Part shown: piece by piece, positions 1 to 64,000 of the stretch | How positions within the stretch are numbered: position 1 is the first letter of the stretch | Layout of the letters: each line of letters opens with the position of its first letter | Source: Chloroflexota bacterium | Lineage (GTDB): Bacteria > Chloroflexota > Dehalococcoidia > Lucifugimonadales > Lucifugimonadaceae | Reading direction: 5' to 3' | DNA length: 64,000 nt | Assembly (NCBI GenBank): GCA_002718415.1 | Contig: PBEM01000015.1 | Span: 1-64,000 of the forward strand | The notes under the pieces: generated by a model | Told to the model about the DNA's origin: nothing | Database searches by the model: none | What the model saw: only the letters and a program-made list of their open reading frames with translations | Translations under genes and position numbers: made by a program

Positions 1-63
1 ATCATGGTCACCATCTTTATCGTGCTCATCATGGTCACCATCTTTATCGTGCTCATCATGGTC
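1..63 (-). repeat. 27-bp tandem repeat, second His/Asp block of znuA
   Basis: Two complete copies and one partial copy of a 27-bp unit encoding EHDKDGDHD, in frame at the visible 3' end of the znuA-like gene. The unit matches that of the block at 600-700 almost base for base. The array continues off the left edge, so copy number is unknown. Confidence 0.9.
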
Positions 64-1125
64 ATGCTCTTCGGGTAAATTATCTACTATTAAATTAACA
101 TTCTTTCTTAGAAAATCTACATAAGATTCATCTGCTTGTAAAGTTTCTACCCATAATCCAGTTACTACATTCACTTCAGTTTCATTTGAAATTACATCTG
201 AAAACCTGTCGGAAGTCTCAGATTCAACAAACATTACCTTAATATTATTATCTTTTATTATCTCTATAACACCAGATAAATCTTTAGGTGTTAAACTTCC
301 TTCAGTTGTCAAACTAGGAATAACTGTTGTAAAGATTTCCAAACCATATGTGCTCTGTAAGTAACCTAAAGATTCATGAGTTGTAACTATTTTAGTACCA
401 GCCATTACTGACTTAAAAGAAGCATCGATTTCTTCATGTAATTTATTTAATTCAGATAAATAATTTTTTTCTGATAATTGATACTCATTTGAATTTTGTG
501 GATCTAAATCTGATAGTTGTTTACTGATTTCACTAACAGCTAACCCTACCCTATTTGGATCAAACCAAAAATGTGGATCATATATACCATGATCGTGACC
601 AGCGTGCTCATCATGGTCACCATCTTTATCATGCTCATCATGGTCACCATCTTTATCGTGCTCATCATGGTCACCATCTTTATCGTGCTCATCATGGTCA
701 TCATGTCCATCGTGGTCGCTATGTTCATTTTCTGAAAATTCAATTGGATTAACTTTCATACCTATTTCAACCAAAATATCTTCTGATTGAACTGAATTTT
801 TTAATAATTTAGTAAAAGAAGCTGATTCATATTTCATTCCAACATAAAAAAGTAAATCTGCATCACTAACTTTTTGAACATCTTGAGGAGTCAATTTAAA
901 AGTATGCGGATCAACTGAGGGAGGCATTAATACTTCTAAATTAATATTATCTTGTCCAACCTGTTTAACAAACTCTCCTAGCATAGGGGTAGTAACAACT
1001 ATATTGTATTTTTTTTCCGTCGTATCGATGGAAGAATTTTCAGAAACTTCATCTGCACTAGAACAAACAACGGTAAACATTAAAACGAAAATAAATAGAA
1101 TACTAGTAATTTTTTTATTCAACAT
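1..1125 (-). CDS. znuA: Zinc ABC transporter substrate-binding protein, ZnuA-like (3' end cut by window edge)
   Basis: Extracytoplasmic zinc-binding protein (cluster A-I family) that would hand Zn2+ to a ZnuBC permease/ATPase lying outside the window. The frame is open from ATG at 1125 to the left edge, 375 residues, no stop. Residues 1-20 are a signal peptide; Cys21 could be a lipidation site, although Val at -1 is atypical. Expected metal ligands are visible: His74 in PHTF, His185 in DPHFWFDP, His250 in TTHESLGYL and an acidic residue near 301. Residues 135-179 form the family's His-rich loop, built here from a perfect nine-residue repeat (EHDKDGDHD). The same repeat returns at 353-375 at the left edge, where relatives normally end. 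It is divergent from a Fur-family gene with a Fur/Zur-type box between, so zinc repression is likely (inference). Confidence 0.93.
   Translation of the reverse strand, partial: MLNKKITSILFIFVLMFTVVCSSADEVSENSSIDTTEKKYNIVVTTPMLGEFVKQVGQDNINLEVLMPPSVDPHTFKLTPQDVQKVSDADLLFYVGMKYESASFTKLLKNSVQSEDILVEIGMKVNPIEFSENEHSDHDGHDDHDEHDKDGDHDEHDKDGDHDEHDKDGDHDEHAGHDHGIYDPHFWFDPNRVGLAVSEISKQLSDLDPQNSNEYQLSEKNYLSELNKLHEEIDASFKSVMAGTKIVTTHESLGYLQSTYGLEIFTTVIPSLTTEGSLTPKDLSGVIEIIKDNNIKVMFVESETSDRFSDVISNETEVNVVTGLWVETLQADESYVDFLRKNVNLIVDNLPEEHDHDEHDKDGDHDEHDKDGDHD
589..723 (-). repeat. 27-bp tandem repeat in the His-rich loop of znuA
   Basis: Three near-identical 27-bp units (about 615-698) inside a longer His/Asp-rich stretch. 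They encode the metal-binding loop between the two lobes of the ZnuA-like protein. Near identity at DNA level points to recent slippage or recombination expansion. Confidence 0.9.
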
Positions 1126-1154
1126 CTGTGACCCTTTACATATATATATATATT

Positions 1155-1169
1155 TGAGAATGGTTCTCA
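1155..1169. promoter_or_regulatory. Fur/Zur-type operator, perfect 6-3-6 palindrome
   Basis: TGAGAATGGTTCTCA is a perfect inverted repeat with a 3-nt spacer, lying between the divergent znuA-like gene (starts 1125) and the Fur-family gene (starts 1233). Spacing and sequence resemble Zur boxes of the TGAAAAT-N-ATTTTCA type known from actinobacteria. It could control both genes. The site is seen; its regulator is inferred. Confidence 0.75.
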
Positions 1170-1232
1170 TTCCTAATAATTCTATTACCTAACATAGAAG
1201 ATGTCAATAGAATAATATATACTTGTTTTACT

Positions 1233-1673
1233 ATGGATATAAAAGAAAAAAATATTAAAGAAATATCCCGTCAATTACTAATTGACAAAAAAATACCAGT
1301 AACACGTCCGAGAATTCTTTTTTTAGAAATATTATTAAAAAATAAAGGACCATTAAAGGTTGAGGATGTAATTTTAAAATCTAAAGGAAACCTAGCTGTT
1401 TCATCTATATATAGAATTATAAATGACCTTAAGGAAACTAATCTAATAGATGAATTTCAAACTTTAGATAACACAAAAGTAATAGAGATTATTGAAGACG
1501 AACATCACCATCATATATTCTGTCAATCATGTGGTACTGTTTTAGATTTTGTTCTGAATACTAAATTAGAAAAAAACCTTGAAAAAGAGATTGCGCAAAT
1601 AGAGTCGACATACGATATATCTGTTTTATCTCACAGATTAGAATTAGTAATTCTTTGTAAAAAATGTAAATAG
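1233..1673 (+). CDS. Fur-family metal-responsive repressor, probably Zur
   Basis: A 146-residue DNA-binding regulator of the Fur/Zur/PerR family, usual length. The N-terminal winged helix covers about residues 5-80 (RPRILFLEILL, then AVSSIYRIINDL as recognition helix). The dimerisation half has HHHH at 91-94 and two CxxC pairs, Cys97/Cys100 and Cys142/Cys145, the structural zinc site. ATG at 1233 is the first usable start; an ATG at 1201 is followed quickly by a stop, and no strong ribosome site is visible. Divergence from znuA with an operator between favours zinc (Zur) over iron or peroxide sensing. The fine specificity cannot be read from sequence alone. Confidence 0.9.
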   Translation: MDIKEKNIKEISRQLLIDKKIPVTRPRILFLEILLKNKGPLKVEDVILKSKGNLAVSSIYRIINDLKETNLIDEFQTLDNTKVIEIIEDEHHHHIFCQSCGTVLDFVLNTKLEKNLEKEIAQIESTYDISVLSHRLELVILCKKCK

Positions 1674-1688
1674 TTTTTTTATAATTTT

Positions 1689-2936
1689 TTAATTAGCAGA
1701 TCTTAATGACTTTGAAAGTAAAATAGTAGTAATACCTATAGATAAACTTCCAATAGTTGCGATTAATACTGATAGATGTATACCAAAAGATTCTAATAAT
1801 ATCCCTCCAAAAAACCACCCCAACTGGTAAGTTAAAATAGTCATGTAATACAAACTAATTACCCTACCTCTCATTTCATCAGATGTATTAGTTTGTAATA
1901 ATACTGGAATAGTCACCATCCAAGTTGCAAAACCAACCCCTAAAAGAATCATTGCAAAAATACATAGGAAATAATTAGGTGAAAATCCGAATATTAAAAC
2001 TCCCAAATCAAATGCTAAAAAAGAAATAACTAATAAATAAATTTTTCTTACTCTTTCATTTATTATGAATAAAAATATAGAACCCATTAAAGCTCCAACA
2101 CCATTCATTGCCAAAACAATTCCATATTCAAATTCACCGAGACCTAAATCATTCTTAATTTTTACGGGTATAACCGGCTGATAAATTCCAGAAAAAATAG
2201 CTGTTATTGAAATAATTAGAAGTGCCCTGATCAAAGGATGATTGAAGGAATATAATAATCCAGCTTTTACATCGGAAAAAATATTATTAGACTTTTCGAT
2301 TATTACCGATTTATGTCTTTTTTTTATAGATAAAATCATTATCGTAGAGAAAAAATAAAAGATTGCCAAAATATAAAAAGACCAATCATATCCTAACCAT
2401 AGTAATAAGCCTCCTAAACTAGGAGCAGCTATAGTAGCAATAGTTGAAGAAGCAGCACTAAAACTAGAAGCAGACACCAAATTTCTCTTTCCTACAACAT
2501 CTAAAACAAAAGCCTGACTTGCAGGATTATGTAGTGCAAATAACATCCCAATTATTAGAGATATTGGAATCAAGTACCAAATTGTAGAAGAGTTAATTAT
2601 TTCAAAAGTTAATAAAAGTCCTGTTAGTAAAGACAAAAAAGTAATTGCTAATTTAGTCTGCCACAATAATCTCCATCTTTCAAATCTATCAGCAAAAACA
2701 CCTCCAAATAAAGACATAGTAATTATAGCTATACCTGGAACAGAGTTAATTAGACCCATTGTTTTTTCTGATCCGGTTAAATCTAAAACAATCCAAGCTA
2801 TTGCCATAACTCTAATCTGATAACCTGCAAACGTGAAAATATTAGAAATAATTAGAAATTTAAAATCTCTAATCGAAAATAAATTCATAAAATTGTCAGA
2901 AAAGTAACTAGGAATATTTTTTACATATGAGATCAA
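1689..2936 (-). CDS. MFS transporter, MFS_3/enterobactin-exporter-like
   Basis: A 415-residue integral membrane protein with twelve predicted helices, in the major facilitator subgroup that includes EntS-like exporters and uncharacterised drug/metabolite efflux proteins. Typical marks are the loop-2 motif near residues 78-88 (GGVFADRFERWR) and a long helical hairpin around 'LHNPASQAFV', common in this subgroup. It converges on the Fur-family gene with 15 bp between the stops and shares a 271-bp upstream region with the livK-like gene. Substrate unknown; proximity to metal genes hints at siderophore or metal-chelate export but does not prove it. Confidence 0.85.
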   Translation of the reverse strand: MISYVKNIPSYFSDNFMNLFSIRDFKFLIISNIFTFAGYQIRVMAIAWIVLDLTGSEKTMGLINSVPGIAIITMSLFGGVFADRFERWRLLWQTKLAITFLSLLTGLLLTFEIINSSTIWYLIPISLIIGMLFALHNPASQAFVLDVVGKRNLVSASSFSAASSTIATIAAPSLGGLLLWLGYDWSFYILAIFYFFSTIMILSIKKRHKSVIIEKSNNIFSDVKAGLLYSFNHPLIRALLIISITAIFSGIYQPVIPVKIKNDLGLGEFEYGIVLAMNGVGALMGSIFLFIINERVRKIYLLVISFLAFDLGVLIFGFSPNYFLCIFAMILLGVGFATWMVTIPVLLQTNTSDEMRGRVISLYYMTILTYQLGWFFGGILLESFGIHLSVLIATIGSLSIGITTILLSKSLRSAN

Positions 2937-3038
2937 AAGATTTTAAGAAATTTAAATGTACTTCAATTTACAATAAAATAATTAGTTTTTTACAGTATAT
3001 TTTGTTGATTATATACAACAGAATTTTGTGTATATTTA

Positions 3039-3056
3039 TTTGAATTCCAATTCAAA
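3039..3056. promoter_or_regulatory. Perfect 8-2-8 inverted repeat upstream of livK
   Basis: TTTGAATT, two bases, AATTCAAA: a perfect dyad about 150 bp upstream of the livK-like start, and the first of three consecutive dyads in this leader. It is a candidate operator for the livK operon or for the divergent MFS gene. No regulator is identified. Confidence 0.45.
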
Positions 3057-3061
3057 CAAAA

Positions 3062-3083
3062 AATAATCTAATCGTAGATTATT
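3062..3083. promoter_or_regulatory. Perfect 9-4-9 inverted repeat upstream of livK
   Basis: AATAATCTA, four bases, TAGATTATT: second dyad in the leader, five bases after the first. Arms are fully complementary. It could be an operator or an RNA hairpin; there is no T-tract of a terminator behind it. Confidence 0.45.
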
Positions 3084-3137
3084 CTATTGTATATCTAAAG
3101 ATTGAAAAAATATTATATTTTTCGATAGAATTACATT

Positions 3138-3185
3138 AAGTGAAAAATATTTTAAATACAAAAATAAATATTTTTCATAACACTT
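3138..3185 (+). promoter_or_regulatory. Long imperfect stem-loop in the livK leader
   Basis: GAAAAATATTT (3142-3152) pairs perfectly with 3166-3176. AAGTG (3138-3142) can also pair with CACTT (3181-3185) across a four-base bulge. The structure ends ten bases before the strong ribosome-binding sequence AGGAGG (3195-3200) of the livK-like gene, so it could act on transcript stability or translation. Confidence 0.4.
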
Positions 3186-3207
3186 ATTCATTCTAGGAGG
3201 TATAAGG

Positions 3208-4338
3208 ATGAATTATAAAAAAATTTTTTTGTTAATAAGCTTATCTGCATTAGCCTTAGCATTAACAGCATGTGGAGGAGGGGAAACTTATAAAATAGGT
3301 TTACTTAGTCCTCAGACAGGTCCTATAGCAGTTTATGCACCAGGATTTCAGGATGCTGCTAATGTAGCAATAGCAGAATTAAATGATAACGAGGATGGAA
3401 ACGTTTTTGAACTTGTTATTCAGGATTCAGGATGTGATGGTACACAAGCAGCTACTGCTACCCAAACACTAGTCGATTCTGGTGTAGTAGGTATAGTGGG
3501 TGCAGCTTGTTCAGGAGCTACTCTAGGAGCTATAGCTGTAGCATCAGAAGCAGGAATTCCTATGGTTTCCTATGCGAGTACTTCTCCAGCAGTAACTACT
3601 GCTAGTGATAATGGTTATCTTTTCAGGGTTGTCCCAAGCGATGCTCAACAAGCTATAGCATTGACAGCCGTAGTATCAGATGCAGGTGACAGTAATCCTG
3701 CAATTTTGTATATGACAAATGACTATGGCTCTGGATTGGCAGATAATTTTCAGGCAAACTGGTCTGGTTCAGCATGTACTACTAATGCTTATGATCCTAC
3801 AGAAGGTTCTTACGATGCATCTACTATAGCTCAATCAGTGATTGATGCTGGATGTGATTCAGCAGTATTAGTATCTTATGCAACTGATGGAGCATCCATA
3901 ATCGAAGCTCTAAAAAGCCAAGGTTTTGAAGGTACTATATATGGAGCAGATGGAATAGCTGATGCAGCATTCGTAGAAGCTTTCACAGATGCTTCTGCAG
4001 TAACAGGTATTGTTGCTACTAAACCAAGACCTGGAAAAGATTCAACTGCTAAATCAACATTTGATTCAGCTTATAAAGATGCCGGAGGAAATGCAGAAGG
4101 TATCTACACCGGTGAAACATATGATGCTGTTAAAATTGTTGCACATGCTGCACTTGAAGGTGGAGATAATATTAGAGCTGATATTAAAACCATAGGTACA
4201 GGTTACGACGGAGCCAGTGGAGTTCATACTTTCGATTCAAATGGAGACGTATCAGGTACAGGTTACGAAGTCTGTGATTTCAATCCTGAATTCTCTTGTT
4301 CAAGAGTTTGGACTGCTGAATCTGGTCTTTCAAATTAG
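3208..4338 (+). CDS. livK: Branched-chain amino-acid-type ABC transporter substrate-binding lipoprotein (LivK-like)
   Basis: A 376-residue periplasmic-binding-type lipoprotein of the leucine/isoleucine/valine (peripla_BP_6) family, usual length. Signal peptide 1-21 ends in lipobox LTAC with Cys22 followed by a Gly-rich tether. The start KIGLLSPQTGP and the run VVGIVGAACSGATLGA are characteristic of the first lobe; the Ser/Thr-rich stretch near YASTSPAVTT would contact the ligand alpha-amino and carboxyl groups. It is the first gene of a liv operon with an excellent AGGAGG site. Actual substrates may be amino acids, amides or aromatic acids; the family is broad. Confidence 0.92.
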   Translation: MNYKKIFLLISLSALALALTACGGGETYKIGLLSPQTGPIAVYAPGFQDAANVAIAELNDNEDGNVFELVIQDSGCDGTQAATATQTLVDSGVVGIVGAACSGATLGAIAVASEAGIPMVSYASTSPAVTTASDNGYLFRVVPSDAQQAIALTAVVSDAGDSNPAILYMTNDYGSGLADNFQANWSGSACTTNAYDPTEGSYDASTIAQSVIDAGCDSAVLVSYATDGASIIEALKSQGFEGTIYGADGIADAAFVEAFTDASAVTGIVATKPRPGKDSTAKSTFDSAYKDAGGNAEGIYTGETYDAVKIVAHAALEGGDNIRADIKTIGTGYDGASGVHTFDSNGDVSGTGYEVCDFNPEFSCSRVWTAESGLSN

Positions 4339-4360
4339 CAGAAAACTATTATAGTTTGAT

Positions 4361-4403
4361 AAAAATCATGATCCGCCTTTTTTATAGGTGGGTCTTGATT
4401 TTT
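4361..4403 (+). terminator. Stem-loop between livK and the permease gene
   Basis: An imperfect inverted repeat: AAAAATCA.. before and ..TGATTTTT after a loop of about ten bases, with mismatches in the middle of a roughly 17-bp stem. It sits about 80 bp before the permease gene and may reduce read-through, giving more binding protein than permease. Confidence 0.5.
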
Positions 4404-4484
4404 AATTTATAAAAAAATATTTAGGGTTTCGGTATAAAATTTATATTAGATAATTTAAGAAAAATTATAATCACACACAAATGG

Positions 4485-7295
4485 GTGTTAATAACATTAT
4501 TTCTTTTTATAGATAGCTATCTAGGACTAAGATTTAATGAAGGTTTACTTTCTTGGAGTAAAATTGTAGAAGGAGATGTTCTATGGATTCTGCAATCCTT
4601 GGAAATGATAATATTCAGCCTAATAATCGTAAATAAGGCTGTAAAAAAATCAACTGGTAAAATCAAAGCTTTTACTTTAATTCTAACTCCATTTTTTATA
4701 TTTTTTATAATTTTATTCATTTTAGATTCTTTACTTAAAGGTAAAGGAATAAATACGACTTTTCATTATAATTTATCCTCAATATCCCTTAGTGCAATAT
4801 ATTGGTCAGCCGCATATCTAACAGTCGCAATGGGATTGACTCTTACTTATAAAGTTCAAAGATATGGTAATTTTGCTCAAGCTGAATTAATGCTACTTGG
4901 ATCTTATATTGCTCTGATTCTAATGTGGTCAGATCGATTTTTTCCAATATCAAATGCGCCTAGTGATGGTAATTTAAATTTCAGGTTACTAATTTTTTCT
5001 GTAATTTTTGCATTCTTTATTTGCGGTATTATTGGAGTAATAATAGATAAATCTATATATAAACCTCTTAGAAATAAACTCGCTTCTCCTCAAGTAATGA
5101 TGATCACATCATTGGGAGTAGCAATGGTTATCAGAGCTATTATTTATATGAGATTTTCTGCAAAAACTTTCCGTTTTATACCTGATAAAGATTGGCGTTT
5201 ATTATCATCTAATATTGAAGTTCCAACACAAAAAATCGACCTAATTGTAGGAGAAAGAATAAACGAACCTTTTATAAATATAGTCAACAACATAGATCCG
5301 TATGGGTTTTCTTATTCTAAAATCGCTCTTGTAGTAGGGATGTTAATAGCAGTTTTCGCATTAATTTTCATAATGCATAAAACTATTCTCGGTAAAAAGA
5401 TGAGAGCAGTAGCGGACAATCCAGATCTTGCTTCAACTAGTGGAATAAATGTTGAAAATATACACACCACAAGTTCTTTTTTATCAGCAGGTATTTCTGG
5501 CCTAGGAGGAGCTTTATTAGCTGCAATTTTACCCGTTAACCCCGAATTGGGTCTATCTTTGTTATTACCTGCATTTGCTGTAATAGTATTAGGTTCTATA
5601 ACTTCTATACCAGGAGTAATCATCGCTGCTTTTATAATAGGAATTGTACGTTCTTTATCTGAACCATTACTCATAGGTGCAGGTAATGCACTTAATCGCC
5701 CTACAGCATCTGGTTTTGCTGAAGTAATGCCTTTTATTTTCTTAATAGGGGTATTATTGCTTATGCCTAAGGGTTTAGGAAATATACTCCATGAATGGAA
5801 TGTAAATAGATTTAAAAATATTATAAACAATAAGAATGAAACTGAATCAATTATCAAAATATATGCTAATAAACTTTTAAATTCAATTAATTTAATATTC
5901 TACAAATTTACAAACTACCTATTACTAACAAAACTAAAAAATTTAATAAGTGACTATATATCAGTTAATAAAAAATTTATTTCGTACTCTGTTAATAAAA
6001 TTATTAGATTCATATATAAAAACTCTATTTCTAAAATTTCATTTAACAGAAAAATTAATAAGAAAAAAATATCAATAAATAAAGAATCTAATCGTGGATC
6101 TTGGATATTTTTCGGAATATTATTATTCTCTTTAATTCTTATTACTATTCTATTACCTAGTGTTTCCTATTTTACTAAAGTTATGCAAGTGGCAAGAATT
6201 ATAACTCTTTTAGGTATTTTTAGTCTCTTGAGTTTTTCCTTAAATATACATTCCGGGTTAACAGGTATGACAAACTTTGGAGTAATTTTCTTTGCTGGTA
6301 TAGGCGCAGTCTTTGTAGGAATATTATCTGCACCTATAGCCACAAATGGTTACGGATGGGGTGCAATAGAAGCAACATTTTTTGCTGTAATTATAGCTTC
6401 TATAATTGGGTGGCTTATTGCTTATCCTACCGCAAGACTCAGAATGGATTATTTCGCTATAGTTACTATTTCCTTAGGAGAAATATTAAGAATTTCACTT
6501 CAAGCAGAGCCATTACTTAGAGCTGGAACAGTGACATCAGCAATGGGAATTTCAAATTATATACTACCTTTTAAAGAATGGTGGAATTCTGGATTTTCAG
6601 AATCCATAGGAAATATTATTGGCTTACCAGGTCCAGCTCCATATGTTTTATTACTTGCTATTTTATCTATTAGTTTAACAATTTTAGTATGGTGGATAAT
6701 TTCTATAATTTTAAGCTCTCCATGGGGTAGAATTCTAAAATCAATAAGAGAAGATGAAGAAGTAAGCCAGCATCATGGTCATAATATCCTTTCACATAAA
6801 GCTGCCAGTCTAGCTTTAGGTGCTGGGATAGCAGCATTAGGAGGTGTACTATGGGCTTGGCTTAACACCGCTATTTGGCCTGATTTCATGAGTCCAATAC
6901 GTTCAACTTTTTTAATATGGGCTGCATTTATTGTAGGAGGAAAAGGGAATAATAAAGGAATGTTTATAGGAGCCTACATAATAGTAATAGTAGAGTTCGT
7001 TTTCAATGTAATGGTGGTATCGAGAAGTAATTCAGATTTAATATTGCATCCAATAACTACATTTGCAGATAAAATTTTTGGTTGGATAATTTTCGATTTA
7101 GGAGGGCTTATCTGGTCAGAAAAATCCATTATCGAAGTATTCCCAAAAGGAAACGTAATATTAGAATTAACATATTTTAAACTTGCATTAATTGGACTAG
7201 TAATAATTGTTGCTCTTAGATTTGCTCCAAAAGGATTATTACCAGAAATACCATTTATGCCAAAAAGAAAATCAAGGTCTATAGAAAATGACTGA
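4485..7295 (+). CDS. Fused LivH-LivM branched-chain amino-acid ABC permease
   Basis: A 936-residue integral membrane protein combining both permeases of the HAAT family, normally two proteins of about 300 residues. LivH-like half: about residues 95-430 (GLTLTYKVQRYGNFAQAEL at 117-135). LivM-like half: about 540-925 (LNIHSGLTGMTNFG near 590). Between them is a basic, Asn/Lys-rich linker of about 100 residues, unlike either domain. The only standard start is GTG at 4485, without a ribosome site. The same frame is open back to 4425 and encodes a basic segment (KFILDNLRKIIITHKW) ahead of the first helix, so a non-standard upstream start is possible. It overlaps livG by 8 bp. Confidence 0.9.
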   Translation: MLITLFLFIDSYLGLRFNEGLLSWSKIVEGDVLWILQSLEMIIFSLIIVNKAVKKSTGKIKAFTLILTPFFIFFIILFILDSLLKGKGINTTFHYNLSSISLSAIYWSAAYLTVAMGLTLTYKVQRYGNFAQAELMLLGSYIALILMWSDRFFPISNAPSDGNLNFRLLIFSVIFAFFICGIIGVIIDKSIYKPLRNKLASPQVMMITSLGVAMVIRAIIYMRFSAKTFRFIPDKDWRLLSSNIEVPTQKIDLIVGERINEPFINIVNNIDPYGFSYSKIALVVGMLIAVFALIFIMHKTILGKKMRAVADNPDLASTSGINVENIHTTSSFLSAGISGLGGALLAAILPVNPELGLSLLLPAFAVIVLGSITSIPGVIIAAFIIGIVRSLSEPLLIGAGNALNRPTASGFAEVMPFIFLIGVLLLMPKGLGNILHEWNVNRFKNIINNKNETESIIKIYANKLLNSINLIFYKFTNYLLLTKLKNLISDYISVNKKFISYSVNKIIRFIYKNSISKISFNRKINKKKISINKESNRGSWIFFGILLFSLILITILLPSVSYFTKVMQVARIITLLGIFSLLSFSLNIHSGLTGMTNFGVIFFAGIGAVFVGILSAPIATNGYGWGAIEATFFAVIIASIIGWLIAYPTARLRMDYFAIVTISLGEILRISLQAEPLLRAGTVTSAMGISNYILPFKEWWNSGFSESIGNIIGLPGPAPYVLLLAILSISLTILVWWIISIILSSPWGRILKSIREDEEVSQHHGHNILSHKAASLALGAGIAALGGVLWAWLNTAIWPDFMSPIRSTFLIWAAFIVGGKGNNKGMFIGAYIIVIVEFVFNVMVVSRSNSDLILHPITTFADKIFGWIIFDLGGLIWSEKSIIEVFPKGNVILELTYFKLALIGLVIIVALRFAPKGLLPEIPFMPKRKSRSIEND

Positions 7296-8058
7296 TACAT
7301 CAATAAATATTGAAAATTTAGTCCATAATTTTGGAGGTCTTAGAGCAATTAATGACATATCATTCAACATAAATAAAGGTGAATTAGTAGGATTAATTGG
7401 TCCAAATGGTTGCGGTAAATCTACTACTTTTAATTGTATCTCCGGGTTAATTAAACCTACTTCTGGAAAAATAGAAATTATGGGAAAAAGAGTAAATAAT
7501 CTAAGGCCTGATGAGATTAATAAATTAGGTATAACTAGAACTTTTCAACATACAAGACTCTGGAAAGAGATGACAGTAATTGAAAATATCCTTGTCCCAA
7601 TGAAAAATCAATTTTCTCCAAATCCATTCATAAGTTTACTTAGACCTAACTCTAAAAAAGAAAAAGAAAGAATTTCAGAAGGTTATAAAATTCTTGAATC
7701 ACTAGAAATTTCTCATATATCAAATAACCTAGCAGCTAATCTTTCAGGAGGGCAAAGTAAATTAGTAGATATTGCAAGAGCTCTTATGGGCTCTCCTAAT
7801 ATATTATTACTAGATGAACCAGTCGCTGGGGTAGCAAATTTATTAGCTGAAAAAATTTTTAAGAATTTAAGAAATTTAGTCACAAATACTGGAATTTCAA
7901 TATTAGTGATAGAACATAATATGGATTTTATTCTTAGATTAGGTGTAGATCGTATAATTGTAATGGATTCTGGAAAAATTTTGATGGAAGGAACATCAGA
8001 AGAAGTTAAAAATAATCAATCAGTAATAGAAGCTTATTTAGGTTCTTCAATAAATTAA
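7288..8058 (+). CDS. livG: Branched-chain amino-acid ABC transporter ATP-binding protein LivG
   Basis: A 256-residue cytoplasmic ATPase that powers the fused permease. Walker A GPNGCGKST at 38-46, signature LSGGQ at 152-156, Walker B with DEP at 176-178, H-loop in VIEHNMDF near 210. The C-terminal tail of about 20 residues after the H-loop region is typical for LivG. ATG at 7288 lies inside the end of the permease gene (8-bp overlap), indicating translational coupling; livF follows two bases after the stop. Signature LSGGQSK differs slightly from the common LSGGQQR form. Confidence 0.95.
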   Translation: MTDTSINIENLVHNFGGLRAINDISFNINKGELVGLIGPNGCGKSTTFNCISGLIKPTSGKIEIMGKRVNNLRPDEINKLGITRTFQHTRLWKEMTVIENILVPMKNQFSPNPFISLLRPNSKKEKERISEGYKILESLEISHISNNLAANLSGGQSKLVDIARALMGSPNILLLDEPVAGVANLLAEKIFKNLRNLVTNTGISILVIEHNMDFILRLGVDRIIVMDSGKILMEGTSEEVKNNQSVIEAYLGSSIN

Positions 8059-8060
8059 TT

Positions 8061-8783
8061 ATGGAAAAGATACTTGAAATAAAAAATTTATCAGGAGGAT
8101 ATGGTTCTATTCAGATACTTAATGGAATTAATTTAAATGTATATAAAAATGAATTTGTAACAATTATTGGACCAAATGGATGTGGGAAATCTACTTTTTT
8201 AAAGGTTATTTTTGGAATAGCAAATTATTACGATGGAGAAATAAATTATAAAAATAATAACATAAAAGGATTGAGAGCAGATACTCTTGTAAAAAAAGGC
8301 ATTGGATATGTCCCACAAGTAGATAATGTTTTTCCTTCTTTGACTGTAAAGGAAAATTTGCAAATGGGAGGATTAAATCTCAATAAAATAGAATTAAGTA
8401 AAAGAATTGAAAAAGTTTACGATATTTTTCCAAATATAAAACAAAAACCATATCATTTAGCAGAATCATTATCTGGTGGCGAACGTCAAATGTTAGCAAT
8501 ATCAAGAGTTTTAATATCAAATCCATCTTTTATTATGTTCGATGAACCAACTGCTGCTTTATCTCCAAAATTTAGAGAAGAAATAATTGAGAAAATTTCT
8601 GAATTACGAAAAATCAATATTACAGTTTTGATAGTAGAACAAAATGCTCGATTATCTTTAGGTATGTCTGATAGAGGATATATTTTTTCTAATGGAAAAG
8701 TTGCTCATACTTCTAAGGCAGAAAATATTTTAAAAGATAAAAATATTGGTAAATATTTTTTAGGAGAAATAAAAAACAATTAG
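8061..8783 (+). CDS. livF: Branched-chain amino-acid ABC transporter ATP-binding protein LivF
   Basis: A 240-residue cytoplasmic ATPase, partner of LivG. Walker A GPNGCGKST at 37-45, Q-loop in VPQVDNVFPSLTV near 84-96, signature LSGGERQ at 137-143, Walker B with DEP at 161-163, H-loop replaced by Gln in IVEQNAR as is normal for LivF. Last gene of the liv operon (livK, fused livHM, livG, livF). Its stop overlaps the stop of the convergent LysE-family gene by 4 bp, with no room for a conventional terminator. Confidence 0.95.
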   Translation: MEKILEIKNLSGGYGSIQILNGINLNVYKNEFVTIIGPNGCGKSTFLKVIFGIANYYDGEINYKNNNIKGLRADTLVKKGIGYVPQVDNVFPSLTVKENLQMGGLNLNKIELSKRIEKVYDIFPNIKQKPYHLAESLSGGERQMLAISRVLISNPSFIMFDEPTAALSPKFREEIIEKISELRKINITVLIVEQNARLSLGMSDRGYIFSNGKVAHTSKAENILKDKNIGKYFLGEIKNN

Positions 8784-9406
8784 AGAAAATCTGTCAATAG
8801 TATTAATGCAAATAATAACATTAGTAAAGACATAACAATATCTATGCTTCTAGTTGAAATTCTTTTGGTAATTTTTTCAACATTATTTCCTACTACTGTA
8901 GCAACAGAAATATACCAACCAGCATCTATTATAAAACCTAAAATAACTATTAATATAACAGTAAATAAATCTAAATCATTCTTAATAAATGGAGTATAAA
9001 TTGCTATCATCCAAGCCAAGATTTTCGGATTTAATATTGCTACAAAAAATCCTTGAATAAATCCTATTCTATTTGAATCATAAGAAGTTATTTCATTAGA
9101 TAAATTTATCTCTTTTTTTTCAAACGCTTTTTTAGCAAATATAATAAATAAATAGAACAATAATAATACACCTGCATATTTTAGAAATATTTCTGTCTTA
9201 GGAAAATAATTTAGTAAAGTCGAAAAGCTTATCAAAACTATTAGAGAAAATAACCCGAAACCAAATCCATGACCTAAGCCTGTCAATAATCCATTAGTTT
9301 TGCCATTAACTAAAGTATTCCTAAGGACAATAGATAACGATGGTCCAGGACTCATTGCCCCTAAAACAAATGCAACTGTAATTGCTATCCATGATTCATT
9401 TGACAT
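8780..9406 (-). CDS. LysE/RhtB-family amino-acid exporter
   Basis: A 208-residue membrane protein with about six helices, the family's usual size. The N-terminal signature AFVLGAMSPGPSLSIVLRNTL (residues 12-32) is the conserved LysE/RhtB start, and the block LNPKILAWMIAIYTPF near 125-140 is the second family hallmark. It likely exports an amino acid or derivative. It is transcribed towards the liv operon, so uptake and efflux of amino acids sit back to back. Substrate not predictable. Confidence 0.88.
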   Translation of the reverse strand: MSNESWIAITVAFVLGAMSPGPSLSIVLRNTLVNGKTNGLLTGLGHGFGFGLFSLIVLISFSTLLNYFPKTEIFLKYAGVLLLFYLFIIFAKKAFEKKEINLSNEITSYDSNRIGFIQGFFVAILNPKILAWMIAIYTPFIKNDLDLFTVILIVILGFIIDAGWYISVATVVGNNVEKITKRISTRSIDIVMSLLMLLFALILLTDFL

Positions 9407-9511
9407 AAATCGCTCATATATATTTTCTTATTCGAATATTTATAGAAATAAAGAATTTTATTGCAAAAAATATTGAAGATCTTATATCAGACTTATTGGA
9501 ATAAATTCTTA

Positions 9512-10522
9512 TTAAAAATTAGTAGTAAATACTTGCATACGATGACGATTACTATCTACTACAATTATTTCTCCATTTCGATGTGTAACAGAAGTAGGAG
9601 ACCAAAAGTATTTTTCTACATGAGAAGATTCTTCATGTGGATCTTCCTTAAAACCATCTAATTCGAAAACTAATGTTGATTTGGAACGTGCATTTTTTTC
9701 TTCCACATTAGTGTTCAAAAAATCATGAGCCCATTTTGATAACGTTGCTTCTCCTCTTGAAGAGAACAATAAATTCCCAACAGAATCAAATGCTTTTAAT
9801 CTATGATTCCCCCAATCTGTAACAAAAATATTACCTGCAAAATCTACAGCAACTCCGGAAGGATGATTTAAATTATTGTCACTTACACCATATGATCCAA
9901 TGGTGGTAATAAAAGTACCTTCTCTAGAAAATTTTTGAATTCTGTGATTACCCCAATCTGCAATATAAAGATCATTACTTGAATCTAAGGAAATTCCCCA
10001 CGGTAAATTTAATTTTCCAGGAGAATTTCCTATTGAAGAAAATTTACGTATAAATTTACCTTCATTATTAAATACCTGTATTCTTCCATTTCTGTGATCA
10101 ACTATATACAAATTATCTTCATCATCGAATACTAATCCTGTAGGGCCATCAAATTGACCATCTTTTGTACCAAATTCTCCAAAACATGAAATAAAATCAC
10201 CATCCTTAGACATTATTGTAATCTTATTACTTGCTTCATCTGAAATATATAGATTATCGTCTGAATTAACCGCTATAGATGAAGGCCAAAGAAATTGACC
10301 ATCCTCTGTTCCATGAGAACCGAAAGTACCGTAGTACTCCTCATTCATATCCATAACTACTAATCTACAACCTCTTGGATCCCCATCATGTCCTCTACCT
10401 AAAACATAAATTCTTTCAGAGTTATCAAATGCAAGATCAAAGGGATAATAAAATCCTCTTCCCTGCATAGCAGCAAGCCCCATAGTGTTTTTATATTTAA
10501 TTTTTTCAGTTTTTATAGTCAT
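9512..10522 (-). CDS. NHL-repeat beta-propeller protein
   Basis: About 336 residues with NHL repeats through most of the length (units such as PTGLVFDDEDNLYIVDHRNGRIQVF), predicting a six-bladed beta-propeller. No signal peptide or membrane segment. An open frame reaches back to 10558, but the internal ATG at 10522 (MTIKTEKI) begins one base after the stop of the upstream DUF1800 gene and avoids a 35-bp overlap, so it is preferred. Distal gene of a DUF1501-DUF1800-NHL operon. Role unknown: propellers of this type are lyases, lactonases or interaction platforms. Confidence 0.85.
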   Translation of the reverse strand: MTIKTEKIKYKNTMGLAAMQGRGFYYPFDLAFDNSERIYVLGRGHDGDPRGCRLVVMDMNEEYYGTFGSHGTEDGQFLWPSSIAVNSDDNLYISDEASNKITIMSKDGDFISCFGEFGTKDGQFDGPTGLVFDDEDNLYIVDHRNGRIQVFNNEGKFIRKFSSIGNSPGKLNLPWGISLDSSNDLYIADWGNHRIQKFSREGTFITTIGSYGVSDNNLNHPSGVAVDFAGNIFVTDWGNHRLKAFDSVGNLLFSSRGEATLSKWAHDFLNTNVEEKNARSKSTLVFELDGFKEDPHEESSHVEKYFWSPTSVTHRNGEIIVVDSNRHRMQVFTTNF

Positions 10523-10523
10523 T

Positions 10524-11945
10524 TTATGCTCGTTGATATTCTGGCATAGCACCAACAAATTTCAATAAACCTGCAATTGTTTCATTAGAAATACTATCTC
10601 GAGAATCTAAATTTGAATCAGCATAATCTATAAGTATAGATCTAGTATTATTAGAAGTTTTTAAAGCCCCTAGTTGTTCTAATGATTTATCGACTAATTG
10701 TTCAGATTCTAGCGGGAAATTCAATGAAGATTTAATATTTTCTATTAGATTAACAACACCCGAATTTTTTTGATCACCTAAATTCGAAGAAGAAAAATTC
10801 ACCCTTTCTACAAGAGTTCCTGAATCTAGCCATTCAACACCCCAATGCCAGCCTTCAACAGAAGGTGGACTCATTAGCCACTGTCCCATATATTGAGTAT
10901 TTAGACTCGTGAAATATTGTTCTCTATCAGGACGATTAAATTCCTTAGTCAGTCTTAGAGTACCTACTACTAGCTCAACTGGGCTCTTAACTCTCTTATT
11001 CCATACTTCTTCGCTTTTGAAAAAATCAGATTTAAACAAAAACCTAAGCATTTCTTTTATATTATACCCAGATTCAAAATATACTTTAGAAAGCTGTTCT
11101 ATTGCTTCAGGATTATTAGGTTCTTTATATGGCCATTCTGGAACAGGAGCTTCATCAGCAACAAAAAAACTATACATATGCCTAGAAATAAATCTAGCTG
11201 TAGCTTTTTGTTCACAAATAATTTTTATTATATCTTCTCCATTATAATTACCAGTTTGCCCTAGAAATGTTTTTTCCCCATCATCATGATCGTCTGGGTC
11301 ATATTCAAAATGCATAGAAAGACGACCATAAGGCCAAACAGAATCTCTTTGGCATTTAAGGGTCATATAATCTGTGTTTGCAATTGTCCAACCTGTGAAA
11401 GCTCTGGATGCCTCCTTTATATCTTCTTCAGTATAATTACCTGTTCCCATTGAAAATAATTCTAACAATTCTCTACCATAGTTCTCATTAATAGAACCTT
11501 TGTGACTTTCACAATTATCCAACCAGATAATCATAGCTGGATCTTTAGAGAGTTCAAGCAATAAATTCTCATAATTTCCCATACCATTCTTCAATAACAT
11601 TTTTATTTGATCATGAAGAACTTTTCCATTCGCTAATTTAGCGTAACCTGTTGCAAAAATACCATGCCAAAACAAAGCAACTTTTTCTCTAAGTGGATGG
11701 TCACTCCATATCATTCTATACATCCAATTAGCACCATTAGTAGTACTACCCAAAGCAGCGCCATAATCAGGTTGATACCTTCGTATCATATATTCTGAAA
11801 CTGGAATATTAGGTTCATCATCTAACATATGATCCACAGTTTCATCATAACCATTTTTTACTAATTCTTTTATTTCTCCTAAACTAGCTCCAAAACCAGC
11901 TCTTCTCATCAAATGTGCCATTAAAAAAGTATCTTTATTAGACAT
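10524..11945 (-). CDS. DUF1800 family protein
   Basis: A 473-residue protein of the DUF1800 family. The N-terminal AHLMRRAGFGAS matches the family's usual HLL-R-x-FG start, and the middle has the conserved blocks WHGIFATG and NYGRELLELFSMG. No signal peptide. The gene lies five bases downstream of a DUF1501 gene and directly upstream of an NHL gene on the same strand. DUF1800 and DUF1501 genes are commonly paired in bacteria, often as secreted proteins of unknown function; both copies here appear cytoplasmic. Function unknown. Confidence 0.88.
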   Translation of the reverse strand: MSNKDTFLMAHLMRRAGFGASLGEIKELVKNGYDETVDHMLDDEPNIPVSEYMIRRYQPDYGAALGSTTNGANWMYRMIWSDHPLREKVALFWHGIFATGYAKLANGKVLHDQIKMLLKNGMGNYENLLLELSKDPAMIIWLDNCESHKGSINENYGRELLELFSMGTGNYTEEDIKEASRAFTGWTIANTDYMTLKCQRDSVWPYGRLSMHFEYDPDDHDDGEKTFLGQTGNYNGEDIIKIICEQKATARFISRHMYSFFVADEAPVPEWPYKEPNNPEAIEQLSKVYFESGYNIKEMLRFLFKSDFFKSEEVWNKRVKSPVELVVGTLRLTKEFNRPDREQYFTSLNTQYMGQWLMSPPSVEGWHWGVEWLDSGTLVERVNFSSSNLGDQKNSGVVNLIENIKSSLNFPLESEQLVDKSLEQLGALKTSNNTRSILIDYADSNLDSRDSISNETIAGLLKFVGAMPEYQRA

Positions 11946-11950
11946 AAAAT

Positions 11951-13084
11951 TTATCCTTTCCTAAAAAAATCATGTTGTTCATAATTTGAACCAAGTACAG
12001 GCATAGGATCCACTCCTAACCATTGATCCAATAATGTTGCATAAATAGATCTAAAATCATTATTATATTTCATGTCACCTTCAACCTGTTCAGATAATTC
12101 TAAAGATGGTAGCTCCCCATAAAATCCACCTTTTAGAGACCCTCCAAGTAAAAAAGCATTTCCGCCTGAACCATGATCAGTTCCTGATCCATTATCTTCT
12201 ATTCTTCTACCAAATTCTGAGAAAAGTAATACTGTTACGTCTTCTTCTCTATTATGTTCTTTCAAATCATCAAAAAAATCCCCTAAAGCAACAGATAAAT
12301 CTTTCCATAATTTTGCATGATTAATTAATTCTCCTGCATGAGTATCAAAACTACCATGTTGAGCATAATAAATTTTTGTACCAACATCAGAAAAAATTAC
12401 TTTAGCTATATCTTTTAAATTATTTGAAATAGGATTGTCATCATATTCAATATTTGAAGAATATTCAGAATTTGCAGAAGAAAGTATATCTGCTCCTATC
12501 ATTGCATTAATTCCATTTTCACCTAAAGCTTCTAAAATAACATCTCGACCTTGATGTGGGCCATAAAGTCTAGAGAAAAAACTGAGAGCAAAATCTCTAT
12601 TTTCAGATCCTTGAATATCACTCATGAGACCATATGTTTCTAAATCTCCAACAGATGCTACTGGCACCCCTTTACAATGCAAAGACCGAGGTAAGCCTCT
12701 GCCAAAATTTACTCCGGTTACAACATTCTTATGATTGGGGTCCATTTCTCTAATAGTTCTTCCTAACCAACCATCTGGAGCAATACTCTCAGATTCAGCT
12801 GTATGCCAAATATCCATAGATCTAAAATGGGAACGGTTAGGAATGGGATAACCTACGCCATTAATTACAGATACCTTACCTTCATCCCATAAATTTTTTA
12901 TAGCTCCCATTTCAGGATGAAAACCTAAAGAACCATCTATATCAATAACTTCTTCTTCTGACAAATGAATAGCAGATCTAGAATCGTGGTAAATACCATC
13001 ATTATAAGGGACTACAGTATTCATAGCATCATTTCCACCAGATAATTGTATAACTACTAGTGAACGACGATTTTCATCTTTCAT
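11951..13084 (-). CDS. DUF1501 family protein (alkaline-phosphatase/sulfatase-fold-like)
   Basis: A 377-residue DUF1501 protein. The start LVVIQLSGGNDAMNTVVPYND (residues 9-29) and the late block LLFSEFGRRIEDNGSGTDHG are the family's conserved segments. The family is related to the alkaline phosphatase/sulfatase superfamily, and the Asp, His and Ser positions in these blocks could bind metal, but no reaction is established. Most relatives carry a Tat signal; this one starts directly at the domain, so export is not predicted. Promoter-proximal gene of the DUF1501-DUF1800-NHL operon. Confidence 0.88.
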   Translation of the reverse strand: MKDENRRSLVVIQLSGGNDAMNTVVPYNDGIYHDSRSAIHLSEEEVIDIDGSLGFHPEMGAIKNLWDEGKVSVINGVGYPIPNRSHFRSMDIWHTAESESIAPDGWLGRTIREMDPNHKNVVTGVNFGRGLPRSLHCKGVPVASVGDLETYGLMSDIQGSENRDFALSFFSRLYGPHQGRDVILEALGENGINAMIGADILSSANSEYSSNIEYDDNPISNNLKDIAKVIFSDVGTKIYYAQHGSFDTHAGELINHAKLWKDLSVALGDFFDDLKEHNREEDVTVLLFSEFGRRIEDNGSGTDHGSGGNAFLLGGSLKGGFYGELPSLELSEQVEGDMKYNNDFRSIYATLLDQWLGVDPMPVLGSNYEQHDFFRKG

Positions 13085-13183
13085 ATTTTTTCCTTACATT
13101 ATTTAAAATTTTTAAAGTTATAATATGTTAAAAAAAACTTAATGACAACTAATCTTAATCATAAAACAGCTATATAAGAAATT

Positions 13184-13717
13184 TCACTTACTCATACCTC
13201 TAATCAATATTACACCTAAAATTAATAAAATTGCACCAAGTATCCTCTGAAAAGAAATTGGTACTTGCAATCCTCCAAAAGCTCCAAAATGATCAACTAC
13301 TATAGAACCTATAAGTGATCCAACAATTGTTGAAGAAATATAAATTCCAAGTCCAATCTTTGGACCTATCAAACCCGACCCTACCAAAAGAGGCACTGAT
13401 AATAATCCGGTCAATGCATAATACCAATGAATCTCTCTCATAATTAAAAATAAAGTTATTATCAGTAATAATAGAATTACACTCAAAATTATAGGTTTTT
13501 GAAAAGGTAGAGGTAATCCAACATCATTATTTAACAATGATTTCCCGACAAGAAAAGATATAATAATCATTCCAGTAGCGACCATCGATGTAAAAACAGC
13601 TTCTAAAGATCCTTTTTGACGAGAAATTCCAGCAATCATTGTAAGTTGTACACCAGCACCAACTCCGATAAATATAGATATAATTACATAAAACCAACTA
13701 CTAAAAAAATAAAACAT
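13184..13717 (-). CDS. DMT transporter, YdcZ/DUF606-type
   Basis: A 177-residue membrane protein with about five helices, slightly longer than typical YdcZ half-transporters (about 150). The segment VVDHFGAFGGLQVPISFQR followed by ILGAILLILGVILI is the characteristic end of the DUF606/YdcZ group of the drug/metabolite superfamily. Such short members work as dimers or with a partner. It sits 99 bp downstream of the DUF1501 gene start on the same strand but is separate. Substrate unknown. Confidence 0.82.
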   Translation of the reverse strand: MFYFFSSWFYVIISIFIGVGAGVQLTMIAGISRQKGSLEAVFTSMVATGMIIISFLVGKSLLNNDVGLPLPFQKPIILSVILLLLIITLFLIMREIHWYYALTGLLSVPLLVGSGLIGPKIGLGIYISSTIVGSLIGSIVVDHFGAFGGLQVPISFQRILGAILLILGVILIRGMSK

Positions 13718-13837
13718 AAAATAACTCCAAAATTATAAAATTAATACTATTCTAGATATGATAGAAATTTATTACAATAGTGTTATTTTATCGAAATTTT
13801 GTTATATTAATTTGTATGAAATATTTTGGATATATTC

Positions 13838-14296
13838 ATGATGAAGAGAAATTTAATTTACATATCTTTTATATTTTTTCTTATAGTAGGAATTTTCGTT
13901 TCAATCACGTCGCATTCCTCAGATAAAATATTCGCAGAAGAACCATATACAAAAAAATATAATAATGATATTTTTCTTTCTAAACTTTCTAAATTTCTCA
14001 AAATAGATAAATCTGAATTAGAAGATGCTATAAAAAAAACAAAATCAGAAATGATCAAAGAAAAATCAGCGAAATATGTTCCTAGTCATAAAACTCACCT
14101 AAAAACAGAGATTGAAAAAGCTTTAAAAAACGGTGAAATAACTCCTAAACAAGCAAAATTTAAATATATGAGTATTAATAAAAATATCTCAGATATGAAG
14201 AAAAATATTCACAAATTACTTAACCAAGGTAAAATAACCCAAGAAGAAGCAGAAGATAAAATAGAATTTATTGAAAAAAAATTTAGCGACAAATAA
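13838..14296 (+). CDS. Small secreted helical protein (unknown function)
   Basis: About 152 residues. A hydrophobic N-terminal segment with a Lys/Arg start is followed by a Lys/Glu-rich, strongly helical mature part. ATG at 13838 (or 13841) is preferred over an upstream TTG at 13826 because it places the basic residues next to the signal. Two features recur: an LKIDKSELEDAIKK element and SHOCT-like ends (KNGEITPKQAKFK, NQGKITQEEAEDK). The same LxVDxxxLExALK element and GKIT motif occur in the secreted protein at 56605-57216, so the two look like diverged members of one family. No known domain can be assigned. Confidence 0.6.
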   Translation: MMKRNLIYISFIFFLIVGIFVSITSHSSDKIFAEEPYTKKYNNDIFLSKLSKFLKIDKSELEDAIKKTKSEMIKEKSAKYVPSHKTHLKTEIEKALKNGEITPKQAKFKYMSINKNISDMKKNIHKLLNQGKITQEEAEDKIEFIEKKFSDK

Positions 14297-14506
14297 TACT
14301 AAAATCAATAATTGGAATTAACAATTTTAATTAAAGTATTCAATATCAGGAAGCGTGTAATAATTCATAAAAACATGATTAAAAGGGTTATTTAATAAAA
14401 AATTATTTATATCTATACTATTTTGTCATGAGGATGAATTATAGATTAATATTGCTTTTGCTTGTAATTATTTACTGCACACCATTCCCTTAGTAATTTA
14501 AGGTAT
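14297..14506. other. AT-rich intergenic stretch without recognised gene
   Basis: With the decayed gene beside it, this forms the longest gap between intact genes (14297-14838). A 19-codon frame at 14434-14493 with a GAGG sequence in front encodes only a hydrophobic segment ending YCTPFP and looks like chance or a signal-peptide remnant. No RNA gene seen. Confidence 0.5.
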
Positions 14507-14747
14507 CTATTTCCCTTGATACCATACATAATTTAAATCCCTTGACTCTTTCCAATTGTATCTTCCGTAAAATAAAGGGTCTTTCTTTAAAAGATTTGAA
14601 CGATGAGAAGAATGTAAATCTTCTTTTCCTAACCACCAAGGAAATGTTATTTCATTAATAGGAAGATATTTCCATATTATTTTGGTATCCCCTATCAACC
14701 CATTCATCAATCATAACATTTTGATAAAGTGCCAATGCATCTGGATA
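14507..14747 (-). pseudogene. Remnant of an MSMEG_6728/pyrimidine-dimer-glycosylase-like gene
   Basis: Frame 1 (14507 to about 14690) encodes GDTKIIWKYLPI, then PWWLGKEDLHSSHRS, NLLKKDPLFYGRYNW and a final LNYVW, which match what I recall as the C-terminus of the MSMEG_6728-type family (HRS-L-x-KDP-x-Y ... YVW). The preceding part of the same family, DALALYQNVMIDEWVDRGY, is in another frame (about 14747-14685). A stop sits just before it and the N-terminal half is absent. This indicates a frameshifted, 5'-truncated gene in decay. Identification rests on memory of the family motif. Confidence 0.6.
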
Positions 14748-14838
14748 TCAACTTTAATGTTACAAAATGAATTATAAGTTTTATTAATTTAAAATAAATA
14801 AATTGTTAAATTTTAATTTATTTTGATAGTATCAATGA

Positions 14839-16473
14839 ATGAAAAAATTTAACAAAATAATTGTAGGTTCAGGATCCGGTGGTTCTGTATTGGCAGCAAG
14901 ATTATCGGAGAATGAAAATTGTGAAGTTTTATTACTTGAAGCAGGACCAGATTTTCCTGAATTTGATTCTACCCCTAACGAAATAAAATATGGTTATGGA
15001 ATAGATGAAAATTTATGGTCGCGAACATTCGGAGTAAACAGTAAATTCAGTTGGAATTATTTAGGTACAGCATCAACAGAAACTGATGATATGTTAATTC
15101 CACGGGGTAGAGTTATAGGAGGATCTAGTTCGGTAAATGCTCAAATATTTTTACGTGGATTACCTGAAGATTTTGATGAGTGGGCAAAAATGGGAAATAA
15201 TAAATGGAATGCGTCCCAAACCATGCCTTTCTTCCAAAAAATTGAAAATGATTTAGATTACTCTGGAGATTTTCATAATTCTGAAGGTCCTATATCTGTT
15301 AGAAGGTGGAATAAATCTGAATGGGAAAAAGTTCAATTAGCTTTTTATAAAGCATCATTATCAATGGGACAACCTAATTGTGATGACGCAAATGATCCTA
15401 ACTCAACAGGTGTTGGTCCATTACCTTTTAATAATCCTGAAGGTATAAGATGGAGTACCAATTTTGGATACTTGAGTAAAGTTCGACATAGAATGAACTT
15501 AACCATTAAAGCAAATACTTTGGTAAGAAAAATTATTTTCGAAGGAACTAAGGCTATAGGGGTAGAAATTGAAGCACCTGCACCTTTGACTTATAAAAAT
15601 TCAACTGATACATTTCATAAAAAAATTGAACCAAAAATATACGAAATATTTTGCGATGAAGTTATTTTATGTGCCGGCGCAATTGAAACACCGCATATCC
15701 TTATGTTGTCTGGTATAGGTTCTACGGAAAAATTAAGAACACATGGAATAGAAATAATAAAGAACCTCCCTGGGGTGGGAAAAAATTTAAGGGATCATCC
15801 ACAAATCCAAGTTTATTGGAAAACAAATAAAGACTTGTTACAAAATAATTTAAGTTCTCGTATCCAAGTAGGAATTAGATATACAGCTTCAGGATCAAAA
15901 TTACGAAATGATATGTTTATACATCCAGTTGGACATGCCCCCGAAAGTGGTATTTATCTTGATTCTTCTTCTGGTAGTAATGGTTTCGGAATAGTTTGTG
16001 CCCTTTACCTAGCGATGGGATCAGGAGAAATAAATCTTAAATCTAACGACCCTCATGTCCAGCCAGATCTAAACTATAATTTCATGAGAGATGAATTCGA
16101 TTTGAAAAGAATGAGAGAAGCAACCAGAATTGCAGTGAAAATGGGTGAAACAGATCACTTAAAAGGTGATATTGTAACGGAATTAATCACTCCTAATAGA
16201 AAAATATTAGATAATGACTCTCTACTTAATCACTGGATAACCAAAACATCTAGAACAAGCCATCATGTAAGTGGTACATGTAAAATGGGGGTAAAAGAAG
16301 ATAATATGTCAGTCGTAAATCAAGATGGAAAAATACATCATTTAAAGAATATTCGTATTGCTGACGCATCAATAATGCCAGATTGCGTTCGCGCAAATAC
16401 TAATGCGACCACGATAGTAATAGGTGAACGTATAGCAAAATCAATAATTAATGACGATTTACGAATTGAGTAG
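14839..16473 (+). CDS. GMC-family FAD oxidoreductase (choline dehydrogenase-like)
   Basis: A 544-residue flavoenzyme of the glucose-methanol-choline family, usual length. The FAD-binding start IIVGSGSGGSVLAARLSE (8-25) has Ser where GxGxxG usually has Ala. PRGRVIGGSSSVNAQIFLRG (about 95-114) is GMC signature 1 and GAIETPHILMLSGIG signature 2. The C-terminus contains the active-site His in SHHVSGTCKMG and the Asn in ANTNATTIVIGERIA. It oxidises an alcohol, possibly a sugar, choline-like compound or alkanol; specificity is not readable. It is monocistronic, with an AT-rich region in front. ATG at 14839 is preferred to one at 14835 that ends within five codons. Confidence 0.92.
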   Translation: MKKFNKIIVGSGSGGSVLAARLSENENCEVLLLEAGPDFPEFDSTPNEIKYGYGIDENLWSRTFGVNSKFSWNYLGTASTETDDMLIPRGRVIGGSSSVNAQIFLRGLPEDFDEWAKMGNNKWNASQTMPFFQKIENDLDYSGDFHNSEGPISVRRWNKSEWEKVQLAFYKASLSMGQPNCDDANDPNSTGVGPLPFNNPEGIRWSTNFGYLSKVRHRMNLTIKANTLVRKIIFEGTKAIGVEIEAPAPLTYKNSTDTFHKKIEPKIYEIFCDEVILCAGAIETPHILMLSGIGSTEKLRTHGIEIIKNLPGVGKNLRDHPQIQVYWKTNKDLLQNNLSSRIQVGIRYTASGSKLRNDMFIHPVGHAPESGIYLDSSSGSNGFGIVCALYLAMGSGEINLKSNDPHVQPDLNYNFMRDEFDLKRMREATRIAVKMGETDHLKGDIVTELITPNRKILDNDSLLNHWITKTSRTSHHVSGTCKMGVKEDNMSVVNQDGKIHHLKNIRIADASIMPDCVRANTNATTIVIGERIAKSIINDDLRIE

Positions 16474-16564
16474 AATAATTTATCCGGTTTAATGTACTTT
16501 ATAGTTAAATAACGATCAACATGATTATTGACACACATTTCAGTATTGTAGAAAATTAATTTGT

Positions 16565-16592
16565 ACAAAAAACGTTTTGTGCGTAATATTAC
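16565..16592. promoter_or_regulatory. Two small palindromes upstream of the first oligopeptide-type operon
   Basis: AAAACGTTTT (16569-16578, extended as ACAAAA...TTTTGT at 16565-16580) and GTAATATTAC (16583-16592) lie 25-50 bp before the start of the binding-protein gene. They are where an operator or promoter would be expected, but neither can be assigned to a regulator. Confidence 0.3.
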
Positions 16593-16615
16593 AAACACTA
16601 TAGTGAGGTATAAGT

Positions 16616-18481
16616 TTGAGTATTCTTAATCCCTACAGATTAATTACTCTTGCACTTCTAATCGTCGCAGCATTCTCAGTTGCATGTAGTGGCGAAACTG
16701 AAGTAGTTCAAGAAATAGTAGTTGAAACTGTAGTAGTAGAAAAAGAAGTAATTCAAGAAGTTGAAAAGGTAGTGGAAAAAGAAGTTGAAAAGGTAGTTGT
16801 AAAAGAAGTAGCAGTAGAAACAGAAAAAGTAGTAGAGAAATCTAAAGTAGATGCCCCTGCTCCATCTAGTGGTCCTAGCGGAACACTTTCTATAGCTATG
16901 AATACCGTTGGTGTACCTGTAGGAGATCCTCAGGGCTGTATTCCTGGTTGTGGTAACCAGAAATTCAGAATGTCAGCATACGAAACTCTAGGATGGCTAG
17001 ATGACGATGCTAACATGATTCCACGTATAGCTACGTCATGGGAAGTAAATGGTGATGAATATGTAGACTTCAAAATTCAAGAAGGCGTTGAATTCCACGG
17101 AGGTTATGGTGAAATGACTGCAGAAGATGTTGCATGGAGCTTTAACAGAGCTAATCCAACATTCAACCCAGACAGTAAACATGACCAGGCTGGTGACTTC
17201 AAAAGAATTATGGATAAAATGGAAGCGATTGACGATTACACTGTCAGGATGACGATCCCTGAAGGTGGACTTGGAGTAGGTCAACTACGAAGAGCACTAA
17301 CACCTTATTGGCAGAGTATGGGAATTCACTCCAAAAAATTATTTGATGAAGTTGGTGCTGATGGTATGGTTGATAAATTTATCGGTACTGGTCCTCTTGT
17401 ATACCAAGAGTGGAAACAGGACGATAAAGCCGTTTTGGAAGCACTGGACAGTCACTGGAGAAAAGTGGCTCCTATGCAGACAGTTAGAATTCTAGCTGTT
17501 CCTGAAGCAACTGTTAGAAGAACAATGTTAGAGACCGGTGAAGTTGATGTAGCAATGATTGACCTTAAAGATATTCCTGCTGTTAAAGATAAGGGATTCG
17601 AATCATTCGTAACTGCATCTAGACTTAACGGTTTATACTTTGGTGGTAACTTGTGGGTAGAAAACCAACTTATTACTGGTCAAGGTAATACTGGTGACGC
17701 CCTTGATAGACCTGGATACGATACTTCAAAACCTTGGGTTGGAGAGTATGGTAACGCTGAAAGCATGGAACAAGCGCAAAATGTTAGACATGCCCTAGCA
17801 ATGGCTGTTGACCGTGAAGGTATCAATGATGCGATTCTAGGTGGTCTAGGAGAAGTAAACCACATTACAAATATTCCTGTTAGTTCTAAACACTGGGACT
17901 CAAAATGGGAATGGCCGTATGATATAGCTAAGTCAAAAGAATTAATGGCTTCAGCTGGATATGCTGACGGTTTTGAAATGACAATTTGGACAGGTGCCGG
18001 TACCCATGAGGAAATAGTAAATGCTATAGCCGCTACATGGTTGAGTGAGTTGAATGTAAAAGTTTCAATTGACTTACAGGCATATGGTACACACCGACCA
18101 CGATTAGTAAACCTTGACTTCCCACATATTCAGTACAGAACTTGTGGTGATAGTTTCGCAGCGCTTACAGTAGATCTTCCAAAATCTAATGAAAGTACTA
18201 GTGATAAATTAGGTGGAACAATCTGTGCAGGTAGTATGGTTCCTGAATGGGAAGCAATCTACGAAAAAATGGTTACTTCAACTGATAAAGCTGAAAGAGA
18301 AAAATTGGGTCTAGAATTTTTCGATGTGACCAGAGAAAATGCTATTGCTGTTGGTGTGAACGAACAGCCTCAGCTAAACGTTTATGATGGATCAAAAATA
18401 GGCGCATGGCCTATCCCACCTCAAATGTGTATTGGTGGTTGTGAATGGTTCAACGTAGAAGAAATAGAATGGACACCATAA
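16616..18481 (+). CDS. Oligopeptide-type (family 5) ABC transporter substrate-binding lipoprotein 1
   Basis: A 621-residue SBP_bac_5 lipoprotein. Signal peptide with lipobox SVAC, Cys24. Residues 27-75 are a Val/Glu/Lys repeat (units like VVEKEV) forming a stalk. The mature domain has the family's markers: YETLGWLD near 120, FKIQEGVEFHGG, YTVRMTIPE, GTGPLVYQEW, and VRHALAMAVDREGI near 390. The start is TTG at 16616, preceded by GAGG. Its first nine residues and their DNA are almost the same as those of the SBP at 20542. It heads an operon with two permeases but no ATPases. Ligands may be peptides, sugars or other small organics. Confidence 0.92.
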   Translation: MSILNPYRLITLALLIVAAFSVACSGETEVVQEIVVETVVVEKEVIQEVEKVVEKEVEKVVVKEVAVETEKVVEKSKVDAPAPSSGPSGTLSIAMNTVGVPVGDPQGCIPGCGNQKFRMSAYETLGWLDDDANMIPRIATSWEVNGDEYVDFKIQEGVEFHGGYGEMTAEDVAWSFNRANPTFNPDSKHDQAGDFKRIMDKMEAIDDYTVRMTIPEGGLGVGQLRRALTPYWQSMGIHSKKLFDEVGADGMVDKFIGTGPLVYQEWKQDDKAVLEALDSHWRKVAPMQTVRILAVPEATVRRTMLETGEVDVAMIDLKDIPAVKDKGFESFVTASRLNGLYFGGNLWVENQLITGQGNTGDALDRPGYDTSKPWVGEYGNAESMEQAQNVRHALAMAVDREGINDAILGGLGEVNHITNIPVSSKHWDSKWEWPYDIAKSKELMASAGYADGFEMTIWTGAGTHEEIVNAIAATWLSELNVKVSIDLQAYGTHRPRLVNLDFPHIQYRTCGDSFAALTVDLPKSNESTSDKLGGTICAGSMVPEWEAIYEKMVTSTDKAEREKLGLEFFDVTRENAIAVGVNEQPQLNVYDGSKIGAWPIPPQMCIGGCEWFNVEEIEWTP

Positions 18482-18537
18482 GTTAATTACTAAGTTTTTA
18501 TAAAAATAAATTCTTAAAAATTACTTGTAAAAATAAA

Positions 18538-18570
18538 TAAAGGGCTAGGTTAAATCAACCTAGCCCTTTA
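18538..18570 (+). terminator. Perfect 14-bp stem-loop between SBP 1 and its permeases
   Basis: TAAAGGGCTAGGTT (18538-18551), five-base loop, AACCTAGCCCTTTA (18557-18570), followed by a short A/T-rich run but no clean T-tract. It sits within the operon, so partial termination or protection of the upstream SBP message is likely. Confidence 0.8.
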
Positions 18571-18605
18571 TAGTAATATATTAAAAAAAAAATCAGAAAA
18601 TAAAA

Positions 18606-19544
18606 TTGAAAAATTTTTTACTAAGAAGAATATTCTATGCAGTTATAGCCGTAATCGGCGGAACACTTATGATTTTTGTTTTATCAAGAATGTCTGGTGA
18701 TCCTCGCGTTTTATTCATTGATGAACATGGTGGAGGTTTTGGAACCGAAGCGTGGGAAAAAATGGGTGAAGAAATGGGTCTAGATAAGCCTGTTCCAATA
18801 CAGTATGGTATGTGGCTAAAAGACATATTGACAGGTGATTTTGGAAAAAGTTTAGCTCAACAACAACCGGTTACAACAATCTTAAAAGACCGGGCAGGTG
18901 CTTCTGTAAGATTAGGTGTAGCTGCGTGGATTTTTGGTACTTTAGTCGGTGTTCCATTAGGCATTCTTTCCGCAATAAATAGAGGTTCTGCTTGGGATTA
19001 TATAGCAAGAACTTTTGCTTTATTTGGTCAATCACTTCCAAGTTTTTGGTCAGGAATAATGGGTATATTAATTTTTGCTGGAATTTTAGGATGGTTACCT
19101 GCAGGAACAATGGGAGAAGGAGATTTTTCCATTAAACATTTAATACTACCTGCTATTGTTTTGGGCTGGCTTCCCGCCGCAGGATACCTAAGACTCACAA
19201 GATCTTCAATGCTTGAAGTTATGGATACAGAATATATTAAATTAGCAAGAGCAAAAGGTGTTAAATATAGTAAAGTGGTTTGGAAACATGCTTTCAGAAA
19301 TGCTTTAATAGTTCCTCTGACATACTCTGGACTATTGTTAATTGGATTTATTACAGGTACTACTGTAGTTGAAACAGTCTTTTCTTGGCCAGGGTTAGGA
19401 AGACTTGCTATTAATTCTGTAACAGGAAATGATTTTCCTGTTGTAGCGGCAATAATGTTCTTCACTATGTTACTTTATGTTGTAGTAGTATTATTTCTGG
19501 ATTTAATTTATGCTTTCATAGATCCTAGGATAATAGCAAAATAG
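18606..19544 (+). CDS. Oligopeptide-type ABC transporter permease, DppB-like 1
   Basis: A 312-residue membrane protein with six predicted helices. The N-terminal LLRRIFYAVIAVIGGTLMIFVLSR and the following soluble segment ending in PVPIQYGMWLKDILTGDFG are classic for DppB/OppB. The ATPase-contacting EAA loop is EYIKLARAKGVKYSKVVWK followed by HAFRNAL (about 214-240). The start is TTG at 18606. The next permease begins seven bases after its stop. With SBP 1 it forms a transporter that must borrow ATPases, probably the pair at 25025-27085. Confidence 0.93.
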   Translation: MKNFLLRRIFYAVIAVIGGTLMIFVLSRMSGDPRVLFIDEHGGGFGTEAWEKMGEEMGLDKPVPIQYGMWLKDILTGDFGKSLAQQQPVTTILKDRAGASVRLGVAAWIFGTLVGVPLGILSAINRGSAWDYIARTFALFGQSLPSFWSGIMGILIFAGILGWLPAGTMGEGDFSIKHLILPAIVLGWLPAAGYLRLTRSSMLEVMDTEYIKLARAKGVKYSKVVWKHAFRNALIVPLTYSGLLLIGFITGTTVVETVFSWPGLGRLAINSVTGNDFPVVAAIMFFTMLLYVVVVLFLDLIYAFIDPRIIAK

Positions 19545-19551
19545 GTGTATT

Positions 19552-20397
19552 TTGATAATATTTAATTTACTTAGAAGATATCCAATAATTCCCGCTTTTA
19601 TATACACGGTATTAATAATTACTGCAGTATTTGCTCCTTTAATTTCACCTCAAGATCCATATAAAAACAGCCTTAGAGATAGGAATGTACCTCCTCTAGG
19701 TATAGAAGGTAGTAAAAGTGAATATATTCTTGGTACAGATCCGATCGGTAGAGATATGTTAAGTAGACTGATTTATGGAGCTAGAGTTTCGGCCATGGTG
19801 ATGTTTTTCTCAATATTAATTGGTGTAACTATTGGTACAACATTAGGACTAATTTCCGGATATTTTGGTGGACATATAGATGAAATTATAATGCGTTTTG
19901 TTGATATATGGGCTGCACTACCTTTTATTATGATTGCTTTAGTAGTTGTTTTAATTTATGGACAATCATTTAAAATTTTAGTAGCACTTCTCGCTTTAAT
20001 GTCATGGCCTGGTCCAGTGAGGCTTGTCAGAGCACAAACTCTTAGTTTAAAAAATATGGATTATATTGCTAGTGCCAAAATATATGGAGCTTCAAATATA
20101 AGAATATTAGCAAAACATCTTCTACCTGGTACTTGGAATATAGTTCTTGTTGCAGCAACCTTAAATATAGGTTCAATTATACTTACAGAGGCAACACTAT
20201 CATTTCTAGGAGTTGGAATTCCACCTCCAACACCTGCTTGGGGTGCAATGACTGCATCTGGAAGAAATTATCTCAATGATGCTTGGTGGGTGGCATTTAT
20301 GCCAGGAATGTGCATTTTTTTAGTGGTAGTTGCAGGTAATTTTATTGGTGATTGGTTAAGAGATAGATTAGACCCAAGTTTACGTCAATTGAATTGA
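19552..20397 (+). CDS. Oligopeptide-type ABC transporter permease, DppC-like 1
   Basis: A 281-residue membrane protein, second permease of the first oligopeptide-type system. It shows the DppC hallmarks LGTDPIGRDMLSRLIYGARVS (about 62-82), the EAA loop YIASAKIYGASNIRILAKHLLP and the end block ATLSFLGVGIPPPTPAWGAM. The start is TTG at 19552 with AGGTG in front. It is the last gene of this operon: no dppD/dppF-like genes follow; instead a new SBP gene begins 144 bp later. Confidence 0.93.
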   Translation: MIIFNLLRRYPIIPAFIYTVLIITAVFAPLISPQDPYKNSLRDRNVPPLGIEGSKSEYILGTDPIGRDMLSRLIYGARVSAMVMFFSILIGVTIGTTLGLISGYFGGHIDEIIMRFVDIWAALPFIMIALVVVLIYGQSFKILVALLALMSWPGPVRLVRAQTLSLKNMDYIASAKIYGASNIRILAKHLLPGTWNIVLVAATLNIGSIILTEATLSFLGVGIPPPTPAWGAMTASGRNYLNDAWWVAFMPGMCIFLVVVAGNFIGDWLRDRLDPSLRQLN

Positions 20398-20487
20398 TTT
20401 TTACACGGAAAAACTTTTAAGTTGATCCTTAAAATCTACTCTAACGTTTGACATGTACAAAAATATTTATGACAATAATCAAATTGT

Positions 20488-20502
20488 ATTAACGCGGTTA
20501 AT
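20488..20502. promoter_or_regulatory. Perfect 6-3-6 palindrome upstream of SBP 2
   Basis: ATTAACGCGGTTAAT: arms ATTAAC/GTTAAT around GCG, 40 bp upstream of the TTG start of the second binding-protein gene. GC-centred palindromes in such AT-rich surroundings are often LacI- or GntR-type operators; no such regulator is encoded next to it. Confidence 0.45.
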
Positions 20503-20541
20503 GCAAGATATATAACTTTAAACTAGTGAGGAAACAATAAG

Positions 20542-22749
20542 TTGAGTATTCTTAATCCATACAGAATGATAACTGTTCTTCTTCTTGCGTTCGCTGCAAT
20601 ATCCATTGCGTGTGGAGGTACTGAAGTTGTTACTGAAAAAGTTGTTCAAACTGTAGTAGTAGAGAAAGAAGTTGTTAAGGAAGTTGAAAAGATTAAAGAA
20701 GTTGAAGTTGAGAAAGTTGTAATCCAAGAAAAAGAAGTTCCTGTGGATAAGGTAGTTACTAAAGAAGTAGTTACTAAATATACTCCAGAGGAAGGTGAAG
20801 AAAAGGCATCCGGACAGGCTGCTACTGGTGAAGTCGCATATACACGGCAAGTACTAGATAAAAGTAAACACCCTACTTCTTATGGAGAATCACCTGACTT
20901 AGCTGCTAAAGTAAAATCTGGAGACCTTCCTCCTGTTGAAGACAGATTACCTAAGAACCCAATGGTTCTAGACTCATCTGATCTAGACGGAGTAGGAAAA
21001 TATGGTGGTACATGGAAACGTGCATTCACCGGACCTGCTGACGAACAAAACATCGAACGTATTTCAAAGAATCATATGATTTTCTGGAACTCGCAGATGA
21101 CTGAATTAAGGCCGCATATTGCTGAGGATTTTGAATCTAATGCTGATGCTACTAAATTCACCTTCAAACTTCGTGAAGGAATGAAATGGTCAGATGGTGA
21201 ACCTTTCACCACAGCTGACGTAATGTTCTGGTACGAGCATATATTATTGGACGATAACGTCCTTCCAGCTAAGCCTGGATATTCTAAAACAGCTAATGGA
21301 GAAATGGGTGTATGGAAAGCAGTTGATGACTATACATATACAGTAGAGTTTTCAGAACCATACGGTGTTTATCTTGAATTAGTTTCTGGTTTATCTGTCG
21401 CTGGACATCTAACTCAGTTCCCTGTTTGTGGTGGAGGATTTTCACCTAAACACTATATGAGTCAATTCCACGCTGCATTCGTTGGAGAAGAAGAAGCTAA
21501 TAAACTAGCTAAAGATGCTGGTTATGATAACTGGGGTACACATTTCTGTGCTAAAAACAACCCAGTTAAGAATGTTGATTCTCCTGTAACTACAGCTTGG
21601 ATGCCTATAAAAGGATTCAATGAAGAAGAATCTGTTTGGGAAAGAAACCCTTACTACTGGGCAGTTGACGCCGAAGGTAACCAGTTACCATACCTAGACA
21701 AGATCGTTCTAAGTCTTGCAGAAGACGTTGAGGTTCTTGGACTAAGAGTTGTTGCTGGTGAATTCGATATTCAAGGTCGACACGTAAAACCTGATAAACT
21801 ACCTCTTCTAAGAGAAAATGAAGAAAAAGGTGGTTACCGAGTACAATTTACAAGTGCTGCTGGTAGTTCTGCAATAACTGTATATCCTAACCAGGACTAT
21901 GGTGCTCATGGAGAGGGTGATAAAGAAATTGGTGATCTTTTGAGAGAAGCTGATTTCAGAAGAGCTTTATCCATAGGATTTGATCGAGAACAAATCCGAG
22001 AGGCTATATTCTTAGGAATGGGTCGTTCAGCTTCTGCTTGTGCAATACCAGATGAACCATATGCTCCTGGTCCTGAGTATGATCAAATGTGGTCAACTCT
22101 TGACGTAGCGAAAGCTAACGAGCTATTAGATGGTCTTGGTCTAAAAGAGGGATCTGATGGATTCCGAACAAAGCCTAGTGGAGACCCTCTTGTTCTTGAT
22201 GTAATCGCTGTAACAGGTGCTTTCACGGACAGTGTGGGTGCTGCTGAATTAATTAAAAAAGATTGGGCAGACAATATTGGAATAAATTTGAAAATCACTC
22301 CTACAGAAAGAAGTTTGAGAGAAACTCGACTTAAGAACAACGAAGCAATGTTGTCTATATGGGGTGGTGGTGGAGCTTCAGAACCTTTGTTCTTGTTCCC
22401 TAACCATGACCTAGCGTTTAACTGGGAAAGTGGAATGGGGCCAGCTTCAGGACAATGGTTCCAAGATTCTAGCGTTTTTGGTCCTCCATTGAGTGCCTCA
22501 ATTGCTAAACAGCAAGAACTTTGGAGACAAGGTGCTGCTCTACCTAGATCTGAAAGAATTGATATCGGAAAAGAAATACGTAAAATAGCTTGTGAAGAAG
22601 TTCACGCTATTACAACAATTACTGAAACTCCTGCTTGGATTTTCGTAATAAAGAATTACGTAAGAAACTTCCCTACTGGTGTACCATTCACAACTGTTGG
22701 ACAGACACCTGGTAGTTTCTACACCGAAGCATTCTGGTTTGATCAGTAA
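20542..22749 (+). CDS. Oligopeptide-type (family 5) ABC transporter substrate-binding lipoprotein 2
   Basis: A 735-residue SBP_bac_5 lipoprotein, larger than the usual 520-620. Lipobox SIAC, Cys24, then a Val/Glu/Lys stalk (about 27-75) and a Gly/Ala-rich segment. The mature domain resembles the long subgroup with PVEDRLPKNPMVLD near 125 and YGGTWKRAFTGP near 155, then FKLREGMKWSDGEPFTTADV and FRRALSIGFDREQIRE. The start is TTG at 20542 with GAGGA 13 bases upstream. First gene of the complete five-gene transporter operon (20542-27085). The subgroup is often annotated as peptide, opine or sugar binding; substrate unknown. Confidence 0.92.
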   Translation: MSILNPYRMITVLLLAFAAISIACGGTEVVTEKVVQTVVVEKEVVKEVEKIKEVEVEKVVIQEKEVPVDKVVTKEVVTKYTPEEGEEKASGQAATGEVAYTRQVLDKSKHPTSYGESPDLAAKVKSGDLPPVEDRLPKNPMVLDSSDLDGVGKYGGTWKRAFTGPADEQNIERISKNHMIFWNSQMTELRPHIAEDFESNADATKFTFKLREGMKWSDGEPFTTADVMFWYEHILLDDNVLPAKPGYSKTANGEMGVWKAVDDYTYTVEFSEPYGVYLELVSGLSVAGHLTQFPVCGGGFSPKHYMSQFHAAFVGEEEANKLAKDAGYDNWGTHFCAKNNPVKNVDSPVTTAWMPIKGFNEEESVWERNPYYWAVDAEGNQLPYLDKIVLSLAEDVEVLGLRVVAGEFDIQGRHVKPDKLPLLRENEEKGGYRVQFTSAAGSSAITVYPNQDYGAHGEGDKEIGDLLREADFRRALSIGFDREQIREAIFLGMGRSASACAIPDEPYAPGPEYDQMWSTLDVAKANELLDGLGLKEGSDGFRTKPSGDPLVLDVIAVTGAFTDSVGAAELIKKDWADNIGINLKITPTERSLRETRLKNNEAMLSIWGGGGASEPLFLFPNHDLAFNWESGMGPASGQWFQDSSVFGPPLSASIAKQQELWRQGAALPRSERIDIGKEIRKIACEEVHAITTITETPAWIFVIKNYVRNFPTGVPFTTVGQTPGSFYTEAFWFDQ

Positions 22750-22799
22750 AAAATAATTCTAAATTTATAAGTATCAAATTTTAGATGCTTATAGGTTTG

Positions 22800-22838
22800 A
22801 CTGAACGCCTATCCTATTTTATAGTTTAGGCGTTCAGT
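22800..22838 (+). terminator. Perfect 12-bp stem-loop between SBP 2 and its permeases
   Basis: ACTGAACGCCTA (22800-22811) pairs with TAGGCGTTCAGT (22827-22838); GTTTT follows. It lies 51 bp after the SBP stop and 49 bp before the permease, again inside an operon. A partial terminator or mRNA-stabilising hairpin is likely. Confidence 0.8.
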
Positions 22839-22886
22839 GTTTTAAAAACAGTAGAAATTATTCTAGAAGGTAATTAATAGAATCAT

Positions 22887-23876
22887 ATGGCACTATATAT
22901 CGGGAAAAGAGTATTATACGGTTTCATTGCTATATGGATAATTTCTATACTGTCTTTTATTATTATCCAACTCCCTCCTGGAGATTATGTAAGTTCTTAT
23001 ATTGCCAATTTAGCTGCTCAAGGATCATCTTTAGATCAAGCTGAAGCTGAAAACCTTAGAATATTTTACGGACTAGATAAACCTTGGCATATACAATATC
23101 TAAAATGGGCTAGCCGTATTGTTACAGGTGATTTAGGATATTCATTTGAATGGGAAAAACCAGTTATGTCTGTTATACAGGGCCGTATACTAACTACTGT
23201 TCTATTAGCTCTTTTTGCACTAGTTTTCACTTGGTTATTTGCCATTCCTATTGGTATTTATTCTGCTGTACATAAATATAGCATTGGAGATTATTTGGCG
23301 ACATTTCTTGGATTTTTGGGATTAGCTATACCTGATTTTTTAATAGCTCTAATAGCAATGTGGTTTGGATATTCTATATTTGGATGGAGTGTAGGTGGTC
23401 TTTTTTCTCCTGAGTTCGGGACTGCTCCTTGGTCAATTGCTAAATTTCTTGACCTGATGAAACATTTATGGGTTCCAGTAATAATACTAGGTACTGCTGG
23501 AATGGCTGCAATGATTAGAGTTGTTAGAGCAAATTTACTAGATGAATTATCTAAACCGTATGTAGTAACAGCACGAGCGAAAGGTATATCAGAATGGAAA
23601 TTAATAATGAAATATCCTGTTAGAATGGCATTAAATCCTGTTATAAGTATGTCTGCATATCTACTTCCATACCTAATTTCGGGAAGCGTGATTGTTTCAG
23701 TGGTACTTAGTTTACCTACTTTAGGTCCGACTTTATTAAAATCCTTATTGTCCCAAGATAGCTATTTAGCGGGAGGAATAATTTTTCTAATAGGTATATT
23801 TACTATATTAGGTACTTTGATTTCAGATTTACTACTCCTTTGGATAGATCCAAGAATAAAATTCGAGGCTAGATAA
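22887..23876 (+). CDS. Oligopeptide-type ABC transporter permease, DppB-like 2
   Basis: A 329-residue membrane protein with six helices. It has FIIIQLPPGDYVSSYI (27-42), DKPWHIQYLKWASRIVTGDLG (about 65-85) and the EAA loop YVVTARAKGISEWKLIMKYP. The latter has Pro in KYPVR where HAxRN is usual, a feature of the subgroup that partners long SBPs. ATG at 22887 is preceded by AGAAGGTAAT. The DppC-like gene begins two bases after its stop. Confidence 0.92.
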   Translation: MALYIGKRVLYGFIAIWIISILSFIIIQLPPGDYVSSYIANLAAQGSSLDQAEAENLRIFYGLDKPWHIQYLKWASRIVTGDLGYSFEWEKPVMSVIQGRILTTVLLALFALVFTWLFAIPIGIYSAVHKYSIGDYLATFLGFLGLAIPDFLIALIAMWFGYSIFGWSVGGLFSPEFGTAPWSIAKFLDLMKHLWVPVIILGTAGMAAMIRVVRANLLDELSKPYVVTARAKGISEWKLIMKYPVRMALNPVISMSAYLLPYLISGSVIVSVVLSLPTLGPTLLKSLLSQDSYLAGGIIFLIGIFTILGTLISDLLLLWIDPRIKFEAR

Positions 23877-23878
23877 AA

Positions 23879-25015
23879 TTGAGTTCTGAATCAAACATAG
23901 AGAAAGTAGATAATATTAATTCTGAAGAAAGAGTTAGTGTTGCTTCACAAGGACAGTTAATATGGTGGAGATTTAGAAAACATAAACTTGCAGTATTTTC
24001 CGCTATACTTCTACTATTATTGTATCTAACAACATTATTTGCTGAATTTTTTGCTACTTCTGATCCTCTTGAATCTGAAGCATTTCGAGGTCTAATACAA
24101 CCTCAACCAATTCATTTTTTTGATGAAGGTAAGTTAAGCCCTCATGTATGCGCAATGGAAGGTACCCGAGACCCCTATACATATAAAAAAACATATAAAC
24201 CTAATTGTGATAAAAAAACACCCGTAGAATTCTTTACTAAAGGTTATGAATATGAATGGTTAGGTTTAATTCCAATGGATAGACATTTAATCGGTGTACC
24301 TGAAGGATATTTGGCAGAAGAACACATATTTTTATTAGGAACTGATATTCAAGGAAGAGACATGTGGTCAAGAATATGGGTAGCATCAAGACTTTCATTA
24401 AGTATCGGATTAGTTGGAGTTACATTAACACTAATTTTTGGCATATCTTTAGGAGGTATCTCGGGCTTTTATGGTGGTTTTATAGATACGATTATACAAA
24501 GAATTATTGAAATTATAAGAGCAGTTCCGACTATACCTTTGTGGATGGCTTTGTCCGCTGCTATGCCTTTTAGTTGGTCTATTGTACAAATATATTTTTC
24601 AATCACATTAATAATTTCACTGTTCGCTTGGACCGATTTAGCAAGAGTAGTCAGAGGTAGATTTCTATCTCTTAGAGAAGAAGACTTTGTTACAGCAGCA
24701 GTTTTATCTGGTGCAAATGAAAGAAGAATAATTTTCAGACATGTAATGCCATCACTATATAGTCATATTATTGCTGCGGTGAGTCTTGCAATACCTTTGA
24801 TGATTATTAGTGAAACAGCCTTAAGTTTTCTTGGGTTAGGATTACAAGCGCCTGCAATAAGTTGGGGTACTTTATTACAAGGTACTCAAAATGTACAAAG
24901 TGTGGCTCTATACAAATGGTTGATGATTCCTGCTTTCCCTGTAGTAGGAAGTATTCTTTTATTTAATTTTCTTGGAGACGGATTAAGAGATGCTGCAGAT
25001 CCGTACAGTGACTAA
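23879..25015 (+). CDS. Oligopeptide-type ABC transporter permease, DppC-like 2, with long extracytoplasmic insert
   Basis: A 378-residue permease, about 90 residues longer than usual DppC. The extra length sits between the first helix (about 39-60) and the LGTDIQGRDMWSR motif (about 157-169): a hydrophilic loop with two Cys (HVCAMEG, KPNCDKK). The rest is standard: EAA loop FVTAAVLSGANERRIIFRHV and end block SETALSFLGLGLQAPAISWG. The start is TTG at 23879, three bases after the DppB stop. The insert would face the outside and could contact the large SBP 2 (inference). Confidence 0.92.
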   Translation: MSSESNIEKVDNINSEERVSVASQGQLIWWRFRKHKLAVFSAILLLLLYLTTLFAEFFATSDPLESEAFRGLIQPQPIHFFDEGKLSPHVCAMEGTRDPYTYKKTYKPNCDKKTPVEFFTKGYEYEWLGLIPMDRHLIGVPEGYLAEEHIFLLGTDIQGRDMWSRIWVASRLSLSIGLVGVTLTLIFGISLGGISGFYGGFIDTIIQRIIEIIRAVPTIPLWMALSAAMPFSWSIVQIYFSITLIISLFAWTDLARVVRGRFLSLREEDFVTAAVLSGANERRIIFRHVMPSLYSHIIAAVSLAIPLMIISETALSFLGLGLQAPAISWGTLLQGTQNVQSVALYKWLMIPAFPVVGSILLFNFLGDGLRDAADPYSD

Positions 25016-25024
25016 TAATTTAAT

Positions 25025-26056
25025 ATGACTAAAAAAAATACTAAAATAGAAAAACAAAAACCAATATTATCCGTAAATGGACTTAAAGTTCATTTCTTTA
25101 CAGATGAAGGTACAGTTAAAGCAGTAGAAGGGGCAAGCTTTGACGTTTTAGCTGGACGCACATTAGGAATAGTAGGAGAGAGTGGATGTGGTAAAAGTGT
25201 AGCAACAAGGTCATTATTAAGGTTGGTAGATAGCCCTGGAAAAATTGTAGATGGAGAAATTATTTATAGGGGTGACGCAAATAAAAAAGAAATAAATATT
25301 ACCTCTTTAAAAACATCAGGATCAGATATTAAATCGATTAGAGGTGGAGAAATTTCATTGATTTTTCAAGAACCTATGACATCTTTCAGTCCAGTACATA
25401 CCGTTGGTAATCAAATAATTGAGGCAATAAAACTACATAAGAAACTTAATAAGGATGATGCTAAAGGATTAACTTTAGATTGGTTTAAACGTGTTGGTAT
25501 GCCAGATCCAGAACAGAGAATGAACCAATATCCATGGCAATTAAGTGGGGGGCAAAGACAAAGAGCAATGATTGCAATGGCTTTATGTTGTGATCCAAAA
25601 ATAGTAATTGCTGATGAGCCCACTACAGCTTTAGACGTAACTACCCAAGCCCAAATACTCGATCTCCTAAAGGAACTTCAAGAAGAAAATGGAATGTCTA
25701 TCATTTTTATTACCCATGATTTAGGTGTAATAGCTGAAATATCTGATGATGTTTCAGTTATGTATCTAGGAAATATAGTAGAGAGTGCATCTGTAGATGA
25801 AATATTTCATTCTCCAAAACATCCATATACAACTGGTTTATTAAATTCCATTCCGTCCATTACCAATAAGAATAGAGAAAGATTGCCAACAATATCAGGT
25901 TCTATTCCTCATCCTCATAACAGACCAAGTGGATGTACTTTCAGAAATAGATGTCAAAATCCTTCAGATGATTGCAGAGAAGGGAAGATTGAAATGAAAC
26001 TTATAGAAGTTAGCCCAGGCCATTTTGTAGATCAATGCTGTATTAATTGTGGTTAA
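25025..26056 (+). CDS. Oligopeptide-type ABC transporter ATPase, DppD-like
   Basis: A 343-residue ATPase. Walker A GESGCGKS at 51-58, signature LSGGQRQRAMIAMAL near 175, Walker B VIADEPTTALDV, H-loop THDLGV. The C-terminal oligo_HPY region ends GCTFRNRCQNPSDDC and then VDQCCINCG, giving six or more Cys in the last 45 residues; the partner at 26069 has an almost identical tail. It probably serves its own permeases and, as the only such pair in the window, also the two ATPase-less systems. Confidence 0.95.
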   Translation: MTKKNTKIEKQKPILSVNGLKVHFFTDEGTVKAVEGASFDVLAGRTLGIVGESGCGKSVATRSLLRLVDSPGKIVDGEIIYRGDANKKEINITSLKTSGSDIKSIRGGEISLIFQEPMTSFSPVHTVGNQIIEAIKLHKKLNKDDAKGLTLDWFKRVGMPDPEQRMNQYPWQLSGGQRQRAMIAMALCCDPKIVIADEPTTALDVTTQAQILDLLKELQEENGMSIIFITHDLGVIAEISDDVSVMYLGNIVESASVDEIFHSPKHPYTTGLLNSIPSITNKNRERLPTISGSIPHPHNRPSGCTFRNRCQNPSDDCREGKIEMKLIEVSPGHFVDQCCINCG

Positions 26057-26068
26057 AAAAGGATAAGA

Positions 26069-27085
26069 ATGACTACTAAAAATAAAAAAGATGACTCTCC
26101 TATATTAGAAGTTACAAACTTAAAAAAATATTTCCCTATACAAAAAGGGATTTTTAAAAAAATAGTTGGGAATGTTCGTGCGGTCGATGGTGTAGATTTT
26201 AGTATAAATAAAGGAGAAACAGTTAGTCTGGTGGGAGAAAGTGGTTGTGGTAAAACTACTACAGCTAGATGTATTATGCGAGCACTAGATCCTACAAGTG
26301 GTGAAATAAAATTTAAAACCAAAAATAATGAAATCATAGATTTATCTAAATTATCCAAAGATGAAGTTAGGCCATATAGAGATGATATTCAAATGATCTT
26401 CCAAGATCCTTTTTCATCATTAAATCCTCGAATGACTCTTTTCGATATAGTAGGTGAGCCTCTCCTTGTTAATGGCATGAAAGCAAAAAAGGAAAGAGAA
26501 GAAAGAGTATCAGAAATAATGCATCAAGTAGGTTTAAGGCCAGAATATATGATGAGATTTCCACATGCTTTTAGCGGTGGGCAAAGACAAAGAATTGGTA
26601 TTGCAAGAGCATTAAGTATAAACCCTAGCCTAATCGTTGCAGATGAGCCTGTCTCCGCCTTGGATGTATCTGTTCAAGCCCAAGTATTGAATTTAATGAT
26701 GGATCTTCAAGATCAATTAAATTTAACATATTTGTTTGTTTCTCACGACTTGAGCGTAGTGAGCCAAATAAGTGATAGAGTAATTGTTATGTATGTAGGA
26801 AAAATCGTAGAAAGTGGTACTCCAAAACAAATCTTTGAATCACCTAAACATCCATACACTTCTGCCCTACTTAGCTCAGTTCCAAAAGCTGACCCAAGAT
26901 TGAGACAAGAAAGAATTGTGCTCAAAGGAGAAGTAGCAAACGCTGCAGATCCACCTTCTGGATGTACTTTCCGAACTAGGTGTCCAAATCCAACAGATGA
27001 CTGCAGGGATGGAAACATTGAAATGGGTCTAATTGAAGTAAGCCCTGGGCATTGGGTAGATCAATGCTGCGTCAATTGCGGCTAA
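26069..27085 (+). CDS. Oligopeptide-type ABC transporter ATPase, DppF-like
   Basis: A 338-residue ATPase, partner of the DppD-like protein 12 bp upstream. Walker A GESGCGKTT at 56-64, FQDPFSSLNPRMTL (Q-loop region typical of DppF/OppF), signature FSGGQRQRIGIARAL, Walker B VADEPVSALDVSVQAQ, SHDLSVV H-loop. Its Cys-rich C-terminal tail closely copies that of DppD (GCTFRTRCPNPTDDC ... DQCCVNCG), suggesting duplication or gene conversion. Last gene of the operon; it converges on the sulfatase gene with 20 bp between. Confidence 0.95.
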   Translation: MTTKNKKDDSPILEVTNLKKYFPIQKGIFKKIVGNVRAVDGVDFSINKGETVSLVGESGCGKTTTARCIMRALDPTSGEIKFKTKNNEIIDLSKLSKDEVRPYRDDIQMIFQDPFSSLNPRMTLFDIVGEPLLVNGMKAKKEREERVSEIMHQVGLRPEYMMRFPHAFSGGQRQRIGIARALSINPSLIVADEPVSALDVSVQAQVLNLMMDLQDQLNLTYLFVSHDLSVVSQISDRVIVMYVGKIVESGTPKQIFESPKHPYTSALLSSVPKADPRLRQERIVLKGEVANAADPPSGCTFRTRCPNPTDDCRDGNIEMGLIEVSPGHWVDQCCVNCG

Positions 27086-27105
27086 AATTAAACTAACCCA
27101 TAATT

Positions 27106-28602
27106 TCATCTAAATGTAGATGAATTCGTAGGGTTATCATCTTTAGGTCCTGAATGACTTAAACGCATGCCTCTTTGGTTACCAAAAGATCTGCCAGGAT
27201 TTGCATATTCAATATTAGGATTAGGATCATCCATCCCAACTAATTGGCCATTTTTTATCCAATTCAAATCATCTCCATAGAAATTTATTTTCATAGTCTC
27301 AGAAAGTTTTGAGATAATTTTTTTATATTTAATGTCACTATATAAATCGTACATCTCTTTTGGGTCATTATCTAAATCAAATAACTGAAATCTATTGCCC
27401 GCAGGATAATATATTAATTTATATCTCTCATCTCTAACCATTCTAGTGGCTCTTGCATCATCCCAGAGTTCACCGTAGATATAGTCCCGTTTTTTATCCC
27501 CTAACAAAGATAAACCTTCCACAGTGGATGGAATAGGAACTTCACACATTTCAGCTAAGGTAGGAAAAATGTCTGCTTGTACGGCTAATCTGTCATCTAT
27601 ACTATTTACAGTAATATTTTTTGTATTCTCTGGTGGTACTAAAATCATTGGGATTCTACAAGAATTTTCATAAAAAAGTCCTTTTGCATACAAGCCATGA
27701 TTTCCTAACATATCTCCGTGATCAGAAGTAAACATAACAATAGTATTATCAAAAATATTTTCTTCTCTTAATAAACCAATAACAAGTCTAATTTGGTGGT
27801 CCACATGTGTAGCTAAAGCATAAAAAGCTTGCCTAGCTGCCCTAATAGCATCTTCAGAATAAGTATTTCTACCATGCGGTCTAGCTTTAAGGGAAAAAGG
27901 AAGTTCTTTATGGTTTTCTGACCATTCTGAATAATAAGGCATATCTACATCAATACTTCTGTAGTAATCCATATAACTAGATAGAGGTGCTAAAGGAGGA
28001 TGTGGAGGACTAAAAGACATGTACCAAAAACCCGGCTTACGAGGATCTCTTCTAGCAATATATTTACATGTCTCTTTAACAGTCCAATTGATTTGATGTA
28101 AATGTTCAGGTAAATGCCAGGTTCTAGTAAGATAATCGTTATTTGACATCCCGTGTGACCACTCTTGTCCAGAATATCCTTCATCTTGTAAAAAAAGCTC
28201 GTAATCGTCTTTGTTCATTCCAAATTGATAACGTCCTTCTTCTAACAACATCACATCTTGAAATCCAATTCTGTCTCTTTGAGGATAAACATGCAATTTT
28301 CCTACACCATAAGATTGGTATCCATTTTCAGTAAACGTTTGAGCAATAGTTGGTAAATCGGGCATAGGCAAAGTTTCATTAAAGTTTCTATCTCCATGTG
28401 TCCTTGAACCAACACCTGTCATCATTTCTCTTCTTGCAGGTATGCATATAGGTGTAGTAGTGTACGCATTAGTAAATGCTATTCCATTACCAATCATTTG
28501 ATCTAGAGTCGGAGTTAATATAGATGGATGTCCTAATGCTCCTATTAATTCACCAAACCAATGGTCTACTGAGATTAATAAAACATTATTTTTTACAGAC
28601 AA
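27106..28602 (-). CDS. Sulfatase (arylsulfatase/choline-sulfatase family)
   Basis: A 498-residue sulfatase. The catalytic motif is CIPAR (Cys53-Arg57), so Cys53 would be converted to formylglycine by a generating enzyme not in this window. Metal-binding SVDHWF near 11-16 and MFTSDHGDMLGNHG near 290 are present; the usual N-terminal Asp-Asp pair appears as DH. No signal peptide, suggesting cytoplasmic action on an imported ester. C-terminal YKLIYYPAG region is typical. It lies directly upstream of, and divergent from, the uronate-dehydrogenase-like cluster, consistent with desulfation of a sugar before oxidation (inference). Confidence 0.9.
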   Translation of the reverse strand: MSVKNNVLLISVDHWFGELIGALGHPSILTPTLDQMIGNGIAFTNAYTTTPICIPARREMMTGVGSRTHGDRNFNETLPMPDLPTIAQTFTENGYQSYGVGKLHVYPQRDRIGFQDVMLLEEGRYQFGMNKDDYELFLQDEGYSGQEWSHGMSNNDYLTRTWHLPEHLHQINWTVKETCKYIARRDPRKPGFWYMSFSPPHPPLAPLSSYMDYYRSIDVDMPYYSEWSENHKELPFSLKARPHGRNTYSEDAIRAARQAFYALATHVDHQIRLVIGLLREENIFDNTIVMFTSDHGDMLGNHGLYAKGLFYENSCRIPMILVPPENTKNITVNSIDDRLAVQADIFPTLAEMCEVPIPSTVEGLSLLGDKKRDYIYGELWDDARATRMVRDERYKLIYYPAGNRFQLFDLDNDPKEMYDLYSDIKYKKIISKLSETMKINFYGDDLNWIKNGQLVGMDDPNPNIEYANPGRSFGNQRGMRLSHSGPKDDNPTNSSTFR

Positions 28603-28739
28603 TTAGCACTCCTATTCAAATCTTTATAAATTCAGTTTATTTGAAATAGATAAATAATAATATAAAAATAGATTACAAAATCTGTAAATGAATATAATAT
28701 TATTCCATTCTTATATAGATTTTAAAAAGGAAACATAAA

Positions 28740-29552
28740 ATGAAAGTGATGATTACCGGGATAGTAGGAAAAATAGGTACTATCGTTGCAGATCACATAC
28801 AAGATGATCACGAAGTACATGGAATAGATCTTAGAGAGTCAGATCGTTCAAATACAACAAAAATTGACTTAGCAGATTCTGCAGATGAACTTGCAAAACT
28901 TTTTGAAGGTACTGATGTAATCTTACATCTTGCAGCAGATAGAAGACATGAACCATGGATTGGTTGGGATGAGCTTATGAGACCTAACGTTATTGCAACG
29001 GCTAATGTCTATCAAGCTGCACATAAGGCTAATGTTAGAAGAGTAATATTTGCTAGCTCTATGCATGCTGTTGGTGGATATGAATTAATAGAACCATATA
29101 AATCAATTGTTAACGGTAATTATGATGGAATAGATAAAGATAAAGTAGATTTAGTAAAAGGTTTAAATCAAGATTCAAGACCTGATAGTGAATATTCTGC
29201 GAGTAAAGTATTTGGGGAATCTTTAGGAAGATACTTTGCAGAATTTGAAAATATGGAAGGATTAGCTATAAGAATAGGTACTGTTCATCCAGATAATAAA
29301 CCAGGAGCAGACCCAAGGTCTTGGGTTAGTTTTTTTAGCCAAAATGATATCGGTGGATATTTTAGATCTTGTATAGAAAAGAAAGACGTCAGCTACGATA
29401 TTTTATATGCAGCATCTAATAATGATTGGAAGGTTTACGATACTCCATATGCATTTAATTATTTAGATTTCCAACCATCTGATAATGCTGAAAATCACCG
29501 TGATAATCCAAGTGCACCAAATGATGCTCCAGGAACTATAGATTGGAAATAA
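28740..29552 (+). CDS. NAD-dependent epimerase/dehydrogenase, uronate-dehydrogenase-like (copy A)
   Basis: A 270-residue extended-SDR enzyme. Rossmann motif GIVGKIG at 7-13, DLADSADEL at 43-51, catalytic Tyr152/Lys156 in YSASK, Ser at 106-107. The length, the early VILHLAADRRHEPW block and the end SNNDWKVYDTPYAFNYLDF followed by DNAENHR resemble uronate dehydrogenase (Udh), which oxidises galacturonate or glucuronate to the aldarolactone with NAD+. It has a good AAGGA site. First gene of 28740-34205; copy B at 32308 shares most of its motifs. An epimerase role cannot be excluded. Confidence 0.85.
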   Translation: MKVMITGIVGKIGTIVADHIQDDHEVHGIDLRESDRSNTTKIDLADSADELAKLFEGTDVILHLAADRRHEPWIGWDELMRPNVIATANVYQAAHKANVRRVIFASSMHAVGGYELIEPYKSIVNGNYDGIDKDKVDLVKGLNQDSRPDSEYSASKVFGESLGRYFAEFENMEGLAIRIGTVHPDNKPGADPRSWVSFFSQNDIGGYFRSCIEKKDVSYDILYAASNNDWKVYDTPYAFNYLDFQPSDNAENHRDNPSAPNDAPGTIDWK

Positions 29553-29568
29553 TTTTTAGCTTCTAATC

Positions 29569-30555
29569 ATGGAGAAACAAATTATGCCCATTGTTGGATA
29601 TGGAGACTTTAAATATGAACGTGATGAATCATGGCCAATAATACCAGAAGGCTGGACACTTGGTAACGGATGGTCTGGTCCTCCTGAATTAGGAATTCCT
29701 ATAACATCCGGAAAGGGAGTATCAGATGTTGCAGTAGATTCTAATGATAGAGTTTACGTTTTCAACAGAGATGCTCATCCAGTTGTTGTTTTCGAAGCTG
29801 ATACCGGAAAATTTGTGACCTCTTGGGGTGAATATGAGTTTAAAGAAACTCATGGAATTTTTGTAGATTCCGATGATAATATTTGGACAACAGATAGACA
29901 AGAACATGTTGTAGTAAAACATACAAAACATGGTGAAAAATTACTCGAATTAGGTGTACGATCTTGGGCAAGTGCATCTGTAACTCCTTACGGTACTCAT
30001 CCAGAACATAACTTTCTTGGAGGACCTTTCAATATGCCTGGTGGAGTGACTATAGCTTCTACCGGCGCTATTTTTGTTGGAGATGGATATGGAAATCGTC
30101 AAGTCCACAGATTCTCCCCTAAAGGTGAATTCGAGCTATCATGGGGTATTTCAGGAACTGGAGAGGGTGAATTCTCGTTAGTTCACAATCTTGATATCGA
30201 TTCAAAAGATAGAGTTTATGTATGCGACAGACAAAACTGTAGGGTCCAAATTTTCGATTATGATGGAAATTACATAGATAGCTGGACTGATGTGCTTAAC
30301 CCTGGTGGTGTATATTGTGATAGAAATAATTTAGTCTATGTAGCAGAACAGGGCATACCTTCTGGAGCTGAACCAAATGGTGTATCTATTTTTACCGAAG
30401 AAGGAGAACTTGTTTCTAGATTTAGGGGAAGAGAAAATGGTCTTGTTCAACCACACGGACTTTCTACTGATTCTAAAGGAAATTTATATTTAGCAGAATT
30501 AGAATCACTTGATATCGGAAAAGATCATAGGATTTCAAAATGGAACAAAATTTAG
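29569..30555 (+). CDS. NHL-repeat propeller protein, amidating-lyase/lactonase-like (copy A)
   Basis: A 328-residue propeller resembling peptidyl-alpha-hydroxyglycine alpha-amidating-lyase-like proteins. NHL units include GVSDVAVDSNDRVYVFNRD, ETHGIFVDSDDNIWTTD and GVTIASTGAIFVGDGYGNRQ; several His in HGI and HNLD loops could bind metal, as in the lyase. No signal peptide. Either ATG at 29569 or 29584 may be the start. It is sixteen bases after copy-A dehydrogenase and closely related to 31322-32290. Given the context, hydrolysis of a sugar lactone is a reasonable guess, not shown by sequence. Confidence 0.8.
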   Translation: MEKQIMPIVGYGDFKYERDESWPIIPEGWTLGNGWSGPPELGIPITSGKGVSDVAVDSNDRVYVFNRDAHPVVVFEADTGKFVTSWGEYEFKETHGIFVDSDDNIWTTDRQEHVVVKHTKHGEKLLELGVRSWASASVTPYGTHPEHNFLGGPFNMPGGVTIASTGAIFVGDGYGNRQVHRFSPKGEFELSWGISGTGEGEFSLVHNLDIDSKDRVYVCDRQNCRVQIFDYDGNYIDSWTDVLNPGGVYCDRNNLVYVAEQGIPSGAEPNGVSIFTEEGELVSRFRGRENGLVQPHGLSTDSKGNLYLAELESLDIGKDHRISKWNKI

Positions 30556-30565
30556 GAGATAAATA

Positions 30566-31312
30566 ATGTCAGAAAAAATTCAAAATAAAATACTACAAAA
30601 AGCTAATAATAAACAAATTGCATTAGGTATTAGAGTATCTAGTTCTACTGAAGAGGTTATTGAAATAGCTGGAAGAATGGGATTAGATTTTGTATATTTA
30701 GATGCTCAACATTCACCATTCACTTTACCTGAGATAGAAAAATATTGCAGACTATCACAAAGTTTTGATCTAACTACAATGATTAGATTACCAGATGGGG
30801 AAAGAACAACTATTCTTAACTATCTTGACCGCGGAGCTAATGTTATCCAAATCCCTGATTTACAAACAGCTGAAGAAGCTAAAAAATACATTAAATATAC
30901 ATATTTTGGCCCAATAGGAATACGTAGTGCTACTAGTCTAAGAACTGCTATGCAAATACCTGAACCAGCTAATAGAAAAAATCTTTATGATTTTGTTAAT
31001 AAAAACACACTAATATTACCTCAGCTTGAAAGTATTACTGCTTTTAATAATCTTGACAGCATATTAAAAGTTGATGGAATAAATTTTTTCTCCGGAGGTC
31101 CTGAAGATATAGCTCAATCTATGGGTTTCCCTGGAGAACCGCAACATCCAGAAGTTTTAAAAGCATTTTCTAAAGCTTGTGAAAAAGTTAGATCATCAGG
31201 AAAGTTTATGATGGAAGACGTTATAGAAATGATAAGTGTAAATGATCTAATTATAAAAGAGGCAGGAGATTTATTAAAAAAGCATGGTAGAACACCTAAT
31301 TGGAGTTTATAA
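30566..31312 (+). CDS. HpcH/HpaI-family aldolase (2-keto-3-deoxy-sugar-acid aldolase-like)
   Basis: A 248-residue TIM-barrel class II aldolase, usual length. Catalytic blocks: His49 in LDAQHS (the family's E/DGEHAP position), Arg74 in MIRLPDGE, Glu in LPQLESI near 154 and Asp in GGPEDIAQSMG near 177. Enzymes of this family split 2-keto-3-deoxy acids to pyruvate plus an aldehyde (HpcH, GarL). Ribosome site AGGAG ten bases upstream. It sits at the centre of the mirrored cluster, where it would perform the last cleavage after an enolase-superfamily dehydratase. Confidence 0.88.
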   Translation: MSEKIQNKILQKANNKQIALGIRVSSSTEEVIEIAGRMGLDFVYLDAQHSPFTLPEIEKYCRLSQSFDLTTMIRLPDGERTTILNYLDRGANVIQIPDLQTAEEAKKYIKYTYFGPIGIRSATSLRTAMQIPEPANRKNLYDFVNKNTLILPQLESITAFNNLDSILKVDGINFFSGGPEDIAQSMGFPGEPQHPEVLKAFSKACEKVRSSGKFMMEDVIEMISVNDLIIKEAGDLLKKHGRTPNWSL

Positions 31313-31321
31313 AATATAAAA

Positions 31322-32290
31322 ATGACAGTTGTAGGATATGGAGATTATAGATATGAATTTGATGACTCATGGCCTAATATTCCAAAAGGTTGGACAATTG
31401 GTAACGGATGGTCTGGTCCTCCAGAATTAGGAATCCCTATAACTTCCGGAAAAGGTGTTTCTGATGTTTCAGCAGATTCTAGTGATAATATTTATGTTTT
31501 TAATAGAGACATACACCCTATAGTAATATTTGAAGCTGAATCTGGAAATTTTGTTAATTCTTGGGGAGAACATGAATTCAAAGAAACTCATGGAATATTC
31601 GTAGATTCTGAAGATAATGTTTGGACAACAGACAGGCAAGAACATGTTGTGGTAAAACATACGAAACATGGTGAAAAATTACTCGAACTAGGTATTAGAG
31701 GATGGGCTACAGCATCAGTCACCCCTTACGGTAGTAATCCTGAAAGAAAAGGACTTGGAGGTCCTTTTAATATGCCAGCTGGAGTAACTGTATCTTCAAC
31801 CGGAGCTATTTTTGTTGCTGATGGTTACGGGAATCGTCAAGTTCACAGGTTTTCTCCAACAGGAAATCTTGAAATTTCATGGGGAAATTCAGGTACAGGT
31901 AAAGGTGAATTTTCTTTAGTGCATAATTTGGATGTCGATTCTGGTGATAATGTTTACATATGTGATAGAGAAAACGATCGAATACAAATTTTTGATTACG
32001 ATGGTAATTACATAAATATGTGGGAAAATTTAAGTAGTCCCGGAAGCGTTTATTGTGATAGAGAAAACTTAGTTTATGTAGCAGAACAAGGCACCCCAAG
32101 AAGAAAGAAAAAAAATGGAGTATCTATCTATACTGAATCAGGTGAGATAATTTCACAATTTATGAGAAAAAGTGAAGAAAATACTCAACCACACGGTATA
32201 TGTCTTGATTCTAAAGGAAATATCTATTTGGCAGAGCTAGCATCGCCAATAGGAAACGATCAAAAAGTATCAAAATTTGTAAGAATTTAA
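31322..32290 (+). CDS. NHL-repeat propeller protein (copy B)
   Basis: A 322-residue paralog of 29569-30555, sharing long nearly identical stretches (NGWSGPPELGIPITSGKGVS, TDRQEHVVVKHTKHGEKLLE). The C-terminal third is less conserved, with a Lys-rich insertion (RRKKKNG) where copy A has SGAEPNG. It starts with MTVVGYGDYRYE, matching residue 6 onward of copy A. Copies A and B flank the aldolase. Retention of both suggests different substrates or a heteromeric role rather than dosage alone (inference). Confidence 0.8.
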   Translation: MTVVGYGDYRYEFDDSWPNIPKGWTIGNGWSGPPELGIPITSGKGVSDVSADSSDNIYVFNRDIHPIVIFEAESGNFVNSWGEHEFKETHGIFVDSEDNVWTTDRQEHVVVKHTKHGEKLLELGIRGWATASVTPYGSNPERKGLGGPFNMPAGVTVSSTGAIFVADGYGNRQVHRFSPTGNLEISWGNSGTGKGEFSLVHNLDVDSGDNVYICDRENDRIQIFDYDGNYINMWENLSSPGSVYCDRENLVYVAEQGTPRRKKKNGVSIYTESGEIISQFMRKSEENTQPHGICLDSKGNIYLAELASPIGNDQKVSKFVRI

Positions 32291-32307
32291 TATAAAAGGA
32301 AAACGAT

Positions 32308-33075
32308 ATGAAAATAATGATTACTGGAATAAATGGAGCAATAGGTAATGTAGTAGCTAATCTAATGAGTAAAGATCATGAAGTACATGGAATTGATGTA
32401 ATTAAATCAGACCGTCCAAATACGACATATATAGATCTTGCAGACTCTGTTGATGATGTATCAAAAGCATTCGAAGGTATGGATGCAGTACTTCACTTAG
32501 CAGCAGACCCAAGGCATGATCCTTGGATCGGATGGAAAGAATTAATGCGACCTAACATGATTGCCACGGCTAATGTTTATTCAGCTGCACACAAAACAGG
32601 TGTTAGAAGATTCATATTTGGTGGCTCAATGAGAGTCGTTGCAGGTTATGAATCAGATGAGCCATATGCATCTATAATAAATGGTAATTATGATGGGATT
32701 GATAAAAATAAAATTGAACTTATAAAAGGAATAGGACAAGATACTAGGCCTAATAATGAATATGCAACAAGTAAAATTTTTGGAGAAAACTTAGGTAGAT
32801 ATTTTCATGAATTCGAAGATATGGAAGTTTTATGTGTGCGAATAGGATCACTTAAACATGGATCTGATCGACCAGGGCACGATTCTAGATCTTGGGTAGC
32901 ATTTATGAGTTTAAGAGATGCAGCTAGCTATTTTAAATCTTGTATTGAAAAGAAAGATGTTGGGTATGATATTCTTTATGCTGCATCAGATAATGATTGG
33001 AAAATCTATGATACTCCTTATGCATATAAATATTTAAATTTTCAACCCGCCGATAATGCAGAAAATTATCGATGA
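32308..33075 (+). CDS. NAD-dependent epimerase/dehydrogenase, uronate-dehydrogenase-like (copy B)
   Basis: A 255-residue paralog of copy A. Rossmann GINGAIG at 7-13, Tyr152/Lys156 in YATSK, and the same end pattern SDNDWKIYDTPYAYKYLNF followed by DNAENYR. It lacks the Pro-rich tail of copy A. One difference near the active site: FGGSMRV where copy A has FASSMHA, which keeps only the second Ser and replaces His by Arg, so substrate preference may differ. AAAGGA ribosome site. The stop overlaps the next start (ATGA), coupling it to an enolase-superfamily gene. Confidence 0.85.
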   Translation: MKIMITGINGAIGNVVANLMSKDHEVHGIDVIKSDRPNTTYIDLADSVDDVSKAFEGMDAVLHLAADPRHDPWIGWKELMRPNMIATANVYSAAHKTGVRRFIFGGSMRVVAGYESDEPYASIINGNYDGIDKNKIELIKGIGQDTRPNNEYATSKIFGENLGRYFHEFEDMEVLCVRIGSLKHGSDRPGHDSRSWVAFMSLRDAASYFKSCIEKKDVGYDILYAASDNDWKIYDTPYAYKYLNFQPADNAENYR

Positions 33076-34205
33076 AAATAACAGATATAAAAATTAGTGA
33101 ATTTAGTATTTCTGATAATACTCCATTTTTTAAACTTAAAAAAGAAAATGGTTTTTGGGAAAAATATGACATAAAAAAATCTTTAGGAGCTATACATGTA
33201 ATGCATGTCTATACAGATGAAGGTATAGAAGGAATTTGTACTGTAGGAGATGCACGTTACACAACCATAACTGAAACCGCACTTACATATCTAAAATACT
33301 TAACCATCGGTGAAGACCCGACTAAAATAGAATATCTATTTGACATGCTTTCAAAAGCAACAAGGAACATATTCTTACCTCCAGGATGGTTTGGTACATT
33401 TGATAATTGTTTATGGGATATACAAGGGAAAATTAATTCTAAATCAGTAGCAGCACTTATTACGGAGAAACCTTCTGTAGTTAAATCTTATTACAATTAT
33501 CGCGGAAGAGGAAACGATATAAAACTTTCTATAGAAGATGCAAATTTAGCAATTGAAAAAGGGTTTACTATCTTAAAAGACCACTTCATTGGAAATGTAA
33601 AACAAAATACTAAATCTTTTGAATCAATAAGAAAATCAGTTGGAGATGAAATAATACTTCTACATGATGCAGCAGGATGTAGTTATAGTCTTCAAGATGC
33701 AATAGAGATAGGAAAAACATTAGATCTCATGAATTTTCGATGGTTTGAAGAACCATTTAACGACAGAAATTTAGGTGATTTAAAAAAATTAACTTCTAAA
33801 GTTAATATACCTATTTTAGCTTTAGAAACATTAATGAATGATTTTATTTTGATGAAAGAATGGGTAAAAGAAGGAGCTGTAAATTTAGTAAGAGCAAATG
33901 CTCGACACGGTACTACTGGTGTAGTTAGAATTGCTAGAGAATTGGAAAAAGTTGATATAAATATTGAACTAAATGGTCCAGGTGGATTATTTGGACATGT
34001 TCATTCTCAATTAGTATCAGCAATCCCAAACACATCATTCTATGAATATTTCCCTGATGGTTCCAGAGATGAATTAGGTAAAGAAATTGGATTACTCAAT
34101 CCACCTATACCTAAAAATGGCAATATAAATATTTCTAAAAAATATGGATGGGGTTATGAAATAGATTCAGATTATTTTAATAAAAAAAGAATTGGATTTT
34201 TTTAA
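33072..34205 (+). CDS. Enolase-superfamily enzyme 1 (mandelate racemase/sugar-acid dehydratase type)
   Basis: A 377-residue (beta/alpha)7beta-barrel enzyme with capping domain. Metal ligands are Asp in LLHDAAG, Glu in WFEEP and Glu in LALET. On strand 2 the base motif is Lys-Asp-His (ILKDHFIG) instead of Lys-x-Lys. RANARHGTTGVVRIA would supply the strand-6 Asp/His pair, altered to Asn/Arg-His. The superfamily abstracts a proton alpha to a carboxylate; most sugar-acid members dehydrate aldonates or aldarates. It is coupled by a 4-bp overlap to the copy-B dehydrogenase, so it likely works on the product of that step. Confidence 0.86.
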   Translation: MKITDIKISEFSISDNTPFFKLKKENGFWEKYDIKKSLGAIHVMHVYTDEGIEGICTVGDARYTTITETALTYLKYLTIGEDPTKIEYLFDMLSKATRNIFLPPGWFGTFDNCLWDIQGKINSKSVAALITEKPSVVKSYYNYRGRGNDIKLSIEDANLAIEKGFTILKDHFIGNVKQNTKSFESIRKSVGDEIILLHDAAGCSYSLQDAIEIGKTLDLMNFRWFEEPFNDRNLGDLKKLTSKVNIPILALETLMNDFILMKEWVKEGAVNLVRANARHGTTGVVRIARELEKVDINIELNGPGGLFGHVHSQLVSAIPNTSFYEYFPDGSRDELGKEIGLLNPPIPKNGNINISKKYGWGYEIDSDYFNKKRIGFF

Positions 34206-34214
34206 AGATTTTAT

Positions 34215-35387
34215 TTATTTAATTATTATTTCTTCCACTTTATACTTTTTTAATAATTCAAAATCATATTCGACACCCAAACCTGGACCTTCTGGAACTG
34301 TCACACAACCATCTTTATCTATGGAAGTTAAATTATCTTGATAACCGCATTTAAAATAATTAAATCTAGTTGATTCTAATTTTGGGTGGACTAAGCCCAA
34401 TTCATAAAAATTTGAATTCCTAATTGCCGCCATGCAATGTCTTTGTGCAGGACCACCTACATGAAGTTCTAAATCCATTCCATAACCTTCAGCAGCATGT
34501 GCTATTTTCATTACCCCGGTAATACCTCCATCATAATCAGGATCAGCTCGCCAAAAATCAGTTGCCTCAGCAGCTGCCATATCTGAATGTGCTTCAACCA
34601 AATGAACGTGCTCGCCTTGTAAAAGAGGTGTCTTCAACATTTTACGTAATTGACGATGAAAATAGTGAGACACACCACCATCTCTCATTGGGTCTTCATA
34701 CCAAAAAAAATTTTCTTCATCACAAGCCCTTCCTACAGCTAAAGCGTCGGCAAAAGTATCATATACACAGCAAGGATCAGTCATTAACGCCATTTTACCC
34801 CCTACCCGTCTACCTACCTCGTGAACTGTTTTTATTTCTTTATTTAAATCTACTTGAGCCCAAGAATGGATCTTGAATCCTTTATAACCTAATTCAAGAC
34901 ATTGTTCAGCAAAATCCCCATATGCTTCTGGCGAATCAAGACCACCCTTAGTTCTATCTCCATGAGCAGTACTTGCATAACATGGAAGTTTTTTCCTGTA
35001 TCCTCCTAATAATTGATAAATTGGAGCGTTAAAGTATTTCCCTGCAATATCCCAAAGAGTAACATCGATTGGACCAATACCCATACGATCATGCTTTCTC
35101 AAAATAGATTTTGCATTATTATAGATATATTCCCTCTCTAAAGCATTTTTTCCAATTAAGAATGGCCCCAAAATTTGAATTTGTTCGAGAACAGAAGGAG
35201 TACCAGTAATATATTCCCCTGTTATACCCTCATCTGTAAAAATCTGAATACTTAAAGGAGATGTATAAGTTAAACTACCAGGTTCATAAAATACACCTTG
35301 TCCAAAACTCACATCATAACCTATATCATTTAGCGGTAATCTAAATCTAGTTAATTTAATTTTTTTTATTACCGGTACATTATTCAT
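34215..35387 (-). CDS. Enolase-superfamily enzyme 2 (mandelate racemase type, KxH motif)
   Basis: A 390-residue member. Strand-2 motif FKIHSW (Lys-x-His), metal ligands Asp in LMTDPCC, Glu in FWYEDP and Glu in LQGEHVH; DYDGGITGVMKIA and LHVGGPAQRH line the rest of the pocket. KxH is seen in several acid-sugar dehydratase and racemase subgroups. It converges with enzyme 1 (nine bases between the stops) and is immediately followed upstream by an epimerase-like gene and enzyme 3 on the same strand, forming operon 37374-34215. Reaction not assignable. Confidence 0.87.
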   Translation of the reverse strand: MNNVPVIKKIKLTRFRLPLNDIGYDVSFGQGVFYEPGSLTYTSPLSIQIFTDEGITGEYITGTPSVLEQIQILGPFLIGKNALEREYIYNNAKSILRKHDRMGIGPIDVTLWDIAGKYFNAPIYQLLGGYRKKLPCYASTAHGDRTKGGLDSPEAYGDFAEQCLELGYKGFKIHSWAQVDLNKEIKTVHEVGRRVGGKMALMTDPCCVYDTFADALAVGRACDEENFFWYEDPMRDGGVSHYFHRQLRKMLKTPLLQGEHVHLVEAHSDMAAAEATDFWRADPDYDGGITGVMKIAHAAEGYGMDLELHVGGPAQRHCMAAIRNSNFYELGLVHPKLESTRFNYFKCGYQDNLTSIDKDGCVTVPEGPGLGVEYDFELLKKYKVEEIIIK

Positions 35388-36158
35388 TTAATTACCAATT
35401 TTTTTATGGGTTTCAGGTCTCCAATTAAGTATTCGCTTTGCTGTAGATAAATTATGAGATTGTTGATTTTCATCTCCTGCTATAAATATTGGTTGGAACC
35501 ATCCTTTACCAGTATTTAATCTTTCTAAACCATTTATATAGGCAGATGCTAAATCTTCTTCATCAGTAACATATAAACGTTTATAATGATTAATTTTCGG
35601 TCTCGGTATTTTTCGTTCTTCAATCCATTCAGCTCTGTTCCTAGGACCTGTAATTCTAAACGCAAAAATATTCATATCAAACCATTTGGAAAAATATTTG
35701 CAAATTTTCTCTCCAAATCCTTTTGACAAACCATATGCAGATGGCGTATCTAGAGGAATATCATATTCATTACTAAAATAATCTCTATCTCGGAAATGCA
35801 CACTCATTGTGCTTGTATAAATCCCTGATAATAAACCCTCCCCCTGTGATAACCATAAAAAGTTATGTAAACCTAAACAATTTATTTCATAATTATTTTT
35901 AATTACTGTTAAATCTTGATCTGTTACACTTCCACCTTGTGGGCTTTTCATTACTACCCAAATAAATGAATCTATATCTATAATTGCTTTTTTAATATCA
36001 TCAGGGTTCAATACTGATCCTTGGATAAAATCTACATCATGTTCTGGAGTTGATAGATCCATTACCCTTACATCGTATCCTCTTTCCAATAAGTATGGAG
36101 TTATAAAAGAACCTACCTTCCCTGATCCACCTATGAGTAAAATTTTTTTATTTTTCAA
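35388..36158 (-). CDS. NAD-dependent epimerase/dehydratase family protein (copy C)
   Basis: A 256-residue extended SDR. Rossmann GGSGKVG at 10-16, catalytic Tyr/Lys in SAYGLSKGFGE. It is much more diverged from copies A and B than those are from each other, but its length is the same and the end (NLSTAKRILNWRPETH) is standard for sugar-nucleotide epimerases and uronate dehydrogenase relatives. It lies between two enolase-superfamily genes, touching the downstream one without a gap. A sugar or sugar-acid oxidoreductase role fits the neighbourhood. Confidence 0.82.
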   Translation of the reverse strand: MKNKKILLIGGSGKVGSFITPYLLERGYDVRVMDLSTPEHDVDFIQGSVLNPDDIKKAIIDIDSFIWVVMKSPQGGSVTDQDLTVIKNNYEINCLGLHNFLWLSQGEGLLSGIYTSTMSVHFRDRDYFSNEYDIPLDTPSAYGLSKGFGEKICKYFSKWFDMNIFAFRITGPRNRAEWIEERKIPRPKINHYKRLYVTDEEDLASAYINGLERLNTGKGWFQPIFIAGDENQQSHNLSTAKRILNWRPETHKKIGN

Positions 36159-36183
36159 TTTTCTATAACCTCTAAATTATTAA

Positions 36184-37374
36184 TCAAACAGAATATCCAA
36201 CAGAACCATCATTTCTTATGGGTATATTTTCTAATTTTCTTTCATTAGGAAATTTTTCACCATCCTTCAATTTTTTCGTAGATTCATTTATTAACCTTTC
36301 AAAATCAACATTCATTCCTATTCCTGGGTAATCTGGTAACATCAAATACCCTCCTTCTCTCTTCCATAAACTTCCAAAAATTTTATTGTCATCTGATTCA
36401 TCCGCAAGAGTATATTCTTGAGTTAAAAAATTAGGTATTGCAGCATCTATACATGATGCTGCTGCAGTAGTTACAGGAGTAACAAAATTATGAGTAACTA
36501 ATGCTGAATGATAAGATTCGGCTATTGCTGCTATCTTTTTTACTTGTGTAATACCTCCAGCAAGGCCTAAATCAGGTCTCGCATATTGGCTACCTCCAGA
36601 TTCAAATAATTCCCGGAATTCCCATATATTATGCATTCTTTCTCCATTTGCTAAAGGTATTTCAGTTCTAGAACCTATAGTCGATTGACTTGTAATAGAA
36701 TCAATTTGAACTGGATCTTCAATAAAAAGTGGATGAAATTCAAATAATTCTTTTGCGAGTGCTATAGAAAGCATAGGGGTCAATTTTCTATGAATTTCCA
36801 AAATTATGTCCACATCTAAACCTGCACCTTCTCTTAGTGCCTTTACGTTTTTCTTTGTTTCAGATATCAACTTAGGTAAAGTCATCGATTCGTAACCATC
36901 AGGTAAAGGATCAATCTTTAATGCAGTAAAACCATCTTCACTAGCGGCTTTGGCTGCATTATAAATATTATCTTGAAGATTATTCCCATAATGAGTACCT
37001 AAAAGTAAATGTACTCTTATTTTATTTCTAGTAGGACCACCTAATAATTTCCAAACTGGAACTTCATAGAACTTACCCTTAAGATCCCACAGAGCAATAT
37101 CAACTGCACTTATAGCACCACTTAAAATTGATCCCCTGAACGGCCCCATACGATATAAATATTGCCAATGATGTTCGATTTGAAAAGGATTTTTCCCGAG
37201 TAAATAATCTCTGAATGTCTGTAAAACAGCATGGGTAGCTTTTGGATAAGCCCAACATGATGATGCACCAATACCCTTCAAACCATTAGATAATGTAATT
37301 ACCACATAGTGAACTGAGTTAAAAATTATACTTTCAACTTCAACTATTTTTAAATTTTCTTCTGAATTTTTCAT
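36184..37374 (-). CDS. Enolase-superfamily enzyme 3 (galactonate-dehydratase-like)
   Basis: A 396-residue member resembling D-galactonate dehydratase (DgoD): LKIDPLPDG on strand 2 (Lys-x-Asp), FIEDP, NGERMHN, then PDLGLAGGITQVKKIA and the catalytic His in VTHNFVTPVT. The first metal-ligand block reads LEIHRK, with Glu where DgoD has Asp (VDFHGR); His is kept. It would dehydrate an aldonic acid to a 2-keto-3-deoxy acid. First gene of the minus-strand operon, divergent from the XRE regulator with 142 bp between, making it a likely target of that regulator. Confidence 0.87.
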   Translation of the reverse strand: MKNSEENLKIVEVESIIFNSVHYVVITLSNGLKGIGASSCWAYPKATHAVLQTFRDYLLGKNPFQIEHHWQYLYRMGPFRGSILSGAISAVDIALWDLKGKFYEVPVWKLLGGPTRNKIRVHLLLGTHYGNNLQDNIYNAAKAASEDGFTALKIDPLPDGYESMTLPKLISETKKNVKALREGAGLDVDIILEIHRKLTPMLSIALAKELFEFHPLFIEDPVQIDSITSQSTIGSRTEIPLANGERMHNIWEFRELFESGGSQYARPDLGLAGGITQVKKIAAIAESYHSALVTHNFVTPVTTAAASCIDAAIPNFLTQEYTLADESDDNKIFGSLWKREGGYLMLPDYPGIGMNVDFERLINESTKKLKDGEKFPNERKLENIPIRNDGSVGYSV

Positions 37375-37490
37375 ATCTTATTTGTCCAAATTATTTTTTT
37401 ACAAATTTCTTTATCTATAGAAATTAAAAATTAATGTTTACTTATACGTAAAAATTTAAAAAACTTTTAATGAAACAAATGATAAGATAT

Positions 37491-37517
37491 CTTACTTAAG
37501 TATGCAAATTAAGTAAG
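37491..37517. promoter_or_regulatory. 9-9-9 inverted repeat overlapping the XRE gene start
   Basis: CTTACTTAA (37491-37499) and TTAAGTAAG (37509-37517) are perfectly complementary around a nine-base spacer, and the right arm ends on the first base of the GTG start. This position suits an autorepressor site of the XRE protein. A helical-turn spacing (18 bp centre to centre) suits a dimer. Confidence 0.65.
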
Positions 37518-38338
37518 TGTCTAAACAATTGCAAAAAGAAATAATACAAAATATAGAAACCCTAAGAAAAAAATCAGGTCTTTCACAATCAGAATTAGGA
37601 AAAAAGATTGGTTGGAATCAGAAACAAATATCTAGATTAGAACGTGGAGAACGTAAAGATTTAGATTATGAAAGTACTAGTTTACTAGCTAGAGCACTAG
37701 GTGTTGATATAAAAACAATAAATCCTTCTTTTTCCAATACGAATGGTAAAAAAGAAAATACTGTATCTAAATTAATAGAAGAACTAAACAGTATGATACC
37801 AAATGAAATCCCAGTATTTTTACAACGTGATTGTGGAAATACTAATAGTGACATTGTTTATTATGAATATTCTGCAAATATTCGTAGCCAAATCGATCTC
37901 GTTAATAATTCACCTTTTCCAGCTGGAGAGAAAGGTGAATACTTTGGAATGATATGTGAATTAGATTACAATTTACCTGCATTCAGTGCATCAGATGTAT
38001 TAATAGCAGATAAAAACTTAAATCCTATTGACCCTGTGTTTAACACTGGTAATTTTGTACCTAATAAGTGGGAATTATATGACAGAGTAATAATAAAATT
38101 GAATGCTCCAATTAATAATTTTTATACGCATCCTGCCATATGGATAGGTCAAGGTAAATGTTTAATAAAAACTGTAGAAGGAAAAAGAAAAGTAATTAAA
38201 TATAATGAATTTAATTACTTAGGCGTAATACTATCAAGAAGATATTACTTCAATAGATCAAGTGCAAAATCCTTTTTATCTGCACGATACGGAATACAAA
38301 AGAAATTTGGTATCCGCAAATGGATTCCAAATATATAA
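37517..38338 (+). CDS. XRE-family transcriptional regulator with S24-like C-terminal domain
   Basis: A 273-residue regulator. The helix-turn-helix spans about residues 8-62 (LRKKSGLSQSELGKKIGWNQ, then ISRLERGE). The long C-terminal part (about 90-265) has ASDVLIADKNLNPIDPVFN and KWELYDRVIIKLNAP, reminiscent of the S24/LexA-like ligand or dimerisation fold, without a clear Ser-Lys protease dyad. GTG at 37517 is the only workable start; an ATG at 37502 ends after four codons. It lies between the divergent enolase operon and the third transporter operon, so it probably controls one or both. Confidence 0.83.
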   Translation: MSKQLQKEIIQNIETLRKKSGLSQSELGKKIGWNQKQISRLERGERKDLDYESTSLLARALGVDIKTINPSFSNTNGKKENTVSKLIEELNSMIPNEIPVFLQRDCGNTNSDIVYYEYSANIRSQIDLVNNSPFPAGEKGEYFGMICELDYNLPAFSASDVLIADKNLNPIDPVFNTGNFVPNKWELYDRVIIKLNAPINNFYTHPAIWIGQGKCLIKTVEGKRKVIKYNEFNYLGVILSRRYYFNRSSAKSFLSARYGIQKKFGIRKWIPNI

Positions 38339-38441
38339 CAATCTAACATTAAAAGATTTTAGACATTTTACCTAGTAATGTGGTCTATATTAAAGAAATC
38401 TTTTATTGATTATTATTATTTATATTGATTGAATAGAGATG

Positions 38442-38467
38442 CGAGTATTTTATTTAAAAAATATTCG
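38442..38467. promoter_or_regulatory. Imperfect inverted repeat upstream of SBP 3
   Basis: CGAGTATTTT (38442-38451) and AAAATATTCG (38458-38467) are complementary except for one position, about 40 bp before the SBP start. It may be an operator; it does not match the repeat in front of the XRE gene. Confidence 0.3.
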
Positions 38468-38505
38468 TTTTAATAATTATTAAATATAGTAGGATACAAA
38501 AAATC

Positions 38506-40464
38506 ATGATTGCAAATTTTAATTATAGATTTAGCAGACTCCTAGTACTTATGATTGGCTTGGTGGCATTTGTCGCTATTGCTGCTTGTACAACAACGGA
38601 GACTGTTGAAGTTATAAAAGAAGTTCCTGTAGAAAAGATCGTAACCAAGGAAGTTCCTGTAGAAGTTGAAAAAATTATCGAAAAGGAAGTCCCCGTAGAA
38701 GTTGAAAAGATCGTAACTAAGGAAGTTCCTGTAGAAGTAATAAAAGAAGTAGCAGTAGAAAAAATTAAGGAAATATCTGTACCAAAAGAAGTTTTGGTAG
38801 TTGCAACAGCAACTCCTGATCCAAATGCAGGAAAAGTAGTTTCCTCTGGTGAAGTTACTGCAGCTATTTCAAATGTTTACTTTATGAACAGTAGCCCAAG
38901 ATATTGTCCAGCATGTTCAGTTCAAGCCAGAACTGGAGCAACAGAATTTCTACTAACTGCTGTTAGAGATGAAAATGGTCAAATAGGAATAGCTCCTCAG
39001 ATTGCTGAATCATGGACTCAATCTGAAGATGGAACTTCATGGACTGAGTTTAAATTACGTGAGGGTATACAGTTCCACGGTGGTTACGGAGAAATGACTG
39101 CTAAAGATGTAGCTTTTTCTTGGAATGATGCTAATCCAAATATAGTTGCAGATTCAGTACATGACACTGGTGGTGCTATAGGAACAATACTAAATGAAGT
39201 AGAAATAATAGATGATTATACAGTTAGATTTAATTGGAAAATCTATAACGGATCTACGATGTTGAATTATGTTACTAATTTCGTTGAAGGAATTGGAATT
39301 CTTAGTAAGGATTTCTTTGATGAAGTTGGAGCCGATGCTATGAAAGAACAATTGATCGGTACAGGTCCATTTGAAATGGAAAAATGGGTACAACACGATG
39401 GAGCTTACTTAAATGCTGTTCCTGATCACTGGAGAAAAACTGCTGGTGTAGCAAAAATAAACATTCTAGAAGTTCCGGAAGCTGCAACCAGAAAAGCTAT
39501 GCTTCAAACTGGACAAGCTCATATTGTAGGTGATTTACCTCTAAAAGACTGGACTCCTCTAGTAGCAGCTGGCTTCAAAGTAGCTCAGGAAAAGAAACTT
39601 GGTGATACTGCATTTACTATGGCAGGAAATTACTGGGAAACAGACAATAGTGATGGTGAAAAATTCACTAGTTCTGAAGCAGGAGATGCGTTGTACTTAC
39701 CAGTAATGGAAGATAAACCTTGGATAGGACATCCTGATGATCCTGAAAAGTATGAAAAAGCTAAAAAAGTTAGAACTGCTATGGCAATGTCTATTGATAG
39801 AAGTGCTTTAGTAGATGTAATTACAGCTGGTCTGGGTACAGTTAGCCATATGCCAGGAATTCAAAATTCTGATCCACTATTCAAATCTGAATGGGAGATT
39901 CCATATGATGTAGCTGGAGCAAAAGCTTTAATGGAAGAAGCTGGATATGCTGATGGTTTTGATTTGGAATGGTGGGGAGGACCTAGTGTAGCTACCGAAG
40001 ATACAGTACACGAAGCTATCGCTGCAATGTGGTTGAAAGATTTAAATATCAATTCAACTATAGATCAACAAAACTATTCTTCATTTAGGCCTACTCTTGT
40101 AAACAGAACTAATACTAAATTATTATTTAGTGGAGGTGATGCTCATGTTCCTGTTACTTGGCCTAGAGATTTGAATGCATCTTCTATCTCAAGACCTGGA
40201 GGATATAATAGGGCTATTGAAATCCCTATGTTCAGAGATACTTACAATAAAATGGCCGTAGAGTTAGATGAAGATAAACTCAAAGGTTATGTTGAAGAAT
40301 ACTATGACTGGAATAGAGATAATCTTGTCTGGGTAGGTGTTTATCAACAACCTCAGGCTGCTTTATATAATCCAGGGTTAATAGACTCTTGGGATATGGT
40401 ACCTGAAGGTAAGGGTGTATTAGGAATGATGAATAGCCTAGAAAATATTAAGCTGAAAGAATGA
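38506..40464 (+). CDS. Oligopeptide-type (family 5) ABC transporter substrate-binding lipoprotein 3
   Basis: A 652-residue SBP_bac_5 lipoprotein related to SBP 1 (both have GIQFHGG/GVEFHGG, EEMTAKDVAF-like and GTGPF/L blocks). Lipobox AIAAC, Cys28; stalk residues 33-95 contain four EVPVE units, three of them spaced 12 residues apart. C-terminus ends VPEGKGVLGMMNSLENI, matching the AWPIPPQMCIGG region of SBP 1 in position. ATG at 38506 with TAGGAT in front. It heads an operon with DppB- and DppC-like permeases and an enolase-superfamily enzyme, pointing to a sugar-acid or similar ligand rather than peptides (inference). Confidence 0.92.
   Translation: MIANFNYRFSRLLVLMIGLVAFVAIAACTTTETVEVIKEVPVEKIVTKEVPVEVEKIIEKEVPVEVEKIVTKEVPVEVIKEVAVEKIKEISVPKEVLVVATATPDPNAGKVVSSGEVTAAISNVYFMNSSPRYCPACSVQARTGATEFLLTAVRDENGQIGIAPQIAESWTQSEDGTSWTEFKLREGIQFHGGYGEMTAKDVAFSWNDANPNIVADSVHDTGGAIGTILNEVEIIDDYTVRFNWKIYNGSTMLNYVTNFVEGIGILSKDFFDEVGADAMKEQLIGTGPFEMEKWVQHDGAYLNAVPDHWRKTAGVAKINILEVPEAATRKAMLQTGQAHIVGDLPLKDWTPLVAAGFKVAQEKKLGDTAFTMAGNYWETDNSDGEKFTSSEAGDALYLPVMEDKPWIGHPDDPEKYEKAKKVRTAMAMSIDRSALVDVITAGLGTVSHMPGIQNSDPLFKSEWEIPYDVAGAKALMEEAGYADGFDLEWWGGPSVATEDTVHEAIAAMWLKDLNINSTIDQQNYSSFRPTLVNRTNTKLLFSGGDAHVPVTWPRDLNASSISRPGGYNRAIEIPMFRDTYNKMAVELDEDKLKGYVEEYYDWNRDNLVWVGVYQQPQAALYNPGLIDSWDMVPEGKGVLGMMNSLENIKLKE
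38620..38760 (+). repeat. 36-bp imperfect repeat in the stalk of SBP 3
   Basis: The DNA encoding EVPVEVEKIIEK / EVPVEVEKIVTK repeats with a 36-bp period (units starting near 38650, 38686 and 38722), preceded by a shorter unit. It encodes the flexible Val/Glu/Lys spacer between the lipid anchor and binding domain. Confidence 0.75.
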
Positions 40465-40503
40465 AACAATCTGTGATTACTTGTTAAATTCCTATAAGTG
40501 ATT

Positions 40504-40556
40504 AATACCTAAAGAGAGATCATGAATTAAACCATAATTTTCTCTCTTTAGGTATT
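40504..40556 (+). terminator. Perfect 16-bp stem-loop between SBP 3 and its permeases
   Basis: AATACCTAAAGAGAGA (40504-40519) pairs with TCTCTCTTTAGGTATT (40541-40556), loop 21 bases, followed by ATTTTATATATA and the permease start at 40569. It is the strongest stem of its type here, and the third case of a hairpin between a binding protein and its permeases. Confidence 0.85.
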
Positions 40557-40568
40557 ATTTTATATATA

Positions 40569-41507
40569 ATGAGAAAATTTATTCTACGAAGATTTATATC
40601 CTCTGTTATAGCTTTGCTAGGAGTGACGTTGCTTGTCTTTATTCTATCTAGACAAGTTGGAGATCCTGTTGCATTATTGGTTTCTGAAGGTGGTTATGGA
40701 CTAACGGAGAATCAATGGGAAATACAAAGAAAAAAATTAAATCTAGATAAACCGGTACCCATACAATATATATTATGGTTAGGACAAGTAGCTACCGGAG
40801 ACTTAGGAAGAGACCTTTCCGATAACTACCCTGTAACTAGAAAAATTAAAGAAAAATTACCTAATACATTAAAATTAGGAATTGCCGCTTGGATAGTTTC
40901 AACTTTAATCGGAATTCCTTTAGGCGTATTATCTGCTGTTAAAAGAGGTACTGTTTTTGACTATGCTGCAAGATTATTTGCTGTGATAGGAACTACATTA
41001 CCTCCTTTTTATATAGCAATAATGGCAATGTTATTTTTTGCAGTCAGATTGCAGTGGGTACCTGTAGCAGGAATAGGAGAAGGTTTTGGTGATTGGAAAT
41101 ATTATGTATTACCGGTTGGAACTTTAGCGTGGGGTGCTGCATCTGGTTATTTAAGGCTAACAAGATCATCGATGTTAGAGGTATTAGATTCAGAATTTAT
41201 CAGACTAGCAAGAGCTAAAGGAGTTGGTAACACATCTATTGTATTTAAACATGCTTTAAGAAATTCTCTAATAGTACCATTTACTGTTTCTGCACTATTA
41301 TTAGCTTCATTCATAACAGGTGTAGTGGTAGTAGAAGCGGTTTTTGCATGGCCTGGCCTAGGAAGACTAGCTGTAGAAGCAGTAACTAATAACAATTTAA
41401 ATCTTGTTGTTGGTACAACTTTAGTCTTCGCCGTACTATTTTTAGTAATAAATTTCTTAGTCGATATAGGATATGTATTCATTGATCCAAGGATACGTTT
41501 GAGCTAA
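40569..41507 (+). CDS. Oligopeptide-type ABC transporter permease, DppB-like 3
   Basis: A 312-residue membrane protein, same length as DppB-like 1 and more similar to it than to DppB-like 2 (shared KLNLDKPVPIQY/GLDKPVPIQY and the RLTRSSMLEV(L/M)D(S/T)E block). EAA loop EFIRLARAKGVGNTSIVFK and then HALRN. The start ATG lies 12 bases after the preceding stem-loop, so that hairpin may also affect its translation. The DppC-like gene starts after two bases. Confidence 0.93.
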   Translation: MRKFILRRFISSVIALLGVTLLVFILSRQVGDPVALLVSEGGYGLTENQWEIQRKKLNLDKPVPIQYILWLGQVATGDLGRDLSDNYPVTRKIKEKLPNTLKLGIAAWIVSTLIGIPLGVLSAVKRGTVFDYAARLFAVIGTTLPPFYIAIMAMLFFAVRLQWVPVAGIGEGFGDWKYYVLPVGTLAWGAASGYLRLTRSSMLEVLDSEFIRLARAKGVGNTSIVFKHALRNSLIVPFTVSALLLASFITGVVVVEAVFAWPGLGRLAVEAVTNNNLNLVVGTTLVFAVLFLVINFLVDIGYVFIDPRIRLS

Positions 41508-41509
41508 AA

Positions 41510-42367
41510 ATGAAAATATTTAAACTCTTTTGGAATCTTATTTATAAAACACCTATAATTTGGGTAAGTATTTTGTCTATATTAGTTTTAACATCGGCCT
41601 TTGCTCCAATAATTACAGATTTTGATCCAATTAGAGATGCTGATTTTTCTAATGTACTATTACCTCCTTTTTATATAGAAGGAGGTAATACAGTACACAT
41701 TTTAGGAACAGATCAAATAGGAAGAGATATTTTTTCTAGAATGCTTTATGGAGGAAGAGTATCTCTCTTGGTAGCTGGAGTAGCAATTCTTTCAGGAACT
41801 ATAATTGGAACAATTTTAGGAATGATCTCAGGATTTAAGGGTGGAATTTGGGATGAAATAATAATGAGACTAGTTGATATGTGGATCGCACTACCTTTCA
41901 TTATGGTGGCACTAGTAATTGCAATAGTATTAGGTCAAAGTTGGGGAGTTATGTTTCTATTATTAACATTAATTGCTTGGGTAAGTTTTGTTAGACCAAT
42001 AAGAGGAGAAGTATTAAGTCTCAGAGAAAGAGAGTATATCCAATATGCTACCTCTGCAGGAGCATCTCAACTAAGAATAATAATTAGGCATATACTTCCA
42101 AATATTAGTAGTACGGTACTGGTTATAGCAACAATGAATGCTGGGGGGCTAGTTTTGGCAGAATCTATCCTAAGTTTCTTAGGGGTAGGTATTCCTGCAC
42201 CTACGCCTACCTGGGGATCATTAGTTTCAGATGGAAGAGGATATTTAGAGGATGCATGGTGGATCTCAACTATGCCCGGAATATCGATTTTTCTATTAGT
42301 GATGTCACTGAATTTTTGTGGGGATTGGCTGAGAGATAGATGGGATCCAAAACTCAATCAACTATGA
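41510..42367 (+). CDS. Oligopeptide-type ABC transporter permease, DppC-like 3
   Basis: A 285-residue permease with LGTDQIGRDIFSRMLYGGRVS (about 65-85), EAA loop YIQYATSAGASQLRIIIRHILP and ESILSFLGVGIPAPTPTWGSL. It is close to DppC-like 1 in length and motifs. No ATPase genes follow, so this system must share an ATPase pair, the obvious candidate being 25025-27085. Its stop overlaps the ATG of an enolase-superfamily gene (ATGA), coupling transport and catabolism. Confidence 0.93.
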   Translation: MKIFKLFWNLIYKTPIIWVSILSILVLTSAFAPIITDFDPIRDADFSNVLLPPFYIEGGNTVHILGTDQIGRDIFSRMLYGGRVSLLVAGVAILSGTIIGTILGMISGFKGGIWDEIIMRLVDMWIALPFIMVALVIAIVLGQSWGVMFLLLTLIAWVSFVRPIRGEVLSLREREYIQYATSAGASQLRIIIRHILPNISSTVLVIATMNAGGLVLAESILSFLGVGIPAPTPTWGSLVSDGRGYLEDAWWISTMPGISIFLLVMSLNFCGDWLRDRWDPKLNQL

Positions 42368-43467
42368 TCATTAATGATATTAAAGTCACAGCTTTAGAAG
42401 TTCCTTTAAATAAAACTTATAAAGGATCATATTATTCTATGACAAAAAGGGCTACATTAATCACTGAAATTTCAACAGATGATGGAATTAATGGAATTAT
42501 TTATAACGGTGATGAGCCAGAAGAACAATTAGAAATAAGAAATATTATTCTCAATGAAATTTCTCCTATAATTAAAGGTCTTAATCCACTAAATGTAGAA
42601 ATGATATGGGAAAAATGTTTTTATCTCACAAAAAATATTCTTAGGAATAGATCAACTGTTATAAAAGCTATTTCATGTGTAGATTCAGCTCTTTGGGACA
42701 TAGTAGGGAAAAAAGCTAATATGCCTCTAAGGCAATTATGGGGTTCTTATCATGATGAACTACCAATTATAGCTATTGGTGGATATTACAGTAAAAATTT
42801 AAATGATTTAAATTCAGAAATTGAAGATTACCAGAAACTTGGTATTTCAGGATGCAAGATGAAAATAGGTTCAGCTTCCCCAGAAGAAGATGCAAAAAGA
42901 TTTATTCAAATGAGAAAATTCGCAGGAGAAAAATTTATTCTAATTGCAGATGCCAATCAAGGATATGGTGAACAAGAAGCTATAGAATTTTGTAATTTAG
43001 TTAGAGATTATCAAATAGATTGGATAGAAGAACCTATCGAATGGATTATAGATAGACAGTCATTAAAAAGTATAAGATATAAAACCGGTATAGCTGTAGC
43101 AGCGGGACAAAGTGAAATAAGTAGACAAGGAATTTTGGATCTAATTAATAATGAATCAATTGATATATGTAATTTTGATGCTTCATGGGGTGGAGGACCA
43201 ACCGAATGGTTAAAAGTTGCAGGACTTTGTGAATCAAATTCTATTCATATGGCACATCATGAAGAACCTCAAATATCTGCTCAATTATTAGGTTCTGTTA
43301 ACAAAGCAAAATATATTGAATGTTTCCATCCTGATAGGGATCCTATTTTCTGGAATTTACTTGAAAATAAAAAAATAGCAAATGGAAAATATAAAATCCC
43401 AAATTTACCAGGATGGGGGATCACCTTAAATAATGATTTTATAAACAAATATAAAGTTACTGTATAA
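42364..43467 (+). CDS. Enolase-superfamily enzyme 4 (mandelate racemase type, canonical KxK)
   Basis: A 367-residue member with the full mandelate-racemase active site: Lys-x-Lys in CKMKIG, Asp in IADANQGY, Glu in WIEEP, Glu in AGQSE, then NFDASWGGGPTEW and the His in MAHHEEPQ. Such enzymes racemise or dehydrate acid sugars. An open frame begins at 42340, but ATG at 42364 forms a four-base overlap with the DppC-like stop and leaves no long overlap, so it is chosen. Its product is probably made from the substrate imported by the 38506-42367 transporter. Confidence 0.88.
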   Translation: MIINDIKVTALEVPLNKTYKGSYYSMTKRATLITEISTDDGINGIIYNGDEPEEQLEIRNIILNEISPIIKGLNPLNVEMIWEKCFYLTKNILRNRSTVIKAISCVDSALWDIVGKKANMPLRQLWGSYHDELPIIAIGGYYSKNLNDLNSEIEDYQKLGISGCKMKIGSASPEEDAKRFIQMRKFAGEKFILIADANQGYGEQEAIEFCNLVRDYQIDWIEEPIEWIIDRQSLKSIRYKTGIAVAAGQSEISRQGILDLINNESIDICNFDASWGGGPTEWLKVAGLCESNSIHMAHHEEPQISAQLLGSVNKAKYIECFHPDRDPIFWNLLENKKIANGKYKIPNLPGWGITLNNDFINKYKVTV

Positions 43468-43469
43468 TC

Positions 43470-45080
43470 CTAAATTTTCGGGAAAAATGTTAGTTCTGAA
43501 TCAAAATTTTCCATGGATATTATGTTATCTCCAATTAGATTGACTTTTATATCTCTTTTTCTGTGATTTAGTACAATTTTTCTATTAGGTAATTGAAATT
43601 TTATACCTATTTTTTGATTAGTTTTTAGTCCATAAATCTTAATATAACCATCAATCATTTCGTAATTAACATCACCGTTGATTTCAATTGGAAATTTTTG
43701 TGCCCATGATGGAATTCTTAGCATTATATTCTTAGGATTAATTATTTTTAATTCGGTTTCATTGCCAGTTTCATTAAATTTTATTCCAATATTTTTATTT
43801 TTTATAGGTAAATTAAAAAACAAATTAATCTTATATAAATTATCTTCCTCTATGAGAACATGTTTTGTAACCTCACATAAAGAGCCTATGACCCCACCAA
43901 CTATATCCATATTAAAACTTATCCTGTCTGCTGATTTTTTGGAGTTTAAAGATAAATTTGAATCTAGTATTTGGTCAACTGGCCAATGGCCATAAGGCGC
44001 AGGAAATCCAAATGCACCCAAATGACGATAAGCTATATTTTTATAACCATCTTCTTCTAAATTATCACTATTCTCAGGGATGAAACTATTATCCCTTAAT
44101 TGTGATGGTAGTAAATGACAACGAATTATACGCTCTGCGTCTTCATAATAGTCGGGATATCCATTTTTAGCCAATAATAAAGCAGTTTCAATAATATCTC
44201 CTGTATTATTACACTCACCTCTATCGGGTTCACTATCTTCACCACTATTTTCAATTACCCAACCTATATAATCTCTAATTTCCCAAAGTCCATTATCATA
44301 AAATTTTTTTACTCTATCAAATAATAAATGGTCTTGTAATAAATCTGCATACTGAGCAATTCCAGACATAACACATGTTGTAGAATGAGTATGTGTACCA
44401 AATGTTTTTATATCATAGGTTCCGTTTTCATTAAAAAATTCATTAATGGATTTCTCTACAAGTATCCTTGATAATTTGATTGCAGGTTCAAATTTTGTAT
44501 GATCATATATTTTAACTAGAGGACCTATAGACCTACCCAACCCTTCTATAAAAGTATGGTCTGCAGGATATATATTCAAATTAAAATTTTTTTGAATATC
44601 TCCGTAATTCCAACCATTTTTAGAATCCCATAATTCAAAAATTTTCTCTATACAATCTTCTAGAATATCCATTGCTTGATTAGAATTTCTATATCTAATC
44701 AAAGCATACAATGCATGAAATCCTTCTCTAAAATTATGTTCATTAAAATTGACTAATTCTCCATCAATTCTATCTCGATTTAGTGGAAAAGGAAGTGTAC
44801 CAGAAAAAGAAAAAAACGCTGCTTTCTGGTGTTTATTAATTACTGAATCTTCTATATCTACACCAAAAATATTCTTAGCAGTCAATAAGGCATTAAGATG
44901 CCTTCCTGGTATATGTGATTCTGAATGTCTATCACTAAAAAATAATTTCGGATTTGGTAAAACTTCCGAACCAAAATACGGAATATTATTATCGTCAGGA
45001 TTAAATACTCTAGACATAGTTTGACATCCTAAGTCTACAGCTGAAACAATATCATGATTATTTACATTACGTAAAGTCAT
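43470..45080 (-). CDS. Six-hairpin glycosidase-like protein (GH127/DUF1680-related)
   Basis: A 536-residue protein predicted to be an (alpha/alpha) toroid followed by a beta-rich domain (last 130 residues, with FNLPIKNKNIGIKF and RIPSWAQKFPIEINGD). RIPSWA and ECNNTGDIIETA resemble GH127/DUF1680 beta-L-arabinofuranosidase-like proteins, but the catalytic Cys cluster of characterised GH127 enzymes is not obvious, and no signal peptide is present. It may act on an intracellular oligosaccharide. Its start overlaps the stop of the alcohol dehydrogenase by one base; last gene of the operon 47673-43470. Confidence 0.65.
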   Translation of the reverse strand: MTLRNVNNHDIVSAVDLGCQTMSRVFNPDDNNIPYFGSEVLPNPKLFFSDRHSESHIPGRHLNALLTAKNIFGVDIEDSVINKHQKAAFFSFSGTLPFPLNRDRIDGELVNFNEHNFREGFHALYALIRYRNSNQAMDILEDCIEKIFELWDSKNGWNYGDIQKNFNLNIYPADHTFIEGLGRSIGPLVKIYDHTKFEPAIKLSRILVEKSINEFFNENGTYDIKTFGTHTHSTTCVMSGIAQYADLLQDHLLFDRVKKFYDNGLWEIRDYIGWVIENSGEDSEPDRGECNNTGDIIETALLLAKNGYPDYYEDAERIIRCHLLPSQLRDNSFIPENSDNLEEDGYKNIAYRHLGAFGFPAPYGHWPVDQILDSNLSLNSKKSADRISFNMDIVGGVIGSLCEVTKHVLIEEDNLYKINLFFNLPIKNKNIGIKFNETGNETELKIINPKNIMLRIPSWAQKFPIEINGDVNYEMIDGYIKIYGLKTNQKIGIKFQLPNRKIVLNHRKRDIKVNLIGDNIISMENFDSELTFFPKI

Positions 45081-46111
45081 TATAGTTCAATCAAAATTTT
45101 ACATGTTCTAGGATCAGGATTCACCGCATATTCGAATGCTCTACTAACTTCATCAATAGAAAAAGTGTCGGTAATTAAATTGTGAAATTGAAATTTATTA
45201 CTTTTAGCAATCTGTACTGCAATTCCATACGAATTAGAATATCTAAATACAGTATAAATTTCTAATTCTTTAGCCATAGCCTCTACAGCATTTAGTTTAT
45301 AATCTTCATTACCCATTCCTATTAAAGCTATTCTAGCTCCAGGAGCAGCAATTTTTATTAACTCATTCAAAACTTCACTATTTCCAGAACACTCATAAAT
45401 AAGATTAGGTTCAGGTACAGATTCAATTTTATATAATTCTGAAAGAATTTCATTATTATCAATCTTTATAGTATTGTCCACTCCCATTTTCTTCGCCAAT
45501 TCAAGTCGATTTGTATTAGTGTCAGAAGCGATAACAATTGAAGCCCCAGAATATTTTGCTACTGATGAAGTTAAATTCCCAACAGTTCCAGATCCACTTA
45601 CAAAGACAGTGTCCCCTGGAGAAATTCCAGTTTTCCTTAAAGCATGTACAGAAACAGATAAAGGTTCAATTAAAGGTCCAACATTTTGATCCAATGTATC
45701 AGGTAATTTATAAGTAAAAGATTCTGGATGCAAAACATATTCAACTAAGGCTCCATTTATAGGAGGAGTAGCCCAAAATTTAACCCCTTTACAAAGATTA
45801 TATTTCCCCGTAAAACATTCTTTACACTTATGACATGGAATTCCTGGTTCTAGAGCAACAAAATCACCAACCGATAATGAGGTTACCTCATCACCTATCT
45901 CCTCAACATAACCACAAGCTTCATGTCCTAATATCAAAGGAGATTCGACTACATAAGGACCTATCCGTCCATGAGAATAATAGTGAACATCACTGCCACA
46001 AATTCCTACTGATAAAATTTTAACTCTAACTTCAAATGAACTTGGAGACCCTGGATCAGGAATATCTTCTAAAATTATATTTTTTTTATCACTTAAAATT
46101 GCTGCCTTCAT
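45080..46111 (-). CDS. Zinc-dependent medium-chain alcohol dehydrogenase (sorbitol/L-iditol dehydrogenase-like)
   Basis: About 343 residues. Catalytic zinc ligands Cys and nearby Asp/His in GICGSDVHYYSHG, then GHEACGYV; structural zinc site in PCHKCKECFTGKYNLC (four Cys). NAD-binding VSGSGTVGNL near 170. GSDVHYY and KFWATPP are typical of polyol dehydrogenases (sorbitol, xylitol, threonine-type). The frame extends to 46132, but ATG at 46111 (MKAAIL) begins one base after the SDR stop and fits family starts. It oxidises a sugar or polyol alcohol, or the reverse. Confidence 0.9.
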   Translation of the reverse strand: MKAAILSDKKNIILEDIPDPGSPSSFEVRVKILSVGICGSDVHYYSHGRIGPYVVESPLILGHEACGYVEEIGDEVTSLSVGDFVALEPGIPCHKCKECFTGKYNLCKGVKFWATPPINGALVEYVLHPESFTYKLPDTLDQNVGPLIEPLSVSVHALRKTGISPGDTVFVSGSGTVGNLTSSVAKYSGASIVIASDTNTNRLELAKKMGVDNTIKIDNNEILSELYKIESVPEPNLIYECSGNSEVLNELIKIAAPGARIALIGMGNEDYKLNAVEAMAKELEIYTVFRYSNSYGIAVQIAKSNKFQFHNLITDTFSIDEVSRAFEYAVNPDPRTCKILIEL

Positions 46112-46112
46112 A

Positions 46113-46862
46113 TTACGCAGATTCTCCTCCATCTATAGGTAAAATAACCCCATTTAGATAACTAGATGAATTAGAACACAAGAATACTATAACATCGGCT
46201 ACTTCTTCAGGAAGACCAAAACGTCCAGTAGGTATTTTAGATAGTTTATTATCAGTGATAGGACCAGGAGGCCAATATTTTTTTGCCATTCCCGTAAGTA
46301 TTACAGTTGGAGCTATACCATTGACTTGTATATTTTTACTAGCAAGTTCAAGAGCAGAAGTTTTGGTGAACAGATCCAATCCAGCTTTTGAAGCTGAATA
46401 GGTAGAATGTTTCAACTCAGCTTTAGACCCTGCTCTTGAAGAAACATTAACTATCTTTCCATGACCATTTTCTATCATCTTAGGAACAAATGCCTTAGTA
46501 AGTAAAATTGGGGCTAATAAATTTACTTGCATAGTAGCTTCAAATTCTTCAATTGTTACATCTACTACATCATTAAGAAATGAGATTGCTGCATTATTTA
46601 CTAAAATATCAATATAACCAAATTTATTATTTACTTTATTTATAAGATTTTCAATATCATTTATATTCCCTAATTCACAAACATAATAGAAACATTCAGA
46701 ACCTTCTTTAGATATTTTTTTTGAACTAGATTTTAAATCGTCAATATTCCTTCCGGTTATAATAACTGTTACACCATGTCCTGATAATTTTTTTGCTGTA
46801 GCAAAACCTATACCTTTTGATCCTCCAGTAATTAAAGCAATCTTATTTTTAAATTCGTTCAT
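46113..46862 (-). CDS. SDR-family oxidoreductase
   Basis: A 249-residue classical short-chain dehydrogenase. Cofactor motif TGGSKGIG at 12-19, NNAA motif in LVNNAAISF, Ser in VNVSSRAGS and catalytic Tyr/Lys in YSASKAG. The end GVILPIDGGESA is standard. Similar to gluconate 5-dehydrogenase/3-oxoacyl reductase types. It lies 13 bases after the FkbM methyltransferase gene and one base ahead of the alcohol dehydrogenase, inside a four-gene minus-strand operon; a sugar-acid keto-reduction step is plausible. Confidence 0.9.
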   Translation of the reverse strand: MNEFKNKIALITGGSKGIGFATAKKLSGHGVTVIITGRNIDDLKSSSKKISKEGSECFYYVCELGNINDIENLINKVNNKFGYIDILVNNAAISFLNDVVDVTIEEFEATMQVNLLAPILLTKAFVPKMIENGHGKIVNVSSRAGSKAELKHSTYSASKAGLDLFTKTSALELASKNIQVNGIAPTVILTGMAKKYWPPGPITDNKLSKIPTGRFGLPEEVADVIVFLCSNSSSYLNGVILPIDGGESA

Positions 46863-46875
46863 AATATTCAGTCAA

Positions 46876-47673
46876 TCATTTAGTATTGAATTTTCTATAG
46901 ATTCTATGTGTATCAAAACCTCTTTTGGAAGAATAAATGACTTCAAATCCATTTTTTTTAAACAAATCTTCATCTCCCAGAAAATTAAACTCACACATTA
47001 CTACTCTACATTTTGGATTATTTAAAGTATCTCTCAATCCTTGAATGACTTCATATTCATACCCTTCAACATCTATTTTCACAACATTAGGAATTTTTAA
47101 TTTATTATCTCTAATAAATTCATCACCATTTACAATATTTATTTTTTTAGTTAGTTGTTTATGAATAGAATCCTTTATTATTCTACTTTTACCATAAGAA
47201 GGATCTAAACCCATAGAAAATCTTTCTTCTTTATTTTTTTCTCCAAAACCAATTTCAAAAACATCAATATTATTTAATTTATTTAATTCAATATTATCTC
47301 TTAAACGTGATGCAGATAAATTATTTGGTTCTATTGAAAATACTTTACCTTGAGAGCCAGTTTTTTTTGAAAATAGAATTGAATGTGTCCCAATATTTGC
47401 TCCTATATCAATCACTGTATCACCCGAAGAAATTTCCTCTAATAAAAAAGCTATAACATTTTTTTCCCCAGAAAATGATTTCACCCTTACAAATTCGTTA
47501 AGGCTTCCCACATAAAACGATGCAGAAATATATGCAAATTTTACATCTGTAGTAATATTATTGACATTTAAAACAAGATACTTAGATAATAAGAAAAACA
47601 GGTATCTCATACGACTAAAAACATACCTATAAAAATCTCTTAAAAAAATTTTCTGTTTAATTTCGATTAACAA
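46876..47673 (-). CDS. FkbM-family SAM-dependent methyltransferase
   Basis: A 265-residue methyltransferase. SAM-binding VIDIGANIGTHSILFSK (about 98-114), acidic end of strand 2 in FSIEPNNLSA, and the family's VVKIDVEGYEYEVIQGL near 213-229. FkbM enzymes O-methylate sugars, polyketides or glycans. The start is TTG at 47673; the first ATG (residue 22) is also possible but would shorten the N-terminal helix. It is the first gene of an operon with an SDR, an alcohol dehydrogenase and a glycosidase-like gene, with 80 bp to the divergent PHP gene. Confidence 0.87.
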   Translation of the reverse strand: MLIEIKQKIFLRDFYRYVFSRMRYLFFLLSKYLVLNVNNITTDVKFAYISASFYVGSLNEFVRVKSFSGEKNVIAFLLEEISSGDTVIDIGANIGTHSILFSKKTGSQGKVFSIEPNNLSASRLRDNIELNKLNNIDVFEIGFGEKNKEERFSMGLDPSYGKSRIIKDSIHKQLTKKINIVNGDEFIRDNKLKIPNVVKIDVEGYEYEVIQGLRDTLNNPKCRVVMCEFNFLGDEDLFKKNGFEVIYSSKRGFDTHRIYRKFNTK

Positions 47674-47753
47674 TTATTTAAAAACACTTTAGAATAAAAT
47701 AATATAAAAATATCCAATAAAACGATTATAGATAAAATTGAAAGGAAAAAAAA

Positions 47754-48668
47754 ATTCAAAAGAAATTACTAAAAGGCAATTTACATACTCACACTACTAA
47801 TAGTGACGGTGACGAAGATCCTAAACATGTAGCCGAATGGTATCACAATAATAATTATGACTTTTTATGCCTATCTGACCATAACCATCTTACTATACTA
47901 AATGATACTGACACTAAAAGATGGCCCTTACTTATTCCTGGTGAAGAAGTTACATCTAGTGTAGGACCTATTCCAGTTCATGTTAATGGGTATGGAATAA
48001 AAAAGGTAGTAAAACCTAGCATCGCAAAAAATGTAATTGATGCACTAAGAGAAAATATTGATGGAATAGTTAAAGCTGGAGGATTAGCTTCTATTAATCA
48101 TCCAAATTATAAATGGGCACTTTCTTATAAGCATTTAAATTCAATTGAAAATTATAAGTTTATTGAAGTTTTTAATGGGCACGCAGGATCTAATAGTTTT
48201 GGAGATAACAAAAAACCATCCGTTTCAACAATGTGGGATCAATTATTATCAAATAGGAAAAAAATCCTAGGGCTTGCCACAGATGATGCCCATCATTATC
48301 ATGAATTCAATCCTGAAAAAGCCAATCCTGGGAGAGGATGGATTCAAGTATTTTCTGAAGATCTAAATAAATCTGCCATATTAGAAAGTATGTCCTCTGG
48401 TGATTTTTACGCGTCTACCGGAGTTGAACTAGGTGATTTTACAATCACAAAAAATGAAATTGTCCTGGAAATTAATGATTTAGAAAATGGCTCTAAAAAA
48501 AATCAATACACATTCAATTTTATTACAAATAAAGGGGTAATTTCAGATCAAATAACTGGTTTATCAGGTAGGTATTGCCCATCAAAAAATGATGTTTATG
48601 TACGAGTGGAAATAATTTGTTCTGATGGTACAAGATTATGGACACAACCTATATGGATAACCGATTAG
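47754..48668 (+). CDS. PHP-domain phosphoesterase-like protein with non-standard start
   Basis: About 304 residues. The PHP metal motifs are intact: KGNLHTHTTNSDGD at the very start (HxH), LSDHNHL near 45, Glu in PGEEVTS, NHPN near 111, and ATDDAHHYHEF near 180. A beta-rich tail of about 95 residues follows. ATG at 48231 would lose over half the domain. The frame opens after a TGA at 47739 and has no ATG, GTG or TTG before the first motif. An ATT at 47754 follows AAAGGA (47741-47746) by seven bases and gives IQKKLLKGNLHTH. Alternatively, a TTG at 47738 reads into the frame by slippage or an indel in the A9 run (47746-47754). Confidence 0.85.
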   Translation: MQKKLLKGNLHTHTTNSDGDEDPKHVAEWYHNNNYDFLCLSDHNHLTILNDTDTKRWPLLIPGEEVTSSVGPIPVHVNGYGIKKVVKPSIAKNVIDALRENIDGIVKAGGLASINHPNYKWALSYKHLNSIENYKFIEVFNGHAGSNSFGDNKKPSVSTMWDQLLSNRKKILGLATDDAHHYHEFNPEKANPGRGWIQVFSEDLNKSAILESMSSGDFYASTGVELGDFTITKNEIVLEINDLENGSKKNQYTFNFITNKGVISDQITGLSGRYCPSKNDVYVRVEIICSDGTRLWTQPIWITD

Positions 48669-48717
48669 AATAAAATTTAATTTAGAGATAAGCACATAAT
48701 ATTTATAAAGGTAATTT

Positions 48718-49416
48718 ATGAAACATAAGAATATAAAATTCCAATTCTACTTTATTCGTCATGGAGAATCAGAATCTAATATTGAATCCGGTATGGCATA
48801 CGCGAACGATCACAATGCTCCCTTAACAAAAAGGGGTCATGAACAATCTTTAGCTTTAGGTAAACGTTTGAAAAATTCAGAAATAACCTTCGATAAAATT
48901 TATTCCTCAACCCTAACTCGTGCAATTGAAACAACTACTAATATGTTGAAAGGGATGGAATTAAATTATGAAAAATTTGAAAAATTTGATCATATTATTG
49001 AACAACAAATACCTGGATGGAGAGGTAAAAAATTCGATGAAGTTATGACTCCAGAGATCCTGCTTCTTTCTGAACAAAAAGGGAAATGGTTCCAACCTGC
49101 TGACGGAGAGTCAGGACGTCAAGTAGAAAGAAGAGCTTCAAACTGGTTAGAAGATGAATTCCTTGACAACCCAAAATGGTTAGATAAAAAAGGTATTTAT
49201 AATATTGCAATTATTAGTCATGGAATAACATTAAGATGTATTTTCCACTACATTACTGGATGGGATACAAAAATGATGAAAAGTTCTTATTCACAAATTT
49301 TAAATTGTTCTATTTCTAGATTTAATTTTGGTCCTTTGGGATGGGAAATTATTTCTTTTAATGATTCTTATCACACAGAAAAAATAGGTGATATCATAAC
49401 AGATAAATTAAAATAA
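48718..49416 (+). CDS. Histidine-phosphatase (phosphoglycerate-mutase-like) superfamily protein
   Basis: A 232-residue branch-1 histidine phosphatase. The phospho-accepting His15 lies in IRHGES (13-18); YSSTLTRAIETT (about 61-72) supplies the second Arg, and ISHGITLR near 163 the second His. An insert IIEQQIPGWRGKKFDEVM replaces the usual short PxLxE block. A good AAAGG site lies in front. The substrate could be a sugar phosphate or nucleotide; true mutase activity is unlikely given the single-domain length. It is alone between the PHP and DUF805 genes. Confidence 0.88.
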   Translation: MKHKNIKFQFYFIRHGESESNIESGMAYANDHNAPLTKRGHEQSLALGKRLKNSEITFDKIYSSTLTRAIETTTNMLKGMELNYEKFEKFDHIIEQQIPGWRGKKFDEVMTPEILLLSEQKGKWFQPADGESGRQVERRASNWLEDEFLDNPKWLDKKGIYNIAIISHGITLRCIFHYITGWDTKMMKSSYSQILNCSISRFNFGPLGWEIISFNDSYHTEKIGDIITDKLK

Positions 49417-49434
49417 TTAGAAATTTACGATCTA

Positions 49435-49483
49435 AAACTATTTCATAACAATTTTTATGTTTTAATTTTTAATGAAATAGTTT
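49435..49483 (+). terminator. 12-bp stem-loop between the phosphatase and DUF805 genes
   Basis: AAACTATTTCAT (49435-49446) pairs perfectly with ATGAAATAGTTT (49472-49483), loop 25 bases, followed by TATTT. It ends five bases before the GGAGGT ribosome site of the DUF805 gene, so it could also be a leader structure. Confidence 0.55.
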
Positions 49484-49496
49484 ATTTGGAGGTAAT

Positions 49497-49874
49497 ATGA
49501 ATTTTGGACAATCTATTGAATCAGGTTTTTCTAATTATTTTAATTTTAAAAGTAGATCCTCTAGATCTGAATTTTGGTTCTTTCAACTATTTTTATTTAT
49601 AGCCTCTGTAGTTGTCGGGTTAGCAGACGGAATAATTACCTCTACTTTAGGAATCCCTTTGTTCCTACAGGCAATATGGGGATTATTTACTTTTATCCCT
49701 AGTATTTCAATTGCCGTTCGTAGATTACATGATATAGATAAATCAGGTTGGTGGTTATTATTGCACATAATTTTATTATTTGGATCAATTGTTTTATTTA
49801 TTTTTCATATCAAAAATACACAGGGCCCCAATAAATATGGTGAAGGTCCATTAAAACCTAAGGAGAATACATAA
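49497..49874 (+). CDS. DUF805 membrane protein
   Basis: A 125-residue membrane protein with about four helices. The start FNYFNFKSRSSRSEFWFFQLF and the middle AVRRLHDIDKSGWWLLL are the defining DUF805 blocks, and the tail GPNKYGEGPL is typical. Function unknown. It has a consensus GGAGGT site six bases... before ATG at 49497. Its TAA shares one base with the next ATG (TAATG), so it is translated together with an enolase-superfamily enzyme, an unusual pairing. Confidence 0.92.
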   Translation: MNFGQSIESGFSNYFNFKSRSSRSEFWFFQLFLFIASVVVGLADGIITSTLGIPLFLQAIWGLFTFIPSISIAVRRLHDIDKSGWWLLLHIILLFGSIVLFIFHIKNTQGPNKYGEGPLKPKENT

Positions 49875-51055
49875 TGAAGATAACATCTATAAAACCATGG
49901 ATTATTCAAATTCCATGGAATGATCGCCCATCAGACCCATTATCTAATTCAAACAAAAGAGAATTGCTTTTTGCCCAAATAGACACTGATGAAGGTATAA
50001 CTGGATGGGGAGAAGTGACAACTTACCCTGGACCAGCCGGAAATAGAGCTGTAGCTCGTATGATTGAAGAGGTTGGAAATACTTTGATAGGTCGTGATCC
50101 TTCGCATATTGAAAGAATTTGGAATGATAATATACGATCTATGACTTATGTTGGAACCAGAGGAGCGGTAAGTGCTACTGCTAGCGCTATAGATATTGCA
50201 TTATGGGATATTAGAGGTAAAGAATTAGGACTACCAATATACATGTTATTAGGTGGCCCAGTAAGGGATAGAATAGGTCTTTACACACACCCACCTAACC
50301 CAGAAGGAGATATTGATACTGCAATATCCGATGTTAAGGAATTAGTTGCTTCAGGACATCGAGCATTTAAATTTGATCCTATGATGCATTCAATCCCTGA
50401 AGGTAATGCTCACTATATTGATGGACAAATAATCCGATCTGGTATGGAATTAGCTTGGGAAATAACAGGAGCTGTAAGAGAAGCTATAGGTCCTAGCATA
50501 GAAATTCTTATAGATGCACATGGTAAATATAATGTTCCAACTGCAATAGATTTATGTAGAGGTTTAGAAGAATTTGACATCTTTTGGTTTGAAGAGCCTG
50601 TACCAGTAGAAAGTAACCACGCACTTAAACAGGTAAGAGAAAAAACAAATGCAAAAATATCTGTTGGAGAACGACTTTTTACTAGATGGGAATTTATAAA
50701 TGTACTAGAAAATGAATTAGCAGATTTCATTATGCCTGATGTTACTTGGACTGGTGGTATTTCTGAATTAAAAAAGATAGCTACATTAGCAGAATCTTAT
50801 TATGTACCAATATCTCCTCATGATGCTAGTGGTCCAATAAACGTTATGGCAGGCGCACAGGTTATGATGACAGTACCAAATTTTTATAAATTAGAAACTC
50901 ATCGATATGATTTAAGCCTTTATGATAGATTTATTGATAAACCTCTAGACGTCCGTAATGGTGATTTATATTTGACTAATCAACCTGGATTAGGAGTAAA
51001 CCTAGAAATAGAAGCTCTTAAAGAATATGCTATTGAAGGCTTTGGTAAACCGTAA
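49874..51055 (+). CDS. Enolase-superfamily enzyme 5 (galactonate/mannonate-dehydratase-like)
   Basis: A 393-residue member. FKFDPM on strand 2 (Lys-x-Asp), metal ligands in LIDAHGK, FWFEEP and VGERLF, PDVTWTGGISELKK on strand 6 and catalytic His in ISPHDASGP. It is closely related to enzyme 6 at 61336 (shared GERLFTRWEF/DF, MPDVTWTGGISE(L/M)(K/R)KIA, AE(S/L)YYVPISPH), so the two are recent paralogs by family standards. It dehydrates an aldonate or related acid. No other sugar gene is adjacent; the TrhO gene overlaps its end by 29 bp. Confidence 0.88.
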   Translation: MKITSIKPWIIQIPWNDRPSDPLSNSNKRELLFAQIDTDEGITGWGEVTTYPGPAGNRAVARMIEEVGNTLIGRDPSHIERIWNDNIRSMTYVGTRGAVSATASAIDIALWDIRGKELGLPIYMLLGGPVRDRIGLYTHPPNPEGDIDTAISDVKELVASGHRAFKFDPMMHSIPEGNAHYIDGQIIRSGMELAWEITGAVREAIGPSIEILIDAHGKYNVPTAIDLCRGLEEFDIFWFEEPVPVESNHALKQVREKTNAKISVGERLFTRWEFINVLENELADFIMPDVTWTGGISELKKIATLAESYYVPISPHDASGPINVMAGAQVMMTVPNFYKLETHRYDLSLYDRFIDKPLDVRNGDLYLTNQPGLGVNLEIEALKEYAIEGFGKP

Positions 51056-52106
51056 AAATAATTCGAAATTATCTATTAAATTGAATTCCATTAATAAAAA
51101 TAAATTATTTAATAGACAAGATAAAAAAATACTGAAAAATACTCTATATTCGGAAGATTTTGAACGTATTACATGCTCATTTTATAAGTATTTTAAATTA
51201 ACTAATGTTGCAGAATTTAGAAATAATCTTTACCTAAAATGGTCCGATTTTCAAATACTAGGAAGAACTTATATTGCTAGTGAGGGAATTAATGCCCAAA
51301 TTAGTATCCCTAAACACAATTTTGATAAGTTTGATAATCACCTGAGAAGTATAAGCGTCTTAAATGATGTAAAAATTAAAATGGGTTTAGAGGATAACGG
51401 AAAATCTTTTGAAAAATTGATTGTTAGGATTAAGGAAAAAATTGTAGCAGATGGATTGAAAATCTCCAATTTTGACCATACAAATATTGGTAAACATTTA
51501 TCACCCATGGAATTTAATAAAGCCATGGAATCTGAAAATTCTATAGTTGTAGATGTTAGAAATTTTTACGAATCAGAAGTAGGTAGATTCGATGGAGCCA
51601 TCACTACAGATTCAGAAACATTTAGAGAATCCTTACCTAAAATCAAAAATATTCTGGAAAATAATAAAAAAAATAAAATTCTTCTTTATTGTACTGGTGG
51701 CATAAGATGTGAAAAAGCTAGTGCCTATTTAAAACATCATGATTTCTCAGATGTTAATCAACTTGATGGGGGCATAATAAATTATGCTCATAAGGTAAAA
51801 GAAAAAAAAATTGAAAATAAATTTAAAGGAAAAAATTTTGTATTTGACAAAAGACTTGGAGAAAAGATCACTGAAGATATATTAAGTAATTGTTATTTAT
51901 GCAATAAACCTTCTAATACCCATACTGACTGTTCATTTCAACCATGTCATACACTTTTTATACAATGTGAAGATTGTTCTAAAAAATATGAAGGATGTTG
52001 TTCAAAAGAATGTCATGAATTTTCTAAATTCCCAAAGGAATTACATAATAAAAAATGGAATTTAGTTAAACACAATAAATCTGGGAAAATGATGAGACCT
52101 AAATAA
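51027..52106 (+). CDS. trhO: tRNA uridine(34) hydroxylase, TrhO
   Basis: Up to 359 residues, closely following the E. coli YceA/TrhO pattern, an enzyme that makes 5-hydroxyuridine at the tRNA wobble position using oxygen. Conserved blocks: SFYKYF, GRTYIASEGINAQIS, IVADGL, rhodanese active-site loop YCTGGIRCEKASAYLKHH, and the Cys-rich tail (CYLCNKPSNTHTDC, QCEDCSKKYEGCCSKEC). ATG at 51027 puts about 25 extra basic residues in front and overlaps enzyme 5; TTG at 51081 would be nearer the family start. The real start is uncertain. Confidence 0.93.
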   Translation: MLLKALVNRKNNSKLSIKLNSINKNKLFNRQDKKILKNTLYSEDFERITCSFYKYFKLTNVAEFRNNLYLKWSDFQILGRTYIASEGINAQISIPKHNFDKFDNHLRSISVLNDVKIKMGLEDNGKSFEKLIVRIKEKIVADGLKISNFDHTNIGKHLSPMEFNKAMESENSIVVDVRNFYESEVGRFDGAITTDSETFRESLPKIKNILENNKKNKILLYCTGGIRCEKASAYLKHHDFSDVNQLDGGIINYAHKVKEKKIENKFKGKNFVFDKRLGEKITEDILSNCYLCNKPSNTHTDCSFQPCHTLFIQCEDCSKKYEGCCSKECHEFSKFPKELHNKKWNLVKHNKSGKMMRPK

Positions 52107-52114
52107 ATTTGAAT

Positions 52115-52756
52115 TTATTTATCGTTATAAGTAGCTTGACAAAAACCGTGATTACAATATCCGTTAGGAATTTTAGCTAAATATTGTTGATGATATTCTT
52201 CTGCGAAATAAAAATTTTTAGCCTCAGATATTTCAGTCTTAATTGTATTAAATCCTGATATATGAAGTCTGTTTTGATAATGTTCTAAACTATCACTAAC
52301 TATTTTTATTTGAGAATTGATAGTAGTATAAATAGCACTTCTATATTGAGAACCAATATCATTACCTTGCCTCATAAATTGAGTAGGATCATGATTTTCC
52401 CAAAATTGAACCAAAAGAGTTTCTAAATCACATAAATCTGGAAAAAATATCACCTTTACTACTTCACTGTGTCCTGTCATTCCAGAACATACTTCTTCAT
52501 AATTAGGATTAGGAGTAATACCACCGCTATAACCTACTAAAGTTGTATATACTCCAGGAATATCCCAAAAAATCCTTTCTGCTCCCCAAAAGCAACCCAT
52601 ACCCATAATTATTTGTTCTGTATTTTCAGGATATGGAGGGATTATGGATTTACCTGTTACATAATGAGTTCCATTTAATATAATAGGTTCAGATCTACCT
52701 TCCAAACAATCTTCTGGATTTGGGATAGATATATTTTTTGAAAAAAGATTATACAT
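52115..52756 (-). CDS. msrA: Peptide methionine sulfoxide reductase MsrA
   Basis: A 213-residue repair enzyme that reduces methionine-S-sulfoxide. Catalytic GCFWGAERIF near residue 53, then TLVGYSGGITPNPNYEEVCS, HSEVVKVIF and EEYHQQYLAK, all in the family's order. The C-terminal YCNHGFC provides two candidate recycling cysteines. The N-terminal extension of about 45 residues (NPEDCLEGRSEPI, HYVTGKSIIPPYP) is like E. coli MsrA. Cytoplasmic. It converges with TrhO, nine bases between the stops, and is followed upstream by a lipoprotein gene on the same strand. Confidence 0.96.
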   Translation of the reverse strand: MYNLFSKNISIPNPEDCLEGRSEPIILNGTHYVTGKSIIPPYPENTEQIIMGMGCFWGAERIFWDIPGVYTTLVGYSGGITPNPNYEEVCSGMTGHSEVVKVIFFPDLCDLETLLVQFWENHDPTQFMRQGNDIGSQYRSAIYTTINSQIKIVSDSLEHYQNRLHISGFNTIKTEISEAKNFYFAEEYHQQYLAKIPNGYCNHGFCQATYNDK

Positions 52757-52768
52757 TTTATCTATATA

Positions 52769-53656
52769 TTAATATTTCTTTATCTTAACTTCAATATCTA
52801 CTAATCCATAATAATTATTTGGTCCTCTACCCCCAGCATAATTAGGATCTACTGCCCAAACATCTGGCATCCCAACTTTGTTTAATCTTTCTAATTTTAT
52901 TACAGTCGGGGTCATAATATCTCCACTAGTCCAAAGAGAAATCACTAAACCTCTAATCTGTGTTTTAGTTCCGGGTACAAAAAATGTAATATCATCCATA
53001 TTAGTAACTAGTGGATATTTATTATCTTCTGTTTCCAAATAAACATATACAGAATCGTTTATCATATCTAAACCTTCGTTTCCTCCTCCGGATAAACTAA
53101 CAACTCTCTTTTCCTCGAATAAACCCTCACCTTCTAAACCCAGATTAACATTAGATATAAAATAATATTCATAAGGAATAGGTGTTGGTGTTGGAATAGG
53201 TGTAGCTGTAGGAGGTAAAGGTGTAGGGGTTACAGTTGGGATAGGAACTAATGTAGCGGTAGGAATAGGTGTAGGTGTAGGTGTAGGTGTAACTGTTGGT
53301 TCAGGTTTAGCTGTTGCAACAATTACTTCTTTTTTTTTCTCAGGTTTAGAAGGTACGGTTGGCGCTTGAGGTTTAACTATAGGAGTAGATGTAGGTTCTA
53401 GTGTAGATGTAGGCTCAGGAGTATATTTAGGCTCAGGAGTGGATGTTAGTGTAGGTTTTGGGACAATGGTTGGTGTAGGAAAAGGAGTAGGTGAATTTTC
53501 CAATTCAATAAAAATTTCTTTACTATTTTCTGAATTGTCAATTTCATCCCCCAAAATTTGATCAATTAAATAAGATTGCAATTCTTCCTGACTTATACAA
53601 CTAGAAAATACTATGGAAGAAATTATTATTATTATAAAAAAAAACTTTATACTCAT
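52769..53656 (-). CDS. Lipoprotein with Pro/Thr-rich repeat linker (unknown function)
   Basis: About 295 residues. The internal ATG at 53656 (MSIKFFFI) is preferred over an upstream one at 53692 because it gives a compact signal with lipobox VFSSC. A short acidic helix follows, then about 110 residues of Pro/Thr/Pro-x-Thr repeats (units like PTPTPIPTAT), and a C-terminal domain of about 130 residues (YYFISNVNLGLEGEGLFEEK, VISLWTSGDIMTP). The linker suggests a surface-exposed, wall- or matrix-spanning spacer of the kind frequent in Chloroflexota. No known domain recognised in the C-terminus. Confidence 0.75.
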   Translation of the reverse strand: MSIKFFFIIIIISSIVFSSCISQEELQSYLIDQILGDEIDNSENSKEIFIELENSPTPFPTPTIVPKPTLTSTPEPKYTPEPTSTLEPTSTPIVKPQAPTVPSKPEKKKEVIVATAKPEPTVTPTPTPTPIPTATLVPIPTVTPTPLPPTATPIPTPTPIPYEYYFISNVNLGLEGEGLFEEKRVVSLSGGGNEGLDMINDSVYVYLETEDNKYPLVTNMDDITFFVPGTKTQIRGLVISLWTSGDIMTPTVIKLERLNKVGMPDVWAVDPNYAGGRGPNNYYGLVDIEVKIKKY

Positions 53657-53758
53657 AATATTGGTGAAATAATGACTATTGTAATTAAACATAATTAATT
53701 TATGTTAAATAATATGGATTTTATAAAAAGATAATTAATTCCCTCAATCAAAAAAACC

Positions 53759-54919
53759 ATGAGAGAAAATAAAATAGAAGAAGCACGTATACAAATTCTC
53801 AATACTGTTAGAGATTTCGTAAATAAAGAAGTAAATCCTATTTCATCAAAATATGATGATAATGATACATATCCATCATCATTAATCGACCAAATGGCTG
53901 AGATGGGTTTATTTGGAATAACTATTCAAGAAAAGTATGGTGGGATGGGGTTAGATTACGCTACTTATGCAATGGTTTTCGAAGAATTATCAAAAGGCTG
54001 GATGTCAATAACCGGTCCTATTGGAACACATTCAATTTTATCATATGCAATCCAAAAATATGGGACAGAAGAACAAAAAAATAAATGGCTACCCAAACTC
54101 GCTACAGGAGAAAAAAGAGGGGGATTAGCTCTTACTGAACCTGGATCTGGGAGCGATGTGGCTTCTATGAAAACTAGAGCCATAAAAAATGATAACTATT
54201 ACGTCATAAATGGTAATAAGTTATTTATTACTAATGGCAAACACGGAAATGTTTTTTTTCTTTTAGCAAAAACTGACACGTCTATAGAACCAAAACATCG
54301 AGGAATTACTGGATTTATTGCTGAAAAAGGAAAAGGATTTTCTTCTGGAAAAGACCTTAATAAATTAGGTTATAGAGGTGTAGATACTACTGAATTGATC
54401 TTTAAGGATTATAAGATCCATGAGGAAAATATTATTGGAAAAATAGAAGGAAAAGGATTCTACCATGTCATGGATGCTTTGGAAACAGGGAGAATAAACA
54501 TTGCAGCACGTGCAGTAGGTGTAGCTACAGGAGCTTTTGAAACAGCAATTAAGTATTCACAACAAAGAGAAACTTTTGGGAAAAAAATCTCTGAAAGGCA
54601 AACAATACAAAATTATTTGGCAGATATGGCTACAAAAATACACGCAGCAAGATTGATGACTTACGATGCTGCTAAGAAAAAAGATTCAGGTGGAAGATTT
54701 GATATGGAATCAGGAATGGCAAAATTGTACGCTAGTGAAATTTGTGCACAAGTAACTATGGATGCCATGAGAATATTTGGTGGGTACGGATACATCAAAG
54801 ATTTACCACTAGAAAGATATTACAGAGATGCTCCTCTAATGATAATAGGTGAAGGAACATCTGAAATACAAAGATTGGTTATTGCAAAAAATTTACTAAA
54901 AAAATACAAAGAAAAATAA
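53759..54919 (+). CDS. Acyl-CoA dehydrogenase
   Basis: A 386-residue flavoenzyme, standard length. FAD/substrate signature [16 protein letters not shown] (about 124-139), [36 protein letters not shown], and the C-terminal signature with catalytic Glu in [12 protein letters not shown] (about 361-372). It introduces the alpha-beta double bond into acyl-CoA and passes electrons to ETF. Subgroup resembles short/branched-chain enzymes. It is alone, divergent from the lipoprotein gene with no visible strong ribosome site. Confidence 0.95.
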
Positions 54920-54922
54920 ATT

Positions 54923-55813
54923 TTATTTACTTATAATTACCATCAATGTACCACTGAGACACAAAAAGATACCTAGTAACTCATTCAGTTTAATTTTTTC
55001 CTTAAAAAATATAAAACCTATTAATATTGCAAACATTGGAGACATACTTATAAATATTGAGTTTAAAGTAACAGAATTAACATTTAATGAAACTAACCAA
55101 GATAGCATTGCTATTGAAATACAAAGAGCACCTGGCAATATCTTTGACCAATCTTTACGAGAAATAATTACAATATGGTTCCTAAATTTTAAAGAGAGTA
55201 AAGGGCCAAAAATTAATAATGGTGCAAAACTTCTAAACATAGCACCTACTAAAACATTAGCTTCAATTAATGCCCTATCATTAGAAAAATTTCCAACACT
55301 CCAAACAACTCCAGCAACAAAACTAAAAAAAATTCCAATAATGTATAAATAAAAAGATACTTTTTTATCTTTCATAGTCTTAAAAGCAAAAAAGTTTATA
55401 GATAAGATTCCTAATAATATAATCATTCCTCCTAAAAACACACCAGAATTAGGAAGTAAAGAATTGAAAGCAAAGTCCAAAAATACTGCGGTCAATACTT
55501 GAACACTGGCACATATTGTATAAGCAATACCTAATGGTATTTTCTTAATTGACAAAATAAATAAAAATACCCCAGAAACACTACAAATTGAAGCAAGTGA
55601 CATAAATATATAAATGTTATTAGAATAAGAAAAAATTCCAAGCCACTGATTAGTAAGTATTAGAAGTATTAATACTAGGATGCCCGAAACTATCGATTCT
55701 ATAAAAGGAAAAACAAATGTAGTATTTGCTTTTACGGATTTAATAAAACCTCCTGAAGAGGCCCACCAAAAAGCACTTGAAATAGCGGCGAAAGAAATTA
55801 AAGAATCTAACAA
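54923..55813 (-). CDS. EamA-family DMT transporter
   Basis: About 296 residues with ten predicted helices in two EamA repeats (second repeat ends IFISMSPMFAILIGFIFFKEKIKLNELLGIFLCLSGTLMVI). A frame is open to TTG at 55879, only 14 bp from the divergent methyltransferase gene, and would add a basic 22-residue head. TTG at 55813 puts the start directly before the first helix (LDSLISFAAISSAFWWASSG), as in relatives, and is preferred with moderate certainty. Exports or imports small metabolites; substrate unknown. It converges with the acyl-CoA dehydrogenase gene. Confidence 0.82.
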   Translation of the reverse strand: MLDSLISFAAISSAFWWASSGGFIKSVKANTTFVFPFIESIVSGILVLILLILTNQWLGIFSYSNNIYIFMSLASICSVSGVFLFILSIKKIPLGIAYTICASVQVLTAVFLDFAFNSLLPNSGVFLGGMIILLGILSINFFAFKTMKDKKVSFYLYIIGIFFSFVAGVVWSVGNFSNDRALIEANVLVGAMFRSFAPLLIFGPLLSLKFRNHIVIISRKDWSKILPGALCISIAMLSWLVSLNVNSVTLNSIFISMSPMFAILIGFIFFKEKIKLNELLGIFLCLSGTLMVIISK

Positions 55814-55893
55814 AATACCAGCCCACTTAGAAAAACATTTGAAATATAATTTTACTTTAGATAAAAGATTTAAATACAATTACATAACTAATT

Positions 55894-56559
55894 ATGGATA
55901 AATTAATAAAAATAAATAAACTAAAAGATGAAATGATATTTGGTAATATTCCCTATCCTAACATTCATAATTTATATGACAAAAAAGATTTAATTTATAT
56001 CCCCGAAAAGATTATCAAATATATAAAAATCAATAATAAACTCTTAAATTACTTAAATATAAAAAAAGAAGAAGAAATTCTTTGCCTTGGAAGTGGTTGT
56101 ATAATTGATTCTATTCTCATATCTAAACAAGTAGAAAATTTTGTAAATATTGTTTCATTAGATCAATCTCCTGAATTTATCTCTTTAGCTCAAAAAATTA
56201 TAAAACAACAGAAAATTGAAAATATTATATTTAAATTAGGAAACATACAAAATATCACTGAAACAGATGAAAAATTTGATCTCGTCATAGCGAATGCAAT
56301 TATTAATTCTACGAAAAAAAATGAAAGAGCTATTGAGGAAATTTATAGAGTATTAAAATGTGGTGGAAGTTGTATTATTTCAGACATCGTTCTCAATAAT
56401 AAGAAAAAACATGCTCAAATATTGTCGATGAAATCAAAATTTGAATTCTTAAATACTATAGAGATTTCAGGATTCAAATTAATAGAAATTTTAAGTGAAA
56501 AAAGAATAAATTCCTCTTTTAGTTCAATAAATATAAGAATGATGAAAAATGAGAGTTAA
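55894..56559 (+). CDS. Class I SAM-dependent methyltransferase
   Basis: A 221-residue Rossmann methyltransferase. SAM loop ILCLGSGCIIDSILISKQ (about 62-79), acidic residue in VSLDQSPEFISLAQ, LGNIQNITETDEKFDLVIAN, and post-core IYRVLKCGGSCIISDIVL. The order resembles the UbiE/ArsM group, but the Cys triad of arsenite methyltransferases is not clear. Lys- and Asn-rich, AT-rich even for this window. Substrate unknown. It ends at a strong bidirectional stem-loop shared with the opposing secreted-protein gene. Confidence 0.78.
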   Translation: MDKLIKINKLKDEMIFGNIPYPNIHNLYDKKDLIYIPEKIIKYIKINNKLLNYLNIKKEEEILCLGSGCIIDSILISKQVENFVNIVSLDQSPEFISLAQKIIKQQKIENIIFKLGNIQNITETDEKFDLVIANAIINSTKKNERAIEEIYRVLKCGGSCIISDIVLNNKKKHAQILSMKSKFEFLNTIEISGFKLIEILSEKRINSSFSSINIRMMKNES

Positions 56560-56561
56560 AT

Positions 56562-56591
56562 ATAAAGACCCATTAAAAAATGGGTCTTTAT
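56562..56591. terminator. Bidirectional terminator, perfect 13-bp stem
   Basis: ATAAAGACCCATT, four-base loop, AATGGGTCTTTAT. It lies between two convergent genes (stops at 56559 and 56605) and has A/T-rich flanks on both sides, so it can terminate both. Confidence 0.88.
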
Positions 56592-56604
56592 GAATTCAAA
56601 AATT

Positions 56605-57216
56605 TTATATGTTCGTTCTAGGAACAACTAATTCTTCTATAGATCTTTCTCTAAAACTTTCAGAAAACTTTTGTGTATTATCTTGAACTTTAAATTTATT
56701 AAGGCTTCTAAATTTACGAAATTTCCTCTGTTTCTTTTTGTCAGGCTTAATTAATTCTATGGCTGTAGGTTTTGAACCAAACCATAATGTAATTTCATCC
56801 AGTTCTAACTGACTAATAAAACCTAATTCATAAGCCTTACTTGCTAAATCTTCTTTGGAAAGCCTTTTAAATTCTCCTTCTTTTTTCATAGTATGAATAA
56901 CTTTTCTTAGAGATTTAATACTTTCAGGTTTTGATTCTCTCCATAGATTAATTTCATCGGCATCTTCTTGAGTAATTTTTCCACTATCGACAAATTCTTG
57001 TAATTTAGATTCATGTTTTTTTTCCCTAATTTCTGCATTAGCATTCTTTAATGCATTTTCAAGATCTACTACATCTACTCCTAATATTTCTGCAGCTCTA
57101 GATAAAACTTCATTTGAACTTTTATCTTTAGGTTCATCAGCAAATGCAACTGAAGTAAAAGAAAATATAGAAATAATTGCTATTATAAATCCCGTATAAA
57201 TCTTTTTTGTAATCAT
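56605..57216 (-). CDS. Small secreted helical protein (unknown function), paralog of 13838
   Basis: A 203-residue protein. Signal peptide 1-26 with an AFA cleavage site before DEPK. The mature part is charged and helical: an ILGVDVVDLENALKNANAEI element, the SHOCT-like SGKITQEDADEINLW (about 82-96) and a related FISQLELDEITLWFGSKPT (about 133-151), each followed by a basic helix. The first two elements match those of 13838-14296 in order and spacing. Ribosome site GAGAGGT is good. Function unknown; envelope or metal/ion-related roles are possible but unsupported. Confidence 0.72.
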   Translation of the reverse strand: MITKKIYTGFIIAIISIFSFTSVAFADEPKDKSSNEVLSRAAEILGVDVVDLENALKNANAEIREKKHESKLQEFVDSGKITQEDADEINLWRESKPESIKSLRKVIHTMKKEGEFKRLSKEDLASKAYELGFISQLELDEITLWFGSKPTAIELIKPDKKKQRKFRKFRSLNKFKVQDNTQKFSESFRERSIEELVVPRTNI

Positions 57217-57342
57217 TTTTTACCTCTCTTTCTGCCACTAAACCTTTCTAATAGGAATTATCTAGTATAAATGTTAATTATTTTTTTAGAAAACTTTAAG
57301 AAATCGTTATGATTTTTACATATCTAGTCATAAAATTGGCAT

Positions 57343-58551
57343 ATGAAGAAGAAGAAAATAAATTTCGGTTGGATAATCTCAATAACCGGAGGAATTAACG
57401 GATTTATAAGTAGTGGCCCTACTTTCTTTGCATCAAGTACAATTTTTAGAGCAGTAGAAGATGAATTTGGATGGTCACGAACACTTGTTTCGGGTGTGGC
57501 CTCATTTGGAAGATTTGGAGGAGCATTATTCGGCCCTATAGAGGGATGGCTTATCGATAGATTCGGTGTGGGAAAAATGGTTTTTATAGGTTTTAGTTTG
57601 GCTGGATTAGGGTTAATTTATTTTTCATTTATTCAAAAACCTGTACATTATTACATATCTTTTTTCTTAATCGCATTAGGTTTTTCAATAGGAGGTTTTA
57701 CTCCATCTATTACTGCAGTAAATTCTTGGATGACAAAAAATAAAGCGACAGCAATGTCTATAGTAATAGGAGGATCAGTTTTAGGGGGATTTAGTGCTCC
57801 TATTTTAGTATGGGGTATGGAAAGTTTGGGATGGAGATCCACTATGTTTATTTTTGGAATGATCACATTAATTTTAGGACCTGTTACAGCAATAATTTTA
57901 AACAAAAAACCACCTATTGAAAAAAATGATCCAGATATAAAAACAGTAAAAATCAATAAAGATTTCACTACCAATGAAGCACTTAAGAATAGTTCATTTT
58001 GGTCTCTAACATTGGGACATATGTTTGTTAATGCATCTCTATCAGCAATTATGGCTCATATTTTCCTGTATCTTACGGATTCTAATGGACTTAATATTCA
58101 ACCAGAAATTGCAAGTACTATAATACCAATAATGGCTGTTTTCTCATTGATATTTCATATAGTAGGAGGAATATTAGGAGATATTTATAGCAAAAGATTA
58201 CTATCATCTATATTCATATCAGTACAAGGTATTTCTATAATCATATTAATTTTTGCTAATAGCTTTTATTCAATAATGTTCTTTGCTGTAATTTGGGGGA
58301 TTGGTTATGGTGTAAGAACACCTTTAATTCACGCTATGAGAGGAGAATATTTCGGAAAGAAACATTTTGCTACTATAACTGGGTTTTCAAGTATGATAGT
58401 AGCAATTTCTATGGTCTCAACTCCAATTTTAGTAGGACGTTATTATGATATTTATAAATCTTATGATGGAGCATTTTTAATTGTAAGTACACTATGTTTT
58501 TTATCTTCATTAGTTATTTTATTTGCCCGCAATCCAAATACAAATAAATAA
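57343..58551 (+). CDS. MFS transporter, monocarboxylate/oxalate-formate-antiporter-like (A)
   Basis: A 402-residue, twelve-helix carrier. The start FGWIISITGGINGFISSGPTFF followed by FGWSRTLVSG (45-54) is typical of the monocarboxylate porter/oxalate-formate subgroup; GPIEGWLIDRFGVGKMVFIG is the loop-2 motif. It converges with another carrier of the same subgroup (58553-59794), one base between the stops. It likely takes up or exchanges small carboxylic acids. Substrate unknown. Confidence 0.88.
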   Translation: MKKKKINFGWIISITGGINGFISSGPTFFASSTIFRAVEDEFGWSRTLVSGVASFGRFGGALFGPIEGWLIDRFGVGKMVFIGFSLAGLGLIYFSFIQKPVHYYISFFLIALGFSIGGFTPSITAVNSWMTKNKATAMSIVIGGSVLGGFSAPILVWGMESLGWRSTMFIFGMITLILGPVTAIILNKKPPIEKNDPDIKTVKINKDFTTNEALKNSSFWSLTLGHMFVNASLSAIMAHIFLYLTDSNGLNIQPEIASTIIPIMAVFSLIFHIVGGILGDIYSKRLLSSIFISVQGISIIILIFANSFYSIMFFAVIWGIGYGVRTPLIHAMRGEYFGKKHFATITGFSSMIVAISMVSTPILVGRYYDIYKSYDGAFLIVSTLCFLSSLVILFARNPNTNK

Positions 58552-58552
58552 T

Positions 58553-59794
58553 TTATTCACTTTTATTTTTTCTGTCAAACAATATCGAAATAGATAAAAT
58601 AAACAAAATTAAAACAGATATCCACCAAATAAATACATAAGAATCTGTTACATCTTTAATATAGCCAGAAAGTGGAGCACCAATACCTCCAATCAACATA
58701 ATTACAAAAAATGAAGACCCTTTAATTGTACCTACATTTTCTCTACCAAATTTTTCAGCCCAAATATAATTTTGTATGAATATTAACCCCCCTATTCCTA
58801 CCCCGAATATAGACATCGAAATAAACATTCCCCAAAAATCAAATGCATAAATTGTAATGACACTAGCAATAAATAAACAAAAGAAGCTAAATGAAGCAAT
58901 CCACTTAGAACTGATTTTAGATATAAGAAACCCCATAATAAAAGAACTAACTCCTGCACAAACAGCATCAAAAGCAGTAGAAATAGAAACTAAAGTAGGA
59001 TCTAATCCTCTATCCATAAAAGCAGGTATTCTATGTAATGCTATAGTTCCAACAGCAAAATAATGCAAAGAAAAAATTATAATTAATTGCCAATAAGTAA
59101 AAGTTTTATAAGATTCTTTTAAAGTAATAGACGTTTCAGGTTTTATATTCTCTTCATTTTTAGATGTTATTTCTAAATTTTTCCCATCTGGCTGTAATCC
59201 TATATCTTCGGGCTGACGACGAAGAAATAATAATGAGATTGGAATAATTACTAATAATCCTATAGATCCAAGGATCATCAATGATAATTGCCAACCATTA
59301 TTATTTATTAAGATTTGAGTCAAAGGAATAAATACAATCGCTCCGATTGGAATACCTAGGGACGAAAAAGATAATGCTTTACCCCTGTTCTTTACAAACC
59401 ATTTTAGTATAGGGATAGAAGTAAACATGTTCCCGGGATTATTAAAATTCATCAATCCCATCACAATAAAAACTATAATTATTTGAATACTACTATCGGA
59501 TTGGCTAAGAATAAAAATCGAAGAAATAGTAATTGTGGCTGCAATAGGTAATAATAATCTAGTACCATAACGATCTATCAATTTCCCAACGAAAGGTGCT
59601 GAAAAAGCTGCAGATATCATCATTGCAGATTGTGCAAACCCAAATGTAGCTCTACCTATACCTAAATCATCTCCCATCGGCTTAATGAATAAACCAAAAT
59701 TCAAAGAAAGTAATCCCATAGAAACAAAAGAAATAATTCCCATAACCACCACAATGATCCAACCATAATATATTTTAGATTTAAATTTCTGCAT
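58553..59794 (-). CDS. MFS transporter, monocarboxylate/oxalate-formate-antiporter-like (B)
   Basis: A 413-residue, twelve-helix carrier with the same N-terminal pattern as carrier A (YYGWIIVVVMGIISFVSMG, then LGIGRATFGFAQS and GKLIDRYGTRLLLPIA). Central loop of about 30 residues with charged repeats (TSKNEENIKPETS). ATG at 59794 has no ribosome site; a perfect inverted repeat begins two bases upstream. It is divergent from the NIPSNAP gene, so it may be the carrier for the sugar-type pathway to its right (inference). Confidence 0.88.
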   Translation of the reverse strand: MQKFKSKIYYGWIIVVVMGIISFVSMGLLSLNFGLFIKPMGDDLGIGRATFGFAQSAMMISAAFSAPFVGKLIDRYGTRLLLPIAATITISSIFILSQSDSSIQIIIVFIVMGLMNFNNPGNMFTSIPILKWFVKNRGKALSFSSLGIPIGAIVFIPLTQILINNNGWQLSLMILGSIGLLVIIPISLLFLRRQPEDIGLQPDGKNLEITSKNEENIKPETSITLKESYKTFTYWQLIIIFSLHYFAVGTIALHRIPAFMDRGLDPTLVSISTAFDAVCAGVSSFIMGFLISKISSKWIASFSFFCLFIASVITIYAFDFWGMFISMSIFGVGIGGLIFIQNYIWAEKFGRENVGTIKGSSFFVIMLIGGIGAPLSGYIKDVTDSYVFIWWISVLILFILSISILFDRKNKSE

Positions 59795-59795
59795 A

Positions 59796-59811
59796 TCGAT
59801 AATCTTATCGA
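59796..59811. promoter_or_regulatory. Perfect 7-2-7 inverted repeat at the MFS-B start
   Basis: TCGATAA, two bases, TTATCGA, immediately in front of the minus-strand MFS start and 84 bp from the divergent NIPSNAP gene. Its place suggests an operator or a leaderless promoter site. Confidence 0.4.
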
Positions 59812-59894
59812 AAATTTGGTTCTTTTATTTATAATTTGGTTACATAGAAAATTTATAATATAATTTTCATTATTAAATATTTTTAGGATAGATT

Positions 59895-60509
59895 ATGATT
59901 TATGAATTTCGAACTTATGATTTAGTTACAGGTAAATTAGATTATGTATTAGAAAAATTTGGTGAAAAAATTGATGGTCGAAACACTGTCAGCAATATTG
60001 GAGCATTTTGGTATACAGAAATTGGACCATTAAATCAGATTATACATGTTTGGCCATACGAAAATATGGAACATAGAAATTCATGTAGAAAAGAAGCAGT
60101 TAATAAAGGTTTATGGCCACCAAATACTGGTGATTGTATGGTTAATATGAATACTGAGTTCTGGATACCAGTTTCATTCTCACCAGAAATGAGAGAGAGA
60201 AATATAGGACCTTTCTTTGAAATGAGAATTTACACTTACCCTCCAGGACAAATTGAAAAGATTTTACCTGCTTGGGAAGAAAAAATTGAAGAAAGAAAAA
60301 AGTTATCTGATTTAGTAGGTGCTTATATATCTGAAGTTGGTAACGTAAACAAATTCATGCATATTTGGGCTTATAAGGATCTTCAACAAAGAACGGAATC
60401 ACGAAAAAAGTTTTCAGAAATAGGTTGGCCACCAAAGAGTGAAGCTAAACCTCCAATAAAAATGGAAAATAAAATTTTATTACCTAGTAATTTTTCACCG
60501 ATCAAATAA
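59895..60509 (+). CDS. NIPSNAP-family protein (two domains)
   Basis: A 204-residue protein made of two consecutive NIPSNAP (dimeric alpha/beta barrel) units: IYEFRTYDLVTGKLDYVLEK with HVWPYENMEHRNSCRKE, then FEMRIYTYPPGQIEKILPAW with HIWAYKDLQQRTESRKK. The bacterial family is often found in catabolic clusters, and no reaction is established; single-domain relatives are oxygenase-like or isomerase-like. First plus-strand gene beside the SDR, enolase and mutarotase set. ATG at 59895 with TAGGAT in front. Confidence 0.88.
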   Translation: MIYEFRTYDLVTGKLDYVLEKFGEKIDGRNTVSNIGAFWYTEIGPLNQIIHVWPYENMEHRNSCRKEAVNKGLWPPNTGDCMVNMNTEFWIPVSFSPEMRERNIGPFFEMRIYTYPPGQIEKILPAWEEKIEERKKLSDLVGAYISEVGNVNKFMHIWAYKDLQQRTESRKKFSEIGWPPKSEAKPPIKMENKILLPSNFSPIK

Positions 60510-60516
60510 AGAATTA

Positions 60517-61329
60517 TTATCCATATATCCTAGAACTTCCTGGATAAGATCCACCAGAATTCATTGCTAGATTACCTCCATCCATAGGTATGATAGCACC
60601 TGTAATAAAAGTTGAAGCTTCTGAAGCAAGAAAAATCGCTAAACCTTTGACTTCCTCAGGATTTCCTAACCTTCCTATTGGAAGTCCATCTTTGAAAGTT
60701 TGTTCCAGTTCAGGTCTATCTTTAACTCTAGATCTTAAATTTTCATTCCAAACTTGAGCAGGTAATATAGCATTAACTCTTACACCTCTAGAAGACCATT
60801 CTGTTGACAACTCTTTTGTCATTTGAATAACTGCAGCCATAGAAATTCCATAAGCGGCATGTCCCCTACCTAAGGAACTCCATCCTCCTATAGAACCAAA
60901 ATTTATTATAGAACCTACATTATTTTTTATCATTCTATTGCCAGCTTCCTGACACATTTTAAATCTACCTACAACTAAATTATCTAGTGTTTTAGTTAAA
61001 ATTGACAACTCAATTTCTTCAGGTCTACCACCTAATCCTTCACCTGCTACATTAACTAATACATCAATAGTTCCAAATTTAGAATCCAATATTTCATATA
61101 GATTTTCTATATCATTAATATTCGAAACATCACATGGAACAACTAAACTTTTTCCTCCATTATTTTTTATTAATGAGTGAGTTTCTTCAGCACCTTCAAT
61201 ATTTATGTCCACCAAAATTACTGATGCTCCATATTCAGCAAAACCTAATGATATTTGCTTCCCCATACCACTAGCAGCACCAGAGACTATACAAATTTTA
61301 TTATCTAAAGAGAATAAGTCATTTTCCAT
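60517..61329 (-). CDS. SDR-family protein lacking the catalytic lysine (YxxxM)
   Basis: A 270-residue classical SDR by fold: SGAASGMG cofactor motif at 16-23, CDVSN at 66-70, LVNVAGEG near 91-98, Ser146 in NFGSIGG and Tyr160. The residue four after Tyr160, normally Lys, is Met164 (YGISMAAV), a one-base change from AAG to ATG; the reading is clear in the DNA. The rest, ending FITGAIIPMDGGNLAMNSGG, is conserved. Without this Lys, normal proton relay should be lost. It may be an altered enzyme or a non-catalytic relative. It lies six bases after the enolase-superfamily gene in the same operon. Confidence 0.85.
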   Translation of the reverse strand: MENDLFSLDNKICIVSGAASGMGKQISLGFAEYGASVILVDINIEGAEETHSLIKNNGGKSLVVPCDVSNINDIENLYEILDSKFGTIDVLVNVAGEGLGGRPEEIELSILTKTLDNLVVGRFKMCQEAGNRMIKNNVGSIINFGSIGGWSSLGRGHAAYGISMAAVIQMTKELSTEWSSRGVRVNAILPAQVWNENLRSRVKDRPELEQTFKDGLPIGRLGNPEEVKGLAIFLASEASTFITGAIIPMDGGNLAMNSGGSYPGSSRIYG

Positions 61330-61335
61330 ATTAAA

Positions 61336-62499
61336 TTACTTCCAGTCTTCATGTATTTTCGATTTCAATTTATCCATATCCAGATCAATTCCCAAGCCAG
61401 GACCATCTGGCATAATTAAAGTATTCCCAACAAAATTTATTGGTTCTTTTAAAAATTCATTATATCCAGTAATAAAAGCAATACAATGTTCAAGTTTATA
61501 GAAATTAGGAACATGCATTCCTATGTGGGCACCAGCTAATATTTGACCTGCTCCCTGAGCATTATGTGGACTTATAGGTACATAATATAACTCAGCTAAA
61601 TTAGCAATTTTTCTCATTTCAGAAATTCCACCTGTCCAAGTTACATCTGGCATAATATAATCTGCTAAATTATTTTCCAGAACATGCTGAAAATCCCATC
61701 TAGTAAATAATCTTTCACCTACACATACTGGAGAATAAGTTTGATTCCTGAAATTTTCAAGTGCCTGAAAAGATTCAGGAGGGATAGGCTCCTCAAACCA
61801 ACCAATATTTGAATCTTCATAAAGTCTATTTGATAATCTAACTGATGTTGGAAGATCAAAATTACCATGTGCATCTATCAAGATATCAATATCATCTCCA
61901 ACAGATTCTCTTACAGCTGAAACTATGTCGTAGCCTTGATTTTCGCCTTTTTTAGAAATTCTCCCATCTATATATGTTGTATGATAAGGAATCATTTCTA
62001 GAAATGGATCTAATTTAATAGTGTCATGACCATCATTAACTACTTTCCTAGCAGCCTTAGCATAATCATCAGGAGTGATACATTCGTCAAACCATCCATT
62101 TGCATATAAGGGAACATTTTCTCTTACTTTACCTCCCAACAAATCATATATTGGTCGATTCAAGATTTTTCCTTTTAGATCCCATAAAGCTATATCTATA
62201 CCAGATAAAAGGGTCGTTGGAAAACCTCTAGATCCTAAATAGGTATAGTGTCGGTAAATAGTATGCCAAATTCTTTCAATATCTGTAGGATCTTGACCTA
62301 TAAGGACCTGTTCAACAATATTAATGCCATGCGCAGATATATGACTTCCTTTTCTGGGTACATTTGATGACTCTCCCCAACCCGAAATTCCTTCATCTGT
62401 ATCTATAACAACATATGTCCATTGCCAATCATCCTTAACAAAAGGGCTATTTCCTAAATTAGGATTCACTACATACGCCTTGACTGAAGTAATTTTCAT
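61336..62499 (-). CDS. Enolase-superfamily enzyme 6 (galactonate/fuconate-dehydratase-like)
   Basis: A 387-residue paralog of enzyme 5: strand-2 IKLDPF (Lys-x-Asp), LIDAHGN, GWFEEP, VGERLF, PDVTWTGGISEMRK and catalytic His in ISPHNAQGA. Complete active site. In this context (SDR downstream, mutarotase and lactonase-like genes nearby) dehydration of an aldonate such as fuconate or rhamnonate is a reasonable guess, although authenticated fuconate dehydratases belong to a different, longer subgroup. Divergent from the mutarotase gene across 159 bp. Confidence 0.88.
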   Translation of the reverse strand: MKITSVKAYVVNPNLGNSPFVKDDWQWTYVVIDTDEGISGWGESSNVPRKGSHISAHGINIVEQVLIGQDPTDIERIWHTIYRHYTYLGSRGFPTTLLSGIDIALWDLKGKILNRPIYDLLGGKVRENVPLYANGWFDECITPDDYAKAARKVVNDGHDTIKLDPFLEMIPYHTTYIDGRISKKGENQGYDIVSAVRESVGDDIDILIDAHGNFDLPTSVRLSNRLYEDSNIGWFEEPIPPESFQALENFRNQTYSPVCVGERLFTRWDFQHVLENNLADYIMPDVTWTGGISEMRKIANLAELYYVPISPHNAQGAGQILAGAHIGMHVPNFYKLEHCIAFITGYNEFLKEPINFVGNTLIMPDGPGLGIDLDMDKLKSKIHEDWK

Positions 62500-62658
62500 A
62501 TTTAAATAAATTCCATAATTTTTAATACTTAATTTTTTATTAACTAGATTTGATAAGTATATAAAAAAATTAAATCAAAACAGGAATCTAGTAATGTAAT
62601 TAAATTTAAAGTAAAAAAATAATACTGATAGAATGAAAAAAAATAGATTGAGTTAAAT

Positions 62659-63006
62659 ATGAAAAACCAAAAGATTATTGTACTACAAGTGGATTTAGAA
62701 GATGATCCAATAAAAATTAAAGATTATATTGATTATCATTCTAATGTTTGGCCAGAGGTAATTCAGGATTTGAAAGATAGACCTATTGGAAGAATGCGTA
62801 TTTATAACGTATCAGACAGATTAGTTATGTTACTTGAAGTAGATGAAAATTTTAAATTAGAAGATGGTATACATATAGAACCTCCACGTACAAAAGTAAA
62901 AGAATGGTCTGAAACCATGTTCCCACTACTAAAAAAATTAGAATCTGGAGAATTTGATACTTGGAAAGAAATGAATAAAGTATTTGATACTGATGATTAC
63001 TCTTAA
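62659..63006 (+). CDS. L-rhamnose/L-fucose mutarotase-like protein (DUF718/RhaM)
   Basis: A 115-residue single-domain protein. YIDYHSNVWPEVIQDLKD (23-40) matches the Tyr, His and Trp of the RhaM/FucM active region, and IGRMRIYNVSDRLVMLLEV the following sheet. The family interconverts alpha and beta anomers of 6-deoxy-sugars. It has no close ribosome site. It converges with the amidohydrolase gene. Presence of a mutarotase supports sugar, rather than only acid, catabolism here. Confidence 0.85.
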   Translation: MKNQKIIVLQVDLEDDPIKIKDYIDYHSNVWPEVIQDLKDRPIGRMRIYNVSDRLVMLLEVDENFKLEDGIHIEPPRTKVKEWSETMFPLLKKLESGEFDTWKEMNKVFDTDDYS

Positions 63007-63034
63007 GTAAAGAACATTCCTCAAAATAAAAGGT

Positions 63035-63859
63035 TTAAGAAAACCATAATTTTAAAGGAACAGTACTGAGTATATTTTTTTTATCAAAATCACTCAAGCC
63101 TAATTTTTCTGAGACAAAACTAAGATTTTCTTGATAATTTGTACCTTTAGACCATAATTTATTAGGAAAATTAGAACCCCATACACATCTTTCAGAACCA
63201 AACATATGAATAACATTTCGAATTGGTTCATACATATCTTCATGTGGAAAAATACGAGATGAACCATGCGTACCTGAAGTTAGTTTGGCAAAAATATTTT
63301 TATTTTTTGAAAGTAAATCCAAAGCAATTAAAGTTTCTTTTGTTTTTCTCACAGAGTTCAACATAAAGCAGTGATCAATTACTATTTTCAGTGGACTTAA
63401 ATCTTTCGAAATTTGATTTATTTCTTTTGCTAAGTTAATATCATCCATAACCATACAATTTACTACAATATTCAATTCAAGAGCTTTCTCCCATAATTTA
63501 TATACTGAATTTGACTTAATTCTGTTTTCAGAATCTTTAATTCCTCTTAATCCTCTAATATTTGAACTAGTTACAATTTTTTCTAAATAATTAATACTAG
63601 AAACATTATCCGGATCTAAAGTAATAACACCTGTAGCCCAACTTTTAAATTTATTTGCAGATTCAATGACATAATCATTACTAAATCCGTAATACGTGCT
63701 AGTTTGAATAAACACTGATTTAGACACCCCATTTTCATCCATCAGTTTTTTTAGATCTTCTGCTGAAGATGGTTGCCCAGGTTGCCAGGGGTCTTTAATA
63801 GACGGAAATTTATCCATATTTTTAGAATAAATATGCGGATGAGAATCTACTATTTTCAT
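63035..63859 (-). CDS. Amidohydrolase-family (COG3618-type) lactonase-like protein
   Basis: A 274-residue TIM-barrel hydrolase. Metal motif DSHPHIYS (HxH at 7-9), GLRGI near 109, VIDHCFML near 168 and CVWGSNFPNKLW near 231-242. The family includes L-fuconolactonase and L-rhamnono-lactonase. Where many members have GSDWP, this one has GSNFP, a variant that also occurs in the family; its effect on catalysis is not known to me. With a mutarotase, an SDR and an enolase-superfamily dehydratase around, lactone hydrolysis is likely. Confidence 0.83.
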   Translation of the reverse strand: MKIVDSHPHIYSKNMDKFPSIKDPWQPGQPSSAEDLKKLMDENGVSKSVFIQTSTYYGFSNDYVIESANKFKSWATGVITLDPDNVSSINYLEKIVTSSNIRGLRGIKDSENRIKSNSVYKLWEKALELNIVVNCMVMDDINLAKEINQISKDLSPLKIVIDHCFMLNSVRKTKETLIALDLLSKNKNIFAKLTSGTHGSSRIFPHEDMYEPIRNVIHMFGSERCVWGSNFPNKLWSKGTNYQENLSFVSEKLGLSDFDKKNILSTVPLKLWFS

Positions 63860-63901
63860 GTTACTGGTATTTTTTTTAATATTGTAACAGTTGATTAGAC
63901 A

Positions 63902-64000
63902 CTATCTAGAAATATAACTATCAATTCCTTCCGTAGAAGGGGAAGGACCACTAGGGAAGACTGCAGTTTTGGCTCTATCAGCTCCAACAACTACAATATA
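63902..64000 (-). CDS. C-terminal fragment of an unidentified gene (cut by right edge)
   Basis: The last 99 bases encode 32 residues and a TAG on the minus strand: YIVVVGADRAKTAVFPSGPS followed by PSTEGIDSYISR. The frame is open to the edge. The sequence is compact and coding-like, but too short to assign to a family. It ends 42 bp upstream of the amidohydrolase start on the same strand, so both may be one operon. Confidence 0.5.
   Translation of the reverse strand, partial: YIVVVGADRAKTAVFPSGPSPSTEGIDSYISR

Follow-up and report, generated by a model that had tools for sequence, protein, structure and literature searches.

Here we describe a six-gene cluster from a marine SAR202-like bacterium (SAR202 group I-type Chloroflexota) that we read, with a probability of roughly one half, as a single operon that degrades an acidic compound derived from sugar, possibly a sulfated one, by an oxidative, non-phosphorylative route, and in which two NHL propellers would act as lyases of the peptidyl-alpha-hydroxyglycine amidating lyase (PAL) type. 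As judged by sequence and predicted structure, these proteins belong to the PAL-like six-bladed propellers, and they are probably lyases, not new lactonases. The first-pass annotation of the window (the whole 64,000-nucleotide stretch analysed) had proposed an undescribed lactonase or lyase family; the PAL-type residues favour the lyase half of that proposal, whereas the family is not undescribed and the lactonase half gained no positive evidence.

Organization of the cluster

The six open reading frames occupy positions 28740-34205, all on the + strand and exactly where the first-pass annotation had placed them. Their order (dehydrogenase A, NHL A, HpcH/HpaI aldolase, NHL B, dehydrogenase B, the enolase-superfamily gene EN1) and the overlap of EN1 were likewise borne out at the level of open reading frames. 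Consecutive genes are separated by 16, 10, 9 and 17 bp, followed by a 4-bp ATGA overlap, and this tight spacing on one strand argues for co-transcription. Families were assigned with Pfam and NCBIfam profiles. The cluster and its flanking genes are as follows:

27106..28602, - strand: divergent sulfatase with a CxPxR motif (also adjoins dehydrogenase A in the sister genome)
28740..29552, + strand: dehydrogenase A, uronate dehydrogenase/Azf-type SDR (NF041293, PDB comparison)
29569..30555, + strand: NHL A, PAL-like six-bladed propeller (sequence and predicted structure)
30566..31312, + strand: HpcH/HpaI aldolase, class II, pyruvate-releasing (Pfam/NCBIfam, alignment)
31322..32290, + strand: NHL B, PAL-like propeller (candidate catalytic residues shared with NHL A)
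32308..33075, + strand: dehydrogenase B, paralogue that has diverged from dehydrogenase A (Gly for Ser106, Arg for His109)
33072..34205, + strand: EN1, enolase-superfamily (MR/MLE) protein (Pfam/NCBIfam; 4-bp overlap with dehydrogenase B)
34215..37374, - strand: convergent second sugar-acid set, EN2, DH-C and EN3 (Pfam/NCBIfam)

In the convergent set, EN2 has a full His-Asp dyad, DH-C is a distant SDR and EN3 is galactonate-dehydratase-like.

The gene types are arranged palindromically around the aldolase, so the 'mirror order' noted earlier holds in that sense; however, all genes share one strand, no inverted repeats of at least 40 nt were found in the cluster, and the DNA similarity runs in direct orientation, without extending beyond the genes and their start regions. 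An inverted duplication was thus rejected as the origin of the order. With two copies of each of two types and a single aldolase, 2 of the 30 possible orders are palindromic (~7%), so the order by itself is unremarkable. The reported duplication of both gene types is real, since identities of 72% between NHL A and NHL B and 68% between dehydrogenases A and B mark both pairs as genuine paralogues. Neither would be a recent local product: the orthologue of dehydrogenase A in the sister genome (G410), located beside a sulfatase and an ABC ATPase, is 86% identical to dehydrogenase A, which is closer than dehydrogenase B (68%), and the A/B split is therefore older than the species split. The NHL A/B pair appears similarly old in a FastTree tree.

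Dehydrogenases, aldolase and EN1

Both dehydrogenases are epimerase-type SDRs, for which the nearest NCBIfam model is the NAD-dependent glucose-6-phosphate dehydrogenase Azf (NF041293) and the nearest PDB entry is uronate dehydrogenase (UDH). The Azf scores (129 and 144 bits; E 2e-37 for dehydrogenase A) are far under the curated cut-off of 400 bits. Alignment to UDH (3rft) places UDH S111, Y136, K140 and R174 on S107, Y152, K156 and R193 of dehydrogenase A, and the catalytic Tyr/Lys and the carboxylate-binding Arg are kept in this alignment and in 33 homologues. The likeness to UDH claimed at first pass is thereby upheld by the nearest structure and the retained Arg. UDH Ser75, Asn112 and His113, which we take to be substrate residues, are less well kept: Ser75 is replaced by Arg/Pro and Asn112 by Met in both dehydrogenases, and His113 is retained in dehydrogenase A and replaced by Arg in dehydrogenase B. 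Dehydrogenase B carries that Arg at a position occupied by His in 31 of the 33 homologues, and Gly at one occupied by Ser in 32 of them.

The aldolase retains its catalytic residues (His49 and Arg74) and metal ligands (Glu155 and Asp181), and has Gln48 beside the catalytic His, a position held by Glu in 10 of 11 homologues. Its NCBIfam scores are under the equivalog cut-offs; family membership and the His/Arg/Glu/Asp set agree with the HpcH/HpaI aldolase of a sugar-acid-type operon called previously. EN1 keeps the three metal ligands (Asp, Glu, Glu) and the Lys-x-His motif, has Asn in place of the catalytic His of the His-Asp dyad and lacks the dyad Asp, whereas EN2 has both. The step performed by EN1 is therefore uncertain. 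Changes at the active site, attributed earlier to both duplicated enzyme types, are thus present in dehydrogenase B, and also in EN1, but not in the NHL pair, for which the PAL-type residues are alike in both copies.

NHL A and NHL B resemble PAL

The AlphaFold model of the NHL protein (pLDDT 88.6) is a six-bladed NHL-type beta-propeller. The closest enzyme is PAL (crystal structure 3fvz; Foldseek TM 0.74, the best TMq among the matches listed; VIA Z 34.6 over 277 residues, 27% identity). Non-enzyme NHL domains of the TRIM/Thin type display equally high fold similarity, so the fold alone cannot tell an enzyme from a scaffold. An assignment as ScyF was rejected because of a weak NCBIfam score (98 versus 350 bits).

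The candidate Zn site of NHL A comprises His95, His206 and His296, with Arg67, Tyr174 and Arg221 as further residues. In the model, the three His are equivalently placed, each at the start of an inner strand, in blades 2, 4 and 6, where they would form the predicted metal site. Sequence alignment puts His95 on rat PAM 585 and His296 on rat PAM 786, which, together with 690, we presume to be the PAL Zn ligands. His206 is located on the blade 4 strand equivalent to the rat 690 site in the model; PAL is absent from the five printed alignments, so this match rests on strand equivalence. Tyr174, Arg221 and Arg67 were matched by motif and spacing to PAL Tyr654, Arg706 and Arg533, of which rat Arg706 is an active-site residue, human Arg703/Tyr651 being described as the catalytic dyad (PMC10303134). 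All six NHL residues are identical in 74 of 74 homologues. By contrast, an ordinary NHL protein encoded in the same window is without equivalents of His95, His206 and Tyr174.

Genomic neighbourhoods of related genes

The six-gene cluster is not conserved. In the sister genome, the sulfatase and dehydrogenase A are present at the equivalent position without the other genes, and an NHL gene is found elsewhere. The NHL-dehydrogenase pair, the conservation of which had been set as a check, is not a conserved module, as the top homologue sets of its two members are located in different neighbourhoods. The recurrent association is that of NHL arrays with a transporter, an enolase-superfamily gene and an HpaI aldolase. 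One genus (g5) has five loci in which the array sits immediately downstream of a same-strand HpaI aldolase gene, with an enolase-superfamily gene present as well, and in another (g8) an HpaI aldolase is close by; NHL-array neighbourhoods also hold an MFS transporter and a TIM barrel of isomerase-like type. The aldolase of the window belongs to a different branch from those of the NHL-array loci, indicating that the link between NHL and aldolase arose at least twice.

Malate synthase consumes glyoxylate, the product of PAL. A malate synthase gene adjoins an NHL gene in eight g1/g2 genomes, where the two are convergent and not co-transcribed, and in a genome of another family (G276) the two are co-directional with a 78-bp gap. 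One contaminated genome aside, only partial matches of ~100 residues to isocitrate lyase were observed, so glyoxylate must have another source. No malate synthase was found in the window's 74%-complete genome, and the window holds neither an amidase nor a malate synthase gene. A PAL-like gene and an amidase gene share a 4-bp overlap in Sulfitobacter and Paracoccus, an arrangement that would be expected of PAL-like enzymes with amides as products. No copper monooxygenase (PF03712) match above cut-off was found in 76 family genomes, nor in 14 control genomes, and hormone-type peptide amidation is unlikely without such a partner.

Alternative functions of the NHL proteins and the cluster

The least unlikely of four other readings is that the NHL proteins act by PAL-type C-O chemistry on a 2-keto-3-deoxy sugar acid, opening its cyclic hemiketal form and so feeding the open chain to the aldolase encoded between them. 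C2 of such a ring carries OH, the ring O and COO-, the bond type found in the alpha-hydroxy carboxylate substrate of PAL, and the same-strand HpaI aldolase neighbourhood is repeated. Yet 2-keto-3-deoxy acid rings open spontaneously, so an enzyme may be needless; we know of no precedent for their opening by PAL-type chemistry, which counts against this reading, and the malate synthase and amidase neighbours would be left unexplained. We rank below it the view that the propellers have no catalytic role and keep the pathway enzymes together, as scaffolds or as metal-binding assembly factors. TRIM/Thin-type propellers, which are binding domains, are indeed top or tied structural matches, but the invariance of the PAL-site His, Tyr and Arg across the 74 homologues, and the loss of His95, His206 and Tyr174 in the ordinary NHL protein, count against this view.

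It is improbable, and more so than either of these, that the NHL proteins are lactonases opening a dehydrogenase-made aldonolactone or aldarolactone in the manner of SMP-30/gluconolactonase propellers. Propeller lactonases of the SGL family exist, the NHL genes neighbour UDH-like dehydrogenases, and whole-protein Pfam SGL scores are weak (26.4 and 32.9 bits, the cut-off being 26.3, although no individual stretch passes); against this, PAL is far closer structurally than the lactonase-type propeller Drp35 (Z 25.9, 11% identity), the invariant residues are those of PAL, and the pairing with dehydrogenases is not conserved. Least probable of all is a chance collection of genes without a dedicated pathway. 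Separate loci for dehydrogenase A and NHL in the sister genome, and the many aldolase, enolase-superfamily and SDR paralogues of a lineage crowded with sugar-acid genes (PMC6946804, PMC10444878), are compatible with it, but the compact one-strand layout and the recurrence of NHL-aldolase neighbourhoods elsewhere in the family are not what it predicts.

Proposed pathway

We therefore return to the operon reading. The gene families, the predicted fold, the conserved PAL-type residues, the gene layout and the repeated NHL-aldolase neighbourhood are observed, and the metal, the reaction, the substrate and the order of steps are what we infer. The UDH-like SDRs, HpaI aldolase and enolase-superfamily gene agree with the sugar-acid-type operon proposed at first pass (compare PMC10444878). 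Oxidation of a hemiacetal by the dehydrogenases would give a lactone or acid, abstraction of an alpha-proton would fall to the enolase-superfamily protein, and the aldolase would release pyruvate. NHL A and NHL B may be cytosolic zinc lyases of PAL type that cleave an alpha-hydroxy carboxylate (a hemiaminal, hemiacetal or hemiketal) at its C-N or C-O bond to give glyoxylate or an opened 2-oxo acid. The Zn would be bound by the three His, Tyr would serve as the base and Arg residues would hold the carboxylate.

More tentatively, and with the balance of probability against it, PAL-type zinc propellers, as enzymes known only from peptide-hormone amidation, might serve SAR202 group I as glyoxylate-releasing or hemiketal-opening catabolic lyases, carried in conserved multi-paralogue arrays and linked both with pyruvate aldolases and with a malate synthase that operates in the absence of isocitrate lyase. 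Dissolved organic matter would then be degraded by a branch not described before. If so, an enzyme class of animal hormone maturation would gain a bacterial metabolic role, many members of the family at present carrying a putative name. It would also add a missing step to the sugar-acid metabolism proposed for SAR202, an abundant ocean lineage with paralogue expansions without assigned substrates, and explain why half of the family's genomes keep a malate synthase but no isocitrate lyase.

Comparison with known systems

Like the PAL domain of PAM (PDB 3fvz/3fw0), the NHL proteins are six-bladed NHL propellers with three His at Zn-ligand positions and an active-site Tyr and Arg, and the alignment spans the whole propeller. 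Unlike PAL, to which they are ~27% identical, they are cytosolic bacterial proteins encoded in a sugar-acid operon, with no PF03712 partner above cut-off and no evident peptide substrate. Other bacterial PAL-like homologues (30-36% identity over 92-100% of the length) keep His95, His206, His296, Arg67 and Tyr174, and a Mesorhizobium homologue has Asp at the Arg221 position; their neighbourhoods differ (an ectoine operon, a 4-carboxy-4-hydroxy-2-oxoadipate aldolase), and the Sulfitobacter/Paracoccus relatives with an amidase neighbour are more distant. No characterised enzyme of this bacterial PAL-like family was found in the literature searched. The methylguanidine lyase MdgL has similar chemistry and is stated to be without sequence homology to PAL (PMC12508155).

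The dehydrogenases share the SDR fold, the Tyr-Lys pair and the Arg174 and Ser111 equivalents with uronate dehydrogenase (3rft, 3ay3) and Azf, and differ from uronate dehydrogenase in the Asn112 to Met change and the loss of Ser75, with His113 also lost in dehydrogenase B. The aldolase has the catalytic His and Arg and the Glu and Asp metal ligands of 2-keto-3-deoxy-L-rhamnonate aldolase YfaU/HpaI, but carries Gln, not the conserved Glu, beside the catalytic His. Non-phosphorylative sugar-acid catabolism through enolase-superfamily, aldolase and dehydrogenase paralogues has been proposed for SAR202 group I, and COG3618 amidohydrolases have already been placed in these pathways (PMC10444878). 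The operon follows the same logic of enolase-superfamily protein, HpaI-type aldolase (COG3836) and NAD dehydrogenase. The main text of that study is without propellers, glyoxylate or malate synthase, and its pathways use COG1028 SDRs, whereas the dehydrogenases of the window are epimerase-type, UDH-like SDRs.

Layout of the cluster

The window is our contig G000:C15, part of a 1.06-Mb genome (15 contigs, 74% complete) with 'Chloroflexi bacterium' MAGs as close relatives; we infer that it belongs to SAR202 group I, with a gene content that agrees with published descriptions of that group (PMC6946804, PMC10444878). A sulfatase and six enolase-superfamily genes are present within the 64 kb. Features discussed:

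28740-34205, plus strand: dehydrogenase A, NHL A, HpcH/HpaI aldolase, NHL B, dehydrogenase B and EN1 (enolase superfamily)
34215-37374, opposite orientation, facing the operon: a second set of EN2, SDR and EN3 (EN2 and EN3, enolase superfamily)
16616-27085 and 38506-42367: three family-5-like solute-binding protein/permease sets
43470-45080: 536-aa protein
9512-13084, minus strand: ordinary NHL protein (9512-10558), downstream of two large proteins (10524-11945 and 11951-13084)
63035-63859: amidohydrolase (PF04909)

All six open reading frames of the cluster were verified, in the order given by the first-pass annotation. They are evenly spaced (16, 10, 9 and 17 bp, then a 4-bp ATGA overlap) and thus likely form one operon, transcribed away from the divergent sulfatase. 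The mirror order previously noted holds for the succession of gene types, for which 2 of 30 possible arrangements would give such symmetry; it does not extend to the DNA, as no inverted repeat was found in the cluster. The proposed sugar-acid setting is likely, and is already known for this lineage. In the facing set, EN3 closely resembles galactonate dehydratase (253 bits versus a cut-off of 311). The three solute-binding protein/permease sets flank the sugar-acid genes, so sugar acids or oligosaccharides may be imported here by ABC systems of the oligopeptide type. The sole domain match of the 536-aa protein, to the GH127 middle domain, falls below threshold (20.7 versus 24.2 bits); the protein is possibly a divergent glycoside hydrolase.

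Both dehydrogenases retain the SDR Tyr/Lys pair and the equivalent of Arg174 of uronate dehydrogenase; dehydrogenase B, alone among 33 homologues, has Arg in place of the His113 equivalent. The aldolase retains its His, Arg, Glu and Asp, with Gln at a position that is usually Glu. In EN1 the metal ligands and Lys-x-His are retained, with Asn in place of the dyad His; EN2, transcribed towards EN1, has the full residue set. These changes leave the steps assigned to dehydrogenase B and EN1 as the least certain. The amidohydrolase, which we assign to the COG3618 type, is a possible lactonase, as pathways proposed for the group include COG3618 (PMC10444878).

The NHL proteins resemble PAL

Searches with the NHL sequences returned many NHL repeat matches, but the lyase domain (peptidyl-alpha-hydroxyglycine amidating lyase, PAL) of PAM aligned in one piece over the full length. 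Residues 71-311 of NHL A align on rat PAM 561-801, and the second-blade profile (19-49 on 570-600) sets His95 on PAM 585; the same offset of 490 places His296 on PAM 786. We take the zinc ligands of the PAL structure to be 585, 690 and 786. His95, His206, His296, Arg67, Tyr174, Asp220, Arg221 and Arg225 are identical in all 74 homologues. In the AlphaFold model (pLDDT 88.6), the inner strands of blades 2, 4 and 6 each begin with one of the three histidines, whereas blades 3 and 5 have Pro at roughly the equivalent position. The closest enzyme by structure comparison is PAL (3fvz). The active site of PAL includes rat Arg706 (human Arg703, with Tyr651) (PMC10303134). The window's ordinary NHL protein lacks His95, His206 and Tyr174. 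That protein is ScyF-like (160 bits), and its two large neighbours were taken by eye as DUF1800/DUF1501 types. No N-terminal signal peptide was apparent in the NHL proteins on inspection by eye.

The suggestion that these propellers are an undescribed lactonase or lyase family therefore needs amending: RefSeq names their bacterial homologues as PAL family, so the family is already described by name, although our literature search found no paper on the function of the bacterial PAL-like family. The lyase half of the suggestion fares better, as NHL A and NHL B are best read as putative zinc lyases of the PAL type, working in a catabolic context.

Distribution and history of the cluster

A close NHL homologue occurs in 60 of the 76 genomes of the window's family. 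Trees resolve three old NHL paralogue clades, which occur together as arrays (L056, L064, L067, L069, L071, L072, L073, L088, L150 and L151) containing a xylose-isomerase-like TIM barrel, an MFS transporter and usually an enolase-superfamily gene. Those at L150, L151, L073, L064, L067, L069, L071 and L072 are conserved over genera of one SAR202-type family, with an HpaI aldolase or malate synthase. In genus g5, an HpaI aldolase heads the array, directly upstream on the same strand. The window's aldolase falls on a different branch, so the linkage of NHL and HpaI aldolase genes arose at least twice. A Bradyrhizobium plasmid carries a 4-carboxy-4-hydroxy-2-oxoadipate aldolase in place of the HpaI aldolase near its NHL homologue, and a Chloroflexi MAG (L048) has a distant HpcH/HpaI-family protein there.

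The sister genome G410, of the same genus, keeps the window's order of ABC ATPase (73% identity), sulfatase (79%) and dehydrogenase A (86%), followed by unrelated genes; that locus lacks NHL, aldolase, dehydrogenase B and EN1, and the genome's NHL orthologue (about 70% identity to NHL A) stands alone on a different contig. Dehydrogenase B falls outside the pair formed by dehydrogenase A and its G410 counterpart, so the dehydrogenase paralogues predate the species split. Dehydrogenase homologues of genera g7 and g228 (about 50% identity) lie in different neighbourhoods. Given these separate loci, the NHL-dehydrogenase pairing, whose conservation had been put forward as a check, is not a conserved module.

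Glyoxylate and amide context

PAL releases glyoxylate (PMC6529398). Malate synthase (PF01274) adjoins the NHL array in eight genomes (G201, G409, G410, G435, G437, G439, G440 and G441) and lies about 3 kb from it in G014. In this group of eight the two are convergent, and the placement is thus a single inherited arrangement, not co-transcription. In G276, from another family than the window's, a PAL-like gene is followed on one strand, after a 78-bp gap, by a divergent malate synthase (L089:8046-10781; contig G276:C101). That two independent placements arose by chance is unlikely by our own estimate, an informal one that assumes roughly one malate synthase gene in every 1.5-2.5 Mb. The malate synthases are divergent, scoring 279-301 bits, about half the curated cut-off of 594 for malate synthase A. 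Full-length isocitrate lyase was found only in G440, a contaminated genome; the remaining matches, which extend over about 100 of 526 positions, probably represent PEP-mutase-like relatives. In G440 (contamination 6%), a typical malate synthase adjoins the full-length isocitrate lyase at C49:2759-5142, probably a contaminant contig.

Plasmids of Sulfitobacter pontiacus (L170:3712-5768) and Paracoccus seriniphilus (L171:3727-5765) carry a TRAP-transporter operon in which the PAL-like propeller gene and an amidase gene share a 4-bp overlap, an arrangement that fits release of an amide by the lyase and its subsequent hydrolysis.

Zinc lyases of the PAL type in such a context, as predicted here from residues and models, would be a variation on a described enzyme type, with a putative reaction and substrate.
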